DNA from: Agromyces mangrovi
Lineage (GTDB): Bacteria; Actinomycetota; Actinomycetes; Actinomycetales; Microbacteriaceae
Reading direction: 5' to 3'
Assembly: GCF_030296695.1 (NCBI RefSeq)
Contig: NZ_AP027737.1
Location: 372,001 to 436,000, forward strand
DNA length: 64,000 bases
In this document: in pieces, positions 1-64,000 of the stretch
How the letters are laid out: the number at the start of each line of letters is the position of its first letter
Numbering within the stretch: the stretch's first letter is position 1
Notes under the pieces: model-generated
The model's database searches: none
What the model was told of the DNA's origin: nothing
What the model saw: only the letters and a program-made list of their open reading frames with translations
Made by a program: the position numbers and the translations under genes

Positions 1-1207
1 TCCAGCCGGGGAGGCGGCCGATCGCGAACAGCACGGTGAACATGCGCGTCGGGAAGCCCATGGCCTTGTAGATGACGCCGGTGTAGAAGTCGACGTTCGG
101 GTAGAGCTTGCGCTGGCGGAAGTAGTCGTCCTCGAGCGCGATCTGCTCGAGCTCCTTGGCGATGTCGAGCAGCGGGTCGTTCACCCCGAGGCCGGCGAGC
201 ACGGCGTCGGCGCTCTCCTTGACGAGCTTCGCGCGCGGGTCGTAGTTCTTGTACACCCGGTGGCCGAAGCCCATCAGGCGCACGCCCTCCTCCTTGCGCT
301 TGACGCGCTCGACGAAGCCGCGCACGCCCTCGCCCGAGGCCTTGATGCCCGCGAGCATCTCGAGCACGGCCTCGTTGGCGCCGCCGTGCAGCGGGCCGTA
401 GAGCGCGTTGATGCCGGCCGAGACCGATGCGTACAGGTTCGCGCCGGTCGAGCCGACGAGGCGCACGGTCGAGGTCGACGCGTTCTGCTCGTGGTCCTCG
501 TGCAGGATGAGCAGCCGGTCGAGCGCGGCCGACACGGTCGGGTCGATCTCGTACGGCTCGGCGAGGATGCCGAAGTTCATCTTGAGGAAGTTGTCGATGT
601 ACGACAGCGAGTTGTCCGGGTACAGGAACGCCTGGCCGAGCGACTTCTTGTGCGCGTAGGCGGCGATGACCGGGAGCTTCGCGAGCAGGCGGATCGTGGT
701 GAGCTCGACCTGCTCGGGGTCGTTCGGGTCGGAGGAGTCCTCGTAGTACGTGGAGAGCGCCGACACCGCGCTCGAGAGCACCGACATGGGGTGCGCCGTA
801 TGCGGCAGGGCCGAGAAGAAGCGCTTGAGGTCCTCGTGCAGGAGCGTGTGGCGACGGATGCGCTCGTCGAATGCGGCGAGCTCGTCGGCCGTCGGCAGGT
901 TGCCGTAGATGAGCAGCCACGCGACCTCGAGGAACGTGGAGCCCTGTGCGAGCTGCTCGATCGGGTAGCCGCGGTAGCGCAGGATGCCCTGGTTGCCGTC
1001 GATGTAGGTGACCGACGAGCGGGTCGCGGCGGTGTTCGCGAAGCCGTAGTCGAGCGTGGTCATGCCCGTCTGCTTCATGAACGTCGAGATGTCGATGCTC
1101 GACGCCCCCTCGACCGACGGAACGACCGGGAAGCTCGCAGTCCCTCCCGGGTAGGTCAGCGTCGCCTGCTCCGGCTCGCCACTCGTTCGCGTCTCGACGT
1201 CGCCCAC
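1..1207 (-). CDS. gltA: citrate synthase, C-terminus cut by window edge
   Basis: Condenses oxaloacetate and acetyl-CoA to citrate, the entry step of the TCA cycle, in the cytoplasm. About 402 codons are present and the last residues lie beyond the left edge. The translation carries the family hallmarks: LHGGANE and GFGHRVYKNYDPRA with the two catalytic histidines, and NVDFYTG with the catalytic aspartate. GTG at 1207 is chosen as start because a good ribosome site (AGGAGGC) sits just upstream at 1211-1217. The gene reads away from dapC, and 175 bp separate its start from the dapC stop. A TAGGCT -10-like box near 1281-1286 is the best promoter candidate. The family identity is secure; only the C-terminus is unseen. 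Confidence 0.96.
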   Translation of the reverse strand, partial: MGDVETRTSGEPEQATLTYPGGTASFPVVPSVEGASSIDISTFMKQTGMTTLDYGFANTAATRSSVTYIDGNQGILRYRGYPIEQLAQGSTFLEVAWLLIYGNLPTADELAAFDERIRRHTLLHEDLKRFFSALPHTAHPMSVLSSAVSALSTYYEDSSDPNDPEQVELTTIRLLAKLPVIAAYAHKKSLGQAFLYPDNSLSYIDNFLKMNFGILAEPYEIDPTVSAALDRLLILHEDHEQNASTSTVRLVGSTGANLYASVSAGINALYGPLHGGANEAVLEMLAGIKASGEGVRGFVERVKRKEEGVRLMGFGHRVYKNYDPRAKLVKESADAVLAGLGVNDPLLDIAKELEQIALEDDYFRQRKLYPNVDFYTGVIYKAMGFPTRMFTVLFAIGRLPGW

Positions 1208-1382
1208 GGCGCCTCCTGTGATCCGGGTGTGTCTCGGGGGATGGGCGCCCGCCGGTTCACGGCCGGGGCGCCCGCATACAGCCTAGACGGCGCGGCGACC
1301 TACTGTCGCATCCGCCAACGATCCCCGTGGACGCCTGCACGATTCAGCCAATGGCGAGCGGGTGCTCCTGGGCCGCCGCGAC

Positions 1383-2492
1383 TCAGGACGCGGCCGACAA
1401 CCGTGCCGCCGCCTCGGCGACGCGCTCGTCGCTGGCCGTCAGCGACAGGCGCACGTGCTCCGGGAAGTGGGGGCCGTAGAAGTGGCCGGGGCCCGCGACG
1501 ATGCCGAGCCCGGCGAGCCGGTCGATGCTCTCCCACGCGTCGCGCCCCTCGGTGGCCCAGAGGTAGAGCCCCGCCTCGGAGTGGTCGATACGGAACCCGG
1601 CCGCGACGAGCGCGGGCACCAGCGCGTCGCGGCGGGCGCGGTAGCGCGCCTTCTGCTCCGCCACGTGCGCGTCGTCGCCGAGGGCGGCCACCATCGCCGC
1701 CTGCAACGGCGCGGGCGGCATGAGCCCGCCGTGCTTGCGCACGTTGAGCAGTCGCGCGATGCGGGTGCGGCAGCCGGCGACGAATGCACCGCGGTACCCG
1801 GCCATGTTCGACTGCTTGCTGAGCGAGTACACGGCGAGCGTGTCGGTGCGGTCGTCGCCGACGACGCGTGGGTCGAGGATGCTCGGCACGCGCTGCGCGT
1901 CCCACGGGGCATCCCACCCCAATTCGGCGTAGCACTCGTCGTTCACGACCACGGCGCCCAGCTCGCGCGCCCGTGCGTGCGCGGCGCGCAGCGCCTCGAC
2001 GTCGAGCACGCGGCCGTCGGGGTTGCCCGGGCTGTTCAGCCAGACCAGCGCGGTCTCCTCGGGCCACTCGGCGGGGTCGTCGGATGCCACGGCGTCGGCG
2101 CCCGCGAAGGTGGCGCCCACCGCGTAGGTGGGGTACGCGGCGCGCGGGTGCACGACCACGTCGCCCTCGCCCACGCCGAGCATGAACGGCAGCATCGCGA
2201 CCAGCTCCTTCGAGCCGATCGTGGGCAGCACGTGGTCGCCCGAGAGTCCGGTGACGCCGCGGCGTCGCGCGAACCACTCGACGATCGCCGCGCGAAGCTC
2301 GGGGGTGCCGGTCGTGGTGGGGTACGCGTGCGCGTCGGTCGCGTCGCGGAGGGCGTCGCGCACGACGTCGGGCGTGGCGTCGACGGGCGAGCCGATCGAG
2401 AGGTCGACCGTTCCGCCCGGGTGCCGTGCCGCGCGCTCGCGGTACGGCGTCATGAGGTCCCAGGGGTAGTCCGGGAGCTCGCCGAGCGCCAC
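1383..2492 (-). CDS. dapC: succinyldiaminopimelate aminotransferase
   Basis: PLP-dependent class I/II aminotransferase of 369 residues. It converts N-succinyl-2-amino-6-ketopimelate with glutamate to succinyl-diaminopimelate in lysine and peptidoglycan precursor synthesis. Visible motifs are NSPGNPDG (about 153-160), NDECY with the PLP aspartate (about 184-188) and SLSKQSNMAG, where Lys226 is the predicted Schiff-base lysine. The GTG start at 2492 follows the ferredoxin stop by two bases, so the two genes are translationally coupled. The ferredoxin-dapC order is conserved in actinobacteria and supports the DapC assignment over a generic aminotransferase. An open frame continues upstream through the ferredoxin region, but that is the wrong frame for the ferredoxin and is not used. 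Confidence 0.9.
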   Translation of the reverse strand: MALGELPDYPWDLMTPYRERAARHPGGTVDLSIGSPVDATPDVVRDALRDATDAHAYPTTTGTPELRAAIVEWFARRRGVTGLSGDHVLPTIGSKELVAMLPFMLGVGEGDVVVHPRAAYPTYAVGATFAGADAVASDDPAEWPEETALVWLNSPGNPDGRVLDVEALRAAHARARELGAVVVNDECYAELGWDAPWDAQRVPSILDPRVVGDDRTDTLAVYSLSKQSNMAGYRGAFVAGCRTRIARLLNVRKHGGLMPPAPLQAAMVAALGDDAHVAEQKARYRARRDALVPALVAAGFRIDHSEAGLYLWATEGRDAWESIDRLAGLGIVAGPGHFYGPHFPEHVRLSLTASDERVAEAAARLSAAS

Positions 2493-2494
2493 GG

Positions 2495-2815
2495 TCAGTG
2501 GGCCTGCGGCGGCAGCGCGGCGACGACCGGGTGGTCCTTGGCGATCACGCCGACCTTGGCCGCCCCGCCGGGCGAGCCGATGTCGTCGAAGAACTCGACG
2601 TTGGCCTTGTAGTAGTCGGCCCACTGGTCGGGCAGGTCGTCCTCGTAGTAGATCGCCTCGACCGGGCAGACCGGCTCGCATGCGCCGCAGTCGACGCATT
2701 CGTCCGGGTGGATGTAGAGCGAACGCTCCCCCTCGTAGATGCAGTCGACGGGGCATTCGTCGATGCAGGCGCGGTCTTTGACGTCGACGCACGGGAGGGC
2801 GATGACATAGGTCAC
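2495..2815 (-). CDS. fdxA: 7Fe ferredoxin (3Fe-4S/4Fe-4S)
   Basis: Small electron-transfer protein of 106 residues. The N-terminal half has seven or more cysteines in the 7Fe spacing: Cys9, Cys17, Cys21 and Cys25, then the [12 protein letters not shown] cluster motif around 40-51. The acidic C-terminal tail ([13 protein letters not shown] region) is typical of actinobacterial FdxA. The GTG at 2815 gives the canonical start [11 protein letters not shown]. The longer open frame upstream has no family similarity and was trimmed. The gene leads a two-gene unit with dapC. It probably serves as a low-potential electron donor in the cytoplasm; the partner cannot be read from the sequence. Confidence 0.93.
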
Positions 2816-2853
2816 GGTGTTCGCGTTCCCTTCGGTAGGCGGGCCCAGCCAGT

Positions 2854-3207
2854 CTACGCGTCGGTGCGGCGCGGCTGCGGCAGCGTCGGCCACGCCACGA
2901 CGAGCACGGCGACGAGCGTCGGGCCGACCGCCCACGCGAGGCCCGCGATGCCCTCCGAGACCAGCACGGTTCCGCCCGCCTGCGGCAGCGAGAGCAGCGA
3001 GACGACGCCCACGAGGCCGAACGCGCCCGCGAACGCGACCCAGCGGTCGTGCGTCACGAGGCGTAATCCGGCGAGCAGCGCGGCCGCCCCCGCGAGCGCG
3101 AGGACGATGCCCCACGGGATCGTGACCGTGCCGACGGTCCACGCCAGCCGGTGCCCGAGCGTGCCGAGCAGGCCGTACGCGGCGCCCGCGAGCACGGCGC
3201 CGGCCAT
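2854..3207 (-). CDS. small integral membrane protein, unknown function
   Basis: Protein of 117 residues with about four hydrophobic segments (roughly 4-20, 27-45, 56-75 and 88-106) and short polar loops, ending in a basic tail (PQPRRTDA). It has no catalytic motif I can see. It lies between the ferredoxin/dapC pair and a lipoprotein gene, all on the minus strand, 25 bp downstream of the lipoprotein stop and 38 bp from the ferredoxin start, so cotranscription is plausible. Similar uncharacterised four-helix proteins occur at this locus in other Microbacteriaceae, from memory. I infer only an inner-membrane location. Confidence 0.75.
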
Positions 3208-3232
3208 GATGCCGACGCGGGCGAGCCCCCGG

Positions 3233-3685
3233 TCACTGACCTGCGGGGACGACGACGTAGACGATGCCGTCGTTGCCCGCCGTGACCACCACGTCGTAGC
3301 GCGGGTTGCTGAACGCGGCGACGCCGGCGGTGCCCGCCTCGGCGAACGTGTCGTCCTCGGTGAAGCCCGCTGCGAGCAGCTGCTGCCGGGCCTGCTCGAG
3401 CGCGTCGGAGGACTCGGCCTGGATGGTCACCGCCCAGCCGGTCTCGTTGTTGGCGGTGCCGGATGCGCCGAAGAGGACCTCGCCGTCGACGACCGGCACC
3501 TCGTTCGGCCAGCCCTCGGGCATCTCGCCGACGCCGACCGCACCGCCGGTCGCGCCCTCGATGGCCTCCTCGACGCCCTGGTTCACGATCTGCTCGAGCG
3601 GGTTGCCGAAGCACCCGCTGAGGCTCACGGCGAGGGCGGCGGACACGGCGACGGCGGAGGCGGCACGGAGTGCGGTGGAGGGCAT
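3233..3685 (-). CDS. lipoprotein, unknown function
   Basis: Protein of 150 residues. The ATG at 3685 is preferred to the GTG at 3733 because it starts a clean lipoprotein signal: a basic N-end, a hydrophobic stretch AVAVSAALAVSL, then the lipobox LSGC. The mature part is small, acidic and rich in Gly/Ala. It ends with strands that alternate hydrophobic residues (DVVVTAGNDGIVYVVVPAG), suggesting a compact beta domain on the outer face of the membrane. Context gives no function; it precedes the small membrane protein and could be cotranscribed with it. A binding or sensing role is possible but unsupported. Confidence 0.8.
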   Translation of the reverse strand: MPSTALRAASAVAVSAALAVSLSGCFGNPLEQIVNQGVEEAIEGATGGAVGVGEMPEGWPNEVPVVDGEVLFGASGTANNETGWAVTIQAESSDALEQARQQLLAAGFTEDDTFAEAGTAGVAAFSNPRYDVVVTAGNDGIVYVVVPAGQ

Positions 3686-3804
3686 GCTGGCAGTGTATTG
3701 CCCGGGTCGGGCGCCTGCATCGGGGTCACCCACGAGCCGCTTCCCGGGTGGTGGCCGGGTCGCGTACCGTTGGTCACCGACCTGCCGATGACGCGAGGAG
3801 CCCC

Positions 3805-4596
3805 ATGGACGACCAGCCCGTGATCACGACGACCTGGGACGGCGCGGTCGCGACCGTGACGATCGACCGGCCCGCGGCGCTCAACGCGCTCTCGCGGCGC
3901 GTGCTCGAGGAGCTCGCCGCGGCGTTCGACGCCCTCGCCGGGGCCGGCACCGCGCTGCGGGGCGTCGTGCTGGTCGGCGCGGGCGGTCGCGCGTTCGTCG
4001 CCGGCGCCGACATCCGCGAGCTCTCCGACCTCGACGCGGAGGGCGCCGCCGCGATGGGCCGGCTCGGGCACGACGCGGTCGCGCGCATCGAGTCGCTCGG
4101 CGCACCCGTGATCGCCTGCGTCGACGGCTACGCGCTCGGCGGGGGCCTCGAGCTCGCGCTCGCCTGCGACTTCGTCTACGCGTCGGCGCAGTCGCGGTTC
4201 GGACTGCCCGAGGTGTCGCTCGGCGTGATCCCCGGGTTCGGCGGCACCGTGCGGCTGCCGCGCGCGGTCGGACTGGCCCGGGCGAAGGAGCTCATCTACT
4301 CGGGCCGCATGGTCGACGCCGCCGAGGCCGAGCGCATCGGGCTGGTCTCGCGGGTCGAGTCCGATCGCGACGCGCTGCTCGCCGCCGCCCGTGCGACGCT
4401 CGACGAGATCGGCACGCGGTCGCCGAGCGCGGTCGCGCTCGCGAAGCGGGTGCTGGTCGACGCGTCGGGCACGCCGACCGAGCGTGCGACCGAACTCGAG
4501 ATCGGTGGGTTCTCACGCGCGTTCGGCACCGAGGACATGCGCGAGGGCACGAGCGCGTTCCTCGACAAGCGCACGCCGGAGTTCACCGGTCGCTGA
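3805..4596 (+). CDS. enoyl-CoA hydratase/isomerase family protein
   Basis: Crotonase-fold protein of 263 residues, the usual length for a stand-alone enoyl-CoA hydratase. The oxyanion-hole segments are visible as FVAGADIRE (64-72) and ALGGGLELA (110-118). The two catalytic glutamates of true hydratases are present, Glu116 in GGGLELAL and Glu136 in GLPEVSLG. This favours hydration of 2-enoyl-CoA in fatty-acid or branched-acid breakdown over an isomerase or ligase side branch. ATG at 3805 has a ribosome site GAGGAG at 3796-3801. The gene stands alone on the plus strand between two minus-strand genes, so the pathway partner is not given by context. Confidence 0.88.
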   Translation: MDDQPVITTTWDGAVATVTIDRPAALNALSRRVLEELAAAFDALAGAGTALRGVVLVGAGGRAFVAGADIRELSDLDAEGAAAMGRLGHDAVARIESLGAPVIACVDGYALGGGLELALACDFVYASAQSRFGLPEVSLGVIPGFGGTVRLPRAVGLARAKELIYSGRMVDAAEAERIGLVSRVESDRDALLAAARATLDEIGTRSPSAVALAKRVLVDASGTPTERATELEIGGFSRAFGTEDMREGTSAFLDKRTPEFTGR

Positions 4597-4676
4597 CGCG
4601 GTCGCCCCGCGCCGCACCGAGTACGCGAAACGCGGGTACTCGCGCCGCGTTTCCGCGATCTGCGTACGCGGTCGCG

Positions 4677-5605
4677 TCAGTTGACGTGGCTGAGCAGCCA
4701 GGCGTAGCCGTCGAAGCGCACGCCGTCGGTGTAGTACATCTCGAGGTGCAGGTGGGGGCCTGTGGACTGCCCGGTCGAGCCGACCCGGCCGAGCGTCTGG
4801 CCCGCGGTGACCTGCTGGCCGACAGAGACCGAGATCGAGCCGGCCTGCATGTGCGCGTAGAGGCTCGTGACGAGGCGACCGCCGATGTTGTGCTGCACCT
4901 CGACGTAGTTGCCGAGACCGCCGCCGCCCGCGGTCGCCGTGACGACCACGCCGTCGGAGATCGAGCCGATCGCTGTGCCCGCGCCGGGGTTGAAGTCGAC
5001 GCCGTCGTGGTTGGTCGAGCAGCCGTAGCAGGGCGCGACACGGTAGCCGAAGCCGTCGCTGATCTTCGAGTGGTTCGGGAACGGCCAGACGACCTTCTCC
5101 ACGTCGGCGAGGGCCGTGACGCCGACGCCGGCGACCGACGTGTACAGGGGCGGCGGTGCCTTCTCGACGTCGTAGGAACCCGTCTGCACGGGCTCGAGCT
5201 CCGCGGCGCCCACGACGATCGTCTGCGGGTCCTCGGCCGGCGCCTGGTCGTACACCGAGGCCTGCACCTCGCCGTCGCGCGACGTGAGCGCGGCGGCGGG
5301 CAGGGTCGTCGACACCGCGAGGGCGCCGACGAACAGGAACCCGAGGCCGCTCGTCGCGGTGCGCAGGCGCGCCTTGCGGGCGCGGTAGGCCTCGGCGCTC
5401 AGCGGCCGCTCGGGGCCCTCGAACCAGCGCGAGGTCGCGACGGACGCGTCCCGGAGCATGCGCTGCACGCCGCGGAGGACGCGGGGAGTCGTGCGCTCGG
5501 TCGTGCGCCGCGCGGTGCGCGACGTCGAGCGCAGGGCGCGGCGGCGTCGGGGGCGAACACGCTGCGGCGCGGGGCGGCACGGCGGCCGGTGGAACGACGG
5601 GGCAT
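4677..5605 (-). CDS. M23 family metallopeptidase, frameshifted at a G run
   Basis: Secreted or membrane-anchored peptidoglycan endopeptidase, about 309 residues once repaired. The C-terminal LytM/peptidase M23 domain shows the zinc motif HDGVDFNPGAGT, later YAHMQ and the closing HLHLEMY. A hydrophobic segment around residue 95-115 (LGFLFVGALAVS) is the membrane anchor after a basic cytoplasmic tail. The catalytic frame is open only back to an ATG at 5459. The ATG at 5605 (MPRRSTG) fits the promoter at 5626-5653 but lies in another frame. Adding one C to the run at 5571-5574 joins the two frames into a typical family N-terminus, so a contraction artefact is likely. It is not fused to TypA, although the frame stays open through it. 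Confidence 0.88.
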
Positions 5606-5625
5606 AGCTGGGGGAACCTAGAGCA

Positions 5626-5653
5626 AAAGTAACATTCGGGTAACGGTCGTCAA
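5626..5653 (-). promoter_or_regulatory. promoter of the M23 peptidase gene
   Basis: On the minus strand, TTGACG (5648-5653) is followed after 16 bp by TACTTT (5626-5631). Transcription would start near 5618, about 12 bases before the ATG at 5605, giving a very short leader. This supports 5605 as the true start. Box assignment is by eye. Confidence 0.55.
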
Positions 5654-5739
5654 GCGACCCGACGTACGCTACGCGACCCAACCTGAAAGAACGCTCGGTA
5701 TTGAGCCCTGCGCCGAGCTGCGCGCGGGCGCTCGCTCCC

Positions 5740-5760
5740 CCGGCGGGCCTCGCCCACCGG
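5740..5760 (-). terminator. possible terminator hairpin after typA
   Basis: An imperfect hairpin with eight GC pairs, one mismatch and a three-base loop lies 17 bases beyond the typA stop. There is no U tract, as is common for high-GC actinobacterial terminators, so assignment rests on stem and position only. Confidence 0.4.
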
Positions 5761-5776
5761 CATCCGGAACCTGCGG

Positions 5777-7681
<1,905 letters not shown>

Positions 7682-7731
7682 GGAGAAGTCCTTGAAAGTG
7701 AGGGAGAACGCCGGGAAGCCGACAGGACAGC

Positions 7732-8406
7732 CTATCGCAGCACGCCGTCGTGCAATTCGAGCACCCGGTCGGCCCGCTCCACGATCGACGGGTCGTGGGT
7801 CGACAGCAGCACCGCGAGCCCATCGTCGTGCGCGATCGACGCGATCAGCTCGACCATGGCGGCGGCCGTCGTCGAGTCGAGCTGGCCGGTGGGCTCGTCG
7901 GCGAGCAGGATGCGGGGGCGACCCGCGAGCGAACGAGCGATGCCGACGCGCTGCTGCTGTCCGCCCGAGAGCTCCGCGGGGCGCTGCGACGCGTGGCCGG
8001 CGAGGCCGACCCGGTCGAGCAGCATGCCGACTCGCTCGGCGCGCTCGGAGGCATCCGCCCCTTGGATGCGCAGCGGCAACTCGACGTTCTCCTGCGCCGA
8101 CAGCGCGCCGATCAGGCCGAACGACTGGAACACGAACCCGACCTCGTCGCGGCGGATGCGATCGACCTCGGACTCGGCCGCGGTCGTCAGGTCGACGCCT
8201 CCCACCTGAACGGTGCCGGTCGTGGGCGGCTGGATGCCGCCGAGCACGTGCAGCAGCGTCGTCTTGCCGGCACCCGACGGCCCGATGAGCACGACGAACT
8301 CGCCGGGCGAGAGGGTGAGGGATGCGTCGGCCAGCGCTGTCACGTCACCGGCCGGCGTGCGGTGGACGACGGAGAGGCCCTCCGCCTCGAGCACGTGCTC
8401 AGCCAC
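7732..8406 (-). CDS. ABC transporter ATP-binding protein (LolD/MacB type)
   Basis: ATPase subunit of 224 residues from the LolD/MacB class, powering an FtsX-type permease. Walker A is GPSGAGKTT (42-50), the signature is LSGGQQQR (about 140), Walker B is ILLADEPT with a following H-loop LSTHD. GTG at 8406 is chosen over an in-frame ATG at 8427 because it has a good ribosome site (AGGGAGG) and overlaps the upstream stop by eight bases. It is the last gene of a four-gene operon with two permeases and a second ATPase. The two ATPases may form a heterodimer, or each may serve one permease; the sequence does not decide. Confidence 0.93.
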   Translation of the reverse strand: MAEHVLEAEGLSVVHRTPAGDVTALADASLTLSPGEFVVLIGPSGAGKTTLLHVLGGIQPPTTGTVQVGGVDLTTAAESEVDRIRRDEVGFVFQSFGLIGALSAQENVELPLRIQGADASERAERVGMLLDRVGLAGHASQRPAELSGGQQQRVGIARSLAGRPRILLADEPTGQLDSTTAAAMVELIASIAHDDGLAVLLSTHDPSIVERADRVLELHDGVLR

Positions 8407-9381
8407 GGTCGCCTCCCTGCGGGTCATCGCCCTCGGGCGAATCGGATGCCTCGTGCTGGTCGACCGGCGCAGCATCGGCGCTCCCCGGCTCGGGGGCGCC
8501 CCGATGGCCCGGCCACACCCCCACGTGGTCGGCCTCGAGCCGCAGCCGCACGCGCTCGCGCAGCGACAGGCGCGCCATGTAGTCGTCGGGCAGCTGGAGC
8601 CGGCCGACCCTGTCGAGCACCGCGAACTCCTCGGCCATGGCGTGCTCGCGCCCTCGTCGTCGGTGTGGGTCCAGCGCAGCACCTCGGTCGAGGTGCGGCC
8701 GTCGCGGATCTGCACGGTGCGCTGCACGTGCTCCGACACGGTCGGGTCGTGCGTCACGAGCAGCGCCGTGGTGCCGAGCTCGCGGTTCACGGTCTCGAAT
8801 GTCTCGAGCACCTCGACCGAGGCGTGCTCGTCGAGGTCGCCGGTCGGCTCGTCGGCGAGCAGCACCCGCGGGTCGTTCGCGAGGGCGACCGCGATCGCGA
8901 CGCGCTGCTGCTGGCCTCCCGACAGCTCGGCGGGCCGGCGGTCGGCGAGGTCGGCGACGCCCGCGAGGTCGAGCAGCTCGTGCGCCCGCTCGGGGTGCTT
9001 GCGGTCGCCGCCGATGGCGCGGGCGAGCTGCACGTTCTCGAGCGCCGAGAGGTATGGCAGGAGGTTGCGCGCGGTCTGCTGCCAGACGAAGCCGACGACC
9101 TCGCGGCGATAGCGCACGCGCTCGCGGTTCAACAGCGACGGCAGGTCGCGGCCCGCCACGGTCGCCTTGCCCGCGGTGGGCGCGTCGAGCGCCGACAGGA
9201 TGGAGAGCAGCGTCGACTTGCCCGAGCCCGACGCGCCGACGAGCGCGACGAGCTCGCCGCGGTCGACGAGCAGGTCGAGGCCCTGGAGCGCCTGCACCTC
9301 GATGTCGGCGACCGTGAAGATGCGCACGAGCCCGTGGCACTCGATGTCGGGGCCGGTGTCGGCGATGGACGTGGTGGTCAT
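8399..9381 (-). CDS. ABC transporter ATP-binding protein with C-terminal tail, frameshifted
   Basis: LolD/MacB-type ATPase, about 327 residues when repaired. Walker A is GASGSGKST, the signature LSGGQQQR, Walker B VLLADEPTGDLDEH, H-loop LVTHD. The frame breaks at 8651-8653: with one more G in that run the reading continues into EHAMAEEFAVLDRVGRLQLP and stops at 8399. Without it the frame runs on falsely into the next gene. The tail after the ATPase core is about 100 residues. Its first part (LDRVGRLQLPDDY then RLRLEADHV) resembles an AbrB-like swapped-hairpin domain, followed by an acidic, proline-rich end. ATG 9381 overlaps the permease stop as ATGA. Position in the operon marks it as the motor of the adjoining permease. 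Confidence 0.86.
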
Positions 9382-12095
9382 CGGTCCTCCTCGGTTCGGA
9401 GCACGGTGGCGATGGAGGTCGTGCGGGCGGTCACGACGCCGACGACGACCGCGAGGGCGAGCGCGACGGCGACGGCCGCGACGAGCGCGCCGGTCAGCAC
9501 GGGGTCGACGGCGATGCCGGGTTGCACGGCACCGCCGGTGAACGGTCTGAGGTCGACCGCGGCGACGACGAGCAGCGGCAGCACGGCGCCGAGCAGGGTG
9601 CCGCCCACGAGCGCGGTCGCACCGAGCGGGGCGAACTCCCACGCGACGATGCCGCGCGACTGGCGTCGGTCGAGCCCCATCGTGCGCAGCAGCGCGATGG
9701 TGCGCGAGCGGGCGTCGCGCGAGACGCCCGCGACGAGCAGCACGGCGATCATCGAGAGCACGACGGCAAGGCCGAGGGCGAGCAGCAGCGCGACGCGCAG
9801 CGCGGTCACGGCGGGCGAGCCCTGGATGCGCGTCGTGCGCTCGTCGAGCCGCTCGATCGCGTGCGGGCCCGCGATCGTCTCGGAGACCGCCGCCGCGACG
9901 GCCGCAGCGTCCGCTCCGTCCGCCACGTCGACGAGCAGCACCTGGGGGAAGTAGCCGAGCGCGGTGACCGCGCGGTAGTCCTCCGCATCGACGAGCAGCC
10001 AGTCCGCGGGCGTGTTCTCCCCCGCGATGCGCGCGATCTCGCCGACGACCTCGACATCGGTGTACGCGACGGTGATGGTGCCGTCGCCGACCGCCTCGAC
10101 CAGGGACGGCGAGGCGAGCGCCTGCACGGTGTCGTCCCCGGGTGCGAGGTCGACGAAGCGGAAGCCCTCGTCGAGGTCGGCCTGCACCGCGGCGAGGCGC
10201 TCGGTCTCGGTCGCGAGCACGATCGCGGGCGCACCGCCGTCGGGCCCGTCGACCGGGGCGCGGTCGCCCACGAGCAGGCCGACCGCGTCCTCCACGCCGT
10301 CGATCCCGCGGATCGCGTCGGTGCGCTCGGGGTCGAAGAACGGGCCCGAAACACGGATGTCGGCGCCGACCTGCCGTTCGGCCGCCTGCTGCGCGCCGCC
10401 ATCGACGGTCGCGAGCACGAGCGACGAGAACACCGCGACCGCCACCGCGACGAGCATCGCGAGGACCGCCGTGGTGCCGGCGGCCGGGTCGCGCAGCGTG
10501 CGGGCGGCGCCGACGAGCGCGACGACGCCCCGGCCGCGGGTGGCGCGCCGCAGCACGGCAGCGATGGGCAGCGGATGCAGCCGCACGACGATGAGCGCGA
10601 GCGCGACGGTCGCGAGCAGCGGCGCCGCCACGACCAGCGGATCGACGCCGCCCGTCGACGGACCGATGCCGCGCACGACGAGCAGCGTCACCGCGATCGC
10701 CGCGACGAGCAGCACGGCGCCCTCGATGATGCGGCGGGCGCGACCGCGCACCGGGGCGTCGAGGTCGGCGCGGCCGGGCGCGAGCGATACGGGGCGCAGC
10801 GCACCCGCGAGCGCGACGGCGGGTACGAGGCCGACGAGCGCCGCGATCGCGGTGCCGAGCCAGCCGGCGTCGGTCGGCACCACGGCGACCGCGACCGCGG
10901 CGGCGACGACGGCGACCGGCACGCCGAGGATGAGCCCCTCGAGCGCGAGCAGCCGGCGCAGCAGCCCGATCGGCGCGCCGCGGGCGGCGAGCAGCGCGAG
11001 GTCACCGCGACGCCGGCGCACCACCAGCGATGCGGCGAGCACGACGAGCGCGACGCTCACCGCGATCGGGCCGACCGCGGCGACCGTGAGGATCGCGCTG
11101 GCCGCGTGCGAGCGGGCGACCGCGGTGGCGAGCACGTCGACCACGGTGCTGTCGAAGCGGATGCGCGCGTCGCCGCTGGAGTCCATGCGCTCGGACTGCG
11201 CCGTCGCGCCGCGCATCGCGGCGAGCAGCTCCGCCGGGTCCTGCTCGGCGGCGGCATCGGCGTCGAGCGGGATCCAGACGGTGGTCTGCGGCTGGTAGTG
11301 CAGGCGGTCTGGCAGGTCGTGCCAGCCGGCGGCGTCGACGTAGGCGGCCGCGGTGGCGGTGGGGCGGCGGTTGCCGTCGTCGAAGATGGCCGCGCTCAGC
11401 GGGTTGGGCAGGTGCTGCCAGCGGTCCGCGTCGGGGTCGACCGCCTCGACCACGCCGACCAGGCGCACCGGCTCGCCGGGCGGGTCGTTCGGGCCCAGGT
11501 TCCCGGGCATGGTGCGCAGTTCGCCGACCGGCCACGCCATCGTGTCCGCGGCGTCGCGGGCGAGCACGATCTCGAGCTCACCGTTGCCGTCGTACGTCGC
11601 CGGCCACTCCCCCTCGACGACCTCGAGCTCGCTGCGCATGCGCACGTCGGCGAGCAATTGCACGACGCCCGTCGGGGCGGTGGCGGGCAGCTCCTCGGGC
11701 TCGGCGACGATCGGCACCTCGTAGACGGCGAACCCGGGCTCGCCGAGCAGCGGCGCGAGCGCCGGGTCGACACCTCCCACGACCTCGGCGAGCCGTTCGC
11801 CGAACGCGCCGAACGCCGCATCCGCCCCCTCGTCCCAGCCCTCGACGGCGGCGGGGTCGGTTGCGGCGCCGGGCAGCGGCGCGACGAGCATGCGTCCGGT
11901 GAGGTCGCGACCGGTCGGCGCGACCTGGTCGACCTGGTAGGCGACCTCGTCGCGGATCACGCCGGCCAGCGCGCGCGGAGCCGCAGCGACCACGAACGCG
12001 ACGAGCGCCGTGAGCGCCACGATCACGAGCGCGGCGCTGCGGGGCGTGGCGAAGCGGCGGCGGGTCAGCCGCGCGATGCCCGGGGACGTCGTCAT
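9378..12095 (-). CDS. FtsX-like ABC transporter permease
   Basis: Membrane protein of 905 residues with an N-terminal helix (ALVIVALTALVAFVVAA, about 20-40) and a large extracytoplasmic domain to about 310. A helix cluster follows, with the characteristic LVVRRRRGDLALLAARGAPIGLL coupling segment. A second extracytoplasmic domain and a C-terminal FtsX block (ALRVALLLALGLAVVLSM then RTMGLDRRQSRGIV) complete it. This is the ten-helix architecture of large actinobacterial FtsX/MacB-type permeases that move peptides or lipids out of the membrane. It overlaps both neighbours by four bases (ATGA), so the four genes are tightly coupled. The substrate is not evident. Confidence 0.9.
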   Translation of the reverse strand: MTTSPGIARLTRRRFATPRSAALVIVALTALVAFVVAAAPRALAGVIRDEVAYQVDQVAPTGRDLTGRMLVAPLPGAATDPAAVEGWDEGADAAFGAFGERLAEVVGGVDPALAPLLGEPGFAVYEVPIVAEPEELPATAPTGVVQLLADVRMRSELEVVEGEWPATYDGNGELEIVLARDAADTMAWPVGELRTMPGNLGPNDPPGEPVRLVGVVEAVDPDADRWQHLPNPLSAAIFDDGNRRPTATAAAYVDAAGWHDLPDRLHYQPQTTVWIPLDADAAAEQDPAELLAAMRGATAQSERMDSSGDARIRFDSTVVDVLATAVARSHAASAILTVAAVGPIAVSVALVVLAASLVVRRRRGDLALLAARGAPIGLLRRLLALEGLILGVPVAVVAAAVAVAVVPTDAGWLGTAIAALVGLVPAVALAGALRPVSLAPGRADLDAPVRGRARRIIEGAVLLVAAIAVTLLVVRGIGPSTGGVDPLVVAAPLLATVALALIVVRLHPLPIAAVLRRATRGRGVVALVGAARTLRDPAAGTTAVLAMLVAVAVAVFSSLVLATVDGGAQQAAERQVGADIRVSGPFFDPERTDAIRGIDGVEDAVGLLVGDRAPVDGPDGGAPAIVLATETERLAAVQADLDEGFRFVDLAPGDDTVQALASPSLVEAVGDGTITVAYTDVEVVGEIARIAGENTPADWLLVDAEDYRAVTALGYFPQVLLVDVADGADAAAVAAAVSETIAGPHAIERLDERTTRIQGSPAVTALRVALLLALGLAVVLSMIAVLLVAGVSRDARSRTIALLRTMGLDRRQSRGIVAWEFAPLGATALVGGTLLGAVLPLLVVAAVDLRPFTGGAVQPGIAVDPVLTGALVAAVAVALALAVVVGVVTARTTSIATVLRTEEDR

Positions 12096-14817
12096 TCGTC
12101 CTCCCGGAGCACGGGGGCGAGCGCGGCGGGGGCGCGCACGGTCGCGGCGATCAGGATGCTCGCGGCCAGCAGTGCGCCGACCGCGGCGCCGAGCGCCAGC
12201 GGGTCGACGTCGAGCACGACCGGGAACGTCTCCGGCAGGTCGACGTATGCGCCGCGCACGAGCGCGGGCACGACGACCCACGCGGTCGCGAGGCCCGCGG
12301 CCACGCCGCCGAGGGCGCCCAGCACGAGCGTGGAGACCTCCTCGAGCGTGCGCACGCGCGCCGCGCCGCGACGGCCGAGGCCGAGCACCGCGAGCACGGC
12401 GAGCTCGCGGGTGTCCTGCCTCGTGCGGGTGCGCCGCAGCACGAGCACGACGAGGGCGAGCACGATCGCCGCGGCGGCCGCGAGCACGAACGCGATGGCG
12501 GTGCGCTCGGCGTCTGCGGCCGCGAGGGGGTCGGCGACCCCGACGGATGCCGCGGGGAACGCCTCCTCGACCGCGAGCGCGACCTCCGCCGCATCCGTCG
12601 TGCCGAACCAGACCTCGGTCGGCTCGAGCGGCACGGCGGCAGACAGCGACGCGGTGACCAGGTCGGTCAGGATGCCCTGCCCGTCGGGAGCACCGGGCAG
12701 CAGCGGGATGACGTCGGCGACCGCGAAGTCGATGGTGGCGTTCATGGTCGGGATGCGCAGCGAGAGCTCGTCGCCGACCTCGGCGCCCAGCTCTGCGGCG
12801 ACCTGCTCGGTGACCACCGCGGGCACCCGCGTCGGCGCGCCCGCGGGCACCGCGCGCACCGCCTCGGCCGACGGGCCGGAGGGCGATGGCACGACCACCC
12901 GGATGCCGTCGCCGAGCTCCTGGATCGACCCGTCGCCGCCCGGTGCCAGCTCGAGCGGGCTCAGGTCGACCGGCCGCCCGTCCGCTCGCACCACGAGGTC
13001 GACGGGTGCACCGGCAGGCGCCCCGATCCCCCACTCCTCCGCGTGCCCGACGCGCAGCTCCACGATCGTCCAGGGACCGCCGGCAGGCAGTTCGAGCTCG
13101 GTCGTCGAATCCATGAGGTTCTCGAACTCGACCACTTGGCCGGCCTCGGATTCCTCGAGCTCGGTGATCTCCACGTTCGTCGCGGCGAGCCGGGCGAACC
13201 GCCCCTCGGCATCGGCCAGCACGAAGCCCGCCGTCATGCCCGGCGGCGGGCCGGTGAAGGTCGACCCGTCCGACTGCTGGTACTCCCCTCGGGCACGTGC
13301 AGCTCGACGGTGAACGACCGGGTGCGCGCTGGGAGCGCGACGCCCGCAGGGCCGTCGCCGCCCTGGCCGAGCGCCTCTGCGAGCGCGGGCGGGTCGACCG
13401 TGCCGTCGGCGTCGGCGAGCACGTCGCCCAGCTGTGCCGCCTGCACGGGGAGCACGGGGATGGTGCCGTCGCTGCCGCGCACCTCGAGCGGGCGCACCGC
13501 CATGGCCGCGTCGGCGCCGGCGACCGCGGCGACCTCCGCTGCGGACACCCCGTCGGGCAGCTCGACGCGCACGTCGGCGCCGACCCGCACGTCCTCGGGG
13601 GCGGCGCCGAGCGCCTCGATGCTGCCCCGGTAGGCGACCGCGAGCGTCACCGCGCCGGCGGCGAGCACGACCACGGCGATGGTGACCGCATGCCGGGCGG
13701 GCCGGCGCGAGGCGAGACGCAGCGGCGTCACCGGGCTCGCGCCGCGGCTCGCACGGAACGTGGCCGCGATCGCGCGGGCGATCGGCGCGGCGACCGCGAC
13801 GGCGACGAGTCCCGCGAGGGCGAGCACCAGCGCGGGAGCCATCGCGACGATGGGGTCGATGCCGCGGGAGCCGTCGCCGCGGACGACCACCGCGCTGCCC
13901 GCCTGCGCGAACTGCCAGACGGCGACGCCCGTGACGATCGCCACGAGCACGGCCGTGCCGATCAGCGCCGTGCCGTCGGCCCGCGCCGAGGTGCGGTCGG
14001 CGCCGCGGAACGTGCCGATCACCACCGCGGCCACGGCGACCAGCACGACGGCGGCGCCCACGGCGACCGCGGGCCGGACGCCGACCGCGACACCGCCCAC
14101 GAGCGCCGCGACGAGCGTGCCGGCCACGGCGCCCGCGATCGCGCCGATCGCCGCGATCACGACGGCCTCGGATGCGGCGATGCCGACGAGTCGCCGGCGC
14201 GAGGCGCCGCGGGCGCGCTGCAGGCGCGTCTCCGTGGTGCGCACGCGCACGACCTCGAGTGCGACCGCCGCCACCGCGACCGCGGCCACGAGCCCGGTGA
14301 TGCCGACGGCGACCGCGGTCGGGCCGCGCCGCGACTCGAGCCCCGGGAGCACGTCGACCAACGTGCGGCGCAGCCCGCCCGAGACCTGCACCTCGGGGCC
14401 GCCGGCATCGGCCACGGCGTCGTCGAGATCGCCGAGCCCGCGGGCGAGGGCCGCCGCAGCGTCGGCCGTGAAGCGCGCGGGGTCGGGCGTCAGCACCAGG
14501 GTGCGGCCGTCGACGGCGACGGCGAGGGCGCCCGGTGCGCCGAGCGCCCCGAGCGCGTCGCGAACCGACGGCTCCGCGTCGACGGGGTCGCCCGACTCCG
14601 GGCGCACGAGCACGCGGTCGCCGTCGCCCGGCGCGGCCGCGACGGCCGCCAGCGCGGCGCGCGACTCGACGACGGCGATCGCGCCGACGAGCCCCGCGAG
14701 GGTCGCCGCGGCGACGGCGGTCGTGACCGCGAGCGCGACGAGCACCGGCAGGGCGGCGCGGGCGCGCGCCAGGAGGAACCGCGCGTTCCCGCGCCGCCGG
14801 TCTCGGGGCCTCGTCAC
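12092..14817 (-). CDS. FtsX-like ABC transporter permease, frameshifted at a G run
   Basis: First gene of the exporter operon, about 908 residues when repaired. It has an N-terminal membrane helix (ALPVLVALAVTTAVAAATLAGL), an extracytoplasmic domain, a mid-protein helix cluster with the TRLQRARGASRRRLVGIAASEA coupling segment, a second outer domain and a C-terminal FtsX block (LAVLAVLGLGRRGAARVRTLEE). Two open frames meet at 13285-13288. Adding one G there joins VELHVPEG to EYQQSDGSTF with no loss. Its length then matches its partner permease, so it is unlikely to be two genes. GTG at 14817 starts only 19 bp after the dppDF stop, so readthrough from the importer genes is possible. Confidence 0.86.
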
Positions 14818-14836
14818 CGCTGGCTGGTCGGTGCGA

Positions 14837-16507
<1,671 letters not shown>

Positions 16508-16557
16508 TGGAGGTGGCCTTTCGGGATGGTTCGCATCGCGTCTGCGACGATGGTGTG

Positions 16558-17154
16558 GTGTCCGAGGTACATGTCTTCCGCCCCCGTTTCGGTCGATGGC
16601 TCGCGGGAGCCGTGTTCGTCGCCTGCGGCATCGGCTTCGTCGCGGCCCTCATGGGCGCGCCCGGCGACCTGCTCGCCTTCACGCCGATGCTCGCCCTGCT
16701 CGCCTTCGGCGCCTGGGCGGCCTACTGGCGCCCGTCGGTGCGCATCGACGACGAGGGCGTCGTGGTCGCGAACGTGTTCCGCACGATCCGCGTGCCGTGG
16801 GGCCAGATCCGCCGCATCGACACGCGCTACTCGCTCATGCTCGACACGACGCACGGGCGCGTGAGCGCCTGGGCGGCACCCGCACCCGGTCGCTACTCGC
16901 TGCTGTTCGCGCAGCGGGAGCACGGCACCCACCTGCCCGAGTCGAGCTACGTGGCCGGCACGGTGCGACCCGGCGACCTCGTCTCGAGCGACTCGGGCGC
17001 GGCCGCGTACCTGGTGCGCCGGCGCTGGGAGGCGCTGCGCGACAGCGACCGGCTGGTCGACGACGGCAGTCCGCGCGACGTGACGCTGCACATCGCCACG
17101 ATCGCGGGATTCGCGGTGCTCGTCCTCGCGGTCGTGCTGGGCGTCGTGGTCTAG
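16558..17154 (+). CDS. PH-domain membrane protein, unknown function
   Basis: Protein of about 198 residues with two membrane helices near the N-terminus (LAGAVFVACGIGFVAALM and LLAFTPMLALLAFGAWAA) and one at the C-terminus (IATIAGFAVLVLAVVLGVVV). Between them is a bacterial PH-like domain with the usual VRIDDEGVVVANVFRTIRVPW strands. GTG at 16558 or 16555 are both possible; a weak -10-like GACGAT ends six bases before 16558. It sits inside the importer locus on the opposite strand, divergent from dppDF by 50 bp and convergent with dppC by 11 bp. Proteins of this class in mycobacteria and relatives are linked to envelope and division complexes, but nothing here proves that. Confidence 0.75.
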   Translation: MSEVHVFRPRFGRWLAGAVFVACGIGFVAALMGAPGDLLAFTPMLALLAFGAWAAYWRPSVRIDDEGVVVANVFRTIRVPWGQIRRIDTRYSLMLDTTHGRVSAWAAPAPGRYSLLFAQREHGTHLPESSYVAGTVRPGDLVSSDSGAAAYLVRRRWEALRDSDRLVDDGSPRDVTLHIATIAGFAVLVLAVVLGVVV

Positions 17155-17165
17155 GCGCATCGCCA

Positions 17166-18344
17166 TCACCGGTCTTCGGTCGACCCGCCGCGCGCCGATC
17201 CGCCGGGAGCCGACGCATCGATCGCCGACCCGCCGGGAGCGACCGCGCCCGCGCGGTCCGCGCCGCGCTGCGCCCACCAGCGGCGCATCTCCGACATCGG
17301 GCCGTTGAAGTTCGGCACGCGCTTCTGGCGCGGGTCGAACGCATCGCGGAGGCCGTCGCCGACGAAGTTGATGCAGAGGGCGATGATGATGATGAAGATG
17401 CCCGGCCACCAGAACAGCCACGGCCGCGTGCTGAACGCGCCCTGGTACTGGTTGATGAGCTGACCCAGCGAGATGTCGGGCGTGGTGATGCCGAAGCCGA
17501 GGAAGCTGAGCGACACCTCGATGAGGATCGCGGCGCTCATGAGCAGCGTCGAGTTCACCACGACCACGCCGACGGTGTTCGGCAGGATGTGCTTGAAGAT
17601 GATGCGGCCGTCGCTGGCACCGGCGACTCGGGCCGCGTCGACGAACTCCCGCTCGCGCAGGGCGAGGAACTCGGCGCGCACGAGACGCGCGAGGCCCGTC
17701 CAGGCGATCGCGCCGAGCAGCACGCCGATCGTGATCGCGTTGCCGCCGAAGGTACGGGCGAGCACGGCACCGAGCACGAGGATCGGGATGATGATGATCA
17801 CGTCGGTGAAGCGCATGAGCAGCGAGTCGATGCGGCCGCGGTAGAAGCCGGAGACCGCGCCGATCACGACGCCGATGACGGTGGCGATGATGCCCGCGAG
17901 GAACACCACGACGAGCGACTGCTGGGTGCCGCGCATGACGCGGGCGAACATGTCCTTGCCCAGGTCGTCCTGGCCGAAGGGGTGCTCGCCGAGCGAGAAC
18001 GGCCAGAGCGTGATCGTCGGCTGCCCGCCGTTCACGATCGCGTAGCGGCTCCACCAGTCCTTGTCCCACCAACCCGGGATGCGGAACCCGTCGATGCCGA
18101 GCGTGGAGTTCACGGTGTCGACCGCGTAGCGGCCGGAGCCGCCGATGACGGTGCCCACCGACGAGAACGCGAGCACGAGCACGAGCCCGAACACGATGAG
18201 CGAGATGATCGCGCCGCGGTGCTGGAAGAACCGGCGGCGCACGATCGCGCCCTGGCTGAGCCCGGCGACCTGCCGCTGCTCGATGCTGATCTCGCTGCCG
18301 CGCGACTCGTCGGGAGCCTCGGTGATGTTCTTGGGTTCGGTCAT
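17166..18344 (-). CDS. oligopeptide ABC transporter permease (DppC/OppC type)
   Basis: Inner-membrane permease of 392 residues. The N-terminal OppC domain precedes a first helix (IISLIVFGLVLVLAF), then a loop domain, then five helices with the EAA-type ATPase contact segment REFVDAARVAGASDGRIIFKHILPN. The C-terminus ends LGDGLRDAFDPR-like (VGDGLRDAFDPRQKR), typical of the family, followed by a low-complexity Gly/Ala/Ser tail of about 50 residues. The start lies one base from the dppB stop, so the two permeases are cotranslated. Together they form the channel for peptides delivered by the lipoprotein encoded at 20090-21871. Confidence 0.93.
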   Translation of the reverse strand: MTEPKNITEAPDESRGSEISIEQRQVAGLSQGAIVRRRFFQHRGAIISLIVFGLVLVLAFSSVGTVIGGSGRYAVDTVNSTLGIDGFRIPGWWDKDWWSRYAIVNGGQPTITLWPFSLGEHPFGQDDLGKDMFARVMRGTQQSLVVVFLAGIIATVIGVVIGAVSGFYRGRIDSLLMRFTDVIIIIPILVLGAVLARTFGGNAITIGVLLGAIAWTGLARLVRAEFLALREREFVDAARVAGASDGRIIFKHILPNTVGVVVVNSTLLMSAAILIEVSLSFLGFGITTPDISLGQLINQYQGAFSTRPWLFWWPGIFIIIIALCINFVGDGLRDAFDPRQKRVPNFNGPMSEMRRWWAQRGADRAGAVAPGGSAIDASAPGGSARGGSTEDR

Positions 18345-18345
18345 G

Positions 18346-19893
18346 TCAGCTCACCCGGATTCGCGGATCGAGTGCCGAGTACAAGAGGTCGGCGATGATG
18401 TTGAAGATGACGGCGAGCACGCCCGTGACGAGGAAGAAGCCCATCATCAGGTTCACGTCTGTTCGTGCCAGGGCATCGGAGAACACGGCTCCCATGCCCT
18501 TCCACGCGAACACCGTCTCGGTGATGACCGCGCCGCCGATCAGGCCGCCGAAGTCGAAGGCGATGATCGTGGCGATCGGGATCATCGCGTTGCGGAACGC
18601 GTGGCGCATGACGACGACGCGCTCCGAGAGGCCCTTGGCACGCGCGGTGCGCACGTAGTCCTGGTTCATGACCTCGAGCAGGCTCGCCCGCGAGTACCGC
18701 GTGTAGGCGGCGAGCGAGATGAGCATGAGGGTCAGCGTCGGCAGGATCATGTGCGTCAGCGAGTCGAGCATCTGCAGCCAGTAGTCGTCGCGACGGTCGA
18801 TCGCCGGGGTCGACGAGCCGATGGTCGAGATGACGCCGCTCGAGAGCGGGATAATCGCCTCGTAGGTCGCCCACCGCTGGAACATCTGGTCGAACACCAG
18901 CGGGATCGTGCCGAGTCCGGCCGCGAGGCCGACGACGCGGGCGAGGTTCGCCCGGCGGTCGCCGCCGAACAGCCAGCCGACGACCGCGCCGATCACGACC
19001 AGGATGATCGCGACGAGCGCGATGGTCCACCACGCGTTCCCGAAGAAGAACAGGAACTGGAAGGGGAACCAGAGCGCGACCGGAGCGCCGACGGCGGCGA
19101 TGCCGAAGGCGATCAGTGCGGGCTTGTCCCGGAGTCCGGTGGTGAGGCTCGCGACGATGAGGGCGTTGGCCACCGAGAACAGGATGATGCCGATGATGCC
19201 GATCGAGGGCTCCTCGAACCAGCCCGTCAGGTCCAGCGCGAGGAGCAGCACTGCTCCCGCGAGGCCCGTGAACAGGAAGGTCTTGATGCGGGTGGCGAGC
19301 CCGCCGCCGACGACGGCCATCAATATGAAGCCCGTCGCCAACCCGAATATGGGGATGAACCACCACGGGATCACCGGATCGCCGAGGAACTGGTTGAAGG
19401 CGATGCCGCCGTACTGCTTGAGGAGCACCGCGACCCAGAAGACGGGCAGCGAGTAGAAGACGAAGGTCGCGAACGTGACGGTGTAGTCGTATCCGCTGTA
19501 CTGGCGCAGGGCGGTCGTCATGCCGATCGCGACGCCGAAGAGGATGGCGAGGATCGTGGCAGCAGTGACCAGCTGGAGGGTCGAGCCCATCGCGGTGGCG
19601 ATGACCTCGGTGACGGGCAGCTCGCCGCGAGCGACGGAGATGCCGAGGTCGCAGTTGCCGACGAGGCATCCTGCGGCGCCGCCGAGCCACGTGAAGTAGC
19701 GGAGCACGGGCGGCGTGTCGAGATCGAGCTTGTTCGCGAGGTCCGCGATCTTGGCCTGCGCGTCTGGGTCGCGGCTGCCGCGCAGCTCGGCGAGCGGGTC
19801 GCCCGAGACGGCGGTGAGCACGTACACGACGTATGACGCGACGAGCAGGACGAGGAGTGTGGCGACGAGTCGCCTGGCGACGAAGGAGAACAC
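18346..19893 (-). CDS. oligopeptide ABC transporter permease (DppB/OppB type) with internal membrane insert
   Basis: Permease of 515 residues, well above the usual 310-340. The N-terminal third (RRLVATLLVLLVASYVVYVL to FYSLPVFWVAVLLKQ) and the C-terminal third (LPTLTLMLISLAAYTRYSRA with the EAA segment VRTARAKGLSERVVVMRHAFRNA, ending SALDPRI) are normal DppB. Between about residues 170 and 360 lies an extra block with some five hydrophobic helices, starting at WFIPIFGLATGFILM. Both junctions are in frame and the insert is well formed, so this is a genuine variant rather than an error. A hairpin lies between this gene and the binding-protein gene upstream. Confidence 0.9.
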   Translation of the reverse strand: MFSFVARRLVATLLVLLVASYVVYVLTAVSGDPLAELRGSRDPDAQAKIADLANKLDLDTPPVLRYFTWLGGAAGCLVGNCDLGISVARGELPVTEVIATAMGSTLQLVTAATILAILFGVAIGMTTALRQYSGYDYTVTFATFVFYSLPVFWVAVLLKQYGGIAFNQFLGDPVIPWWFIPIFGLATGFILMAVVGGGLATRIKTFLFTGLAGAVLLLALDLTGWFEEPSIGIIGIILFSVANALIVASLTTGLRDKPALIAFGIAAVGAPVALWFPFQFLFFFGNAWWTIALVAIILVVIGAVVGWLFGGDRRANLARVVGLAAGLGTIPLVFDQMFQRWATYEAIIPLSSGVISTIGSSTPAIDRRDDYWLQMLDSLTHMILPTLTLMLISLAAYTRYSRASLLEVMNQDYVRTARAKGLSERVVVMRHAFRNAMIPIATIIAFDFGGLIGGAVITETVFAWKGMGAVFSDALARTDVNLMMGFFLVTGVLAVIFNIIADLLYSALDPRIRVS

Positions 19894-20034
19894 CGGGGGT
19901 CCTTACGGGTGGTTCGGCACGAGACCCGGCGACGACCCGTCGAGGGCGGCGGCACGAGGCCGCGGCCGGTTCGAAGAGGTCAGTATAGGCGGCGTGAGCT
20001 GGGATACAACTTCGCTCGCCCCACCGGGATCAGG

Positions 20035-20073
20035 CCGGTGGGCCGGATGCGGATCGCGCATCCGGCCCACCGG
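20035..20073 (-). terminator. perfect 17-bp hairpin between binding-protein and permease genes
   Basis: The arms 20035-20051 and 20057-20073 are perfectly complementary over 17 bp with a five-base loop (GATCG). The hairpin lies 17 bases beyond the binding-protein stop and about 140 bases before the dppB start. It is placed to terminate or stabilise the binding-protein message so that this subunit is made in excess over the membrane subunits. No U tract follows. Confidence 0.7.
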
Positions 20074-20089
20074 GTGAGGCGATAGCCGA

Positions 20090-21871
20090 TTACTCGGCGG
20101 TCGCGCCGTCAGTCGGCGCCCACTCCCAGAAGTTCCAGAAGTAGTACGGCGCGAGCGGAGCCGGGGCGATGCCCTCGACGCCCTTGTCCCATGCCGTCAG
20201 ACCCGGGAACTGGAAGATGGTGATGCCGTAGCCGTCGTTCCAGAGCTCGGTCTCGACGTCGATCTGGATCTGGATCTGCTCGTCCTCGTCCAGCTCGGTC
20301 TCGAGGTCGCTCAGACGCGTGTCCACGACCTCGTTCGAGTAGCCACCGAAGTTCGAGGGCTGCCCGGTACCGAGGTACTGGTCGGTGCCGGTGAGCGCGA
20401 GGCTCGTCGACGCCCAGGCGAAGATCACCGCGTCGTGCGGGTTCGTCGGGTTCGCGGCGGTGTCGGTGAACTCCCAGTTGGGCTCGGAGTCGTCGGTCAC
20501 GTCGAAGCCGGCGAGGGCAGCCGACGTGGCGATGAGCTCGTACTCCTGGGCGCGACGCTCGTTGCCCTCGGGGTACCAGAACTTGACCTCGACCGGGGTC
20601 TCGACACCGGCCTCCTCGAGCAGCGCCGCGGCGCCCTCGATGTCGACCTCGGCGTACTCGGCCGAGCCGTTCGCCTCGACGATCGGGTCGTACATGGGCG
20701 AGCCGGGGATCTGGAGGATCGAGTCGCGGACGACCGCGTTCGGGTTGAGCGGCTGGATGAGCTTCTCGAGGATCTCGTTGCGCGGGATGGTCTTGAGGAA
20801 CGCGACACGCACCATGCGCGCGGTCTCCTCGTCGCCACCGTAGGTCGCCGGGTCGAACGGACCACCGTTGTTGAAGGTCAGGTCGACGTGCTCGTAGGTG
20901 GCCTCGTCGCTGGTGTGGTAGTCAGCGGTCTCGGTCTCCTGGACGAGCTGCAGCACGTCCGGCGTGGGCTGGCCCGAAGCGACCTGGACGTCACCGTTCT
21001 GGAGCGACTGCACCTGAGCGGTCGGGTCCGCGATCTGGCGGATGGTGATCCGCTCGTACTTGGGCGAGGGGCCCCAGGCGAACTCCTCGTTCGCGACGAG
21101 GGTGACGTAGTCCTCCTCGACGAGGTCCTCGACGATGTAGGGACCGTACGAGAGCTTCACCAGGTCGGACTCGGGGGTGTTGGCCGACTGGAAGTCCGCC
21201 TCCCACGCCTCGGCGACCGGCGCGAGCCACTCGGTGTCCTTGTTCTGGATGGCCTCGACCAGCTGGTCCTTGGCCTCCTGCGCGTCCTCGATCTCCGGGT
21301 ACGCGAGCTGGACGGCGGCGTGCGCGGCGACCGAACCGATGCCGAACTGCACCTCCCAGTCGACGTAGGGCTTGTCGTAGACGAGCACGAGCTTGTTGTC
21401 GTCGATCTCGGGCGTCGCGCTCGCGAGGTCGGCACGCGGGTTCGCGTAGTTGAAGAGCGGCGTGCCCTCCTCGTCGGTGACGCCGGCGAAGATGTAGGCC
21501 CACGACAGCAGCATGTCGGCCTCGTCGAGCGGCGTGCCGTCGGACCACACGACGTCGTCGTTGATGGTGTACTCGACGGTCAGCGGGTCGTCGCTGGTCT
21601 TCTCGTACGAGCCGAACTCCGTGTTCTGGACCAGCTCGGGCGAGTTGTCGTAGTAGTTGAAGCTCGACGTCGTCAGGTAGGTCACATTGCTGTTCGCGAT
21701 GTTGTTACCCGAGGTGCTGCTGCTGTTGAAGTTGTCGATGATGTCGTTCCAGGAAACCGTGATCTCGGTTCCCTCGATGACCTCTGACTCATACGGCAGC
21801 GAGCAGCCCGAGAGCACGAGTGCTCCCGCGGCGATGACGGCTGCGCCAGCCGCCCCACGCTTGATGTTCAC
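20090..21871 (-). CDS. oligopeptide-binding lipoprotein of an ABC importer
   Basis: Solute-binding protein family 5, 593 residues, tethered to the outer face of the membrane. The signal is NIKRGAAGAAVIAAGALVLSGC with lipid attachment at Cys23. The mature protein has family segments such as YTINDDVVWSDGTPLDEADMLLSW and the C-terminal region around AWASTSLALTGTDQYLGTGQ. GTG at 21871 is preferred because GGAGGAAAT directly precedes it; the frame is open further up but without a signal. It delivers peptides to the two permeases downstream. A promoter is visible at 21959-21987, and the roughly 90-base leader contains a 7-bp GC hairpin. Confidence 0.95.
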   Translation of the reverse strand: MNIKRGAAGAAVIAAGALVLSGCSLPYESEVIEGTEITVSWNDIIDNFNSSSTSGNNIANSNVTYLTTSSFNYYDNSPELVQNTEFGSYEKTSDDPLTVEYTINDDVVWSDGTPLDEADMLLSWAYIFAGVTDEEGTPLFNYANPRADLASATPEIDDNKLVLVYDKPYVDWEVQFGIGSVAAHAAVQLAYPEIEDAQEAKDQLVEAIQNKDTEWLAPVAEAWEADFQSANTPESDLVKLSYGPYIVEDLVEEDYVTLVANEEFAWGPSPKYERITIRQIADPTAQVQSLQNGDVQVASGQPTPDVLQLVQETETADYHTSDEATYEHVDLTFNNGGPFDPATYGGDEETARMVRVAFLKTIPRNEILEKLIQPLNPNAVVRDSILQIPGSPMYDPIVEANGSAEYAEVDIEGAAALLEEAGVETPVEVKFWYPEGNERRAQEYELIATSAALAGFDVTDDSEPNWEFTDTAANPTNPHDAVIFAWASTSLALTGTDQYLGTGQPSNFGGYSNEVVDTRLSDLETELDEDEQIQIQIDVETELWNDGYGITIFQFPGLTAWDKGVEGIAPAPLAPYYFWNFWEWAPTDGATAE

Positions 21872-21958
21872 ATTTCCTCCTGTGCAGGGGTGCAAGGTGT
21901 AGTTGTTTCCACAAGATCGACCGGCGCCCGAGAGCGCCGGCCGACACCAATGACAGAG

Positions 21959-21987
21959 ACTCTAAATCGGCGCGGGGGTGGTTCCAA
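21959..21987 (-). promoter_or_regulatory. promoter of the oligopeptide-binding protein gene
   Basis: On the minus strand TTGGAA (21982-21987), a 17-bp spacer and TAGAGT (21959-21964) form a reasonable vegetative promoter. Four of six positions match consensus in each box. The start would be near 21952, giving a leader of about 80 bases. Confidence 0.6.
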
Positions 21988-22100
21988 CTTGAAGCGGAAT
22001 TCGTTACCGAGTAGTAACGAGCGGAGCGTTTCTTTGCGAACCGCGCACGATTCGAGCGTCATCAGCGCCTCTGGTGCAACGAATAGTCGAAGAATGCTCA

Positions 22101-22129
22101 TTTGAGCGCGATGCGCAGGATGTGAGAAT
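22101..22129 (+). promoter_or_regulatory. promoter of the CPBP protease gene, leaderless
   Basis: TTGAGC (22101-22106), a 17-bp spacer and GAGAAT (22124-22129) end seven bases before the ATG at 22137. Transcription would begin at or next to the start codon, which explains the missing ribosome site. Confidence 0.5.
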
Positions 22130-22136
22130 CGAAGCC

Positions 22137-22940
22137 ATGTGGACGAATGGATCGACTGGATCGACCCCAGTGGGACGCGCGTCCCACTCCCGCACGATCT
22201 GGGAGCTCGTCATCGTGCTCGGGCTCTCGCTCGGGGCATCCGCCGTCTACTCCATCGTCTCGATCACGGCCCGCCTCACCGCGGACACCCCGCTCGGCGA
22301 CCAGACGGCCTCGATCAACACCTCGCGCTCGGAACGCGAGTGGCTCGACTTCACCTACCAGTTCCTCGACGTCTTCTTCGACCTGTTCGTCGTCGCGCTC
22401 GTGCTGTACCTGCTCTGGCGGCCCGGCCGCAGCGCCTTCCGCCGCATCGGGTTCGACCTGACCCGCCCGTGGCGCGACCTCGGCACCGGCGTCGCCCTGG
22501 TGCTCGTCATCGGCATCCCGGGGCTCGCGCTCTACGCGGCCGGCCGCGCGCTCGGCATCACGGTCACGGTCGTGCCCTCGCCGCTCGACACGTTCTGGTG
22601 GACCGTGCCGATCCTCGTGCTCTCGGCGCTCCGCGCCGCGCTGGTCGAGGAGGTGATCGTCGTCGGGTACCTCTTCACGCGGCTGCGCGAGCTCGGCTGG
22701 GGCACATGGGGCATCATCGGCGCGAGCGCGCTGCTGCGCGGCACGTACCACCTGTACCAGGGCATCGGCCCGTTCATCGGCAACGTCGCCATGGGCGTCG
22801 TGTTCGGCTGGTGCTACGCCCGCTGGGGACGCACCATGCCGCTCGTGATCGCGCACTGGATCATCGACATGGCCTCCTTCATCGGCTACCCACTGGCCGT
22901 CGCCTGGTGGCCGACGCTGTTCGGCGTGCCGTCGTCCTGA
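22137..22940 (+). CDS. CPBP family intramembrane metalloprotease
   Basis: Membrane protein of 267 residues with about seven helices. The CPBP (Abi/CAAX) core is in the C-terminal half: a glutamate pair VEEVIVVGYLFTRL, then ALLRGTYHLYQG with the first histidine, then VIAHWIIDMASF with HxxxD. The arginine of the usual EExxxR motif is replaced by valine, so the active site is slightly degenerate. In other bacteria such proteins process prenylated or small peptides, or act as immunity factors. ATG at 22137 is chosen because a leaderless promoter ends seven bases before it; an upstream in-frame start at 22074 lacks support. Confidence 0.85.
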   Translation: MWTNGSTGSTPVGRASHSRTIWELVIVLGLSLGASAVYSIVSITARLTADTPLGDQTASINTSRSEREWLDFTYQFLDVFFDLFVVALVLYLLWRPGRSAFRRIGFDLTRPWRDLGTGVALVLVIGIPGLALYAAGRALGITVTVVPSPLDTFWWTVPILVLSALRAALVEEVIVVGYLFTRLRELGWGTWGIIGASALLRGTYHLYQGIGPFIGNVAMGVVFGWCYARWGRTMPLVIAHWIIDMASFIGYPLAVAWWPTLFGVPSS

Positions 22941-22969
22941 CGCGCGTGCGCCGGTGTCGCGCGACGCAG

Positions 22970-23019
22970 TCTGAGGGATACGCGGGCCGGTTCTGAGGCG
23001 GAGCCGGTCGAATCTGAGG
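22970..23019 (+). repeat. three phased TCTGAGG repeats
   Basis: TCTGAGG occurs at 22970-22976, 22992-22998 and 23013-23019, spaced 22 and 21 bp, close to two helical turns. The array lies between the CPBP gene and the first small-protein/LAL module and may be a regulator binding array. No protein is assigned. Confidence 0.35.
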
Positions 23020-23114
23020 CCCCATCTAGGGCACCTGCCCGATCCGCGTGAGGCACCTCAGGGAGGAATCTCGGATGCATCGACCGACGCAGCACCGCAC
23101 CCGAGGAGCAGATC

Positions 23115-23330
23115 ATGGACTTCGCCACCACTCACGTCGCCGCCCAGCTCGACCGACACCGCGCCGCCGACCTCCGGTCCGAGGTCGAGCGCCGTCGCCG
23201 CATCGCCGAGCGCACGGCCGCCTCGGGCGACGCCGCGGAGCACACGGGCCTGATCGCCCGCATCCGGGCTCGCATCGCCGCGCCGCACGGCACCGTCCCC
23301 GTCGCCCGACGCGGCCACCGTCACGCGTGA
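23115..23330 (+). CDS. small charged protein paired with LAL regulator (copy 1)
   Basis: Protein of 71 residues, helical and rich in Arg, Ala and Glu ([17 protein letters not shown]), with a basic histidine-containing end. ATG at 23115 follows GAGGAGCAGATC. A second protein of the same plan, encoded at 26528, shares the N-terminal pattern: an aromatic pair, then VA, an H-x-A segment and an E-x-RRxAAER stretch. Both lie immediately before a large LuxR-type regulator. Repetition of the pair is the best evidence that this small frame is a real gene. It could be a ligand or accessory factor of the regulator, which is inference only. I do not recognise a named family. Confidence 0.7.
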
Positions 23331-23472
23331 CATCCACCTCCCCCACCCGGGTACGCGGCCGCATGCGCCCCGGACGGGGTCGTGTGCCGCGCGGCCGGCT
23401 GTGGGACGATGGCGCCGGCAGCGCCCTCCCCGGTGCGGCGCCGCCGGATGGCGCCATGGGAGGCGAGCGGAC

Positions 23473-26310
23473 ATGACCCACGTCCCGACGCGGAACACGA
23501 TGGTCGGCCGCGACGCCGAGCTCACCGTGCTGCTCGACGCCGCGCACGCCGCTGCCGACGGGGACACCAGGTGCGTCGTCATCGGAGGCGAGCCCGGCAT
23601 CGGCAAGAGCCGGCTCGTCGAGGAGTTCCTCGCGCGCGTCGGCGATCACCCGCTCGTGCTGATCGGCCGATGCGTCGGACTCGGCGACGACGGGCTCCCG
23701 TTCCAGCCGCTGCGCCCCATCGTGCGCCGTCTCGCCGACGAGCTCGGCGAGACGGGCCTCCGCGACGCCGCCGGCGGCACCGACGCACTCGACGCGCTCC
23801 GCCCCGGCCGGTCCGCGCCCGGCGGCGGATCGGGGATGCTCTACGAGGCGCTCGCCTCCGCACTCGCGGCCGCGGGTGACGAGCGGCCCGTCGTGGTCGT
23901 GGTCGAAGACCTGCACTGGGCCGACACCCCGTCCATACACGCGCTCGCCTACCTGGCCCGCGCAGCGGCGGACGCGCGCCTACTGCTGCTGCTCACCGTG
24001 CGGACGCCAGACGTCCCGCGAGGTCATGCACTGCACGGCGTGCTCGCCGAGCTCGAGCGCCTCCCCCGGGCCGTCCGCATCGAGCTCGCGCCGCTCGACC
24101 GAGACGACGTGGCACGGCTCTGCAGCGACCCCGCGCGTGCCGACGAGCTGCACCGGCGCAGCGGAGGCATCCCCTTCCTGGTCGAGGAGATGGATGCGGC
24201 GGACGGGGGTGTTCCGCGTTCGTTGGACGACCTCCTGACCGCACGCTACGAATCGGTGCCGCCCGAGGTGCGCCGGGTGCTGCGGATCATGTCCGTGGGA
24301 GGCGTCAGAGTCGACCACGCCGACCTCGCGGCCGCAGCGGGGCTCGACGACGACGGGCTCGAGGACGCGATGCGGCAGGCGATCGACCGCGGGCTCGTGG
24401 TCGCCGACGCGACGGCGTACGCGTTCCGTCACGCACTGCTGCGCGACGTGATCGAGGGCCACCTGCTCCCCGGTGAGCGCGCGCGCCACCATCGTCAGTT
24501 CGCGGAGCTGCTCGACGATCGTCGCGACGAACGCGGTGCCGCTGTCGAGGCATCCGCCCACTGGCTGGAGGCGCGAGACTTCGGCCGTTCGTTCGACGCC
24601 GCGCTGCGTGGCCTGCGGGATGCGGAATCGAGCTTCGCGCTGACCACGGCCGCAGCCATGGGCGACCGGGTGCTCGAGCTGTGGGACGTGGTCGACGACC
24701 CCGACGGTCGAGCGGGAAGCGACCGGATCGGGGTCGCACGGAGGGTCACCGACCTCCACTCCGACGTCGGCGACGACGCGCGGGCCCTCGAACTGGTGGA
24801 GCAGTGCCTCGAGATCGTGGATCCGGGCGACCTCACCACCCGATCCGCCCTGATCCGGACCCAGGGAGCGCTGTGGTCGCTGCTCGGGCGCCCGGGCGAG
24901 GAGCGGCTGCTCGGACAGGCGCTCGCTCTGGTCGACGCCGACGACACGCCGGCGGCGCCGCTGGAGCGCGTGCGGGTGCTCACGGCGCAGGCGGGCGCGT
25001 ACCTGCTGCTCGGCGACCTCGAGCGCACGCTCGCCGCCGCCGACGCGGCGGTTGCGGAAGGCCCCGCCATCGGCACGGACGGTACGGACGAGGCCGCACG
25101 AGCCGACAACCTCGCAGCGTCGGTGCTGCTTGCATCGGGCCGGGTGGAGGAATCGCTGGACCGCTTCGAGCGCTCGCTCGCGATGGACCCGGTGGCCTGG
25201 CGGAATCGGGTTCGGTACGCGGTGAACGTCTCCGACGCCATGATCCTGCTCGGGCGCCACGCACGGGCCCGGGATCTCGCCCTCGGCGCCATCGGCGAGG
25301 CACGTCGGCGCGGAGTGCTCGGAGCCGCCGCCGGGACCGCCCTCTCGGCCAACGCCGCCGAGGCGCTCGTCGCCCTCGGCGACTGGGAGACGGCGGACGG
25401 GGTGATCGCGACGGCCGACGTCCGGGACGAGTGGCGCGACGGTCAGCGGTACTTCGAGCGCATGCGCTGGCGCATGCTGCACTGGCGGGGCGAGCTCGCC
25501 GACGCCCGCGTCCTGCGGGAGCGACTCGGGCGACGGCTCGCGGAGGTCGCCCGGTTCGAACGGCAGCTGCAGTTCGGCCTCGCCATCGACGAGGCCGAGG
25601 AGCTCCTTGCCGACGGTCACGCGGACCGCGCCCTCGCGGTGGTCGGTCCGCTCGCCCACGACGGCATGACGGACCGCGCGGCGGACCGACTGCACCTGCT
25701 CGCCTGCGGCGCACGAGCCGTCGCCGCCCTGCGTTCCTCGGGCGCGGATGTCGGTCCCGTCGCCCGCCGCCTCTCCGCGGCGCTGTCCCCGTTGCACGAC
25801 TGGGAGTCGGCACCCGCGTGGGAGCCCCTCATCCGCGCGGAGCTCGAGCCCGACCCCGAACACGCGGCCGAGCGCTTCGCCGACGCCGCGTCCGCCATGC
25901 TCGACGACCACGGCCACCGGCACCTGCATGCCTATGCGCTGGTGCGCCGAGCCGAGAACCTGCTGGCGAGCGGCGACAGGTCCGCTGCCGCCGCCTCGCT
26001 GCGAGACGGCGACCACGCGGCGCGCGCGCTGGGGGCCGGCCTCGTCGTGCGACTCGCCGATGACGTCGCACGACGGGGCGCGCTCACGCGCGACGAGCCG
26101 GTCCCCGACGACGAGCTCACCGCACGCGAGCGCCAGGTCCTCGACCTCGTCGCCGAGGGCCTGTCGAACCGGCAGATCGGCGAACGCCTCTTCATCAGCG
26201 GCAAGACCGTCAGCGTCCACGTCTCCGCGGTGCTGCGCAAGCTCGACGTGTCCAGCCGCACGGAGGCCGCGGTGCTCGCGCGCGCAGCCACGGGAACCCG
26301 CGCGTCCTGA
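23473..26310 (+). CDS. LuxR-family ATP-binding regulator (LAL type), copy 1
   Basis: Large STAND-type transcription regulator of 945 residues. The N-terminal NTPase has Walker A GEPGIGKS (39-46) and Walker [13 protein letters not shown] (about 136-147), followed by the sensor region with the [10 protein letters not shown] signature. The middle is a long helical, TPR-like array. The last 65 residues form a LuxR-type DNA-binding domain ([20 protein letters not shown] then [16 protein letters not shown]). Such proteins bind an inducer through the middle and use ATP as a switch. ATG at 23473 has GGGAGGCGAG upstream. The gene follows the small protein by 142 bases. Its paralogue lies 520 bp downstream. 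Confidence 0.93.
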
Positions 26311-26527
26311 GGCGAACCCGGCTCGATCCGGACCCGGGCGACCTCGGTGCACGCACCAGCGCGGACGACGGCTGGCACGGACACGTCCCCCGGCACGCAC
26401 CGAGCCGGCGTGCGCGCGGACCGCAGGACGGACCGGTGCACCCGCCGATGCGGACGTCGGCGGGTCGCGGCAACCTGAAGTGGTGGCGGCACGATCCCGA
26501 CGAGCCGCACACAGGGGGAATCGGATC

Positions 26528-26767
26528 ATGTACTACGCGAACACCGTCGTCGCCGAGGCGCTCTACGCCCACGAGGCCAAGCGCCAGGCCACCGACCTCG
26601 AGCACCGGCGCGTCGCCGCCGAGCGCGGCCAGCTGCCGGAGCATGCGTGGCACCGCATCGACCGGGCACTCGTGCGCGGGTACCAACGGGCCCGCCGTCG
26701 CCTCCGCATCCGTCACCTCGCACGCGTGCACCACCACGCCGTGGTCATGCGCACCAAGCACCTCTGA
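26528..26767 (+). CDS. small charged protein paired with LAL regulator (copy 2)
   Basis: Protein of 79 residues (YYANTVVAEALYAHEAKRQA, then LEHRRVAAERGQLPEHAW) with a strongly basic Arg/His C-terminus. It mirrors the small protein at 23115 in position and in its first 35 residues. ATG at 26528 sits 66 bases before the start of the second LAL regulator. The codon pattern has GC at third positions throughout, as in real genes here. Function is unknown; the basic tail would allow nucleic-acid or phospholipid contact. The 217 bp between the first regulator and this gene hold no other frame I can support. Confidence 0.7.
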   Translation: MYYANTVVAEALYAHEAKRQATDLEHRRVAAERGQLPEHAWHRIDRALVRGYQRARRRLRIRHLARVHHHAVVMRTKHL

Positions 26768-26832
26768 GCAGGTCGTCGGCACGCGGCCCGTGGTCACGAC
26801 CGCGGGCCGCACCGCTGTGGGAGGATGACGCC

Positions 26833-29681
26833 GTGGGCGCCGCACCGACTCGCAGCATGGCGGGTCGGCGCGCCGAGATGCAGGCGCTGCGCGACGCGCT
26901 CGTGGCGGCGATGCACGGCGACCCGCAGGTCGTGCTCGTCGGCGGCGAGGCGGGCATCGGCAAGAGCCGGCTCGTCGAGGAGTTCACCGCGGGCGTCGAC
27001 GAGGCATTCGTCGCCCGCGGGCAGTGCATCGAACTCGCGGACGCGGGGGCGCCACTCATCCCGATCCGCTCGATCGTGCGAGCGCTGGTGCGGGAGTTCG
27101 GCGAACCGGCTGCGCGCGACGCCGCCGGACCCTCGGCCGACGCACTCCGCACCCTGTTCCCGGGGGCGGCGACGGTCCGCCGACCGGTGGCGCGGGCCTG
27201 CTCGAGGAGGGCTTCCTGCGCCTGGTCGAGACGCTCTCGCAGCGGCGGCCGCTCGTGCTCGTCATCGAGGACGTGCACTGGGCGGATGCCTCCACGATGG
27301 CCGTCGTCCAGTACGCCATCCGCCTCGTGCGCGACGCCCGCGCCATGCTGGTACTCACCGCCCGCACCGCCGAACTGCCGCGCGGGCACCGACTGCGCAC
27401 CGACCTCGCGGAACTCGACCGCCTGCGCGCCGTCTCGCGCATCGAACTGCCCCGGCTGACCCGGGAGGGCGTCGAGCAGATGGCGGGCGTCGCGCACGCC
27501 GACCGGGTCGACGAGCTCTACGCGCGCAGCGGAGGCATCCCCTTCTTCGTCGAGGAACTGCTCGGAGCGAGCGCACACGACCTGCCGCACTCGCTCACCG
27601 ACCTGCTCGCGGCACGGTACGAGCGCCTCTCGAGCGACACGCGGGCCGCGCTCCGGCTCATGGCGGTGGGCGGCGTGCGGGTCGAGCACGAACTGCTCGA
27701 GTCCGTGCACGGCGGCGAAACCGAGTCGCTCGAGCGCGCGATCCGCGAGGCGGTCGACGGCGGGCTGCTCGTCACCGACCGATCGGGCTACGCGTTCCGG
27801 CACGCGCTCGTGCGCGAGGTCGTCGACGGCGAGCTGATGCCCGGCGAGCGCTCGCGGTACCACGCGCGGTACGCCGAGGCGCTGCAGTCGCGGCCCGGAC
27901 CCGGCATCGACGTCGAGATCTCGACGCACTTCCTGGCCGCACGACGATACGACGAGGCGTTCGCGGCGGCCCGACGCGCGATCGAGGAATCCGAGCGCTC
28001 GTACGCGATGTCGACGGTCGCGGCGATGGCCGAACGCATGATCGACATCTGGGACCAGGTGGCCGACGCCGAGGCCGTCGCCGGCATGTCGCGCGTCGAC
28101 CTGCTCCAGGCCGCGGCGCACGCGCACCGCGCCGCGGGCAACGCCGTTCGCGCGATTCCGCTCACGGAGCTCGCGATGGAATCCGCGGGCGACGACCCGC
28201 TGCTCATGGCAGGCCTGCTCGGAGACAACGGTCGCGACCTGTACCGCATCGGCGAGCCCGGTGCGCTGGCGCTCATGGAGCGCGGGCTCGCGCTCATCGC
28301 CGACGATCCGTCGCACGAGGCACTCGTCCTGCGCGCCGAGATCCTCGCGGACCTGAGCGCCGCGCACATGATGCAGGGCAGCGACGACACGCTCGACATC
28401 GCCGAGCGCGCACTCGAGGTGGGAGCGTCGGCCGGCGAGGACGGGCACCGCGCGGCATCCATCGGTGCCAACATCGCCGGAGTCGCACTCGTCGACTGGG
28501 GTCGCGTCGAGCAGGGCATGGAGCGATTCGCCCAAGCACGTGAGTTCGCCGGCGACGACTGGGCACCGCGCGTGCGCCTCGCGATCAACCTGTCGGATTC
28601 GCTCCTCCAGCTCGGCCGATACCGGGAGGCCGTCGAAGTGGCGGAGTCCGCGCTCGAGGAGGCCCGGGAGCGGGGCGAGGAGCGCGGCACCGGCGTGATG
28701 CTCTCCTCGAACGCGGCCGAACCGCTCTTCGCACTCGGCGAGTGGGACCGCGCCCGACGCATCCTGGACCGCACGCTGCGCTCCGACGCGCCGATGGCGT
28801 TCCGCAGGTTCCTGGAGCACATGCAGCTCTGGATGCTCGTGTGGTCGGGCGACCTCGACGCTGCGAACGAGTGGAACCGGATGATCCGCGCCCGTCGCGA
28901 CGAGGTCGGGCGCATCGAACGCCAGGTGGAGACCGGCGCCGCGTACGACGAGGCGGAGCTGCTGCTCGCGAACGGCGACCCCGCGGCCGCGTTCGCCCGG
29001 CTCGAGCCGATCATCTTCGACGGACGCGACGACCGGCCCGCCGATCGACTGCTGCACCTCGCCACCGCCGCACGCGCCGTGGGCGCGATGCGCGATCTCG
29101 GCGTGGCTCCCCTGCGACCGCCCGATGACCTGCGCGCAGCCCTCGACGCCCTGCAGCACTGGGAGTCGGCCCCGGTGTGGACCGCGATCGCGAACGCCGA
29201 GCTGACCGACGACCCGGCGGAGCGCGCGCACGCGTGGCAGCCCGCGCTCGACCTGCTCGCCGCGGGCAACGGCCACCGGCACCTGTTCGGCTACGGGCTG
29301 GTGCGCCAGGGCACGGCGCTGCTCGACGCCGGCGACCGCGAGGCCGCAGCCGAGCGCCTCGCCCGGGGTCGCGCCGAGGCCGAGACGCTCGGGAGCGGCC
29401 TGGTCGTGCGGATGGCGGACGACGTCACCGGGCGTGCGGGGCTGCGGCTCGGGGCATCCGCCGACCGCACCGGGCGCGGCGACGCCGAGCTCACCGCGCG
29501 CGAGCAGCAGGTGCTCGACCTCGTCGCCGAGGGGCTGTCGAACCGCGAGATCGGCGAGCGGCTCTTCATCAGCGGCAAGACCGTGAGCGTGCACGTCTCC
29601 GCCGTGCTGCGCAAGCTCGGAGTGGGGTCTCGCACGGAGGCGGCGGCGGTCGCCTCCGCCGCTCGGGCGAGCCGGGACTGA
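26833..29681 (+). CDS. LuxR-family ATP-binding regulator (LAL type), copy 2, frameshifted
   Basis: About 949 residues when repaired, with the same plan as the regulator at 23473. Walker A is GEAGIGKS (38-45), Walker B LVIEDVHWAD, then GGIPFFVEELL, a long helical array, and a C-terminal LuxR domain ([20 protein letters not shown] then [16 protein letters not shown]) nearly identical to that of copy 1. The frame breaks in the G run 27162-27166. One extra G joins LFPG to GGDGPPTGGAGLLEEG. GTG at 26833 follows GGGAGGATGACGCC, although an ATG at 26857 is possible. It converges with gcvP 31 bp downstream. Copies 1 and 2 are probably an old tandem duplication, since the middles have diverged widely. 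Confidence 0.88.
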
Positions 29682-29712
29682 GCCGGCCCGCCCCGCGGCA
29701 TCCGCTCGGCCC

Positions 29713-32579
<2,867 letters not shown>

Positions 32580-32583
<4 letters not shown>

Positions 32584-32978
32584 TCGCCCGTGACCTCGCG
32601 GTACTGCTCGAGGCTCAGCAGGTCGCCGGGGATCTCCGCGACCGTGACCTTGATCAGCCATCCGTCGCCGAACGGGTCGCTGTTGAGCAGCTCGGGCTCG
32701 GAGACCGCACGCTCGTTGACCTCGGTGACCGTGCCGTCGACCGGCGAGATCAGCTCGCCCACCGACTTGGTCGACTCGATCTCGCCCACGACCTCGCCCG
32801 CGGCGACGGCCGTGCCGACCTCGGGCAGCTCGAGGAAGACCACGTCGCCGAGCTTGTCGGCCGCGTAGGCGGTGATGCCCACCACCACACCGCCGGCGTC
32901 GACGCCCTCGGCGGGGTCCTCGTCGATCAGCACCCACTCGTGGTCGCTGGTGTACTTCAGGTCGTTCAGGTCGGTCAT
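32580..32978 (-). CDS. gcvH: glycine cleavage system H protein
   Basis: Lipoyl carrier of 132 residues that shuttles the aminomethyl intermediate between P, T and L proteins. The lipoylation site is Lys71 within [12 protein letters not shown], and the N-terminus has the usual SDHEWV. ATG at 32978 lies 95 bases downstream of the gcvT stop. That gap contains four tandem GTGCG units on the plus strand (33012-33031). The stop overlaps the gcvP start. Regulation is through the glycine riboswitch upstream of gcvT. Confidence 0.97.
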
Positions 32979-33011
32979 GGGGTTCCCCTCGGGTGATGGT
33001 TCGCGGTGCTC

Positions 33012-33031
33012 GTGCGGTGCGGTGCGGTGCG
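33012..33031 (+). repeat. four tandem GTGCG units
   Basis: A perfect array of four five-base units lies in the gcvT-gcvH spacer. It is noncoding, so copy-number change would alter spacing rather than reading frame. Confidence 0.6.
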
Positions 33032-33073
33032 GTTCGTGGTGGCTGGCGATGGCGGATGCCGGTGGGCGACGCC

Positions 33074-34222
33074 TTACTTCTCGCGGCGGTAGAACGGCAG
33101 GTCGACGACGGATGCGGCGATGCGCGTGCCGCGCACGTCGACGTACAGGGTGGTGCCCGTCGCCGCGTGGCGCGGGGCCACGTAGGCCATGGCGATCGGG
33201 TGGCCGAGCGTGGGCGACAGCGCGCCGCTCGTGATCACGCCGACCTCGGAGGCATCCGCCCCATCGCCGTCGAAGAGCGCGTACCCCGCGCGGCCCGCGC
33301 GGCGGCCCTCGCTCGCGAGTCCGACCAGCACCGGGGCATCCGCCGCCGGCCCCTCCTCGCTCGCGGCGCGGCCGACGAAGTCGACCTCCTTGCCGAGCGC
33401 GACGACGCGGCCGAGCCCCGCCTGGGCCGGGAAGGTGTCGCGCGTGAGCTCGTGGCCGTACAGCGGCATGCCCGCCTCGAGGCGCAGCGTGTCGCGGCTC
33501 GCGAGGCCCGCGGGCACGAGGCCGTGCGGTTCGCCCGTCTCTGCGAGCGCCTCCCAGAGGGCGGGCGCCTGGTCGGGCGAGACGTAGAGCTCGAAGCCGT
33601 CCTCGCCCGTGTAGCCGGTGCGGGCGACGAGCACGGGCTGCTCGGCGTACTCGGCCGCGACCGCGCGGTAGTACTTCATGCCCGTGACGGCATGCACGAA
33701 GTCGTCGTGGTCGTTGCCGTCGCCCTGGATGCCGAAGCCGGGCGTGTTCGTGAGGATCTCGAGGGCCTTCGGCCCCTGCACGGCGATGAGCGCCATGTCG
33801 TCGGACTCGTCGAACACCTCGCAGTCGAACGGCGCGGTGCGGGCGCGCAGTTCGTCGGCGACGTGCTCGGCGTTGGCCGCATTGGCGACGACGAGGTAGC
33901 GGTCGGCACCCGTGCGGTAGACGACGAGGTCGTCGATCACGCCGCCGTGGCGGGCGAGCAGCAGGGTGTACTTCGCCTGGCCCTCGACGCTGGCCGAGAG
34001 CTTCCCGGCGAGCGCGTAGTCGAGCGCGCGGTCGGCCTCGGGGCCGACGACCACGATCTCGCCCATATGCGAGAGGTCGAACAGGCCGGCTGCGGTGCGC
34101 ACCGCCCTGTGCTCGGCGAGGTCCGACGAGTAGCGCACGGGCATCTGCCAGCCCGCGAAGTCGGTGAAGGTCGCGCCGGCGGCGCGGTGGATCGCATCGA
34201 GGGGGCTCAGGCGTTCGGTCAT
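33074..34222 (-). CDS. gcvT: aminomethyltransferase, glycine cleavage T protein
   Basis: Enzyme of 382 residues that transfers the methylene group from the GcvH-bound intermediate to tetrahydrofolate and releases ammonia. Family segments include FDLSHMGEI, the folate-site aspartate region ([14 protein letters not shown]) and [16 protein letters not shown] at 34222 is chosen because AGGAGAAC precedes it and the translation then begins at the conserved [13 protein letters not shown]. The frame is open further upstream only because the riboswitch lacks stops in this frame. First gene of gcvT-gcvH-gcvP. Confidence 0.96.
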
Positions 34223-34271
34223 GGAGTTCTCCTGTCGTCGCACGGCGCGCGCGGCATGCTGCCGCGGTCGA

Positions 34272-34445
34272 GAACTCCCCTCTGTCATGTGCCTGAGAGT
34301 TTCACGGCCCCGTGGGGTCGCTTTCACCGTGGGCGGGATGCTCATGGCATCCGCTTTTCAGAGCGGCCTGCTCGCTGCGGTCTGTGACCTGAGAGATTGG
34401 CGGGGAGGCTTGCTCCTTCGGTGCCGGCCCAGCCGGCTCTCCCGC
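34272..34445 (-). promoter_or_regulatory. tandem glycine riboswitch
   Basis: Read on the minus strand, the leader of gcvT has two glycine aptamers in series. The first (about 34445-34388) begins GGGAGAGCCGGC and ends CAATCTCTCAGG. The second (about 34385-34272) has GCTCTGAAAAGCGGATG, then GGTGAAAGCGACC, and closes with AAACTCTCAGGCACATGACAGAGG. The paired CUCUCAGG and ACAGA blocks are the hallmark of this class. The linker is very short, as expected for the cooperative form. Glycine binding should turn on the cleavage operon. The second aptamer ends about 50 bases before the gcvT ATG, and no clear terminator is seen, so control may be at translation. Confidence 0.93.
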
Positions 34446-34554
34446 AACGCGTCGATGGCCCGATATGCGATTGTGCGCACAGCCTACCAACCGAACCCGC
34501 GAATCCCCCGCACGCATCTCGCGTGGTCGCGGGCGCGGGCGGTTTGGTGTTCGG

Positions 34555-34604
34555 GTCAGGGTGACACTAAGATGGCTGGAGCTTCGAGTCAGAGTGACAC
34601 TTAG
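34555..34604 (+). promoter_or_regulatory. two phased operator-like repeats before the NAD operon
   Basis: Two 17-bp direct repeats (GTCAGGGTGACACTAAG at 34555-34571 and GTCAGAGTGACACTTAG at 34588-34604) are exactly 33 bp apart, three helical turns. Each contains the small palindrome GTCA-N3-TGAC. A TAAGAT -10 box (34568-34573) overlaps the first repeat, so a bound repressor would block polymerase. The adjacent Nudix regulator is the obvious candidate to bind here. Confidence 0.65.
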
Positions 34605-34615
34605 GGGTGGGGCGG

Positions 34616-35389
34616 ATGCCGCTGGAGCCTGCGCGCACGCACGACGCACGCCTCGCCGTGTCGACGGTGATCTTCGCGCTGCGCCGCGACGAGGCATCCG
34701 GCCTGCCCTCGCTCTGGATCCCCCTCGTGCGCCGCACGCGCGATCCGTACCTCGACGACTGGGCACTGCCCGGCGGCTGGCTGCCCGACGACGAGGAGCT
34801 GTCGGATGCCGCGGCCAGGACGCTCGGCGAGACCACCGGCCTCTCCCCCAAGTACCTCGAACAGCTCTACACGTTCGGCGCGCTCGGGCGCTCGCCCGGC
34901 GGCCGTGTCGTGTCGGTCGTGTACTGGGCGCTCGTGCAGTCGGACGAGGCCGAGCGCGCCACGACCGACGAGAACGTGCGCTGGTGCGCCGCCGACTCGC
35001 TCGGTCGCCTCGCCTTCGACCACAACCGCATCGTCGAGTACGCGCTCTGGCGCCTCCGCACGAAGATGGAGTACGCGCGCATCGCGCACGCGTTCCTCGG
35101 CGACACCTTCACCCTCGCGCAGCTGCGCGAGGTGCACGAGGCCGTGCTGCAGCGTCGGCTCGACCCCGCCAACTTCCGTCGCACGATGGAAGCGTCCGGC
35201 ACGCTCGTCGACACCGGCGAGCGCCTGTCGGGCACCCCGCACCGGCCGCCGAAGCTCTACCGCTACGACGCCTCGATCGACCTGGCCGACGCCGGGCCGC
35301 TCGCCAGAACCCGCGCGCTCGGCAACGGCGCGCACCCCGATCGGGACGCAACCGACCCGATCCTGCCCCACCCGAGGATGAGAGCATGA
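34616..35389 (+). CDS. Nudix-type transcription regulator of NAD synthesis (NrtR-like)
   Basis: Protein of 257 residues with an N-terminal Nudix fold (about 1-150) and a C-terminal winged-helix domain (about 160-230, FTLAQLREVHEAVL then NFRRTMEASGTLV). The Nudix box around 53-76 is degenerate: the usual REUxEE reads RTLGET, so hydrolase activity is probably lost and the domain acts as a sensor. This is the NrtR plan, in which an ADP-ribose-type ligand releases the repressor. It is first in the operon with nadA, nadB and nadC, with an ATGA overlap to nadA. ATG at 34616 is preferred to GTG 34607. Confidence 0.88.
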   Translation: MPLEPARTHDARLAVSTVIFALRRDEASGLPSLWIPLVRRTRDPYLDDWALPGGWLPDDEELSDAAARTLGETTGLSPKYLEQLYTFGALGRSPGGRVVSVVYWALVQSDEAERATTDENVRWCAADSLGRLAFDHNRIVEYALWRLRTKMEYARIAHAFLGDTFTLAQLREVHEAVLQRRLDPANFRRTMEASGTLVDTGERLSGTPHRPPKLYRYDASIDLADAGPLARTRALGNGAHPDRDATDPILPHPRMRA

Positions 35390-36780
35390 CCATCGCAACG
35401 CCCCCCGCCCGCGACGAGGCACAGGTCCGTCGCGCGGCATCCGTCGACCGCAGCATCCGGCTCATCCAGACCGGCGCGACGACCGGCGAGACCTGCACGC
35501 CCGAGCTCGCGAAGGGCCCCTGGGAGTTCGACCGCGGGCCGATCGGCTACGGCCCCGGGTCCTCGATGGGCGACGTGATCCCGACCGGCTCGCCCCGCCA
35601 GGGCGACCTGCCGGAGTCGTACCGCACCGCGTCGCAGGACGAGCTGCACGAGCGCATCGAAGCCGCGAAGGCCACGCTCGGCGACCGCGTCGTCGTGCTC
35701 GGCCACTTCTACCAGCGCGACGAGGTCGTGCGGCACGCCGACTTCGTGGGCGACTCGTTCCAGCTCGCGAACGCCGCCAAGGCGAAGCCCGAGGCCGAGG
35801 CGATCGTGTTCTGCGGCGTGCACTTCATGGCCGAGACCGCCGACATGCTCTCGGGCGCCCACCAGGACGTCATTCTGCCGAACCTCGCCGCCGGCTGCTC
35901 GATGGCCGACATGGCCGACCTCGACTCCGTCATGGAGTGCTGGGAGGAGCTCGAAGAGGTCTACGGCACCGAGCCCGACGCCGACGGCCGCGTGCCGGTC
36001 ATCCCGGTCACGTACATGAACTCGTCGGCGGCGCTCAAGGGCTTCTGCGGCGAGCGCGGCGGCATCGTCTGCACCTCGTCGAACGCCGAGACGGTGCTCG
36101 AGTGGGCGTTCGAGCGCGGGCAGCGCGTGCTGTTCTTCCCCGACCAGCACCTCGGCCGCAACACGGCGAAGGCGATGGGCGTGCCGCTCGAGCAGATGCC
36201 GATGTGGAACCCGCGCAAGCCGCTCGGCGGCTCGACCGAGGACGAGCTGCAGGATGCCCGGGTCATCCTCTGGCACGGCTTCTGCTCGGTGCACAAGCGC
36301 TTCACCGTCGACCAGATCGAGACCGCGCGCGCGGAGCACCCGGGCGTGCAGGTGATCGTGCACCCCGAGTGCCCGATGCCGGTCGTCGACTCGGCCGACG
36401 GCTACGGCTCGACCGACTTCATCGTGAAGGCGATCCAGGCGGCGCCGGCCGGCTCGAGCTTCGCCATCGGCACCGAGATCAACCTCGTGCAGCGCCTCGC
36501 CGCCGAGCACCCCGAGCACGAGATCTTCTGCCTCGACCCCGTGGTGTGCCCGTGCTCGACGATGTACCGCATCCACCCGGGCTACCTGGCGTGGGTGCTC
36601 GAGGAGCTCGTCGAGGGGCGCACGGTGAACCCCATCACGGTGCCCGACGAGGTGGCGGGCCACGCGCGGGTGGCACTCGAGCGGATGCTGGCGGCCAAGC
36701 CGCCCGCCGGCGCCGTCGCGAAGGCGGGCACGCGCGTCTCCGACGCCATCGCGGCGCCCACCCCCGGCGCACGGGGCTGA
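35386..36780 (+). CDS. nadA: quinolinate synthase A
   Basis: Iron-sulfur enzyme of 464 residues that condenses iminoaspartate with dihydroxyacetone phosphate to quinolinate. The three cluster cysteines are in FCGVHFMAETADML, HPECPMPV and the CPCSTMYRIHPGYLAW region. Other family segments are LGHFYQRDEVV and NLAAGCSMADMA. An N-terminal extension of about 80 residues and a variable Ala-rich C-terminal tail make it longer than the roughly 350-residue enterobacterial enzyme, as usual in actinobacteria. It overlaps the regulator gene (ATGA) and is one base from nadB. The cluster requirement explains the cysteine desulfurase in the same operon. Confidence 0.96.
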   Translation: MTIATPPARDEAQVRRAASVDRSIRLIQTGATTGETCTPELAKGPWEFDRGPIGYGPGSSMGDVIPTGSPRQGDLPESYRTASQDELHERIEAAKATLGDRVVVLGHFYQRDEVVRHADFVGDSFQLANAAKAKPEAEAIVFCGVHFMAETADMLSGAHQDVILPNLAAGCSMADMADLDSVMECWEELEEVYGTEPDADGRVPVIPVTYMNSSAALKGFCGERGGIVCTSSNAETVLEWAFERGQRVLFFPDQHLGRNTAKAMGVPLEQMPMWNPRKPLGGSTEDELQDARVILWHGFCSVHKRFTVDQIETARAEHPGVQVIVHPECPMPVVDSADGYGSTDFIVKAIQAAPAGSSFAIGTEINLVQRLAAEHPEHEIFCLDPVVCPCSTMYRIHPGYLAWVLEELVEGRTVNPITVPDEVAGHARVALERMLAAKPPAGAVAKAGTRVSDAIAAPTPGARG

Positions 36781-36781
36781 C

Positions 36782-38293
36782 ATGGCCGCCGTCGTGGTCG
36801 TCGGCAGCGGGCTCGCGGGCCTGCTCGCGGCCGTGCGCGCCGCCGACGCGGGGCACCGCGTGACCGTGGTCACCAAGGGCCCGCTCGACGAGGGCAGCAC
36901 GCGCTACGCGCAGGGCGGCATCGCCGCCGCGCTGTTCGCCGACGACTCGGTCGACGCGCACGTGCTCGACACGCTGCGCGCGGGCGCCGGGCACTGCGAC
37001 CCCGCCGCCGTGCGCGTGCTGTGCGAGGAGGGGCCGGCGCGCGTGCGCGACCTGATCCGGTTCGGCGCCCGGTTCGACCGCGACGAGTCCGGGCTGGCAC
37101 GCGGGCTCGAGGCGGCGCACTCGCGTGCGCGCGTGGTGCACGCGGGCGGCGACGCGACCGGCGCGGAGCTCATGCGGGCGCTCGTGGCGACCGTGCGATC
37201 GCGCGCCGTCGAGCTGGTCGAGCACGCGATGCTCGCCGACGTGCTCACCTGCCGGGGCCGCGCCTGCGGCGTACGCCTCCTGATCGACGGCCAGCTCGTC
37301 GACCGCCCGGCCGACGCCGTGGTGCTCGCCACGGGCGGCACCGGGCAGCTCTTCGGCCGCACCACGAACCCCGCGGTCGCGACCGGCGACGGCGTGGCCG
37401 CGGCGTGGCGGGCGGGCGCCCGGGTCGCCGACCTCGAGTTCACGCAGTTCCATCCGACCGCGCTCGCGACCCCTGGCGCCCCGCTGATCTCCGAGGCCGT
37501 GCGCGGCGAGGGGGCGGTGCTGCGGGATGCCTCCGGCGAGCGCTTCATGCCGTCGCGGCATCCGCTCGCCGAGCTCGCGCCGCGCGACGTCGTGGCCCGC
37601 GAGGTCGCCGCGGCCATGCGACGCCATGACGCCGCACCCGCGTACCTGGACGCGACCGCGCTCGGCGGCGCGTTCCTCGCCCGGCGCTTCCCCGGCATCT
37701 ATGCGGCAACGCGCGCAGCCGGGTTCGACTGGTCGCGCGAGCCCGTGCCGGTCACGCCCGCCGCGCACTACGCGATGGGCGGCATCGCGACCGACCTCTG
37801 GGGGCGCACGAGCGTGCCCGGCCTCTTCGCGGTCGGCGAGTGCGCGCGCACCGGCGTGCACGGCGCCAACCGCCTCGCATCGAACTCGCTGCTCGAGGCG
37901 GCCGTGTTCGCCGATCGCGCCGCGCGGGTGCTCGACGCGCCGTTCCCGGCCGCGCACGGGGTCGTGCGCGCGCGGCAGGACGCCCCGGGCCCAGCCCTCG
38001 CCACCCGCGCTGCCGGCGAGCCGTTCTCTCGCGCTGCGCTCCAGGACCTGATGTGGACCCGTGCGGGCCTCGAGCGCTCGGGCGACGGCCTGGCCGAGGC
38101 ATCCGCCCGGCTCGACGAGTGGACCGCCGACCCGGCGCCCACCGTCTCAGCCATCGAGGATGCGAACCTGCTGCTGCTCGCCCGCCTCACGGTCGACGCC
38201 GCGCTCGCCCGCCGCGAGTCGCGCGGCGCGCACCACCGACTCGACCACCCCGACCGCGATCCCGCGCTCGGCGCGCTCCCGGAGGCCGCATGA
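36782..38293 (+). CDS. nadB: L-aspartate oxidase
   Basis: FAD enzyme of 503 residues that oxidises L-aspartate to iminoaspartate for NadA. The N-terminal dinucleotide fold is VVVVGSGLAGLLAAVRAA, and GSTRYAQGGIAAALF is the conserved flavin/substrate segment. The active-site region HYAMGGIATDLWGRT is followed by GLFAVGECARTGVHGANRLASNSLLEA. The C-terminal helical domain ends in a charged stretch. The start is one base after the nadA stop, and its stop overlaps nadC as ATGA. Confidence 0.96.
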   Translation: MAAVVVVGSGLAGLLAAVRAADAGHRVTVVTKGPLDEGSTRYAQGGIAAALFADDSVDAHVLDTLRAGAGHCDPAAVRVLCEEGPARVRDLIRFGARFDRDESGLARGLEAAHSRARVVHAGGDATGAELMRALVATVRSRAVELVEHAMLADVLTCRGRACGVRLLIDGQLVDRPADAVVLATGGTGQLFGRTTNPAVATGDGVAAAWRAGARVADLEFTQFHPTALATPGAPLISEAVRGEGAVLRDASGERFMPSRHPLAELAPRDVVAREVAAAMRRHDAAPAYLDATALGGAFLARRFPGIYAATRAAGFDWSREPVPVTPAAHYAMGGIATDLWGRTSVPGLFAVGECARTGVHGANRLASNSLLEAAVFADRAARVLDAPFPAAHGVVRARQDAPGPALATRAAGEPFSRAALQDLMWTRAGLERSGDGLAEASARLDEWTADPAPTVSAIEDANLLLLARLTVDAALARRESRGAHHRLDHPDRDPALGALPEAA

Positions 38294-39153
38294 CCGCCCT
38301 CACGCCCGCACAGCTCGACCGCATCGTGCAGGCCGCGCTCGACGAGGACGCCCCGTGGGGCGACCTCACCTCCGAGACGCTCATCCCCGCCACGGCGCAG
38401 GCGCGCGCCGACCTCGTCGCCCGCGAGCCCGGCGTGATGAGCGGCGCCGCGGTCTTCGCGGCCGCGTTCCGCCTCGTCGACCCGCGCATCGCGGTCGAGC
38501 AGGTCGTGCCCGACGGCGACCGCTTCGCCGCGGGCGACCGGCTCGCGAGCGTCGCCGGCCCGGCGCGGGCGGTGCTGCGCGCCGAGCGCATCGGCCTGAA
38601 CTTCACCCAGCGCATGTCGGGCATCGCGACCCTCACCGCGAGCTACGTCGACGCCGTCGCCGGCACCCGGGCGCGCATCGTCGACACCCGCAAGACCACG
38701 CCGGGCCTGCGCGTGCTCGAGCGGCAGGCGGTGCGCGACGGCGGAGGCCGCAACCACCGGTTCTCGCTGTCGGACGCGGTCATGGCGAAGGACAACCACC
38801 TCGCCGTGCTCACGGCCGACGGCACGAGCGTGACCGATGCCCTGCTGGCGGTACGCGAGCGGATGCCCCACACGGCGCACCTCGAGGTCGAGGTCGACCG
38901 CCTCGACCAGGTCGAGGACGTGCTCGCGGCGGGCGTCGACACGATCATGCTCGACAACTTCTCGCTCGACGACCTGCGCGCGGGCGTCGCGCTCGTGGAC
39001 GGGCGCGCGGTCGTCGAGGCGAGCGGCGGAGTGAACCTCGACACGGTGAGCGCGATCGCGGCGACGGGTGTCGACGTCATCTCGGTCGGCGCGCTCACGC
39101 ACAGCGTGCGCTCGCTCGACCTCGGTCTCGACGTGGTGGTCGGCGGGCCGTGA
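38290..39153 (+). CDS. nadC: nicotinate-nucleotide pyrophosphorylase (carboxylating)
   Basis: Quinolinate phosphoribosyltransferase of 287 residues. It converts quinolinate and PRPP to nicotinate mononucleotide, carbon dioxide and pyrophosphate. Family segments are DEDAPWGDLTSETL, ERIGLNFTQRMSGIATLT, DTRKTTPGLR and MAKDNHL, and the C-terminal barrel shows MLDNFSLDDLR and EASGGVNLDTV. It overlaps nadB (ATGA) and the cysteine desulfurase gene (GTGA), so translation is coupled along the operon. Confidence 0.97.
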   Translation: MTALTPAQLDRIVQAALDEDAPWGDLTSETLIPATAQARADLVAREPGVMSGAAVFAAAFRLVDPRIAVEQVVPDGDRFAAGDRLASVAGPARAVLRAERIGLNFTQRMSGIATLTASYVDAVAGTRARIVDTRKTTPGLRVLERQAVRDGGGRNHRFSLSDAVMAKDNHLAVLTADGTSVTDALLAVRERMPHTAHLEVEVDRLDQVEDVLAAGVDTIMLDNFSLDDLRAGVALVDGRAVVEASGGVNLDTVSAIAATGVDVISVGALTHSVRSLDLGLDVVVGGP

Positions 39154-40294
39154 TCTACCTCGACCACGCCGCCACGACCCCGGTGCGCCGCGAGGCGCTC
39201 GAGGCGATGTGGCCGTACCTGACCGGCGAGTTCGGCAATCCATCGAGCCACCACCGCGTGGGCGAGGCCGCGGCGGCGGCCCTGGCCGACGCACGCGCCG
39301 CGGTCGCGCGGGTGCTCGGCTGCCGCCCCGGCGAGGTCACCTTCACGTCGGGCGGCACCGAGGCCGACAACCTCGCGGTCAAGGGCATCGCGCTCGGCGC
39401 TCCGCGCGGACGGCACGTGGTCACCACTCCCATCGAGCACGAGGCCGTGCTCGAGTCGGTCGACTTCCTCGCGCGCGTGCACGGCTTCGAGGTCACCATG
39501 CTGGCGGTCGACGCGGGCGGCCGGGTCTCCCCGACCAGCTCGCCGAGGTGCTGCGCGATGACACGACGCTCGTGAGCGTGCAGCTGGCGAACAACGAGAT
39601 CGGCACGGTGCAGCCCGTCGCCGAACTCGCGGCCGTCGCGCACGCGCGCGGCGTGCCGATGCACACCGACGCCGTGCAGGCGGCCGGCTGGCTGCCGCTC
39701 GACCTCGGCGCGCTCGGCGTCGACGCGCTCTCGCTCTCGGGCCACAAGGTCGGCGCGCCGAAGGGCTCCGGCGTGCTCGCGGCGAGGGGGCGGATGCCAC
39801 TGGAGCCCGTGCTCCACGGCGGCGGCCAGGAGCGGGGCCGGCGCTCGGGCACCGAGAACGTGGCCGGCGCCGTCGCGCTCGCGACCGCGTTGCGTCTCGC
39901 GGAGGACGAGCGGGAGGAGGCTGCGGCACGCGTCGCCGCCGCCCGCGACGCGCTCGTCGCGCGCGTGCTCGCTGACGTGCCGTCCGCACGCCTCACGGGC
40001 GACGCCGAGCACCGGCTGCCCGGCACGGCATCGTTCGTGTTCCCCGGAACGAGCGGCGAGGCGGTGCTGCTCGAGCTCGAGCAGCGCGGTGTCGTGGGCT
40101 CGAGCGGGTCGGCCTGCGCGGCCGGCAGCGACGAGCCGTCGCACGTGCTGACCGCGATCGGGCTGCCGGCCGAGATCGCGCAGACCGCCGTGCGGTTCAC
40201 GCTCGGGCGGGACGCGGACGCCGAGGACGTTGCCGCTGCGGCGGCATCCGTCGCTTCGGCCGTGTCGGCGGTGGGCGGTATCGTGTCGGCATGA
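39150..40294 (+). CDS. cysteine desulfurase (NifS-like), frameshifted at a C run
   Basis: PLP enzyme, about 381 residues when repaired. It takes sulfur from cysteine, here probably for the NadA cluster. Motifs are YLDHAATTPVR at the start, SGGTEADNLAVKG, HEAVLES and, in the second frame, SLSGHKVGAPKG with the PLP lysine and SSGSACAAGSDEPSHVL with the reactive cysteine. The frame breaks at 39529-39532; one added C gives GRVSPDQLAEVL and restores the family alignment. GTG at 39150 overlaps the nadC stop. A desulfurase beside nad genes is also known in Bacillus. Regulation is with the operon. Confidence 0.9.
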
Positions 40295-40464
40295 GCGATT
40301 CGACTCCGACCACCGGCGACGACCAGCGCGACGCCGAGGCCCGCGCCGCACACGAGCGCGAGGTCGAGGAGCGCCTCACCGACGAGCTCGCCCCCGAGGA
40401 GCAGCTCCTCAAGGGCTGGCTGCCCGAGGCGTCGCCGACCGACGGGCCCGCGCCGGCCCCGTAG
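40291..40464 (+). CDS. small acidic protein at the end of the NAD operon
   Basis: Protein of 57 residues, unusually rich in Glu and Asp (AHEREVEERLTDELAPEEQLL) with a tryptophan in KGWLPEAS and a Pro/Ala tail. The ATG at 40291 overlaps the desulfurase stop as ATGA, the same coupling used throughout this operon, and this is the best evidence that it is translated. It is predicted helical and soluble. I recognise no family. It could be an accessory factor for the desulfurase or cluster assembly, but this is inference. Confidence 0.65.
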   Translation: MSDSTPTTGDDQRDAEARAAHEREVEERLTDELAPEEQLLKGWLPEASPTDGPAPAP

Positions 40465-40623
40465 CCCCTTCCCGCGGCCGCTCGGCCGTACGCACGCTGC
40501 GCGACGACGCGCGCCGTTCGTCCCATTCCGGGAATAGCCGTCCGCTCTCGACGGTTGCCCGGCTGTATTCGCTTCGCCGACCCCGGACCCGGCCGTGCCC
40601 GGTCCGCAGTGAGGAACCACCCC

Positions 40624-42129
40624 GTGACCGACCGCTCCACCCGACTCGACCCTGCCGCAGGGACCGGCTCCACGCCGACGGCGGACGCGGTTCGGGCCGC
40701 GCGCGACTCGCGCGTCATCTGGCTGCTGCTCGCGGCCTCGTTCGTCGTGATCCTCAACGAGACGATCATGGGCGTCGCGATCCCGCACCTGCAGACCGAC
40801 CTCGGCATCACGGTGCAGGCGGCGCAGTGGCTGACCACGGCGTTCATGCTGACCATGGCCGTGGTGATCCCGATCACCGGGTTCCTGCTGCAGCGCTTCC
40901 ACACCCGGCCGGTGTTCATCGCCGCGATGAGCCTGTTCTCGACCGGCACGCTGATCGCGGCCCTGGCCCCCGGCTACGAGGTGCTGCTCGGCGCCCGCGT
41001 GGTGCAGGCGACCGGCACCGCGATCATGATGCCGCTGCTCATGACCACGCTCATGACCCTCGTCGCTCCGAAGGACCGCGGTCGCATCATGGGCCGCGTC
41101 TCGACCGTCATCTCGGTCGCGCCGGCGATCGGCCCGACCATCTCGGGCCTCATCCTCAGCTACCTCTCGTGGCGGTGGATGTTCTGGATCGTGCTGCCGA
41201 TCGCGGTGGCGATGCTGCTCATCGGCATCCGCCGGGTCGAGAACGTGACCGAGCCGCGCGTCGTGCCGATCGACGTGTTCTCGGTCGTGCTCTCGGCGTT
41301 CGGGTTCGGCGGCATCGTGTTCGGCCTCAGCCAGATCGGCGGCGCGGCCGAGTCCGGCGGCGAGGCCGGCGGCAACGCGACCACCATGTGGATCTCGCTC
41401 GCGGTCGGCGCGGTGGGCCTCGCGGCCTTCATCCTGCGCCAGGTGATCCTGCAGCGGAGCGACCGGGCCCTGCTCGACCTGCGCACGTTCCGCTCGCGCA
41501 ACTTCTCGATCTCGATCGGCCTGATGGCGATCATGATGCTGACCCTGTTCGGCACGATCATCCTGCTCCCGATCTACATGCAGAGCGTGATCGGCTTCGA
41601 TGCGCTGCTCGCCGGGCTCCTGCTGCTGCCGGGCGGGCTCGTCATGGGCCTCGCGGCGCCGACCGTCGGGCGCCTGTTCGACCGGTACGGCCCGACCGTG
41701 CTGCTCGTGCCGGGCAGCGTGATCGTGAGCGCCGTGCTCTGGTTCCTGGCGCTCTTCGCGACCGAGACGACCCCCGCCTGGGTGGTGCTCGCCGCGCACG
41801 TGACGCTGAGCCTCGGCCTCGCGTTCATGTTCACGCCGTTGTTCACTGCGGCGCTCGCGTCGGTCGAGCCGAAGCTCTACTCGCACGGCAGCGCGATCGT
41901 CGGCACGGTGCAGCAGGTCGCCGGGGCCGCCGGCACCGCCTTGTTCGTGACGGTGATGGCGGCGCAGAACGCTGCCCTGCAGGCGCCTGCGGTGACGGAT
42001 GCCGCCGCGGCGGCCGGCGGCGTGCGCGCCGCGTTCCTCGTGGGCGCCGTGCTCTCGCTGTTCGCGATCGTCGGTTCAGCGCTGGTGCGTCGCCCGGCGG
42101 ACATGCCGGCGGGCGTCGTCGGGCACTGA
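40624..42129 (+). CDS. MFS transporter, drug:H+ antiporter DHA2 family
   Basis: Membrane protein of 501 residues with about fourteen hydrophobic helices. The N-terminal helix has the DHA2 pattern (LLAASFVVILNETIMGVAIPHLQTDLG, then AAQWLTTAFMLTMAVVIP). The loop-2 and motif-C regions are seen as GARVVQATGTAIMMPLL and SVAPAIGPTISGLIL. It probably exports drugs or metabolites using the proton gradient. GTG at 40624 has GTGAGGAAC upstream. A five-base inverted repeat ATTCC-G-GGAAT (40525-40535) and a GC hairpin (about 40585-40607) lie in the 159-bp leader and may be regulatory. It converges with the VWA gene 30 bp downstream. Confidence 0.92.
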   Translation: MTDRSTRLDPAAGTGSTPTADAVRAARDSRVIWLLLAASFVVILNETIMGVAIPHLQTDLGITVQAAQWLTTAFMLTMAVVIPITGFLLQRFHTRPVFIAAMSLFSTGTLIAALAPGYEVLLGARVVQATGTAIMMPLLMTTLMTLVAPKDRGRIMGRVSTVISVAPAIGPTISGLILSYLSWRWMFWIVLPIAVAMLLIGIRRVENVTEPRVVPIDVFSVVLSAFGFGGIVFGLSQIGGAAESGGEAGGNATTMWISLAVGAVGLAAFILRQVILQRSDRALLDLRTFRSRNFSISIGLMAIMMLTLFGTIILLPIYMQSVIGFDALLAGLLLLPGGLVMGLAAPTVGRLFDRYGPTVLLVPGSVIVSAVLWFLALFATETTPAWVVLAAHVTLSLGLAFMFTPLFTAALASVEPKLYSHGSAIVGTVQQVAGAAGTALFVTVMAAQNAALQAPAVTDAAAAAGGVRAAFLVGAVLSLFAIVGSALVRRPADMPAGVVGH

Positions 42130-42159
42130 GCGGGCGCCCGACGCGGCCCGGCTCGCGGC

Positions 42160-43932
42160 TCAGCCGCAGTCGGGTCGGCAGGTGCGCTGCGAGAGCGCGG
42201 TGACGAGCACGTCGCCGAGGTCCTCGGGTTCGGTCGCCGAGTAGGCGGCACCGCCGGTGGCGTTGGCGATGCGGGTCATCGCCTCGAAGTCGGTGTCGGG
42301 TCCGAACCCGATCATGATCACCGGAACGGGCTGCAGCGGATCCTGCAGCTCCTCGAGCTCGGCGAGCAGCGTGTCGAGGTCGATGCCGTTCGCGTCCTCG
42401 TTGCGACCGTCGGTGATGAGCAGCACGGAGTTGACGCGTTCGGGGTCGTAGGTCTCGGTCACGCGCTGCACCGCGGCGAGCGTGGTGTCGTATAGGCCGG
42501 TCGCACCGCCCAGTCGCTCGGGCAGCGAGGCGATGATGCCCGCGATCTGCTGCAGGTGCGCGGCGTCGGCGAGCGGACCGATCGGGGCGAGCTCCTCGTA
42601 GTCGAGGTCGCCGTTGCGGGCGGTCGAGAACGCCCAGACGCCCATCTGCACCTCGCCCGAGAACTTCTGCATGGCGCCGAGTGCGGCCTGCTGGAAGATG
42701 TCGATGCGGCGCAGCCCGTTGCCGGCCGGGTCGAGCATCGACCCGGAGACGTCGATGACGGCGAGCATGCGGCCGCGGAGCGTCAGCACGCCCCACTGGC
42801 GCAGCAGCGCGACCTGGTCGGCGCCCGCGGGCGCCGCGAAGGTCGCCACCGGCTCGGCCACGACGCCCGGGGCGTCGAGCTCGCCGGAGCCGTCTGCCGT
42901 GCGGAACCCGTGCGCGGCGAGCACGTCGGCCGCGTCGGAGATGGCCCGTTCGAGGTCGGTCAGCAGTTCGGCGCGCGTCGGCGGGGTCCACGCGTCCGGA
43001 TCCGCCTGATCGGCGTCGGCCGCCGCGTCCTCGGTCGTGTCGGCGGCATCCGACTCGGCATCGTCGGACCCGTCGGCCGCCGCGGGCAGCCGGACGAACG
43101 GATACGTCATCGCGGGCGTGCCCTCGGCCGGGTACACGGCGACGAGCTGCTCCATCGGCTCGTCGGCGTTGTAGTCGGCCACGGCCTGCTCGGTGACGAT
43201 GGCCATGGTCGGCTCGGCGGCTGCGACCGTGGCTCCGAAGGCGGCATCCGTCGACGCCGGGATGGTCTTGCCGAGCTCGATCATCGCGCCGGCGAGCTGG
43301 GTCGGGTCGTCGGGGTCGGCGATGCCGGCCAGGGATGCGAGGGCCGCGAGGCTCGACGCCGAACCCTCGGGGTCGGGCAGCAGCATCCGCGTGCCGCCGG
43401 TGAACAGCGTGCCCCACCCCGGCGCCGCCTCGCCGAGCGACGCCGCCTGCTCGGCCGGCGTCGCGAAGACGACGGGGGTGGATGCCACGTCGAGGCCCAC
43501 CGACACGGCCGGCGCGGGCCTGCCGAGCGAGGTCGCCGTCGCCGTCATGCGGTCGACCCACGCACCCGAGCTCGGGATCCACACGTCAGCGGGGTCTCCC
43601 GTGCCGGTGGCCACGACCGCCGCCGTGTCGGCCGACTCCTGAGCGCGCACGGTCGTAAGTGCACACCCATCGGATGCCTCGTCGAACGTCTCGGCGACAG
43701 CCGAGACGACCGGGGCGATGGTCGGGTCCGCGACGATGACGAGCTCGGTCGGCTCGTCGCATCCGTCGGGCTCGGCGGCGAACATCGAGCCGCTGAGCAG
43801 CGGGTCGAGCATGCCCGTCGCCCACGCGGCACCCGCCCCGCCGACGAAGAGGAGCGCGACGAGAGCTGCGGTGATCCCCACGAGCATCGGTCGGCGTGGT
43901 TGCTTCGCCGGCGCAACGCTGTGACGGCCCAC
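42160..43932 (-). CDS. membrane-anchored solute-binding and von Willebrand A domain protein
   Basis: Protein of about 590 residues. One membrane helix (MLVGITAALVALLFVGGAGAAW, about 16-38) precedes an extracytoplasmic region that looks like an extracellular solute-binding fold (ELVIVADPTIAPVVSAVAETF to about 280). An acidic Asp/Ala linker follows, then a C-terminal VWA domain (about 395-580). The metal site is intact: VIDVSGSML, the threonine of GGATGLYDTT and LITDGRNED. The outer domain likely binds a ligand, and the VWA domain a protein partner or metal. GTG at 43932 is preferred because TTGGAG lies at a good distance; GTG 43938 is an alternative. No partner gene is adjacent. Confidence 0.88.
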   Translation of the reverse strand: MGRHSVAPAKQPRRPMLVGITAALVALLFVGGAGAAWATGMLDPLLSGSMFAAEPDGCDEPTELVIVADPTIAPVVSAVAETFDEASDGCALTTVRAQESADTAAVVATGTGDPADVWIPSSGAWVDRMTATATSLGRPAPAVSVGLDVASTPVVFATPAEQAASLGEAAPGWGTLFTGGTRMLLPDPEGSASSLAALASLAGIADPDDPTQLAGAMIELGKTIPASTDAAFGATVAAAEPTMAIVTEQAVADYNADEPMEQLVAVYPAEGTPAMTYPFVRLPAAADGSDDAESDAADTTEDAAADADQADPDAWTPPTRAELLTDLERAISDAADVLAAHGFRTADGSGELDAPGVVAEPVATFAAPAGADQVALLRQWGVLTLRGRMLAVIDVSGSMLDPAGNGLRRIDIFQQAALGAMQKFSGEVQMGVWAFSTARNGDLDYEELAPIGPLADAAHLQQIAGIIASLPERLGGATGLYDTTLAAVQRVTETYDPERVNSVLLITDGRNEDANGIDLDTLLAELEELQDPLQPVPVIMIGFGPDTDFEAMTRIANATGGAAYSATEPEDLGDVLVTALSQRTCRPDCG

Positions 43933-44080
43933 GCTCACTCCAATGCCCACCGGGCACTGCGGCGGCACCGGTGACTCGTTCGCTTCGTTCGGGTCCGCGC
44001 CTGGGGGGCACGGATTCCAACAGTGTAGGCGACTCTCCGAGCGCCGGAACTGGAGCTCCCCTACAAGGGTGGAGAGATCC

Positions 44081-44548
44081 TCAGCGCCGCTCGCGCTCGG
44101 CGAGCCGGAGGCGCACGATCGGGATCTCGGGGTCGTCCTCCCCCGTGGCATCCCGCATCATCTGCTGCAGCGCCGCCCACGCCTTCGGATACCGCTCCGC
44201 ATAGCGGGCCAGCACCTCGGCACCACCCTCCGCGTCGAGCAGGTCGGCCTCGGCGGGCCGGCGACGGATGCGACCGGTGCTGACGTGGCACGACGGGTCG
44301 GCGCGCAGGTTGCGGTACCACTGCGACCTCGGGCCGAAGCCCGACGCGACGAACACGGTGCGCTCGTCGGGCCGGTCGACCACCTCGAGCACGACGAACC
44401 GCGGTTCGCCCGAGGTGCGGCCGGTGTGCTCGAGCATCATGAAGCGGCGTCCGAGCAGCACCCCCAGCCCGGCCCGGTACAGCGGGATCGGCAGGCGGAC
44501 CACCCAGCGGGTGCGGATCAGCTTCGCGGCGAGGCTCACCGTGCGCAT
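44081..44548 (-). CDS. deazaflavin (F420)-type nitroreductase family protein
   Basis: Protein of 155 residues of the split-barrel Ddn/DUF385 family. Conserved segments are MMLEHTGRTSGEPRFVVLEVV and VASGFGPRSQWYRNLRADPS, which in relatives form the F420 pocket. It may reduce quinones or similar compounds with F420H2. F420 dependence is inferred from family. ATG at 44548 gives the usual short N-terminus (RTVSLAAKLIRTRW). It diverges from the coiled-coil gene at 44641 across a 92-bp spacer. The 148 bp to the VWA gene downstream contain no gene. Confidence 0.86.
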   Translation of the reverse strand: MRTVSLAAKLIRTRWVVRLPIPLYRAGLGVLLGRRFMMLEHTGRTSGEPRFVVLEVVDRPDERTVFVASGFGPRSQWYRNLRADPSCHVSTGRIRRRPAEADLLDAEGGAEVLARYAERYPKAWAALQQMMRDATGEDDPEIPIVRLRLAERERR

Positions 44549-44640
44549 GATGGCGCACGCAGGGCGTGCGCGCAAGGGCATTGCACCGCGCCTCCGCGGG
44601 GACTTGGCTGTGTGGTCGAACCTCACGAAGGAGGACCCAC

Positions 44641-45294
44641 GTGGACACCACCACGCTCATCTGGATCATCGTCGGAGTCGTCGCCGTCATCGCGGTCGTC
44701 GTCGCCGTCGTGCTGCTCACCGCCGGCAAGCGCCGCCAGGCTCGCCTCGAGGCCGACCGGCGCAAGGCCGCCGAGCTCCGCGCCGAGGCCGACGAGGCCG
44801 ACCGGCAGGCGCGGGAGCGCGAGGCGTCCGCGGCGCAGGCCCGTGCGGAGGCCGCGCGGTCGCAGGCCGAGGCGGAGGAGGCGCAGGCGCGCGCCCAGCA
44901 GGCTCGCCTCGACGCCGAGGAGCGCGCCCGTGAGAGCGAGGAGCGGCAGGCCGAGGCGGCCGAGGCGCGCTCCTCCACCGACGAGACGCGGCGGAAGGCC
45001 GATGAGATCGATCCGGACCGGCGCAGCGCCAAGGAGGCCGAGCAGGTCGACGAGCAGCGCACCGAGGAGACGAGCGCCGAGGAGCGCCGCGTCGAGGAGC
45101 CCCGGGCGAACGAGCCTCGCGCCGACGAGACCGGTGCCGAGGAGACGAGCGCCGAGGAGCACCACGAGGCCCACGCCGCCGGGCGTCACGCGGCGGATGA
45201 CCCGTCGGCCGCGCCGAACGACGGCCGCACCGACGCCGACCGCGCCGCGCACGAGCGCGACGCGAGCTCGGAGCGGGCACGCCCCACGGCGTGA
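44641..45294 (+). CDS. membrane-anchored coiled-coil protein, unknown function
   Basis: Protein of 217 residues. One N-terminal membrane helix (LIWIIVGVVAVIAVVVAVVLLTAG, 6-29) is followed by a basic stop (KRRQAR) and about 100 residues of Ala/Glu/Arg/Gln heptads, certainly coiled coil. The rest is acidic and disordered, with repeated AEETSAEE and NEPRADE-like units. GTG at 44641 has GAAGGAGG upstream. The cytoplasmic rod resembles general scaffold proteins of the envelope. No enzymatic motif is present and its neighbours give no role. Confidence 0.8.
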   Translation: MDTTTLIWIIVGVVAVIAVVVAVVLLTAGKRRQARLEADRRKAAELRAEADEADRQAREREASAAQARAEAARSQAEAEEAQARAQQARLDAEERARESEERQAEAAEARSSTDETRRKADEIDPDRRSAKEAEQVDEQRTEETSAEERRVEEPRANEPRADETGAEETSAEEHHEAHAAGRHAADDPSAAPNDGRTDADRAAHERDASSERARPTA

Positions 45295-45342
45295 CCGACG
45301 GCGGCGGATGCCGGACCACGCGAGTCACCGGCATCCGTCGCC

Positions 45343-46203
45343 CTACTTCAGCAGGCGCGACATGCGGCGGTCGGCGAGCAGCTTGCCGCCGGTCTGGCAG
45401 GTCGGGCAGTACTGCATCGAGCGGTCGGCGAAGTGCACGTCGCGCACGGTGTCGCCGCACACCGGGCACGTCTCGCCGCCGCGCGCGTGGACGCGCATGC
45501 CCTGGCGCTTCGCGTCCTTGAGCTCGGCGGCCGGTCGCCCCTCGGCCGCCTCGACCGCACCGCGGAGCGTGTCGCGAAGCGCGTCGTAGAGCCGAGCGAC
45601 CTCCTCGTCGTCGAGCGATGCGGCGAGCGCGTACGGCGACATCTTCGCCACGTGCAGCACCTCATCGGAGTAGGCGTTGCCGACGCCCGCGATGAGCGAC
45701 TGCTCGCGCAGCACGCCCTTGATCTGGGTGCGGCGGCCCGAGAGGATTCCGGCGAACACCTCGAGCGTGAAGTCGTCGCCCAGCGGCTCGGGCCCGAGGG
45801 AGGCGATGCCGGGCACCTCGGCCGCGTCGCGCACGACGTACACCGCGAGCGACTTCTTCGTGCCCGCCTCGGTGAGGTCGAACCCCGAGCCGTCGTCGAA
45901 TCCGACGCGCATCGCGATGGGCGACTTGCCGGGCCGGATGCGGCTGGCGGGGAGCTGCTCGTACCAGCGCAGCCAGCCCGCGCGGGCGAGGTGCGCGACG
46001 AGGTGGACGCCGTCGACGTCGAGGTCGAGCCACTTCCCGTGCCGTGCCGCGCCCGTGACGGTGCGCCCGACGAGCTCGGTCAACGGCGGGTCGAAGGTCT
46101 TGAGCGCGGAGAACGAGGTCATGAGGGCCGAGCGGATGCTGCGCCCGACCGTCCGCCCGCGCAGGAACCCCACCAGCGCGTCGACCTCGGGCAGTTCCGG
46201 CAT
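45343..46203 (-). CDS. Fpg/Nei family DNA glycosylase
   Basis: Base-excision repair enzyme of 286 residues. The mature N-terminus PELPEV carries the catalytic proline and Glu. The zinc finger at the C-terminus reads CPVCGD, then CPTCQTGG, ending LADRRMSRLLK. The helix-two-turn-helix region is LIAGVGNAYSDEVLHVAKM. It removes oxidised bases and nicks the strand. Nei versus Fpg cannot be settled by eye, although the EVDALVGFLRGRTVGRSI start resembles actinobacterial Nei-like proteins. The ATG at 46203 is fixed by the obligatory proline. It diverges from padR across a 120-bp region. Confidence 0.93.
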   Translation of the reverse strand: MPELPEVDALVGFLRGRTVGRSIRSALMTSFSALKTFDPPLTELVGRTVTGAARHGKWLDLDVDGVHLVAHLARAGWLRWYEQLPASRIRPGKSPIAMRVGFDDGSGFDLTEAGTKKSLAVYVVRDAAEVPGIASLGPEPLGDDFTLEVFAGILSGRRTQIKGVLREQSLIAGVGNAYSDEVLHVAKMSPYALAASLDDEEVARLYDALRDTLRGAVEAAEGRPAAELKDAKRQGMRVHARGGETCPVCGDTVRDVHFADRSMQYCPTCQTGGKLLADRRMSRLLK

Positions 46204-46262
46204 GCCGACAGTCAACCAGTCGCATTCGCGCGCATCCACCCTTGCGCGCGCATCACCACAGG

Positions 46263-46281
46263 TATATCGTGAGACGATATA
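46263..46281 (+). promoter_or_regulatory. PadR operator-like inverted repeat
   Basis: TATATCGT-GAG-ACGATATA is a perfect 8-bp inverted repeat 42 bases before the padR ATG. It overlaps the likely -10 region and stands out as AT-rich in this GC-rich sequence. PadR regulators commonly bind such a site in their own promoter. Confidence 0.65.
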
Positions 46282-46323
46282 GCGACCCACGAGTGATCTG
46301 CTCGCGAGCGACGGACGGAGACC

Positions 46324-46686
46324 ATGACCGACACCCAGCCCCGCGACCTGCTCCCCCTGACGGAGCCGGTGTTCCACATCCTGCTCGCACTCGTGGACGA
46401 CGAACGCCACGGCTACGCGATCATGCAGGAGGTGCGCACGCGCACCGATGGGGACGTGACGCTGGCGCCGGGCACGCTGTACGGCGCGATCAAGCGCCTG
46501 CGCGGCCTCGGGCTCATCGAGGAGTCCGACACGCGCGTGGATCCGGAGCTCGACGACGAACGCCGGCGGTACTACCGCATCACCGGCCTCGGCGAGCGGG
46601 TCGCCACAGCCGAGGCGGCGCGAATCGCCGCGCTCGCACGACAGGCGGCGGCGAAGCGCCTGCTGCCCGACTGGGGCGCGGCCTGA
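46324..46686 (+). CDS. PadR family transcription regulator
   Basis: Winged-helix regulator of 120 residues, the short (subfamily 2) form. The PadR signature is EPVFHILLALVDDERHGYAIMQEV, TLAPGTLYGAIKRLRGLGLIEE, then DERRRYYRITGLGERV. It probably represses its own operon through the inverted repeat at 46263-46281. Its stop overlaps the start of the membrane-protein gene (TGATG), as is common for PadR modules controlling an envelope protein or transporter. The inducer is not known from the sequence. Confidence 0.93.
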   Translation: MTDTQPRDLLPLTEPVFHILLALVDDERHGYAIMQEVRTRTDGDVTLAPGTLYGAIKRLRGLGLIEESDTRVDPELDDERRRYYRITGLGERVATAEAARIAALARQAAAKRLLPDWGAA

Positions 46687-47597
46687 TGTCCGCCCGCGTG
46701 GACGAGGGCCGGATGATCCGGGCGGCAGTGCGCGCCCTCCCGGCCGAGTTCCGCGCGGAGTACGGCGACGAGGTGCTGCTCGTCGCGCGCGACACGCTGC
46801 GCGACGCCCGCGCGTCGGGCCCGGCAGCGGTCTCCGGCGCACGCGGCCGCATCTTCGTCGACCTCGTGGCCACCGCGGCCACCGAGCACGCACGGAAGGG
46901 GTTCACCATGCGCACCACGGCACCCGGCATCGGGTACGGCATCGCGGCGGCCGTCGGCCTGCCGCTCTACCTCGCGAGCTTCGGCAGCATCGCGTTCTGG
47001 CAGCTCGTCGAGGGCGCCCACGAGGCGTTCGGCGTCCGATCGGCGGCCTGGTTCCATCCCGTCATCGCCGTCATCGGCGGGCTGCTCGCCACGATCGCGC
47101 TGCTCGGACTCGTCGGGCGCCTCGGCCTCGGCTCCCGCAGCGGTGCGATCGCCCGCACGGCCGCCATCGTCGTGGGCGCAGGGTTCACCCTGGCGCCGCC
47201 CAGCATGCTGGCCGACGGGGCGATCCTGCGGAACTCCGTGCGCGTCGCCGTCGACACCATGGCGACGATCGGCTGGGCGATCGGCATCGTCGGCGTCACG
47301 GCGCTCCTCGTCACCCTCGGCGTGATCACGCTGCGCCGGCGAGCGCTCGGCGCGTGGAGCATCGCACCGCTCGTGGCCGGCGTGATGCTCGTCGCGTGGA
47401 TCGCGTACGGGGCCGTGTCGACCGCCCTGGGGGTGAGCTACCTCGTGTCGTCGGGCACGCTCGCGGCACAGCTGCTCACGTGGGCGCTGCTGCTCGCGTG
47501 CGCCGCCATGGGCGCCGGGCTCGCCATCGCCCCGCGCGACCACGCCGGCCACGCGAGCACGCCCCAGCGCCGCGTCGGCACCGCCGCGCCGGCCTGA
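46686..47597 (+). CDS. multi-helix membrane protein cotranscribed with padR
   Basis: Protein of 303 residues. The cytoplasmic N-terminus (about 1-60) has the pattern ALPAEFRAEYGDEVLLVARDTLRD, seen in membrane proteins encoded after PadR regulators. Six or so hydrophobic helices follow (for instance IGYGIAAAVGLPLYLASFGS and WSIAPLVAGVMLVAWIAYGA). The end is polar. No catalytic motif is seen. ATG at 46686 overlaps the padR stop. The pairing suggests PadR controls the amount of this protein in response to envelope stress or a drug, by analogy. It converges with the Lon-N gene six bases downstream. Confidence 0.8.
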   Translation: MSARVDEGRMIRAAVRALPAEFRAEYGDEVLLVARDTLRDARASGPAAVSGARGRIFVDLVATAATEHARKGFTMRTTAPGIGYGIAAAVGLPLYLASFGSIAFWQLVEGAHEAFGVRSAAWFHPVIAVIGGLLATIALLGLVGRLGLGSRSGAIARTAAIVVGAGFTLAPPSMLADGAILRNSVRVAVDTMATIGWAIGIVGVTALLVTLGVITLRRRALGAWSIAPLVAGVMLVAWIAYGAVSTALGVSYLVSSGTLAAQLLTWALLLACAAMGAGLAIAPRDHAGHASTPQRRVGTAAPA

Positions 47598-47603
47598 CGA
47601 ACG

Positions 47604-48302
47604 TCAGTCCGTGCCTGCGGGATCCTCCCGGTCATCCTCGGAGCCGTCGTCGTCACCCAGGAACTCGGCCAGCTCGAGGTCGGCGTCGCCGAACGGCGGC
47701 GGCGCCGTGAGCGTCGGCTCGGCCTCGCGCGCCGCCGCGATGACACCCTCGAGCAGCTCGACGACCGACCCGGCGCGCAGGAGCCGCACCTGGTCGAGCG
47801 CGCCGACGGGCGTGATGCCGGCCAGCTGCCAGCTCGACACCAGGGGGTCGTCGTCGAGCTCGATGTCGGGCGACCACGGCAGCTCGACGAACTCGCCGGC
47901 CCGTGCGAGCACCCCGCGCACGGCGCGCTCTGCCTCCGCGCGGAGCGGCGCGTGGTCACTTGCCCACCCCAACTCGGGCAGGTCGCGCACCATCGCCATC
48001 GGGTACGGGTCGTCCTGCAGCCATTCCACGACCTCGACGCGACGCGTGCCGCGCGCCACGATCGCGACCAACCCGTCGCCGGAGCCGAGCTCGATGAGGC
48101 GGGCCATGGTGCCGATGCCGAACCGCTGGTCGCCGCCGCCGACCTCGGCCCCCCGCTCGATGAGCACGACCCCGAACTCGGGCGCCTCCCCCTCGAGCAC
48201 CCGGCCCAGCATCGTCAGGTAGCGCTCCTCGAACACGCGGAGCGTGATCGGCATGTGCGGGAACAGCACCGAGCCGAGCGGGAACATCGCCGCCTGTCGC
48301 AT
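47604..48302 (-). CDS. LON substrate-binding (Lon N) domain protein
   Basis: Protein of 232 residues consisting of a Lon N-terminal (PUA-like) domain without the ATPase or protease parts. The typical start is MFPLGSVLFPHMPITLRVFEERYL, with later FGIGTMARLIEL and RGTRRVEVVEW. The C-terminus is acidic (LAEFLGDDDGSEDD). Stand-alone Lon-N proteins of this size are frequent in actinobacteria and their role is unclear. ATG at 48302 or 48287 is possible; the first keeps four extra residues. It is divergent from the MpaB-type gene by 108 bp. Confidence 0.88.
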   Translation of the reverse strand: MRQAAMFPLGSVLFPHMPITLRVFEERYLTMLGRVLEGEAPEFGVVLIERGAEVGGGDQRFGIGTMARLIELGSGDGLVAIVARGTRRVEVVEWLQDDPYPMAMVRDLPELGWASDHAPLRAEAERAVRGVLARAGEFVELPWSPDIELDDDPLVSSWQLAGITPVGALDQVRLLRAGSVVELLEGVIAAAREAEPTLTAPPPFGDADLELAEFLGDDDGSEDDREDPAGTD

Positions 48303-48375
48303 GCACGACAGTCCAGCACCGAACGCTGTGAATGCCTGCAACGGCGGCCGGTGGCATCCGATCTGTGATTCACCG

Positions 48376-48404
48376 TTCACTTCCGGCGCGGGTAGCGCTA
48401 GCCT
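48376..48404 (+). promoter_or_regulatory. leaderless promoter of the MpaB-like gene
   Basis: TTCACT (48376-48381), a 17-bp spacer and TAGCCT (48399-48404) end six bases before the ATG at 48411, so the transcript should begin at the start codon. No ribosome site is present. Confidence 0.5.
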
Positions 48405-48410
48405 TCGGGC

Positions 48411-49328
48411 ATGCGACGAGACCACTGGCGGCAGCGCAACGCGGCGCTCGATCCGACCCGCGACCACGTGGAGATCTACCGCAACGTGGTCATGTACGAG
48501 TTCCCGTGGGACATGAACCAGGCGCTGAGCTTCGCGCTGTTCCGCACCTACGCGGTGCCGGGCATCGGACGCCTGCTCGACGAGACCGGCGAGTTCACGG
48601 GGCGCACGCAGAAGCGGTACGACGACACGGCCCTGCTGCTCGAGGCGCCGAGCCGACTGGGCTTCGACCACCCCGAGGCGCGCGCGGCGATCCGCCGCAT
48701 CAATGGCATGCACCGCGCCTACGACATCCCCGACCACGAGTTCCGCTACGTGCTCTCGACGTTCGTCGTGGTGCCGAAGCGGTGGCTCGACACGTACGGC
48801 AAGCGCCCGCTCGACGCGGGTGAGCTCGAGGCATCCGTGCACTACTACCGGGCGCTCGGGGCCCGCATGGGCATCCCCGACATCCCCGAGACCTACGACG
48901 GGTTCGCGACGCTCATGGACGACTACGAGGCCGAGCACTTCGCGTTCGAGCCGGGCGCCCGTCGCGTGGCCGACTCGACGCTCGCGCTGCTGCTCACGTT
49001 CCACCCGCGGCTGCCGAAGCGCATGGTGGAGGTGTTCAGCCGCGCGCTCATGGACGACGAACTGCTCGACGCGCTCGGCTACGACCACCCGCCCCGGGCC
49101 GTCACCGCCGCCTCGCGCGCCGCGCTGCGCCTGCGCGGCCGCATCGCGCGCCTGTTGCCGGCCAACCGCACGCCCACCGCGGTCGCCGACCTGCCGTGGG
49201 TGCGCAGCTACCCCGACGGGTACGACATCGAGCACCTCGGCACCTTCCCGAGCGGATGCCCCGTGCCGCACGAGGCACGCACCGACGCCGCCCGTCACGG
49301 CGAGCGCACGGAGCCGGGCGCCGCCTGA
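48411..49328 (+). CDS. oxygenase MpaB family (DUF2236) protein
   Basis: Protein of 305 residues in the DUF2236/MpaB family, which includes haem-dependent oxygenases such as latex-clearing protein. The N-terminus has the family helix YEFPWDMNQALSFALFRTYAVPGIGRLL. Conserved segments are INGMHRAYDIPDHEFRYVLSTFVVVP with the probable haem-ligand histidine, and LLLTFHPRLPKRMVEVFSRALMDDELL. There is no signal peptide, so it acts in the cytoplasm or at the inner membrane face. Its substrate cannot be named. A leaderless promoter ends six bases before the ATG. Confidence 0.87.
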   Translation: MRRDHWRQRNAALDPTRDHVEIYRNVVMYEFPWDMNQALSFALFRTYAVPGIGRLLDETGEFTGRTQKRYDDTALLLEAPSRLGFDHPEARAAIRRINGMHRAYDIPDHEFRYVLSTFVVVPKRWLDTYGKRPLDAGELEASVHYYRALGARMGIPDIPETYDGFATLMDDYEAEHFAFEPGARRVADSTLALLLTFHPRLPKRMVEVFSRALMDDELLDALGYDHPPRAVTAASRAALRLRGRIARLLPANRTPTAVADLPWVRSYPDGYDIEHLGTFPSGCPVPHEARTDAARHGERTEPGAA

Positions 49329-49341
49329 GCGTCGCTGCCGC

Positions 49342-49965
49342 CTACCGCGACGCCGGGCGTGCGAAAAGCACGCCGTGCACCGCGCACTGGCGCTCGATCG
49401 CGGCGACGATGCGCGTGAACTCGGTGTCCTCCACGCCGGCCGCGGACACGATCGCGAACTCGCGGCCCGTTACGGGGTCGCGGAAGAGCGGGGTCCACGA
49501 GCGGCTCCGGCGGAGGCGCTCCCGCACGCGGTCGTCCTTCAGCAGGAGCTCGACCTGCGGCGCGAGCGGCGCGCCCGTCGTCACCGACGTGCGGAGCCGG
49601 CGACCCTGCACGTCGAGCCCGTTGACCCGCGCCTCCGCGACCTCGTGCCAGAGCACCTCGAGCCCCGGCACCGCGACGCCGTCGGTGCGCACCTCGATCG
49701 GCTGCTGCACGCCCGTGCGGTCGCGCCTGCGCGCGAGGAATCGCCACCAGACGCCCGCCGTGTACGCCGCGAACACGACGACCAGCGGCGTCCAGATCGA
49801 GGGGAACAGGATGCCCGCCAGCACCGTGACGGCCGTGCCCGCGATCTGGAGCAGCACCGAGACGCCCGCGTCGCCGCCGACCTGCTGCGAGAAGCGCCCC
49901 AGCGTCGGGATCGCCCGATCGACCACGTCGCCGGTGAGGACCCGCTCGATGCGCTCCGATGCCAT
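49342..49965 (-). CDS. membrane protein with two helices, unknown function
   Basis: Protein of 207 residues. Two hydrophobic segments, about 36-54 (VLLQIAGTAVTVLAGILFP) and 58-75, precede a soluble C-terminal part with beta-type strands (QQPIEVRTDGVAVPGLEVLWHEVAEARVNG). That layout resembles the membrane plus PH-like arrangement seen in the gene at 16558. ATG at 49965 is supported by ACCCTA (TAGGGT on the coding strand) seven bases upstream. It converges with the MpaB-like gene 13 bases away. Function unknown. Confidence 0.78.
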   Translation of the reverse strand: MASERIERVLTGDVVDRAIPTLGRFSQQVGGDAGVSVLLQIAGTAVTVLAGILFPSIWTPLVVVFAAYTAGVWWRFLARRRDRTGVQQPIEVRTDGVAVPGLEVLWHEVAEARVNGLDVQGRRLRTSVTTGAPLAPQVELLLKDDRVRERLRRSRSWTPLFRDPVTGREFAIVSAAGVEDTEFTRIVAAIERQCAVHGVLFARPASR

Positions 49966-49972
49966 GGGGCGG

Positions 49973-49978
49973 ACCCTA
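49973..49978 (-). promoter_or_regulatory. -10 box for a leaderless gene
   Basis: TAGGGT on the minus strand ends seven bases before ATG 49965, with no ribosome site between. The -35 region is weak. Confidence 0.4.
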
Positions 49979-49996
49979 GCGGACGCAGGTGGCCGA

Positions 49997-50707
49997 TCAG
50001 GTGGCCGGCTGGTGGGCCTGGGGATCGCCGGCGGACTCGGATCCGGCATCCGACCGCGACCGGCTCCACCGGCCGAGCAACCGGTCGACGCCGACGACGA
50101 GCGCGCCGATCACCGCGATGCCCACGCCGATCTGCAGCACGCCGACCAGCACGTCGCCGTAGCCGCGCCCCTCGGGGTCGAGGAACGGGTACGGGTAGCG
50201 GTCGGGCACCACGGGCAGCAGCACGGCGCGCGTGATCGACGCGGCCGCGTAGCCGAGCGGGAACAGCAGCCAGAGCGCGATGTCGACCCATCGGGTGCGG
50301 CCGTGCGGGCGGAACAGCACGAACTCGGCCAGCACCATGATCGGGGCGACGTAGTGCACGAGGAACGCCGACCAGTTCGACAGCAACTCTGAGGCATCCG
50401 CCGCAACGACCAGCCCGGGCAGCGGGTTCTCGCCGTGGTTGTTGATGAAGTGCGAGACGAGCATGGTCGTCAGCAGCCAGACCACGATGCCGCCGCGCAG
50501 CCGGGGCGCCGGGGCGTCCGTCGTGCGGCGCTGCACCATGAGCCCGACCGCGATCGCGTAGTAGGCGAGTGCGAAGACGCTCGCGTTGCTCGTGAAGAAC
50601 TGCAGTTTGTGGCTGCCGCTCAGGATGCCGCAGAGGATGACGACGACGATCGCGGCCCGCCACCAGAACGACGGTGCGGCGAGCACGCGCCACGGCGAGG
50701 CGCTCAT
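49997..50707 (-). CDS. Pr6Pr family six-helix membrane protein
   Basis: Protein of 236 residues with six predicted membrane helices. Typical segments are FWWRAAIVVVILCGILSG, ASVFALAYYAIAVGLMV, LRGGIVVWLLTTMLVSHFINNH, FLVHYVAPIMVLAEFVLFRP and WVDIALWLLFPLGYAAASITRA, then a last helix around DVLVGVLQIGVGIAVIG. The PYPFLDPEGRGYGDV motif before the last helix is characteristic of FAR-17a/AIG1-like or Pr6Pr proteins. The ATG at 50707 overlaps the ankyrin stop (ATGA). In the same operon lies an aldo/keto reductase. Function is not established. Confidence 0.83.
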   Translation of the reverse strand: MSASPWRVLAAPSFWWRAAIVVVILCGILSGSHKLQFFTSNASVFALAYYAIAVGLMVQRRTTDAPAPRLRGGIVVWLLTTMLVSHFINNHGENPLPGLVVAADASELLSNWSAFLVHYVAPIMVLAEFVLFRPHGRTRWVDIALWLLFPLGYAAASITRAVLLPVVPDRYPYPFLDPEGRGYGDVLVGVLQIGVGIAVIGALVVGVDRLLGRWSRSRSDAGSESAGDPQAHQPAT

Positions 50708-51062
50708 GCGCCGGGGAGGGTGCGGCCGAACATCTGCGCGGTCGCGCGGGCGCTCGGCGTGCCCGCGTCGGGGTCGGCGCCGGCGGCGACGAGCGCGGCG
50801 ACCACGTCGTCCTCCCCTTGAACACCGCGCCCGCGAGCGGCGACTGGCCGCGCGCGTTCAGCCGGTTCACGTCGGCGCCGCGCTCGGCGAGCGCGCGCAC
50901 GAGCCCCGCGTGACCGTGGTACGCGGCGAGCATGAGGAACGTGTTGCCCTGATCGTCGGCGAGGTCGGCGTCGACCCCGGCATCGACGAACTCGATGAGC
51001 AGGTCGGCGCCCGCGCGAGCCAGGTCGAAGAGCTGCTCGGGGTCGACAGATGGTGCGGACAT
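50704..51062 (-). CDS. ankyrin repeat protein, frameshifted at a G run
   Basis: Small soluble protein, about 119 residues when repaired. Three ankyrin repeats are seen: DADLADDQGNTFLMLAAYHG, then GADVNRLNARGQSPLAGAVFKG, and after the break a third starting VAALVAAGADPDAGTPSARA. The frame fails at 50814-50817; adding one G changes KGRTTW to KGEDDVVAAL and leads to a stop at 50704. It overlaps the next gene (ATGA) on both sides, so it is in an operon with the aldo/keto reductase before it and the Pr6Pr protein after it. It is probably a protein-binding adaptor. Confidence 0.83.
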
Positions 51063-52066
51063 CAGCTCATCCGAGTCTGCGGCGAACGGGTCTTCGCGGG
51101 GTCGCGCTCGGCCAGGTGTCCGATCGCGTCGTCGATCGCCGCCATCGTGTCGGCGTCGAGGGTGCGACCTGCGGCCTGCACGTTGTCGGCGACCTGCTCC
51201 GGTCGGGAGGCGCCGATGATCGCGGCCGACACGTTGGGGTTCTGGAGCACCCAGGCGACGGCGAGCTGGGGCATGGTCAGCCCAGCGGCATCCGCCACCG
51301 GCCGAAGTGCCTGCACCCCGCGAAGGATCTCGTCGTCGAGGAACCCCTGCACCATGTCGGCGCCGCCCTTCTCATCGGTCGCACGCGAGCCCGCGGGCGG
51401 CGCCTCGCCCGGCAGGTACTTGCCCGTGAGCACGCCCTGGGCGACCGGCGACCACACGATCTGCCCGATGCCGAGCTCCTCCGACGTCGGCACGACCTCC
51501 TCCTCGATCACGCGCCACAGCATCGAGTACTGCGGCTGGTTCGAGATGAGCGAGACGCCGAGCTCGCGCGCGAGCGCGTGGCCCGCGCGCAGCTGCTCGG
51601 CGTTCCACTCCGAGACGCCGATGTAGAGCGCCTTGCCCTGGCGCACGATGTCAGCGAACGCCTGCATCGTCTCCTCGAGCGGGGTCTCGTAGTCGTAGCG
51701 GTGCGCCTGGTAGAGGTCGACGTAGTCGGTGCCGAGACGCTGCAGCGAGCCGTCGATCGACTCCATGATGTGCTTGCGCGACAGCCCGGTGTCGTTGTGC
51801 CCCTTCGGCCCGGTCGGGAAGTAGACCTTCGTGAAGATCTCGAGCGACTGGCGGCGCTCGCCGCGCAGCGCCTCGCCGAGCACGGTCTCGGCCGCGGTGT
51901 TCGCGTAGACGTCCGCCGTGTCGAACGTCGTGATGCCGGCGTCGAGCGCGGCACGCACGCAGCGCAGCGCGGTGTCGTTCTCGACCTGCGAGCCGTGGGT
52001 GAGCCAGTTGCCGTACGTGATCTCCGAGATCTTGAGGCCGCTGTTGCCCAGGTACCTGAATTCCAT
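51062..52066 (-). CDS. aldo/keto reductase
   Basis: NADPH-dependent oxidoreductase of 334 residues, related to the potassium-channel beta-subunit-like group. The catalytic tetrad is complete: Asp49 (FDTADVY), Tyr54, Lys80 (FTKVYF) and His122 (YQAHRYD). The C-terminal cofactor segment is IIGASRPEQVADNVQA. It reduces aldehydes or ketones; the true substrate is unknown. ATG at 52066 is preceded by a weak ribosome site. It is the first gene of an operon followed by the ankyrin and Pr6Pr genes. Confidence 0.93.
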   Translation of the reverse strand: MEFRYLGNSGLKISEITYGNWLTHGSQVENDTALRCVRAALDAGITTFDTADVYANTAAETVLGEALRGERRQSLEIFTKVYFPTGPKGHNDTGLSRKHIMESIDGSLQRLGTDYVDLYQAHRYDYETPLEETMQAFADIVRQGKALYIGVSEWNAEQLRAGHALARELGVSLISNQPQYSMLWRVIEEEVVPTSEELGIGQIVWSPVAQGVLTGKYLPGEAPPAGSRATDEKGGADMVQGFLDDEILRGVQALRPVADAAGLTMPQLAVAWVLQNPNVSAAIIGASRPEQVADNVQAAGRTLDADTMAAIDDAIGHLAERDPAKTRSPQTRMS

Positions 52067-52129
52067 GCACCCAGCCTAGAGAGCGAGCGGATGCCTCGGG
52101 GCCGCCACGCTCGACGGCCTCCGCGCTCC

Positions 52130-53137
52130 CTACAGGGCCAGCAGGCGCTCGGTGTCGCCGAACACCTCGAGCCCGGCGCAGTCGGCCACGCCCTCGAGCC
52201 GCACGCGGCCGTCGTGGTCGACGTGCCGGAACACGACCTGCGCGTCCATGGTCTCCTCGACGCGCTGGTGCATCGCCTCGCGCAGCGGCGCGTGCAGCAG
52301 TCCGCCGCGGACGCGCTCGGCCTCGAGGTGCAGCAGCCCGTCAGGCCCCGAGACGCTCCAGCGCACGTGCGTGTCGTCGATCGCGAGGGCGTGCTCGCGC
52401 GAACGGTTGTACGTGGTCCACTTGTGCAGGCGTCCGCCGTGGCGGAACCCGATGATCGAGCCGCGGAACGACCGGCCGACCCACGGGATGATCGCGACCG
52501 ACGCGATGAGCGAGGCATCCGTGCCGTCACCGGTCGTGGCGTCGACGTGATTGCTCGCCATCCACACGTAGCCGGCCGGGAAGGCACGGCCCCAGTCCTT
52601 CTCGATGTAGCCGCGCCCGCCGTCGAACGAGACCGGGGAACCCTCGACCTCGAGCGTGCCGGCCAGGCCGTGCCCGAACGAGACGATGCCGTGGAAGCAC
52701 TCCATGAACGGCACGAGCCCGTACCAGCCCATGATGCCGGGCTCGCGCAGCGTCACCGGCCACGGCGTGAACGGCTCGGGGAACCCGACGTGCCCGCGCA
52801 GCTGCGGCAGGTCGAGCGTCACACCCCGCGGCGAGAACCGGTTCGCGCCCACCCGCACCTCGAAGCCGTGGGCGGATGCCTCGAAGTCGTCGACGTCGAA
52901 CCGGTGGTACCACGACCGCCCGGTCAGCCCGTCAAGCACCTGCACGAACGCCTCGTCGCGCTCGCCGCCGTCGCCCGCGAGCCCGCGGAAGACCCCGGGG
53001 ATCACCGCCCAGCGCTGCGACCGGTCGGCGCTGACGAGCTTGACGTACCAGCCCTCGAAGAACCCCCGGCGCACGCCGTGGCCGTGGAACGCCTCGGGGC
53101 GTCGCACGCCGCGCATCCATGCCGCGGGAGTCCGCAT
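52130..53137 (-). CDS. tocopherol cyclase-like protein
   Basis: Protein of 335 residues resembling the tocopherol cyclase family, a beta-barrel lipocalin-like enzyme. Visible family segments are FFEGWYVKLVSAD near the N-terminus, GIVSFGHGLAGTLEVEG, GGRGYIEKDWGRAFPAGYVWMASNHV and WSVSGPDGLLHLEAERV. In plants and cyanobacteria these enzymes close the chroman ring. Here no other tocopherol genes are nearby, so another lipid or quinone is likely. The ATG at 53137 has the -10 box TACGAT six bases upstream and no ribosome site, so the message is probably leaderless. It diverges from the acyltransferase gene. Confidence 0.8.
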   Translation of the reverse strand: MRTPAAWMRGVRRPEAFHGHGVRRGFFEGWYVKLVSADRSQRWAVIPGVFRGLAGDGGERDEAFVQVLDGLTGRSWYHRFDVDDFEASAHGFEVRVGANRFSPRGVTLDLPQLRGHVGFPEPFTPWPVTLREPGIMGWYGLVPFMECFHGIVSFGHGLAGTLEVEGSPVSFDGGRGYIEKDWGRAFPAGYVWMASNHVDATTGDGTDASLIASVAIIPWVGRSFRGSIIGFRHGGRLHKWTTYNRSREHALAIDDTHVRWSVSGPDGLLHLEAERVRGGLLHAPLREAMHQRVEETMDAQVVFRHVDHDGRVRLEGVADCAGLEVFGDTERLLAL

Positions 53138-53143
53138 GCGGCC

Positions 53144-53149
53144 ATCGTA
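53144..53149 (-). promoter_or_regulatory. -10 box for a leaderless gene (tocopherol-cyclase-like)
   Basis: TACGAT on the minus strand ends six bases before ATG 53137, so transcription probably starts at the codon. The -35 is not clear. Confidence 0.4.
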
Positions 53150-53258
53150 GGCGCGCGCAGCCGCCCGGAGGCGGCCTGTGGGGAACCCGCTCGACCCGGC
53201 GGGAGCGCACGACCCCCGGGGCATCCGACGCATTCAGGTTGCGGCACGCCCGGTCGCG

Positions 53259-53264
53259 TAGGGT
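53259..53264 (+). promoter_or_regulatory. -10 box for a leaderless gene (acyltransferase)
   Basis: TAGGGT ends six bases before GTG 53271; the two -10 boxes of this divergent pair are about 110 bp apart. The -35 is weak. Confidence 0.4.
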
Positions 53265-53270
53265 TGCCGG

Positions 53271-53849
53271 GTGCTCCGACGACTCGTGTCCCGCCTGTAC
53301 TGGGCCTGCAGCAGGTGGACCCTCGCGGGCGAAGCGGCGCCCGACCGCCCCTCCGTGCTGATCGGCGCGCCCCACACGTCGAACTGGGACTTCGTGCTCA
53401 TGCTCGGCATCGCGTGGCGACACGGCATGGACATCCGCTGGCTCGGCAAGAAGAGCCTCTTCGCGGGGTGGCGCGGGCCGATCATGCGCGGCCTCGGCGG
53501 CATCCCGGTCGACCGCTCGAACCCGGCCGACGTGGTCGGCGAGGTGCTCGCGCGCATCGAGGCCGGCGAGGTGTTCGGCCTGGTCGTGACCCCCGACGGC
53601 ACGCGCGGGTCGAACACGTACTGGAAGTCGGGCTTCTACCGCATCGCGCGCGAGGCGGGCATTCCGGTCACCCTCGGCTACGTCGACCGCACGACGATGA
53701 CGACGGGCCTCGGACCGACGTTCGAGCTCACGGGCGACGTGCCGGCCGACATGGATCGCATCCGCGCGTTCTACGCCGACAAGGCGGGCGTGCGCCCCGA
53801 ACTGCGCACCGAGCCGCGGCTGCGCAGCGAGGACGCGCCCGCCGTCTGA
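53271..53849 (+). CDS. 1-acyl-glycerol-3-phosphate acyltransferase family protein
   Basis: Membrane-associated lysophospholipid acyltransferase of 192 residues. The catalytic HX4D motif is APHTSNWDF and the second motif is GGIPVDRSN; the third is TPDGTRG, matching PEGTR of the family. Such enzymes acylate lysophosphatidic acid or a related lipid. At 192 residues it is short, like the compact actinobacterial form. GTG at 53271 is used since a -10 box ends just before it. It diverges from the tocopherol-cyclase-like gene and the two could share a lipid pathway. Confidence 0.88.
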   Translation: MLRRLVSRLYWACSRWTLAGEAAPDRPSVLIGAPHTSNWDFVLMLGIAWRHGMDIRWLGKKSLFAGWRGPIMRGLGGIPVDRSNPADVVGEVLARIEAGEVFGLVVTPDGTRGSNTYWKSGFYRIAREAGIPVTLGYVDRTTMTTGLGPTFELTGDVPADMDRIRAFYADKAGVRPELRTEPRLRSEDAPAV

Positions 53850-53893
53850 GCCGCGTACCCGGCGGCGCGGCAGCCGGGCATCCGCTCGCCCTC

Positions 53894-53922
53894 TTGACAC
53901 GCGCGGCGTGAGGGAGCAACGT
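53894..53922 (+). promoter_or_regulatory. promoter of the PGAP1-like hydrolase gene
   Basis: A perfect TTGACA (53894-53899), a 17-bp spacer and CAACGT (53917-53922). The start would be near 53930, leaving a 30-base leader to ATG 53960. Confidence 0.5.
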
Positions 53923-53959
53923 ACGAGCCATCCTCACTGATGCGGACGGGGGCCCGTAC

Positions 53960-55651
53960 ATGGCGAGCGAGACCGACGAGCGGCAGGCTCCGCGACCGTT
54001 GATCCTGATCCGGGGATTCGGCGGCGTGGGCGTCGACGACGACCGGGCGAACCCGTACCAGGGGTTCAACGACGGCACCGTCTACCCGGGCAGGCGCGGC
54101 GAGAACTACATCTACGAGGGCTTCGTGCTGCGAGCGATGAAGTCCCCGGAGCATCCGTACCGCGACGCCACCAACGTGGCCGGCTTCTACTCGGCGCACC
54201 AGGACGCGCCGCCCGACGTCGGCAGCCTCGACGAGGACGACGTGACCGGCACGATCGTGCTCGACCCCGCCGTCGAGCAGAAAGTGCTCTCGCAGGGCAC
54301 GGCTGGCACGATCTGGATCTTCCGCTACTACGACCTCAGCCCGCGCGCCCTCGCGATCTACGGCCGGGGGCTGGAGCGTCTCGTCACGCTCATCCGGCGC
54401 TCGGCCGAACGACACGGCGAGGAGTTCCGCGGCGTCGACATCGTCGCGCACAGCATGGGCGGCCTCGTCACGCGCGAGGGCCTCATCGCGATGCACGAGA
54501 CCTCCGAGGCGTTCCGGGGGCAGACGGATGCCTCCGAGGCGGCCGCCGATGCCATCGCACCGCGCGCCCTGGTGCATCGCATCGTCACGCTCGGCACCCC
54601 GCACCGCGGCATCGCGTTCCAGCGGACGCCCGAGTGGCTGCTGCGCGCCCTGCCGAAGGTGGAGGATGCGGCCGACGAGCTGGCGTCGTTCGACCCCGAG
54701 TCGACGCGGTTCCGCGAGTGGGACGCGGTGTACGACCGGCGCAACGTGCTGACCGTGGTCGGCACCAACTACCGCTCGTACGACATCGGCATCGCGAGTG
54801 CGCTGAACCGCCTGTCGAGCCTGCTGAACGACGGGTCGATGGTCTACAACCGCAGCGACGGGCTCGTGAAGCAGGCATCCGCCCAGCTGCCCGGGGCGCC
54901 GCGCACGTTCGTGCACAAGTGCCACGGCGGCAACGACTCGCTCGTCACCTCGCGCGAGGCATACGAGATCGCGATGCGCTTCTTCCACGGCACGCACCGC
55001 ATCGCGCTGTTCCTCGAGGAGGCGGAGGTGACCCGCGGCGGCGATTGGATCGGCCGCAGCGAATTCTACTTCGGTGTAACGATCAAGCCGCGGTTCGTCG
55101 ACTTCGAACTGTTCCACCAGAGCGTCGAGGCGGAGAACTGCTACGGGCCGTTCCACGAGAAGGACCTGACCGACGACCTCGGCGACCTGGAGCAGGCGCT
55201 CCTGCGGCCACTGGCCGACTTCGGCGGCGCGACCGACTGGGCCGGGCCCGACCGACTCATCTGGGAGGGATGGATCAACGCGGCGCTGAAGCCCGGCGAC
55301 GCGCACGGCCTGGTCTTCCGCGTCGACTTCTACGTCGGCGAGCGCGACACGTTCGGCATCGGCTTCTCCGACAACGTCGTGTACCGCAAGCAGTACTACG
55401 TGCAGGCGTTCCCGGCGACGCAGGCGGAGGTCGCCGGCGCGCGCACCGAGATCTACCTGCACACGGGCGAGCAGCACCTGGTCGGCGCGCAGGCGCTCGA
55501 CCAGGCCGGGGTGCGCGCCCGGGCCGCCGACCACGCCGCACCCGACGTCGTCGCGGCCGCGCCGGTCGACGGGTCGCCCGGCGACTGGACGTTCGAGATC
55601 GACGGCACCGGGTTCAGCGGCACCTTCCGCATCCGCATCGAGGAGGACTGA
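53960..55651 (+). CDS. PGAP1-like alpha/beta hydrolase with C-terminal domain
   Basis: Protein of 563 residues with no signal peptide. The N-terminal part is an alpha/beta hydrolase of the PGAP1/lipase class. The strand PLILIRGFGGVGVDDD opens the fold, VDIVAHSMGGLVTREGL holds the nucleophile serine in the G-x-S-x-G-type elbow, and a later CHGGNDSLVTS contains a candidate catalytic histidine. The C-terminal 200 residues are beta-rich (IRIALFLEEAEVTRGG to the end TFRIRIEED) and I do not recognise them. It may be an intracellular lipase or esterase. It is followed after three bases by the GyrI-like gene, so they are cotranscribed. Confidence 0.78.
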   Translation: MASETDERQAPRPLILIRGFGGVGVDDDRANPYQGFNDGTVYPGRRGENYIYEGFVLRAMKSPEHPYRDATNVAGFYSAHQDAPPDVGSLDEDDVTGTIVLDPAVEQKVLSQGTAGTIWIFRYYDLSPRALAIYGRGLERLVTLIRRSAERHGEEFRGVDIVAHSMGGLVTREGLIAMHETSEAFRGQTDASEAAADAIAPRALVHRIVTLGTPHRGIAFQRTPEWLLRALPKVEDAADELASFDPESTRFREWDAVYDRRNVLTVVGTNYRSYDIGIASALNRLSSLLNDGSMVYNRSDGLVKQASAQLPGAPRTFVHKCHGGNDSLVTSREAYEIAMRFFHGTHRIALFLEEAEVTRGGDWIGRSEFYFGVTIKPRFVDFELFHQSVEAENCYGPFHEKDLTDDLGDLEQALLRPLADFGGATDWAGPDRLIWEGWINAALKPGDAHGLVFRVDFYVGERDTFGIGFSDNVVYRKQYYVQAFPATQAEVAGARTEIYLHTGEQHLVGAQALDQAGVRARAADHAAPDVVAAAPVDGSPGDWTFEIDGTGFSGTFRIRIEED

Positions 55652-55654
55652 ACG

Positions 55655-56113
55655 ATGACCGAGATCACCATCGCCGAGCGCGCCCCGCAGCCGACCGCAG
55701 GCATCCGCGAGACCGTGCCGATGGACCAGCTGCCCGAGTTCTTCGGGCGTGCGTTCCACGCCACGATGGAGGCGATGCGCGCGCAGGGCGTGGCGCCGGC
55801 GGGGCCGCCGTTCGGCAAGTACCACGGCGTGCCGGGAGCGACCGCCGACGTCGAGGCCGGCGTGCCGGTCGCCGGCGCGTTCGAGACCGCCGGCGACGTC
55901 GTCGCGCGCGAACTGCCCGGCGGCATGATCGCGTCGGCGCTGCACGTCGGGCCGTACGACACGCTCGGCGATACCTACGACGCGATCCGGCGCCACATCG
56001 TCGACGAGGGGCGCATGCCCGGCGGCATCATGTGGGAGTGCTACGTCAGCGACCCCGAGGAGGAGCCCGACCCGGCGACCTGGCGCACCGACGTCTGCTG
56101 GCTGGTCGTCTGA
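55655..56113 (+). CDS. GyrI-like small-molecule-binding protein
   Basis: Protein of 152 residues with the GyrI-like (AraC effector-binding) fold. The opening ITIAERAPQPTAGIRETVPM and the repeat-like segment VARELPGGMIASALHVGPYDTLGDTYDAIRRHI are typical, as is the ending WECYVSDPEEEPDPATWRTDVCW. Such domains bind hydrophobic drugs or cofactors, and some have cyclopropanoid hydrolase activity. It lacks a DNA-binding part. Its start is three bases after the hydrolase stop, and HelR follows 140 bp downstream, separated by the RAE promoter. A role in drug binding near HelR is attractive but unproved. Confidence 0.85.
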   Translation: MTEITIAERAPQPTAGIRETVPMDQLPEFFGRAFHATMEAMRAQGVAPAGPPFGKYHGVPGATADVEAGVPVAGAFETAGDVVARELPGGMIASALHVGPYDTLGDTYDAIRRHIVDEGRMPGGIMWECYVSDPEEEPDPATWRTDVCWLVV

Positions 56114-56144
56114 CTCCCCGCCACATCCATTATCCCGCACCGAG

Positions 56145-56159
56145 GGGGCTTGCGGCAAG
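56145..56159 (+). promoter_or_regulatory. rifamycin-associated element (RAE)
   Basis: GGGGCTTGCGGCAAG matches the RAE motif I recall from promoters of rifamycin-resistance genes; its core is the inverted repeat CTTGC-G-GCAAG. TTGCGG inside it (56150-56155) can serve as a -35 box, with CAGAAT (56175-56180) as -10 after a wide 19-bp spacer. The HelR start codon lies about 95 bases downstream, so the element is positioned to drive HelR. Confidence 0.85.
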
Positions 56160-56253
56160 AGGGGGTGACGCGGGCAGAATCGCAGGTCGCAGCCCGATTC
56201 CGCGAATCTCGTCGGCGTCGGCGCCGCGCTGCCCACGACCCCGGAGCCGCCGC

Positions 56254-58409
56254 GTGACCAGCCTCTCGACCCACACCTTCGACCTCCCACCGACCAACGC
56301 CCACAAGGCGAACCCCGCGCGCATCGCCGCAGACGAGCGGCACTTCGCCCGCATCGCCGACCGCCTCGCCCGGCAGATCGCCGATCTCGACGACCGCCTC
56401 GACGCCGAGCGCCGCGCCCCGGGCGGGCGCGGCCATCAGGCGCTCGATCGCGACCTGCGCATCCACCACCTGACGGCGCGCCTGCGCGTGCTGCGCCGAT
56501 TCGGCGCCGACGCGTGCCTCGGCCGCATCGTGCCCGCGGGCGAGGGCGACCCCGTCTACATCGGCCGCTTCGGCCTGGCGGACGACGATGGCCGACGACT
56601 GCTGCTCGACTGGCGCACGCCCGCCGCCGAGCCGTACTTCGCGGCCACGAGCGCCAACCCGCTGGGGCTCGCGAGCCGTCGACGATACCGCTGGGCCGGC
56701 GGTCGGGTGCGCGACTACTGGGACGAACTGCTCGATGCGGATGCCCCGAGCGACACCCTCGCGCTCGACGACGAGTCGGCGTTCATCGCGAGCCTCGGCA
56801 CCGAGCGGTCGGGTCGCATGCGCGACGTGCTGGGCACCATCCAGGCCGACCAGGACGCGATCATCCGCGCCGACTCGCGCGGCGCGCTCGTCGTCGACGG
56901 CGGGCCGGGCACCGGCAAGACCGTCGTCGCGCTGCACCGCGCGGCCTACCTGCTGCACGCCGACCCCCGGCTCGGCGCGGGGCGCGGCGGAGTGCTGTTC
57001 GTGGGGCCGAACACGTCGTACCTGGCGTACGTCGCGGACGTGCTGCCCAACCTCGGCGAGGAGGGCGTGCAGACCTGCACTCTGCGCGAGCTCGTCGCCG
57101 AGGGCGCCGACGCGGTCGGCGAGCGCGATGCGGAGGCGGCCCGGCTCAAGGCATCCGCTCGCATGATCGAGGCGATCGAACCCGCCGTGGCCTTCTACGA
57201 GGAGCCGCCGACGCAGCCGCTCGAGGTCGAGACGCCCTGGGGCGACCTGTGGCTCGACCCCGCCGACTGGGCGGAGGCGTTCGCGGCGCCGGAGCCCGGC
57301 ACGCCGCACAACGAGGCGCGCGACCAGGTCTGGGAGACGCTCGTGGAGATCCTCGCCGACCGGCTCGACGACGACGAGGTGTCGATCGACGAGCTGCGCC
57401 GCGCGCTGGCCCGCAACGCCTCGCTCGCGCGCACGTTCACGCGTGCGTGGCCGCTGGTCGAGGCATCCGTGCTCGTCGGCGACCTGTGGTCGGTGCCTGC
57501 CTACCTGCGTCGCTGCGCCCCTGGCTCGCGCCCGACGAGGTGACGGCACTGCAGCGATCGGATGCCTCGGGCTGGACGACCCACGACCTGCCGCTGCTCG
57601 ATGCGGCCCGGCGCCGCCTCGGCGACCCGCGGTCCTCCCGTCGTCGGCGCGAGCGCGAGGCGACGCTCGCCGCCGAGCGCGAGGCGATGTCGCAGACGAT
57701 CGAGCGTCTCGTCGCCGCGGGCGACGACCTCCTCAGCTGGATGGACGGCGACGACCTGCGCAACAGCCTCGTCGACGACGCCGTGCTGCCCGCCGACGAC
57801 CCCGACCGGCTCGCGGGCCCGTTCGCGCACGTGATCGTCGACGAGGCGCAGGAGCTGACGGATGCCGAGTGGCGCATGCTCATCGCGCGCTGCCCGTCGC
57901 GCAGCATCACGGTGGTCGGCGACCGTGCGCAGGCGCGCCACGGCTTCGCCGAGTCGTGGGAGGACCGCCTGCGGCGCGTCGGCCTCGCGGATGCCTCGGT
58001 CGCGACGCTGCGCGTGAACTACCGCACGCCGGCGGAGGTCATGGCGGAGGCCGAGCCCGTGATCCGGCGCGTCATCGCGGACGCGAACGTGCCGACGTCG
58101 GTGCGCTCGACCGGGGTGCCGGTGCGACGCGTGGCGCACGCCGAACTCGGGTCGGTGCTCGAGGCGTGGCTCGCGGCGCACGAGGCGGGCGTCGCGTGCG
58201 TGATCGGCGACCCCTCGTTCTCGGCCGACTCGGTCGCGGGCGGCGCAGGGCGCGTGCGCTCCCTCTCCCCCATCGAGGCGAAGGGCCTCGAGTTCGATCT
58301 GGTCGCACTCGTCGAGCCCGACGCGCTCGGCGACGGCATCGAGGGCGCGGTCGACCGCTACGTGGCCATGACCCGAGCGACGCAGGAGCTGGTTATGGTC
58401 GACGCCTGA
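56254..58409 (+). CDS. helR: HelR/HelD-type RNA polymerase recycling ATPase, frameshifted
   Basis: UvrD-like superfamily 1 ATPase, about 718 residues when repaired. The N-terminal 60 residues are a charged coiled coil that in relatives enters the polymerase channel. Walker A is GGPGTGKT (216-223); after the break come FAHVIVDEAQELTDAEWRML (Walker B), VVGDRAQARHG, and IEAKGLEFDLVALVEP near the end. Relatives bind RNA polymerase, displace rifamycin and recycle stalled enzyme. The frame shifts at 57518-57521; one added C yields RRCAPWLAPDEV. GTG at 56254 is chosen since the family start follows directly. The RAE upstream strongly favours the rifamycin-tolerance role. Confidence 0.9.
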
Positions 58410-58646
58410 CCGAGAGCGGCGCGGTGTCCGAGAGTCGCGCGCATGCTCGAGGTGCACGAGGACCGGCGCAACCGCTCCGACGGCCCGGTGTCGCTCGTCC
58501 TGTCGGGGCGCGGGTAGTCGAAGCTCGCAACCCACGCACCAGCCGGTATGAGTAGCCGAGTTGCTCATGATCCGAGCGCCGCAGATCACGAGTAATGCCT
58601 GATGCAGTGGCCACAGGGCCACACGAGCGACTATCGGCGGCGCGGC

Positions 58647-59477
58647 TCAGTGCCGCGCCATCCAGGCCTGCAGCACCCCGCGCGGCAGGCCGTGCTTCGC
58701 GTGGCCCAGCGATGCGCCGGACTCGACGACGATCTGCTCGGCGGAGCATCCGCTCGTGTCGTCGAACGAGTACGCGACCGCGCCCGTCTGGTCGACGAAG
58801 CCCTCGGGCGTCGACCAATAGTGGTTGCGCTTGAGGTCGGGCGGCGGTGCGGTGGCATCCGTGCCCGGGCAGGCGTCGGCTGCGGCGAGCACGCCGTCGG
58901 CGTCGAGGTCGGTGTCGATCACGAGGCGGAACGCGAGATCGGCGTGGCCCGGCGGGAGCACGATCTTCCCGAAGCCCCCGCCCTCGTCGAACCAGACGTC
59001 GCCGCCCGGGTACGGGTCGCCCGTGGTCGACCCGCCGAGCGTGATCGTGCCGCTCGGCGGCGGATCGCCGGCGCAGCGCAGCGTGAACCAGAACTCGTCG
59101 CCCGCGGTCACCGGCACCGGAGTGTCGAGCGTCACCGTCGCGGTCTCGCCGCCGGTCAGGTCGACCTGCTGCGCGGGCACGAGCGGGTCGTCCGGGTAGC
59201 CCTCGGGCTGCACGGGGAACACGGCCGTCGCGAAGAACGCGAGCGACACAGTGCCCGAGGTGGTCGGATGCAGGTCGAGCTCGGTCACCTCGCCGGTCGC
59301 GGTCGGCGTGAACGTCTGCGCGAGGTCGAGAGTCCCGCAGAACATCGCGAACCCGCCGTCGTCGGAGGGTTGGTCGATCACGACCTCGGCCGCCTGTGCG
59401 GCTGGGGCGAAGGCGATGACGGATGCGACGAGCGCAGCCGCGCCCGCTCCGGACAGTGCGTGCATGGCGCGTGACAT
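58647..59477 (-). CDS. secreted protein, unknown function
   Basis: Exported protein of 276 residues. The signal peptide is SRAMHALSGAGAAALVASVI, ending around FAPAAQAAE with an AXA cleavage site. The mature part starts with a beta-sandwich (VVIDQPSDDGGFAMFCGTLDLAQTFTP to about 180), then a calcium-type DTDLDADGVLAAADACPGTDATAPP segment like a thrombospondin type 3 repeat, and a cysteine-containing end (DDTSGCSAEQIV). It probably binds carbohydrate or calcium outside the cell. ATG at 59477 has GAGGGGGAG upstream. The 237 bp between the HelR stop and this gene hold no frame I can support. Confidence 0.78.
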   Translation of the reverse strand: MSRAMHALSGAGAAALVASVIAFAPAAQAAEVVIDQPSDDGGFAMFCGTLDLAQTFTPTATGEVTELDLHPTTSGTVSLAFFATAVFPVQPEGYPDDPLVPAQQVDLTGGETATVTLDTPVPVTAGDEFWFTLRCAGDPPPSGTITLGGSTTGDPYPGGDVWFDEGGGFGKIVLPPGHADLAFRLVIDTDLDADGVLAAADACPGTDATAPPPDLKRNHYWSTPEGFVDQTGAVAYSFDDTSGCSAEQIVVESGASLGHAKHGLPRGVLQAWMARH

Positions 59478-59593
59478 TGCGACTCCCCCTCGTCGGCGAG
59501 GTTCCCGTCGCACGATACTCCCGGGCGTGCGCACCCGCCACCGTTCACGCGCGCGTCCCTGTGCACGTGCAGCACGAGCATGGTGTCGCAGCA

Positions 59594-59613
59594 TGTATCG
59601 TCTGGGTGATACA
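59594..59613 (+). promoter_or_regulatory. YtrA-type operator before the membrane/GntR operon
   Basis: TGTATC-N8-GATACA is a 6-bp inverted repeat 16 bases before ATG 59630. It fits the pattern bound by YtrA-subfamily GntR repressors, and such a regulator is encoded in the same operon. TATCGT within it may be the -10. Confidence 0.6.
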
Positions 59614-59629
59614 AACGGAAGGAGAGCGC

Positions 59630-60565
59630 ATGGTGCAGCTGTACCTGCTGGTGTACGGCTCGAGCGCAGCGGGCATCGCTGTGGCGCTGCTCCGGTGGGC
59701 GATCATGGGCCGCCGGCACGGCTTGCCTTGGGGCTCCGTGGCGGCGTGGACGGCGGCCGCCGGCCTGCTCGTGGTCGTGGGCGACCTCGCGCTGCGCACC
59801 ATCGGCGCCGGAGGACTCATCCTCACATCCGTGGCGACGACCGCCTGGGGTTCGTGGTTCCCCGACGCACGCTACGCTGCTCCGCTCGCGCTCGGAGCCC
59901 TCGGCCTGGTGCTCCTCGCCTTCCCGGTGCGCACACGCGCGACGACCGGGGCCGCGGACCTCACGCCGCGCACGACGTTCAGCTTCACCCGTGCGGGCTC
60001 GTTCATCGCGCCGCTCGTCGCGCTCGCGATCGTGCTCATCGCAACGCTCCTCGCGGGCGCCGCCTCGCGGCCCGACCCGGAGACCGGGCACTACACGATG
60101 TTCTTCGTCGAGCTCGGCGGCGGCGGAGGTGTGGGCACCAGCATCTACGGCTGGTACTGGTCGCTGCCGGCGCTGACGCTCATCGCGGTGCTCCTCCTGC
60201 TCGCGCTCGCCGACCTCGCACTGATCGCCCGCCCGCCGCTCGGCCTGGACCGCGATCTCGACGCGTGCGTGCGACGGGCGCGGTCACGCAACGTGCTCGC
60301 GCTGGTCACGGCGACACTGCTGATTCACCTGGGCGACCTCCTCGGCTCGCTCGCGGGCACCGTGTCGTTGCGCGGGAGCTTCCCGACGTCGACCGGCGCG
60401 TTCACCTTCGAGCCGACCTACGCCGTGCTCGGCCCGGCGCTCACCGGCGGCGCCTGGATCGCGTCGGCGCTGGGCGTCGCCGTCGCGGCATCCGTTGCAC
60501 TCACGGCCGTTCCCACCCGGTGGAGCGTGTCCGAGCGCATCGCCGCAGACCGGGTCGACGCGTGA
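59630..60565 (+). CDS. multi-helix membrane protein under GntR control
   Basis: Protein of 311 residues with about six or seven hydrophobic helices ([92 protein letters not shown] and a C-terminal pair). There is no ATPase or solute motif. In most YtrA operons the membrane protein belongs to an ABC exporter, but here no ATPase gene is next to it. ATG at 59630 has GGAAGGAGAG upstream. Its stop overlaps the GntR start as GTGA. I do not recognise the family. Confidence 0.78.
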   Translation: MVQLYLLVYGSSAAGIAVALLRWAIMGRRHGLPWGSVAAWTAAAGLLVVVGDLALRTIGAGGLILTSVATTAWGSWFPDARYAAPLALGALGLVLLAFPVRTRATTGAADLTPRTTFSFTRAGSFIAPLVALAIVLIATLLAGAASRPDPETGHYTMFFVELGGGGGVGTSIYGWYWSLPALTLIAVLLLLALADLALIARPPLGLDRDLDACVRRARSRNVLALVTATLLIHLGDLLGSLAGTVSLRGSFPTSTGAFTFEPTYAVLGPALTGGAWIASALGVAVAASVALTAVPTRWSVSERIAADRVDA

Positions 60566-60912
60566 TCATCTCGCTGTCGGGGTCCGCACCACCGACCGAC
60601 CAGATCCGCGACCAGATCCGCGGCCTGATCGCCTCGGGCCTGCTCGCCGCCGACGAGCGACTCCCCTCGGTGCGCCAGCTCGCACTCGACCTCGGCGTCG
60701 CGCCCGGGACGGTCGCGAAGGCGTATCGCGCCCTCGAGGCCGAGGGCCTCGTCAGCGCCCGCACCGGCGGCGGCACACGCGTGAGCCGCACCGCGACCAC
60801 GACACCGAAGCCGGTGCTCGACGCCGCCCGCCGCCTCGCGGACGCGGGTACCCGCGCCGACGTCGACCTCGACGAGGCGATCCGCATCCTCCGCGCGGTC
60901 TGGCCCGCGTAG
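60562..60912 (+). CDS. GntR family regulator, YtrA subfamily
   Basis: Short GntR regulator of 116 residues: a winged-helix domain (PPTDQIRDQIRGLIASGLL, LPSVRQLALDLGVAPGTVAKAYRALEAEGLV, RTGGGTRVS) with only a brief C-terminal tail and no large ligand domain, the mark of the YtrA group. It likely represses its own operon through the inverted repeat at 59594-59613. GTG at 60562 overlaps the membrane gene stop. The gene converges with the HEPN gene one base away. Confidence 0.9.
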   Translation: MIISLSGSAPPTDQIRDQIRGLIASGLLAADERLPSVRQLALDLGVAPGTVAKAYRALEAEGLVSARTGGGTRVSRTATTTPKPVLDAARRLADAGTRADVDLDEAIRILRAVWPA

Positions 60913-60913
60913 C

Positions 60914-61369
60914 TCAGGCGCGGGCGGCGAGCCAGGCCGCGCAGGCCGCGACGATCGCGCCGGCGGCAGCGATCGCTTCGCGCACGTCGGCGCGGGACGC
61001 GGTCGGCTGGTCGTCGCTCGGATACTCGGTGTTGTTGCGCACCTGGCGCATCCACTCGAACTCGGCCATCGCGTCGGGGGCGTCCTCGAGGTAGGCAGCC
61101 GCGGCGAGCCCGGTGTTGCGGTGCGCGCCGCCCATGGCTCGCACCCGTACGCCCTCGTGGGCGAGCACCGCGGTGAGCGCCTTGCGGGCGCCGTCGTAGG
61201 CCGCGGTGAACGCCATGGCCACGTCGTCGGTCTCGGCGAGCGCCCGCGCAGTCGACACGTGCCGCTGCGCCACCGCCAGCACGTCGCGGGCGTGCGCCGG
61301 GTTCTCGTCGACCCGCTCGAGGCGCTTGCTGCGCAGCATCCGCTCGATCAGTGCCGGCCGGTCAGCCAT
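60914..61369 (-). CDS. HEPN-domain protein, partner of the MNT gene
   Basis: All-helical protein of 151 residues with HEPN features: an N-terminal helix pair (LERVDENPAHARDVLAVAQRHVSTARAL), AAYDGARKALTAVLAHEG, and the C-terminal motif RQVRNNTEYPS. The usual RNase motif R-x4-6-H of toxic HEPN proteins is absent, since the residue expected to be histidine is glutamate here. It overlaps the MNT gene by eight bases, so the two are coupled. In such pairs one protein is toxic and the other modifies it; the missing motif makes its toxicity uncertain. Confidence 0.85.
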   Translation of the reverse strand: MADRPALIERMLRSKRLERVDENPAHARDVLAVAQRHVSTARALAETDDVAMAFTAAYDGARKALTAVLAHEGVRVRAMGGAHRNTGLAAAAYLEDAPDAMAEFEWMRQVRNNTEYPSDDQPTASRADVREAIAAAGAIVAACAAWLAARA

Positions 61370-61955
61370 CGGCCGCCTCCGTCAGCACCTCGACCAGCGG
61401 GCGCGAGCGCACCGTCGCGATGAACGGCGACGGGCTCGCGGCATCCCACTCCTCCGCACTCACCCGGGTGATGTTCACGTCGAGGCCGACCTGCTCGCCC
61501 GCGCGCACCGCGAGGTCGGCGAGCTCGCGGCGCGACGGCTCCCCGACCACCAGCACGTCGACGTCGTTCGGGTACTCCCCCGGCTCGCCCTGGCGCCTGG
61601 CCGCCCACGACCCGTAGATGTAGGCCCGCTCGACCCCGTCGAGCCCGCCGAGCAGGTCGCGCAGCACCGGCACCGGTCCGTAGGTCGCCTGGATCAGCTC
61701 GCGCATGAGCGAGTAGAGCGGATGCCCCTGATTCGCACGCACCAGCCGGTTGCGCCCGCTCTGCCGGTCGACGAGCACGCCGTTATCGACGAGTCGACCG
61801 ACCTCCTTGTGCACGACGCCGCCGCCCGCGCCGATGCGGCGCCCGAGCTCGGCGAGCGAGAACTCGTCGTCGGGCCGCCCGAGCGTCTCAGCGAGGAGCG
61901 CACCGGTGACGTCCGACCGTACGAACGGCGTCAGCTGGGCGGGCAGATTCTTCAC
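61362..61955 (-). CDS. winged-helix plus MNT-type nucleotidyltransferase protein
   Basis: Protein of 197 residues. An N-terminal winged helix (VTGALLAETLGRPDDEFSLAELGRRIG to about 80) is joined to a minimal nucleotidyltransferase domain with the motif YIYGSWAARR, then NDVDVLVVG, giving GS and D-x-D as in the family. It can both bind DNA and, in related systems, adenylylate or AMPylate its HEPN partner. GTG at 61955 is chosen because a promoter ends eight bases before it. The partner gene follows with an eight-base overlap. A toxin-antitoxin or regulatory function is likely. Confidence 0.87.
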   Translation of the reverse strand: MKNLPAQLTPFVRSDVTGALLAETLGRPDDEFSLAELGRRIGAGGGVVHKEVGRLVDNGVLVDRQSGRNRLVRANQGHPLYSLMRELIQATYGPVPVLRDLLGGLDGVERAYIYGSWAARRQGEPGEYPNDVDVLVVGEPSRRELADLAVRAGEQVGLDVNITRVSAEEWDAASPSPFIATVRSRPLVEVLTEAADG

Positions 61956-61959
61956 AGAA

Positions 61960-61993
61960 CGTGAGTATATCTTCACGATATGCGAACGCACAA
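61960..61993 (-). promoter_or_regulatory. promoter and inverted repeat of the MNT/HEPN pair
   Basis: On the minus strand TATACT (61964-61969) is a strong -10 box ending eight bases before GTG 61955; TTGTGC (61988-61993) could be the -35 with an 18-bp spacer. CGTGA-N8-TCACG (61960-61977) overlaps it and is a plausible site for the winged-helix domain of the MNT protein. Confidence 0.55.
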
Positions 61994-62030
61994 GGCGTGT
62001 GCTTGCAAATTGCTCGGCCTCGCACCTCTC

Positions 62031-62055
62031 AGTTGTTGCAGAAACCGCAACAACT
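62031..62055 (-). terminator. 9-bp hairpin after the STAND ATPase gene
   Basis: AGTTGTTGC and GCAACAACT are perfectly complementary around a seven-base loop, four bases beyond the stop at 62060. It probably ends that transcript before the MNT promoter. No U tract. Confidence 0.55.
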
Positions 62056-62059
62056 CCCA

Positions 62060-64000
62060 CTACGCGCCCGACCGCTCCCGCAGCCAGCGCCCGGGCCCGC
62101 GCCGCTCGAGGTCGCGCGCGGCGATCGTCGCGAGCACCCGCAGCTCGAGCGCGTGCGCGCCCTGTGCGCGGGCGATGTCAAGGGCGCGCTCGAGCAGGTC
62201 GTCGGCCTCGCGGTCCAGTCGACCGCGCTGGCCGTTGCCCGACTCGCGGGCGGCGGCGAACGCGAGCCCCGCGCGCTTGCGGGTGAGCTCGGCGAGGTAC
62301 CAGCGCTCACCGGATGCCTCGGCCAGCGCGATCGCCCGGTCGACGACCTCGGTCGCCTCGGCGATGCGTCCCGCCGCGGTCTCCGCCTCGGCGAGGAGCG
62401 ACAGGTGGTACGGGCCCCAGACCCCGTCGGCCACCGACTCGACCTCGGCCAGGCCGGAGCGGATCCACTCCGCGGCATCCGCCGGCTCGTCCTCGATCAT
62501 CGCCCAGCCGCCCATGACCTTGCCGGCCGACACCCAGAGCGAGAACTCGTTCGCCTCGGCGAGCGCGAGCAGCTCGTCGGCGAGCGCACGTACGGTCGAG
62601 GTGTCCCCGAGCAGCTGGTGGATCGCCGCGAGCGCACCGAGCGCCTGGCAGAGCCCGTCGAGCCGTGAGCCCGCACGGGCGAGCGCGAGCGCCTCCTCCG
62701 CGTGCCGGCGGGCGACATCGGCGTCGCCGAGCAGCCACTCGTCGAGCGCGACGAATGAACGCAGCAGCACACCCGAATCCTGGTACGCGCCCGCGAGCCG
62801 GCGGCGCACGGCCGGCGAGTCGTGGTCGCTCGCACGCGCGAGATGCTCCCGCGCACCCACCGGGTCACCGAGCGCGAGCGTGGTGATCGCCTGCGCGTTG
62901 CCGGCCTGCAACAGCAGCCCGTCGTCGCCGGATGCGTCGGCGGCCTCGACGAGCCGGCCGAGGCGTCGCTCGGCGCCGCGGATGTCGCCGCGCATGAGCG
63001 AGATGCTCCACGACACGTACCCGATGCGGCCGAGCGCGTCGGGCCGGGTGATGCGCGCGGCGGCGACCTCGAGCCGGGCGGCTTCGTCGGCCGCCCGCTC
63101 CGACCGTACGCCCCAGGCGACGATCGCGGCGGCGACGCGGGTCACGCACACGCGCCCCTCGAGCAGCGCCAGTGCCGGCGACGGTGCCTCGGCCTGCGTG
63201 GCCTCCCCTCGGGCAGCGTGCGCAACCCGTCGAGCAGTTCGAGCGCGCGATCGGTGTGCGCGAGCGCGACGAGCGGCACCTGGCGGCTCATGGCCGTCTC
63301 GGCGGCGTGGGTGAACCACACCGCGGCGCTCGCCGAGTCGCGTCCGTGCGCGAAGTGCTCGGCGATCTCGGTGGCCGCAGGGCCGGGGCGGTCCGCGAAC
63401 GCGGCCGCGAGGCGCCCGCCGATGCTGCGGTGCGCGACGACGCGGCGGGCTCCCCGAGGCGCGCGTAGAGCACGTCGCGGTGCAGCGCGTGCCGGAACGC
63501 GAAGCGCGCGGTGACCGTGCCGTCGGGCCAGGTCGCGGGGTCGAGCTCGTGCAGCACGCCCTGCGAGCGCGCAAGTGCCGAGAGGTGATCCTCGATCGCG
63601 CGTTCGTCGGCCGTCGGCTCGATCGCCGGGGCGACCGCGGCGGCCGCGAACTCGGGTCCGGCGACCGCTGCGACCTCGAGCAGGCGGCGGTCGTCGTCGT
63701 CCAGTGCGGCGATGCGCCGCTCGACGACCCGGCGCAGGCCGTCGGGGATGCCGAGCCCCGGCACCGGCAGGCCGTCGACCGCGTCGCCTCGACCGGCGAG
63801 GTGACCGGCGAGGTGCTCGGCGAGCATCGCGACGTAGAGCGGGTTGCCCCCGGTGCGGCCCAGCACGTCGGCCACGCCCTCGTCGTCGACCGCCACGGCG
63901 CCGAGACGCTCCGCGAGGAGGCTCCGCACGCTGCGGGCATCCAGCGGGCCCAGCTCGACGACGCCGGTGTCGCCGTGGGCGTCGAGCAGTTCGACGACGG
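62060..64000 (-). CDS. STAND-type ATPase/TPR regulator, C-terminal part, two frameshifts
   Basis: Only the C-terminal 647 or so residues are in the window; the N-terminus lies beyond 64000. The right-hand part has the end of an NTPase module (DVLGRTGGNPLYVAMLAEHLAG, then GLRRVVERRIAALDDDDRRLLEVAAVAG and FRHALHRDVLYARLG). The rest is a long TPR-like helical array with A-x-A-rich repeats. There is no C-terminal LuxR domain, unlike the regulators at 23473 and 26833, so a cyclase or other domain may lie at the hidden N-terminus. The frame breaks at 63205-63208 and 63452-63455; one added G at each run restores a single frame. Confidence 0.8.
   Translation of the reverse strand, partial: PSSNCSTPTATPASSSWARWMPAACGASSRSVSAPWRSTTRAWPTCWAAPGATRSTSRCSPSTSPVTSPVEATRSTACRCRGSASPTACAGSSSGASPHWTTTTAACSRSQRSPDPSSRPPRSPRRSSRRPTNARSRITSRHLRARRACCTSSTPRPGPTARSPRASRSGTRCTATCSTRASGSPPRRRAPQHRRAPRGRVRGPPRPCGHRDRRALRARTRLGERRGVVHPRRRDGHEPPGAARRARAHRSRARTARRVAHAARGEATQAEAPSPALALLEGRVCVTRVAAAIVAWGVRSERAADEAARLEVAAARITRPDALGRIGYVSWSISLMRGDIRGAERRLGRLVEAADASGDDGLLLQAGNAQAITTLALGDPVGAREHLARASDHDSPAVRRRLAGAYQDSGVLLRSFVALDEWLLGDADVARRHAEEALALARAGSRLDGLCQALGALAAIHQLLGDTSTVRALADELLALAEANEFSLWVSAGKVMGGWAMIEDEPADAAEWIRSGLAEVESVADGVWGPYHLSLLAEAETAAGRIAEATEVVDRAIALAEASGERWYLAELTRKRAGLAFAAARESGNGQRGRLDREADDLLERALDIARAQGAHALELRVLATIAARDLERRGPGRWLRERSGA

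Follow-up and report, generated by a model that had tools for sequence, protein, structure and literature searches.

In Agromyces mangrovi, the rifamycin-associated element (RAE) in front of helR looks like the common centre of two promoters, a weak one for helR and a stronger one running antisense. At the level of sequence, the RAE is the exact midpoint of two opposed, conserved promoter-like elements. We give a probability of about 0.5 to the reading that two conserved promoters, set back to back, share it as their centre, with interference in some form between them. The pairing of RAE and helR is already known, and the new point is the two-sided geometry of the element. The window analysed here comprises 64,000 nt of A. 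mangrovi (assembly GCF_030296695.1, contig NZ_AP027737.1, positions 372,001-436,000), and all coordinates are window positions (Table 1). Four published sources (PMC10719064, PMC12802891, PMC8655204, PMC10194278) are cited from parts of their text.

Table 1 Features of the RAE-helR region, in window coordinates.
Feature	Position	Strand	Basis or remark
GyrI-like small-molecule-binding protein (PF06445)	55655..56113	+	neighbour, outside the unit
Antisense -10 GATAAT, 20 bp from RAE centre	56129..56134	-	sequence
RAE: exact 15-mer and 3' arm	56145..56163	+	exact match, conservation
Palindrome core CTTGCGGCAAG, within the RAE	56149-56159, centre 56154		
Putative sense -35 TTGCGG, inside the palindrome	56150..56155	+	position; fixed 19-bp spacing
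Putative antisense -35 TTGCCG, overlaps the sense -35	56153..56158	-	symmetry
Sense -10 CAGAAT, 21 bp from RAE centre	56175..56180	+	conserved hexamer
helR N-terminal part	56254..57543	+	likely start GTG; translation shows Walker A GGPGTGKT and a DWR motif
Interval of reading-frame change in helR	57498..57522	+	alignment to a relative's open gene
helR C-terminal part, other frame	57519..58409	+	Walker B VIVDEAQ readable in translation

The sense half of the arrangement had been recognised in a first-pass annotation of this DNA, which placed TTGCGG and CAGAAT 19 bp apart and proposed that so wide a gap could explain induction. The spacing is as described there, real and conserved, but poor promoter geometry alone is insufficient as an explanation. 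Transcription from this promoter is predicted to start at about 56187, and the RAE lies ~95 bp upstream of the helR GTG start. Among the named helR loci (the best 80 of at least 549 confirmed), 61 carry an RAE, allowing two mismatches, in the 700 bp upstream as read on the strand of the gene; the other 19 have none in that range. Counted from the palindrome centre, all 61 RAE-bearing loci have A at +22 and T at +26, and 59 of them have C at +21. The palindrome core followed by nAnnnT at +21 recurs in 30/30 helR loci of the same genus (from 45 hits, window included). The 19-bp spacing is no local oddity of the window. In Mycobacterium smegmatis the RAE likewise contains the -35 of the gene, overlapping that of helD promoter 2, and deletion of half of the RAE abolishes induction (PMC10719064). 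Rifampicin induces helD/helR in relatives (PMC10719064), the ground on which the window's unit may be taken as inducible, and there HelR protects against the drug (PMC10719064, PMC8655204, PMC10194278).

What the first-pass annotation overlooked is the mirror image of this promoter-like element on the other strand. The antisense start is predicted at about 56122, from where transcription would enter the GyrI-like gene at its 3' end. The antisense -10 lies at 21 bp in the 29 other same-genus loci (29/30), the window having it one position closer, at 20. Positions -21, -22 and -26 are A, T and A in 61/61 of the RAE-bearing named helR loci; on the antisense strand these bases make up the T1, A2 and T6 of a hexamer TAnnnT. 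All 61 also have C at column -17, and this invariant C excludes a TAnnnT hexamer at that place on the sense strand.

To avoid the bias of a sample chosen by helR, GGGnCTTGCsGCAAG was searched in 296 genomes of the class irrespective of the genes nearby, and it is present in 138 of them. The matches listed comprise 84 distinct RAE places in 65 genomes, or 168 strand-sites, with the window's own left out; five places that have no assigned resistance gene (L149, L177, L198, L199 and L211) were kept in the geometry counts. TAnnnT occurs at an offset of 21 bp in 81/168 strand-sites of these listed places and at most twice at any other offset from 8 to 44. CAnnnT occurs at the same offset in 74/168, its next highest count being 10, at offset 11. 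In 78/84 listed places the palindrome centre is flanked on either side by an nAnnnT hexamer at exactly 21 bp; three places have such a hexamer on one side and three on neither, and each hexamer is 19 bp from TTGCSG on its own strand. The two sides also differ in what follows the hexamer: by eye, G+C predominates behind the sense hexamer (cgccgg type), and purines predominate behind the antisense one (gagAGTGG). At L199, a place with no recognisable resistance gene, the hexamers on the two flanks have degenerated (CGGAAC, TACGTC), which looks like a joint decay of the two promoters.

The asymmetry between the two sides predicts on which of them the gene lies. When the 84 listed places are oriented by their hexamers alone, taking the C-type side as sense, or the side opposite the T-type hexamer where no C-type is present, the HelR homologues fall on the sense side in 39/40 cases, FAD monooxygenases in 18/18, rph in 7/7, arr in 4/4 and rgt-like genes in 6/7. 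The two exceptions, L191 for helR and L178 for the rgt-like genes, have T on both sides. Conversely, with the same listed places oriented by the gene, CAnnnT occurs on the side of the gene, and TAnnnT on the opposite side, in 37 and 39 of 40 helR places, 16 and 18 of 18 rox-like, 7 and 7 of 7 rph, 6 and 6 of 7 rgt-like and 4 and 4 of 4 arr. Both sides carry nAnnnT in 40/40 helR, 17/18 rox-like, 7/7 rph, 6/7 rgt-like, 4/4 arr and 3/3 ABC transporter places, and in 1/5 of those with no assigned gene. Judged by the hexamers, the C-type side is thus the one that bears the resistance gene, for five kinds that are unrelated to each other. The family names come from representatives: those of rph, arr and drrA pass curated cut-offs, while the monooxygenase scores 469.5 against the NF033145 cut-off of 800 and is therefore called rox-like, and the rgt representative scores 390.5 against the NF000354 cut-off of 800 and is called rgt-like.

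Two further kinds of gene were seen beside an RAE in these class genomes. At L201, L203 and L205 an RAE flanked by the two hexamers stands before a DrrA-type ABC transporter, which lies on the hexamer-defined sense side in all three of these listed places; L201 and L203 match TIGR01188, and L205 has a DrrA C-terminal domain with an ABC-2 permease adjoining. The transporter is a possible rifamycin efflux pump within the RAE regulon. At L149 an alpha/beta hydrolase (PF00561; 531-1490 of that locus, minus strand) follows the RAE core, and the antisense TAnnnT is present with no sense nAnnnT at 21 bp. This may perhaps be a drug esterase, or a decaying site.

A signature made of the core and both hexamers, with the outer arms left unspecified, was searched in 396 genomes of the phylum. 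It matches 47 places in 35 of these genomes, and the reversed control gave zero among the matches listed. We examined 36 of the 47, ten of which are also among the 84, for genes within 700 bp on the CAnnnT side, and all 36 precede resistance genes: 19 rox-like, ten helR, three rph, three arr and one rgt-like. The outer GGG arm is present in every one of the 36, although the signature does not specify it. Thirteen of the 47 places belong to genomes of the same phylum but another class (L237, L238 and L262-L272), where the full two-sided signature stands mostly before rox-like monooxygenases. The window itself is unmatched because its antisense hexamer is GATAAT rather than TAnnnT and lies at 20 instead of 21 bp.

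On the antisense side no gene shared among the loci was found. No antisense reading frame of at least 120 aa starting within 1200 bp is common to more than three of the 84 loci among the clusters listed, with two misoriented sites set aside. The idea that the antisense promoter drives a small repressor protein was discarded, as no shared reading frame is seen by eye and a hairpin follows immediately at many sites. RNA taken from the predicted start (+33, 34 nt) at sites with an assigned gene was folded and compared with mononucleotide shuffles; it folds better than the shuffles (z below -1.5) at 38/78 antisense starts and at 8/79 sense starts. The antisense signal is found at 6/7 rph sites and 0/4 arr sites, and the window has none (z of about 0 and 1.1 for two start positions). 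The 18 simple hairpins start at nucleotides 1-3, have 16 different 5' arms and show several base-pair types at most stem positions. The stretch that follows contains 33% T in hairpin sites vs 18% in the others. Hairpin and T content together suggest that the antisense transcript ends almost at once in some lineages, a property that is not universal.

These features could be combined into a mechanism if both mirrored elements are real promoters. The sense promoter would be kept weak by C at the first -10 position and a G+C-rich discriminator, and the antisense promoter would be stronger, with T at the first -10 position and a purine-rich discriminator; TAnnnT (antisense) stands against CAnnnT (sense) in 72/84 listed sites. 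The antisense promoter would yield only a short non-coding RNA, with an immediate hairpin end at about half of the sites. Because the two -35 regions overlap, a polymerase on one promoter would shut out a polymerase on the other, and the antisense promoter would hold the resistance gene down. In the least certain step, rifamycin-blocked polymerase would release this hold, either through polymerase traffic as in the Bacillus subtilis helD alarm or through a palindrome-binding protein. The sense promoter would then fire, and HelR would clear drug-blocked polymerase, an activity that is published for relatives.

The B. subtilis system provides a close parallel to such an arrangement. There, helD is kept silent by a dominant antisense promoter whose firing ceases once rifampicin blocks the polymerase, and moving the promoters so near that polymerases clash abolishes induction (PMC12802891). 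With the B. subtilis helD and pps alarm the RAE would share an antisense promoter beside a weak promoter of a rifampicin-protection gene, and 19-bp spacers recur, in B. subtilis on the antisense promoters (PMC12802891). The geometries differ, however. The B. subtilis promoters are convergent, 39 bp apart and required not to overlap (PMC12802891), whereas those proposed at the RAE are divergent and share a palindromic -35 region, so that the hexamers point outwards from a common centre and the facing, non-overlapping layout is absent. Plain competition between the two promoters was rejected as a drug sensor: in a small model of mutual exclusion with one polymerase pool, 200,000 random parameter sets never raised the sense output, the maximum fold remaining below 1. 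Since plain exclusion gives no induction, and since closeness abolishes it in B. subtilis, either a collision or removal step or a palindrome-binding protein must be added.

The second of these options leads to the foremost alternative, which we regard as a real possibility, though short of an even one: a dedicated dimeric transcription factor recognises the 19-bp palindrome and reacts either to rifamycin or to the inhibition of polymerase, and the mirrored -10 hexamers are two promoters that it controls together. A factor of this sort is a published working idea: the RAE mechanism is treated as open, and a yet-unfound regulator is considered, in a 2022 review and a 2026 study (PMC10719064, PMC12802891). 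Besides the behaviour of the model, the palindrome in the named loci, with its conserved outer arms, and the strict spacing on both sides, 19 bp where 17 is usual, speak for such a protein. The outer GGG arm, kept in 36/36 places though unspecified, is unlike a -35 contact and points to a dedicated binding protein. Further observations count against the promoter pair: the hairpin is missing in about half of the sites, in all four arr sites and in the window; one or both hexamers are missing in 6/84 listed sites; and the antisense -10 of the window is one position closer than elsewhere. On the other hand, the parts of PMC10719064 and PMC12802891 used here name no such factor. Within the genus the outer arm on the antisense side is looser, CCC being kept in 16/30 loci against GGG in 30/30 on the other side (by eye). 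A factor on its own would also leave unexplained why an antisense -10 with no shared gene behind it has been kept before several unrelated families. The conserved outer arms favour a protein, and the conserved antisense hexamer that leads to no shared gene favours interference.

The back-to-back promoter pair also has a stricter form, in which the RAE would be a bidirectional promoter core rather than chiefly a site for a drug-sensing protein. The sensor would then be RNA polymerase, with a strong antisense promoter to nowhere silencing the gene until rifamycin stops it. We consider this form less likely than not and put it forward tentatively.

The gene downstream had been assigned to a HelR/HelD-type ATPase spanning 56114-58409. 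By profile it is HelR, as proposed, but the span is not one open frame, and the likely start is the GTG at 56254 rather than 56114. In the N-terminal piece (56254-57540), residues 9-424 match positions 1-415 of the NCBIfam model NF041254 (motor_HelR) with 704.6 bits, and the rival models HelR_2 and HelD_MYCSM score lower (248.3 and 221.8 bits). The C-terminal piece (57519-58406) covers positions 414-705 with 457.9 bits, vs 152.3 for HelR_2 and 141.5 for HelD_MYCSM. These scores favour HelR, each piece alone being below the whole-protein cut-off of 750. The best solved structure for both pieces is 6yxu_H, the RNA polymerase-associated transcription factor HelD, so that the closest structure is the mycobacterial form, which belongs to class II (PMC8655204, on the related entry 6YYS).

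A break in the reading frame of helR, which the first-pass annotation missed, raises the question of whether the gene is intact. The first frame runs as far as 57543, and the C-terminal part continues in another; when the gene is aligned with its open counterpart in G038, the nearest relative, the switch falls between 57498 and 57522. That helR is a true pseudogene here, the change real and the unit dead, we hold to be improbable, even though the change sits in the only helR copy that the genome contains at E 1e-60 or better. In G038 and G015, the nearest relatives, helR lies in open frames of 1308 and 775 aa, respectively. Across the 64 kb of the window, 10/34 gene spans match open frames of these two relatives in more than one frame; at least seven of the ten look like clean within-gene switches, helR included, and a few of the ten may stem from spurious overlapping frames. 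The other clean switches are at 3230-4593, 9363-16855, 26509-28730, 32514-34508, 37488-40291 and 45625-47492. Genome completeness is 95.35, vs 99-100 for most among the relatives listed, and together with the multi-frame spans this is what indel errors in an assembly would produce. The assembly seems rich in small indels, and because of the multi-frame spans, the low completeness and the open copies in G038 and G015, the break in helR is probably an assembly error.

The block upstream of the palindrome might be something other than an antisense promoter, namely the outer contact of a larger protein site or the remnant of an upstream sense promoter. For the latter there is a precedent in M. smegmatis helD, where a sense start (P1) is mapped ~20 bp upstream of the RAE (PMC10719064). 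The base pattern makes this quite unlikely: the invariant T1, A2 and T6 spell the antisense TAnnnT, the sixth position on the sense strand being C in 61/61, and the block is an exact mirror, down to the single base pair, of the sense -10, with a hairpin at the predicted antisense start in 38/78 sites. An RNA element was also considered for the RAE and is disfavoured, as the predicted start of either transcript lies beyond the palindrome; in M. smegmatis the RAE would be part of the mapped P1 transcript (PMC10719064).

The RAE of the window is, in its main part, an exact one. The 15-mer GGGGCTTGCGGCAAG is found at 56145-56159, where the first-pass annotation had correctly placed it ahead of a HelR gene, a pairing that is already published. 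Its suggestion of a genome-wide search has been carried out: in the 3.61-Mb single-contig genome this is the only exact copy, and it precedes helR. The element is described by name and as a 19-bp palindrome (PMC10719064, PMC10194278). The full palindrome, GGGnCTTGCsGCAAGnCCC, is not present in the window, where the 3' outer arm is GGG (56161-56163) in place of the palindromic CCC, likewise in the two nearest relatives; CCC is kept in 16/30 same-genus loci, the rows being read by eye. The RAE sequence analysed here is the one read in the window and in related loci.

Searches that tolerate mismatches give no excess of RAE-like sequences. With up to three mismatches, the window contains one match against 3.25 expected, and the genome 67 + 66 matches against 173 + 138 for the reversed control; with at most one mismatch, the RAE and the reversed control have one match each in the genome. 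As there is no excess in the counts, the weight lies on exactness, position and conservation. A chance 15-mer is excluded already by position and conservation, even with these counts no higher than control, since the match is exact, ~95 bp upstream of the HelR GTG with the -10 at its usual place, and the palindrome core precedes helR in every one of the 30 same-genus loci examined. Further RAE genes were sought among the five copies with two mismatches (L002-L006), none of which has a -10-like hexamer at 21 bp on either side or strand, so the genome appears to have one RAE gene. The RAE-helR unit of this genome is an ordinary one.

The GyrI-like gene just upstream, which had been suggested to bind a hydrophobic drug, is not part of this unit. 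A relative of it lies within ~1.5 kb of helR in 2/30 same-genus loci, the window's own included, and with just one of the 29 others the role proposed for it finds no support; as the drug sensor of the unit it was rejected on this ground. The gene is also less conserved than its neighbour, at 63.8% between the window and G038 compared with 89.5% for helR (best piece).

In outline the unit resembles those of Streptomyces venezuelae SVEN_6029 and M. abscessus MAB_3189c, in which an RAE lies upstream of the gene for a HelR/HelD motor ATPase. It differs from them in its degenerate 3' outer arm, in the frame change of the assembled gene and in its GyrI-like neighbour. The rifamycin-inactivation genes under RAE control (rox, rgt, rph and arr) have the same palindrome and the same mirrored -10 hexamers, but their products modify the drug, whereas HelR is a motor that clears blocked polymerase. 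Both rph and arr have been linked to the RAE, and they were identified here by profile. An RAE in front of helR, rox and rgt is published (PMC10719064, PMC8655204, PMC10194278). An antisense promoter at the RAE finds no mention in the parts of PMC10719064, PMC12802891, PMC8655204 and PMC10194278 used here, nor in the titles and abstract openings of the literature searched.

The mirrored antisense -10, standing before five unrelated gene families and also beyond the class of the window, supplies a specific element and a transcript to look for. The two-sided signature would sharpen searches for RAEs, with no reversed-control match listed and 36/36 examined places before resistance genes. The geometry suggests a testable answer to the question of how these bacteria sense an antibiotic that blocks RNA polymerase. 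If the RAE is a bidirectional promoter core with the polymerase as its sensor, five unrelated resistance gene families across the Actinomycetota would form one regulon without a regulator, and the arrangement would be a second, independent invention of the two-promoter rifampicin alarm of B. subtilis.
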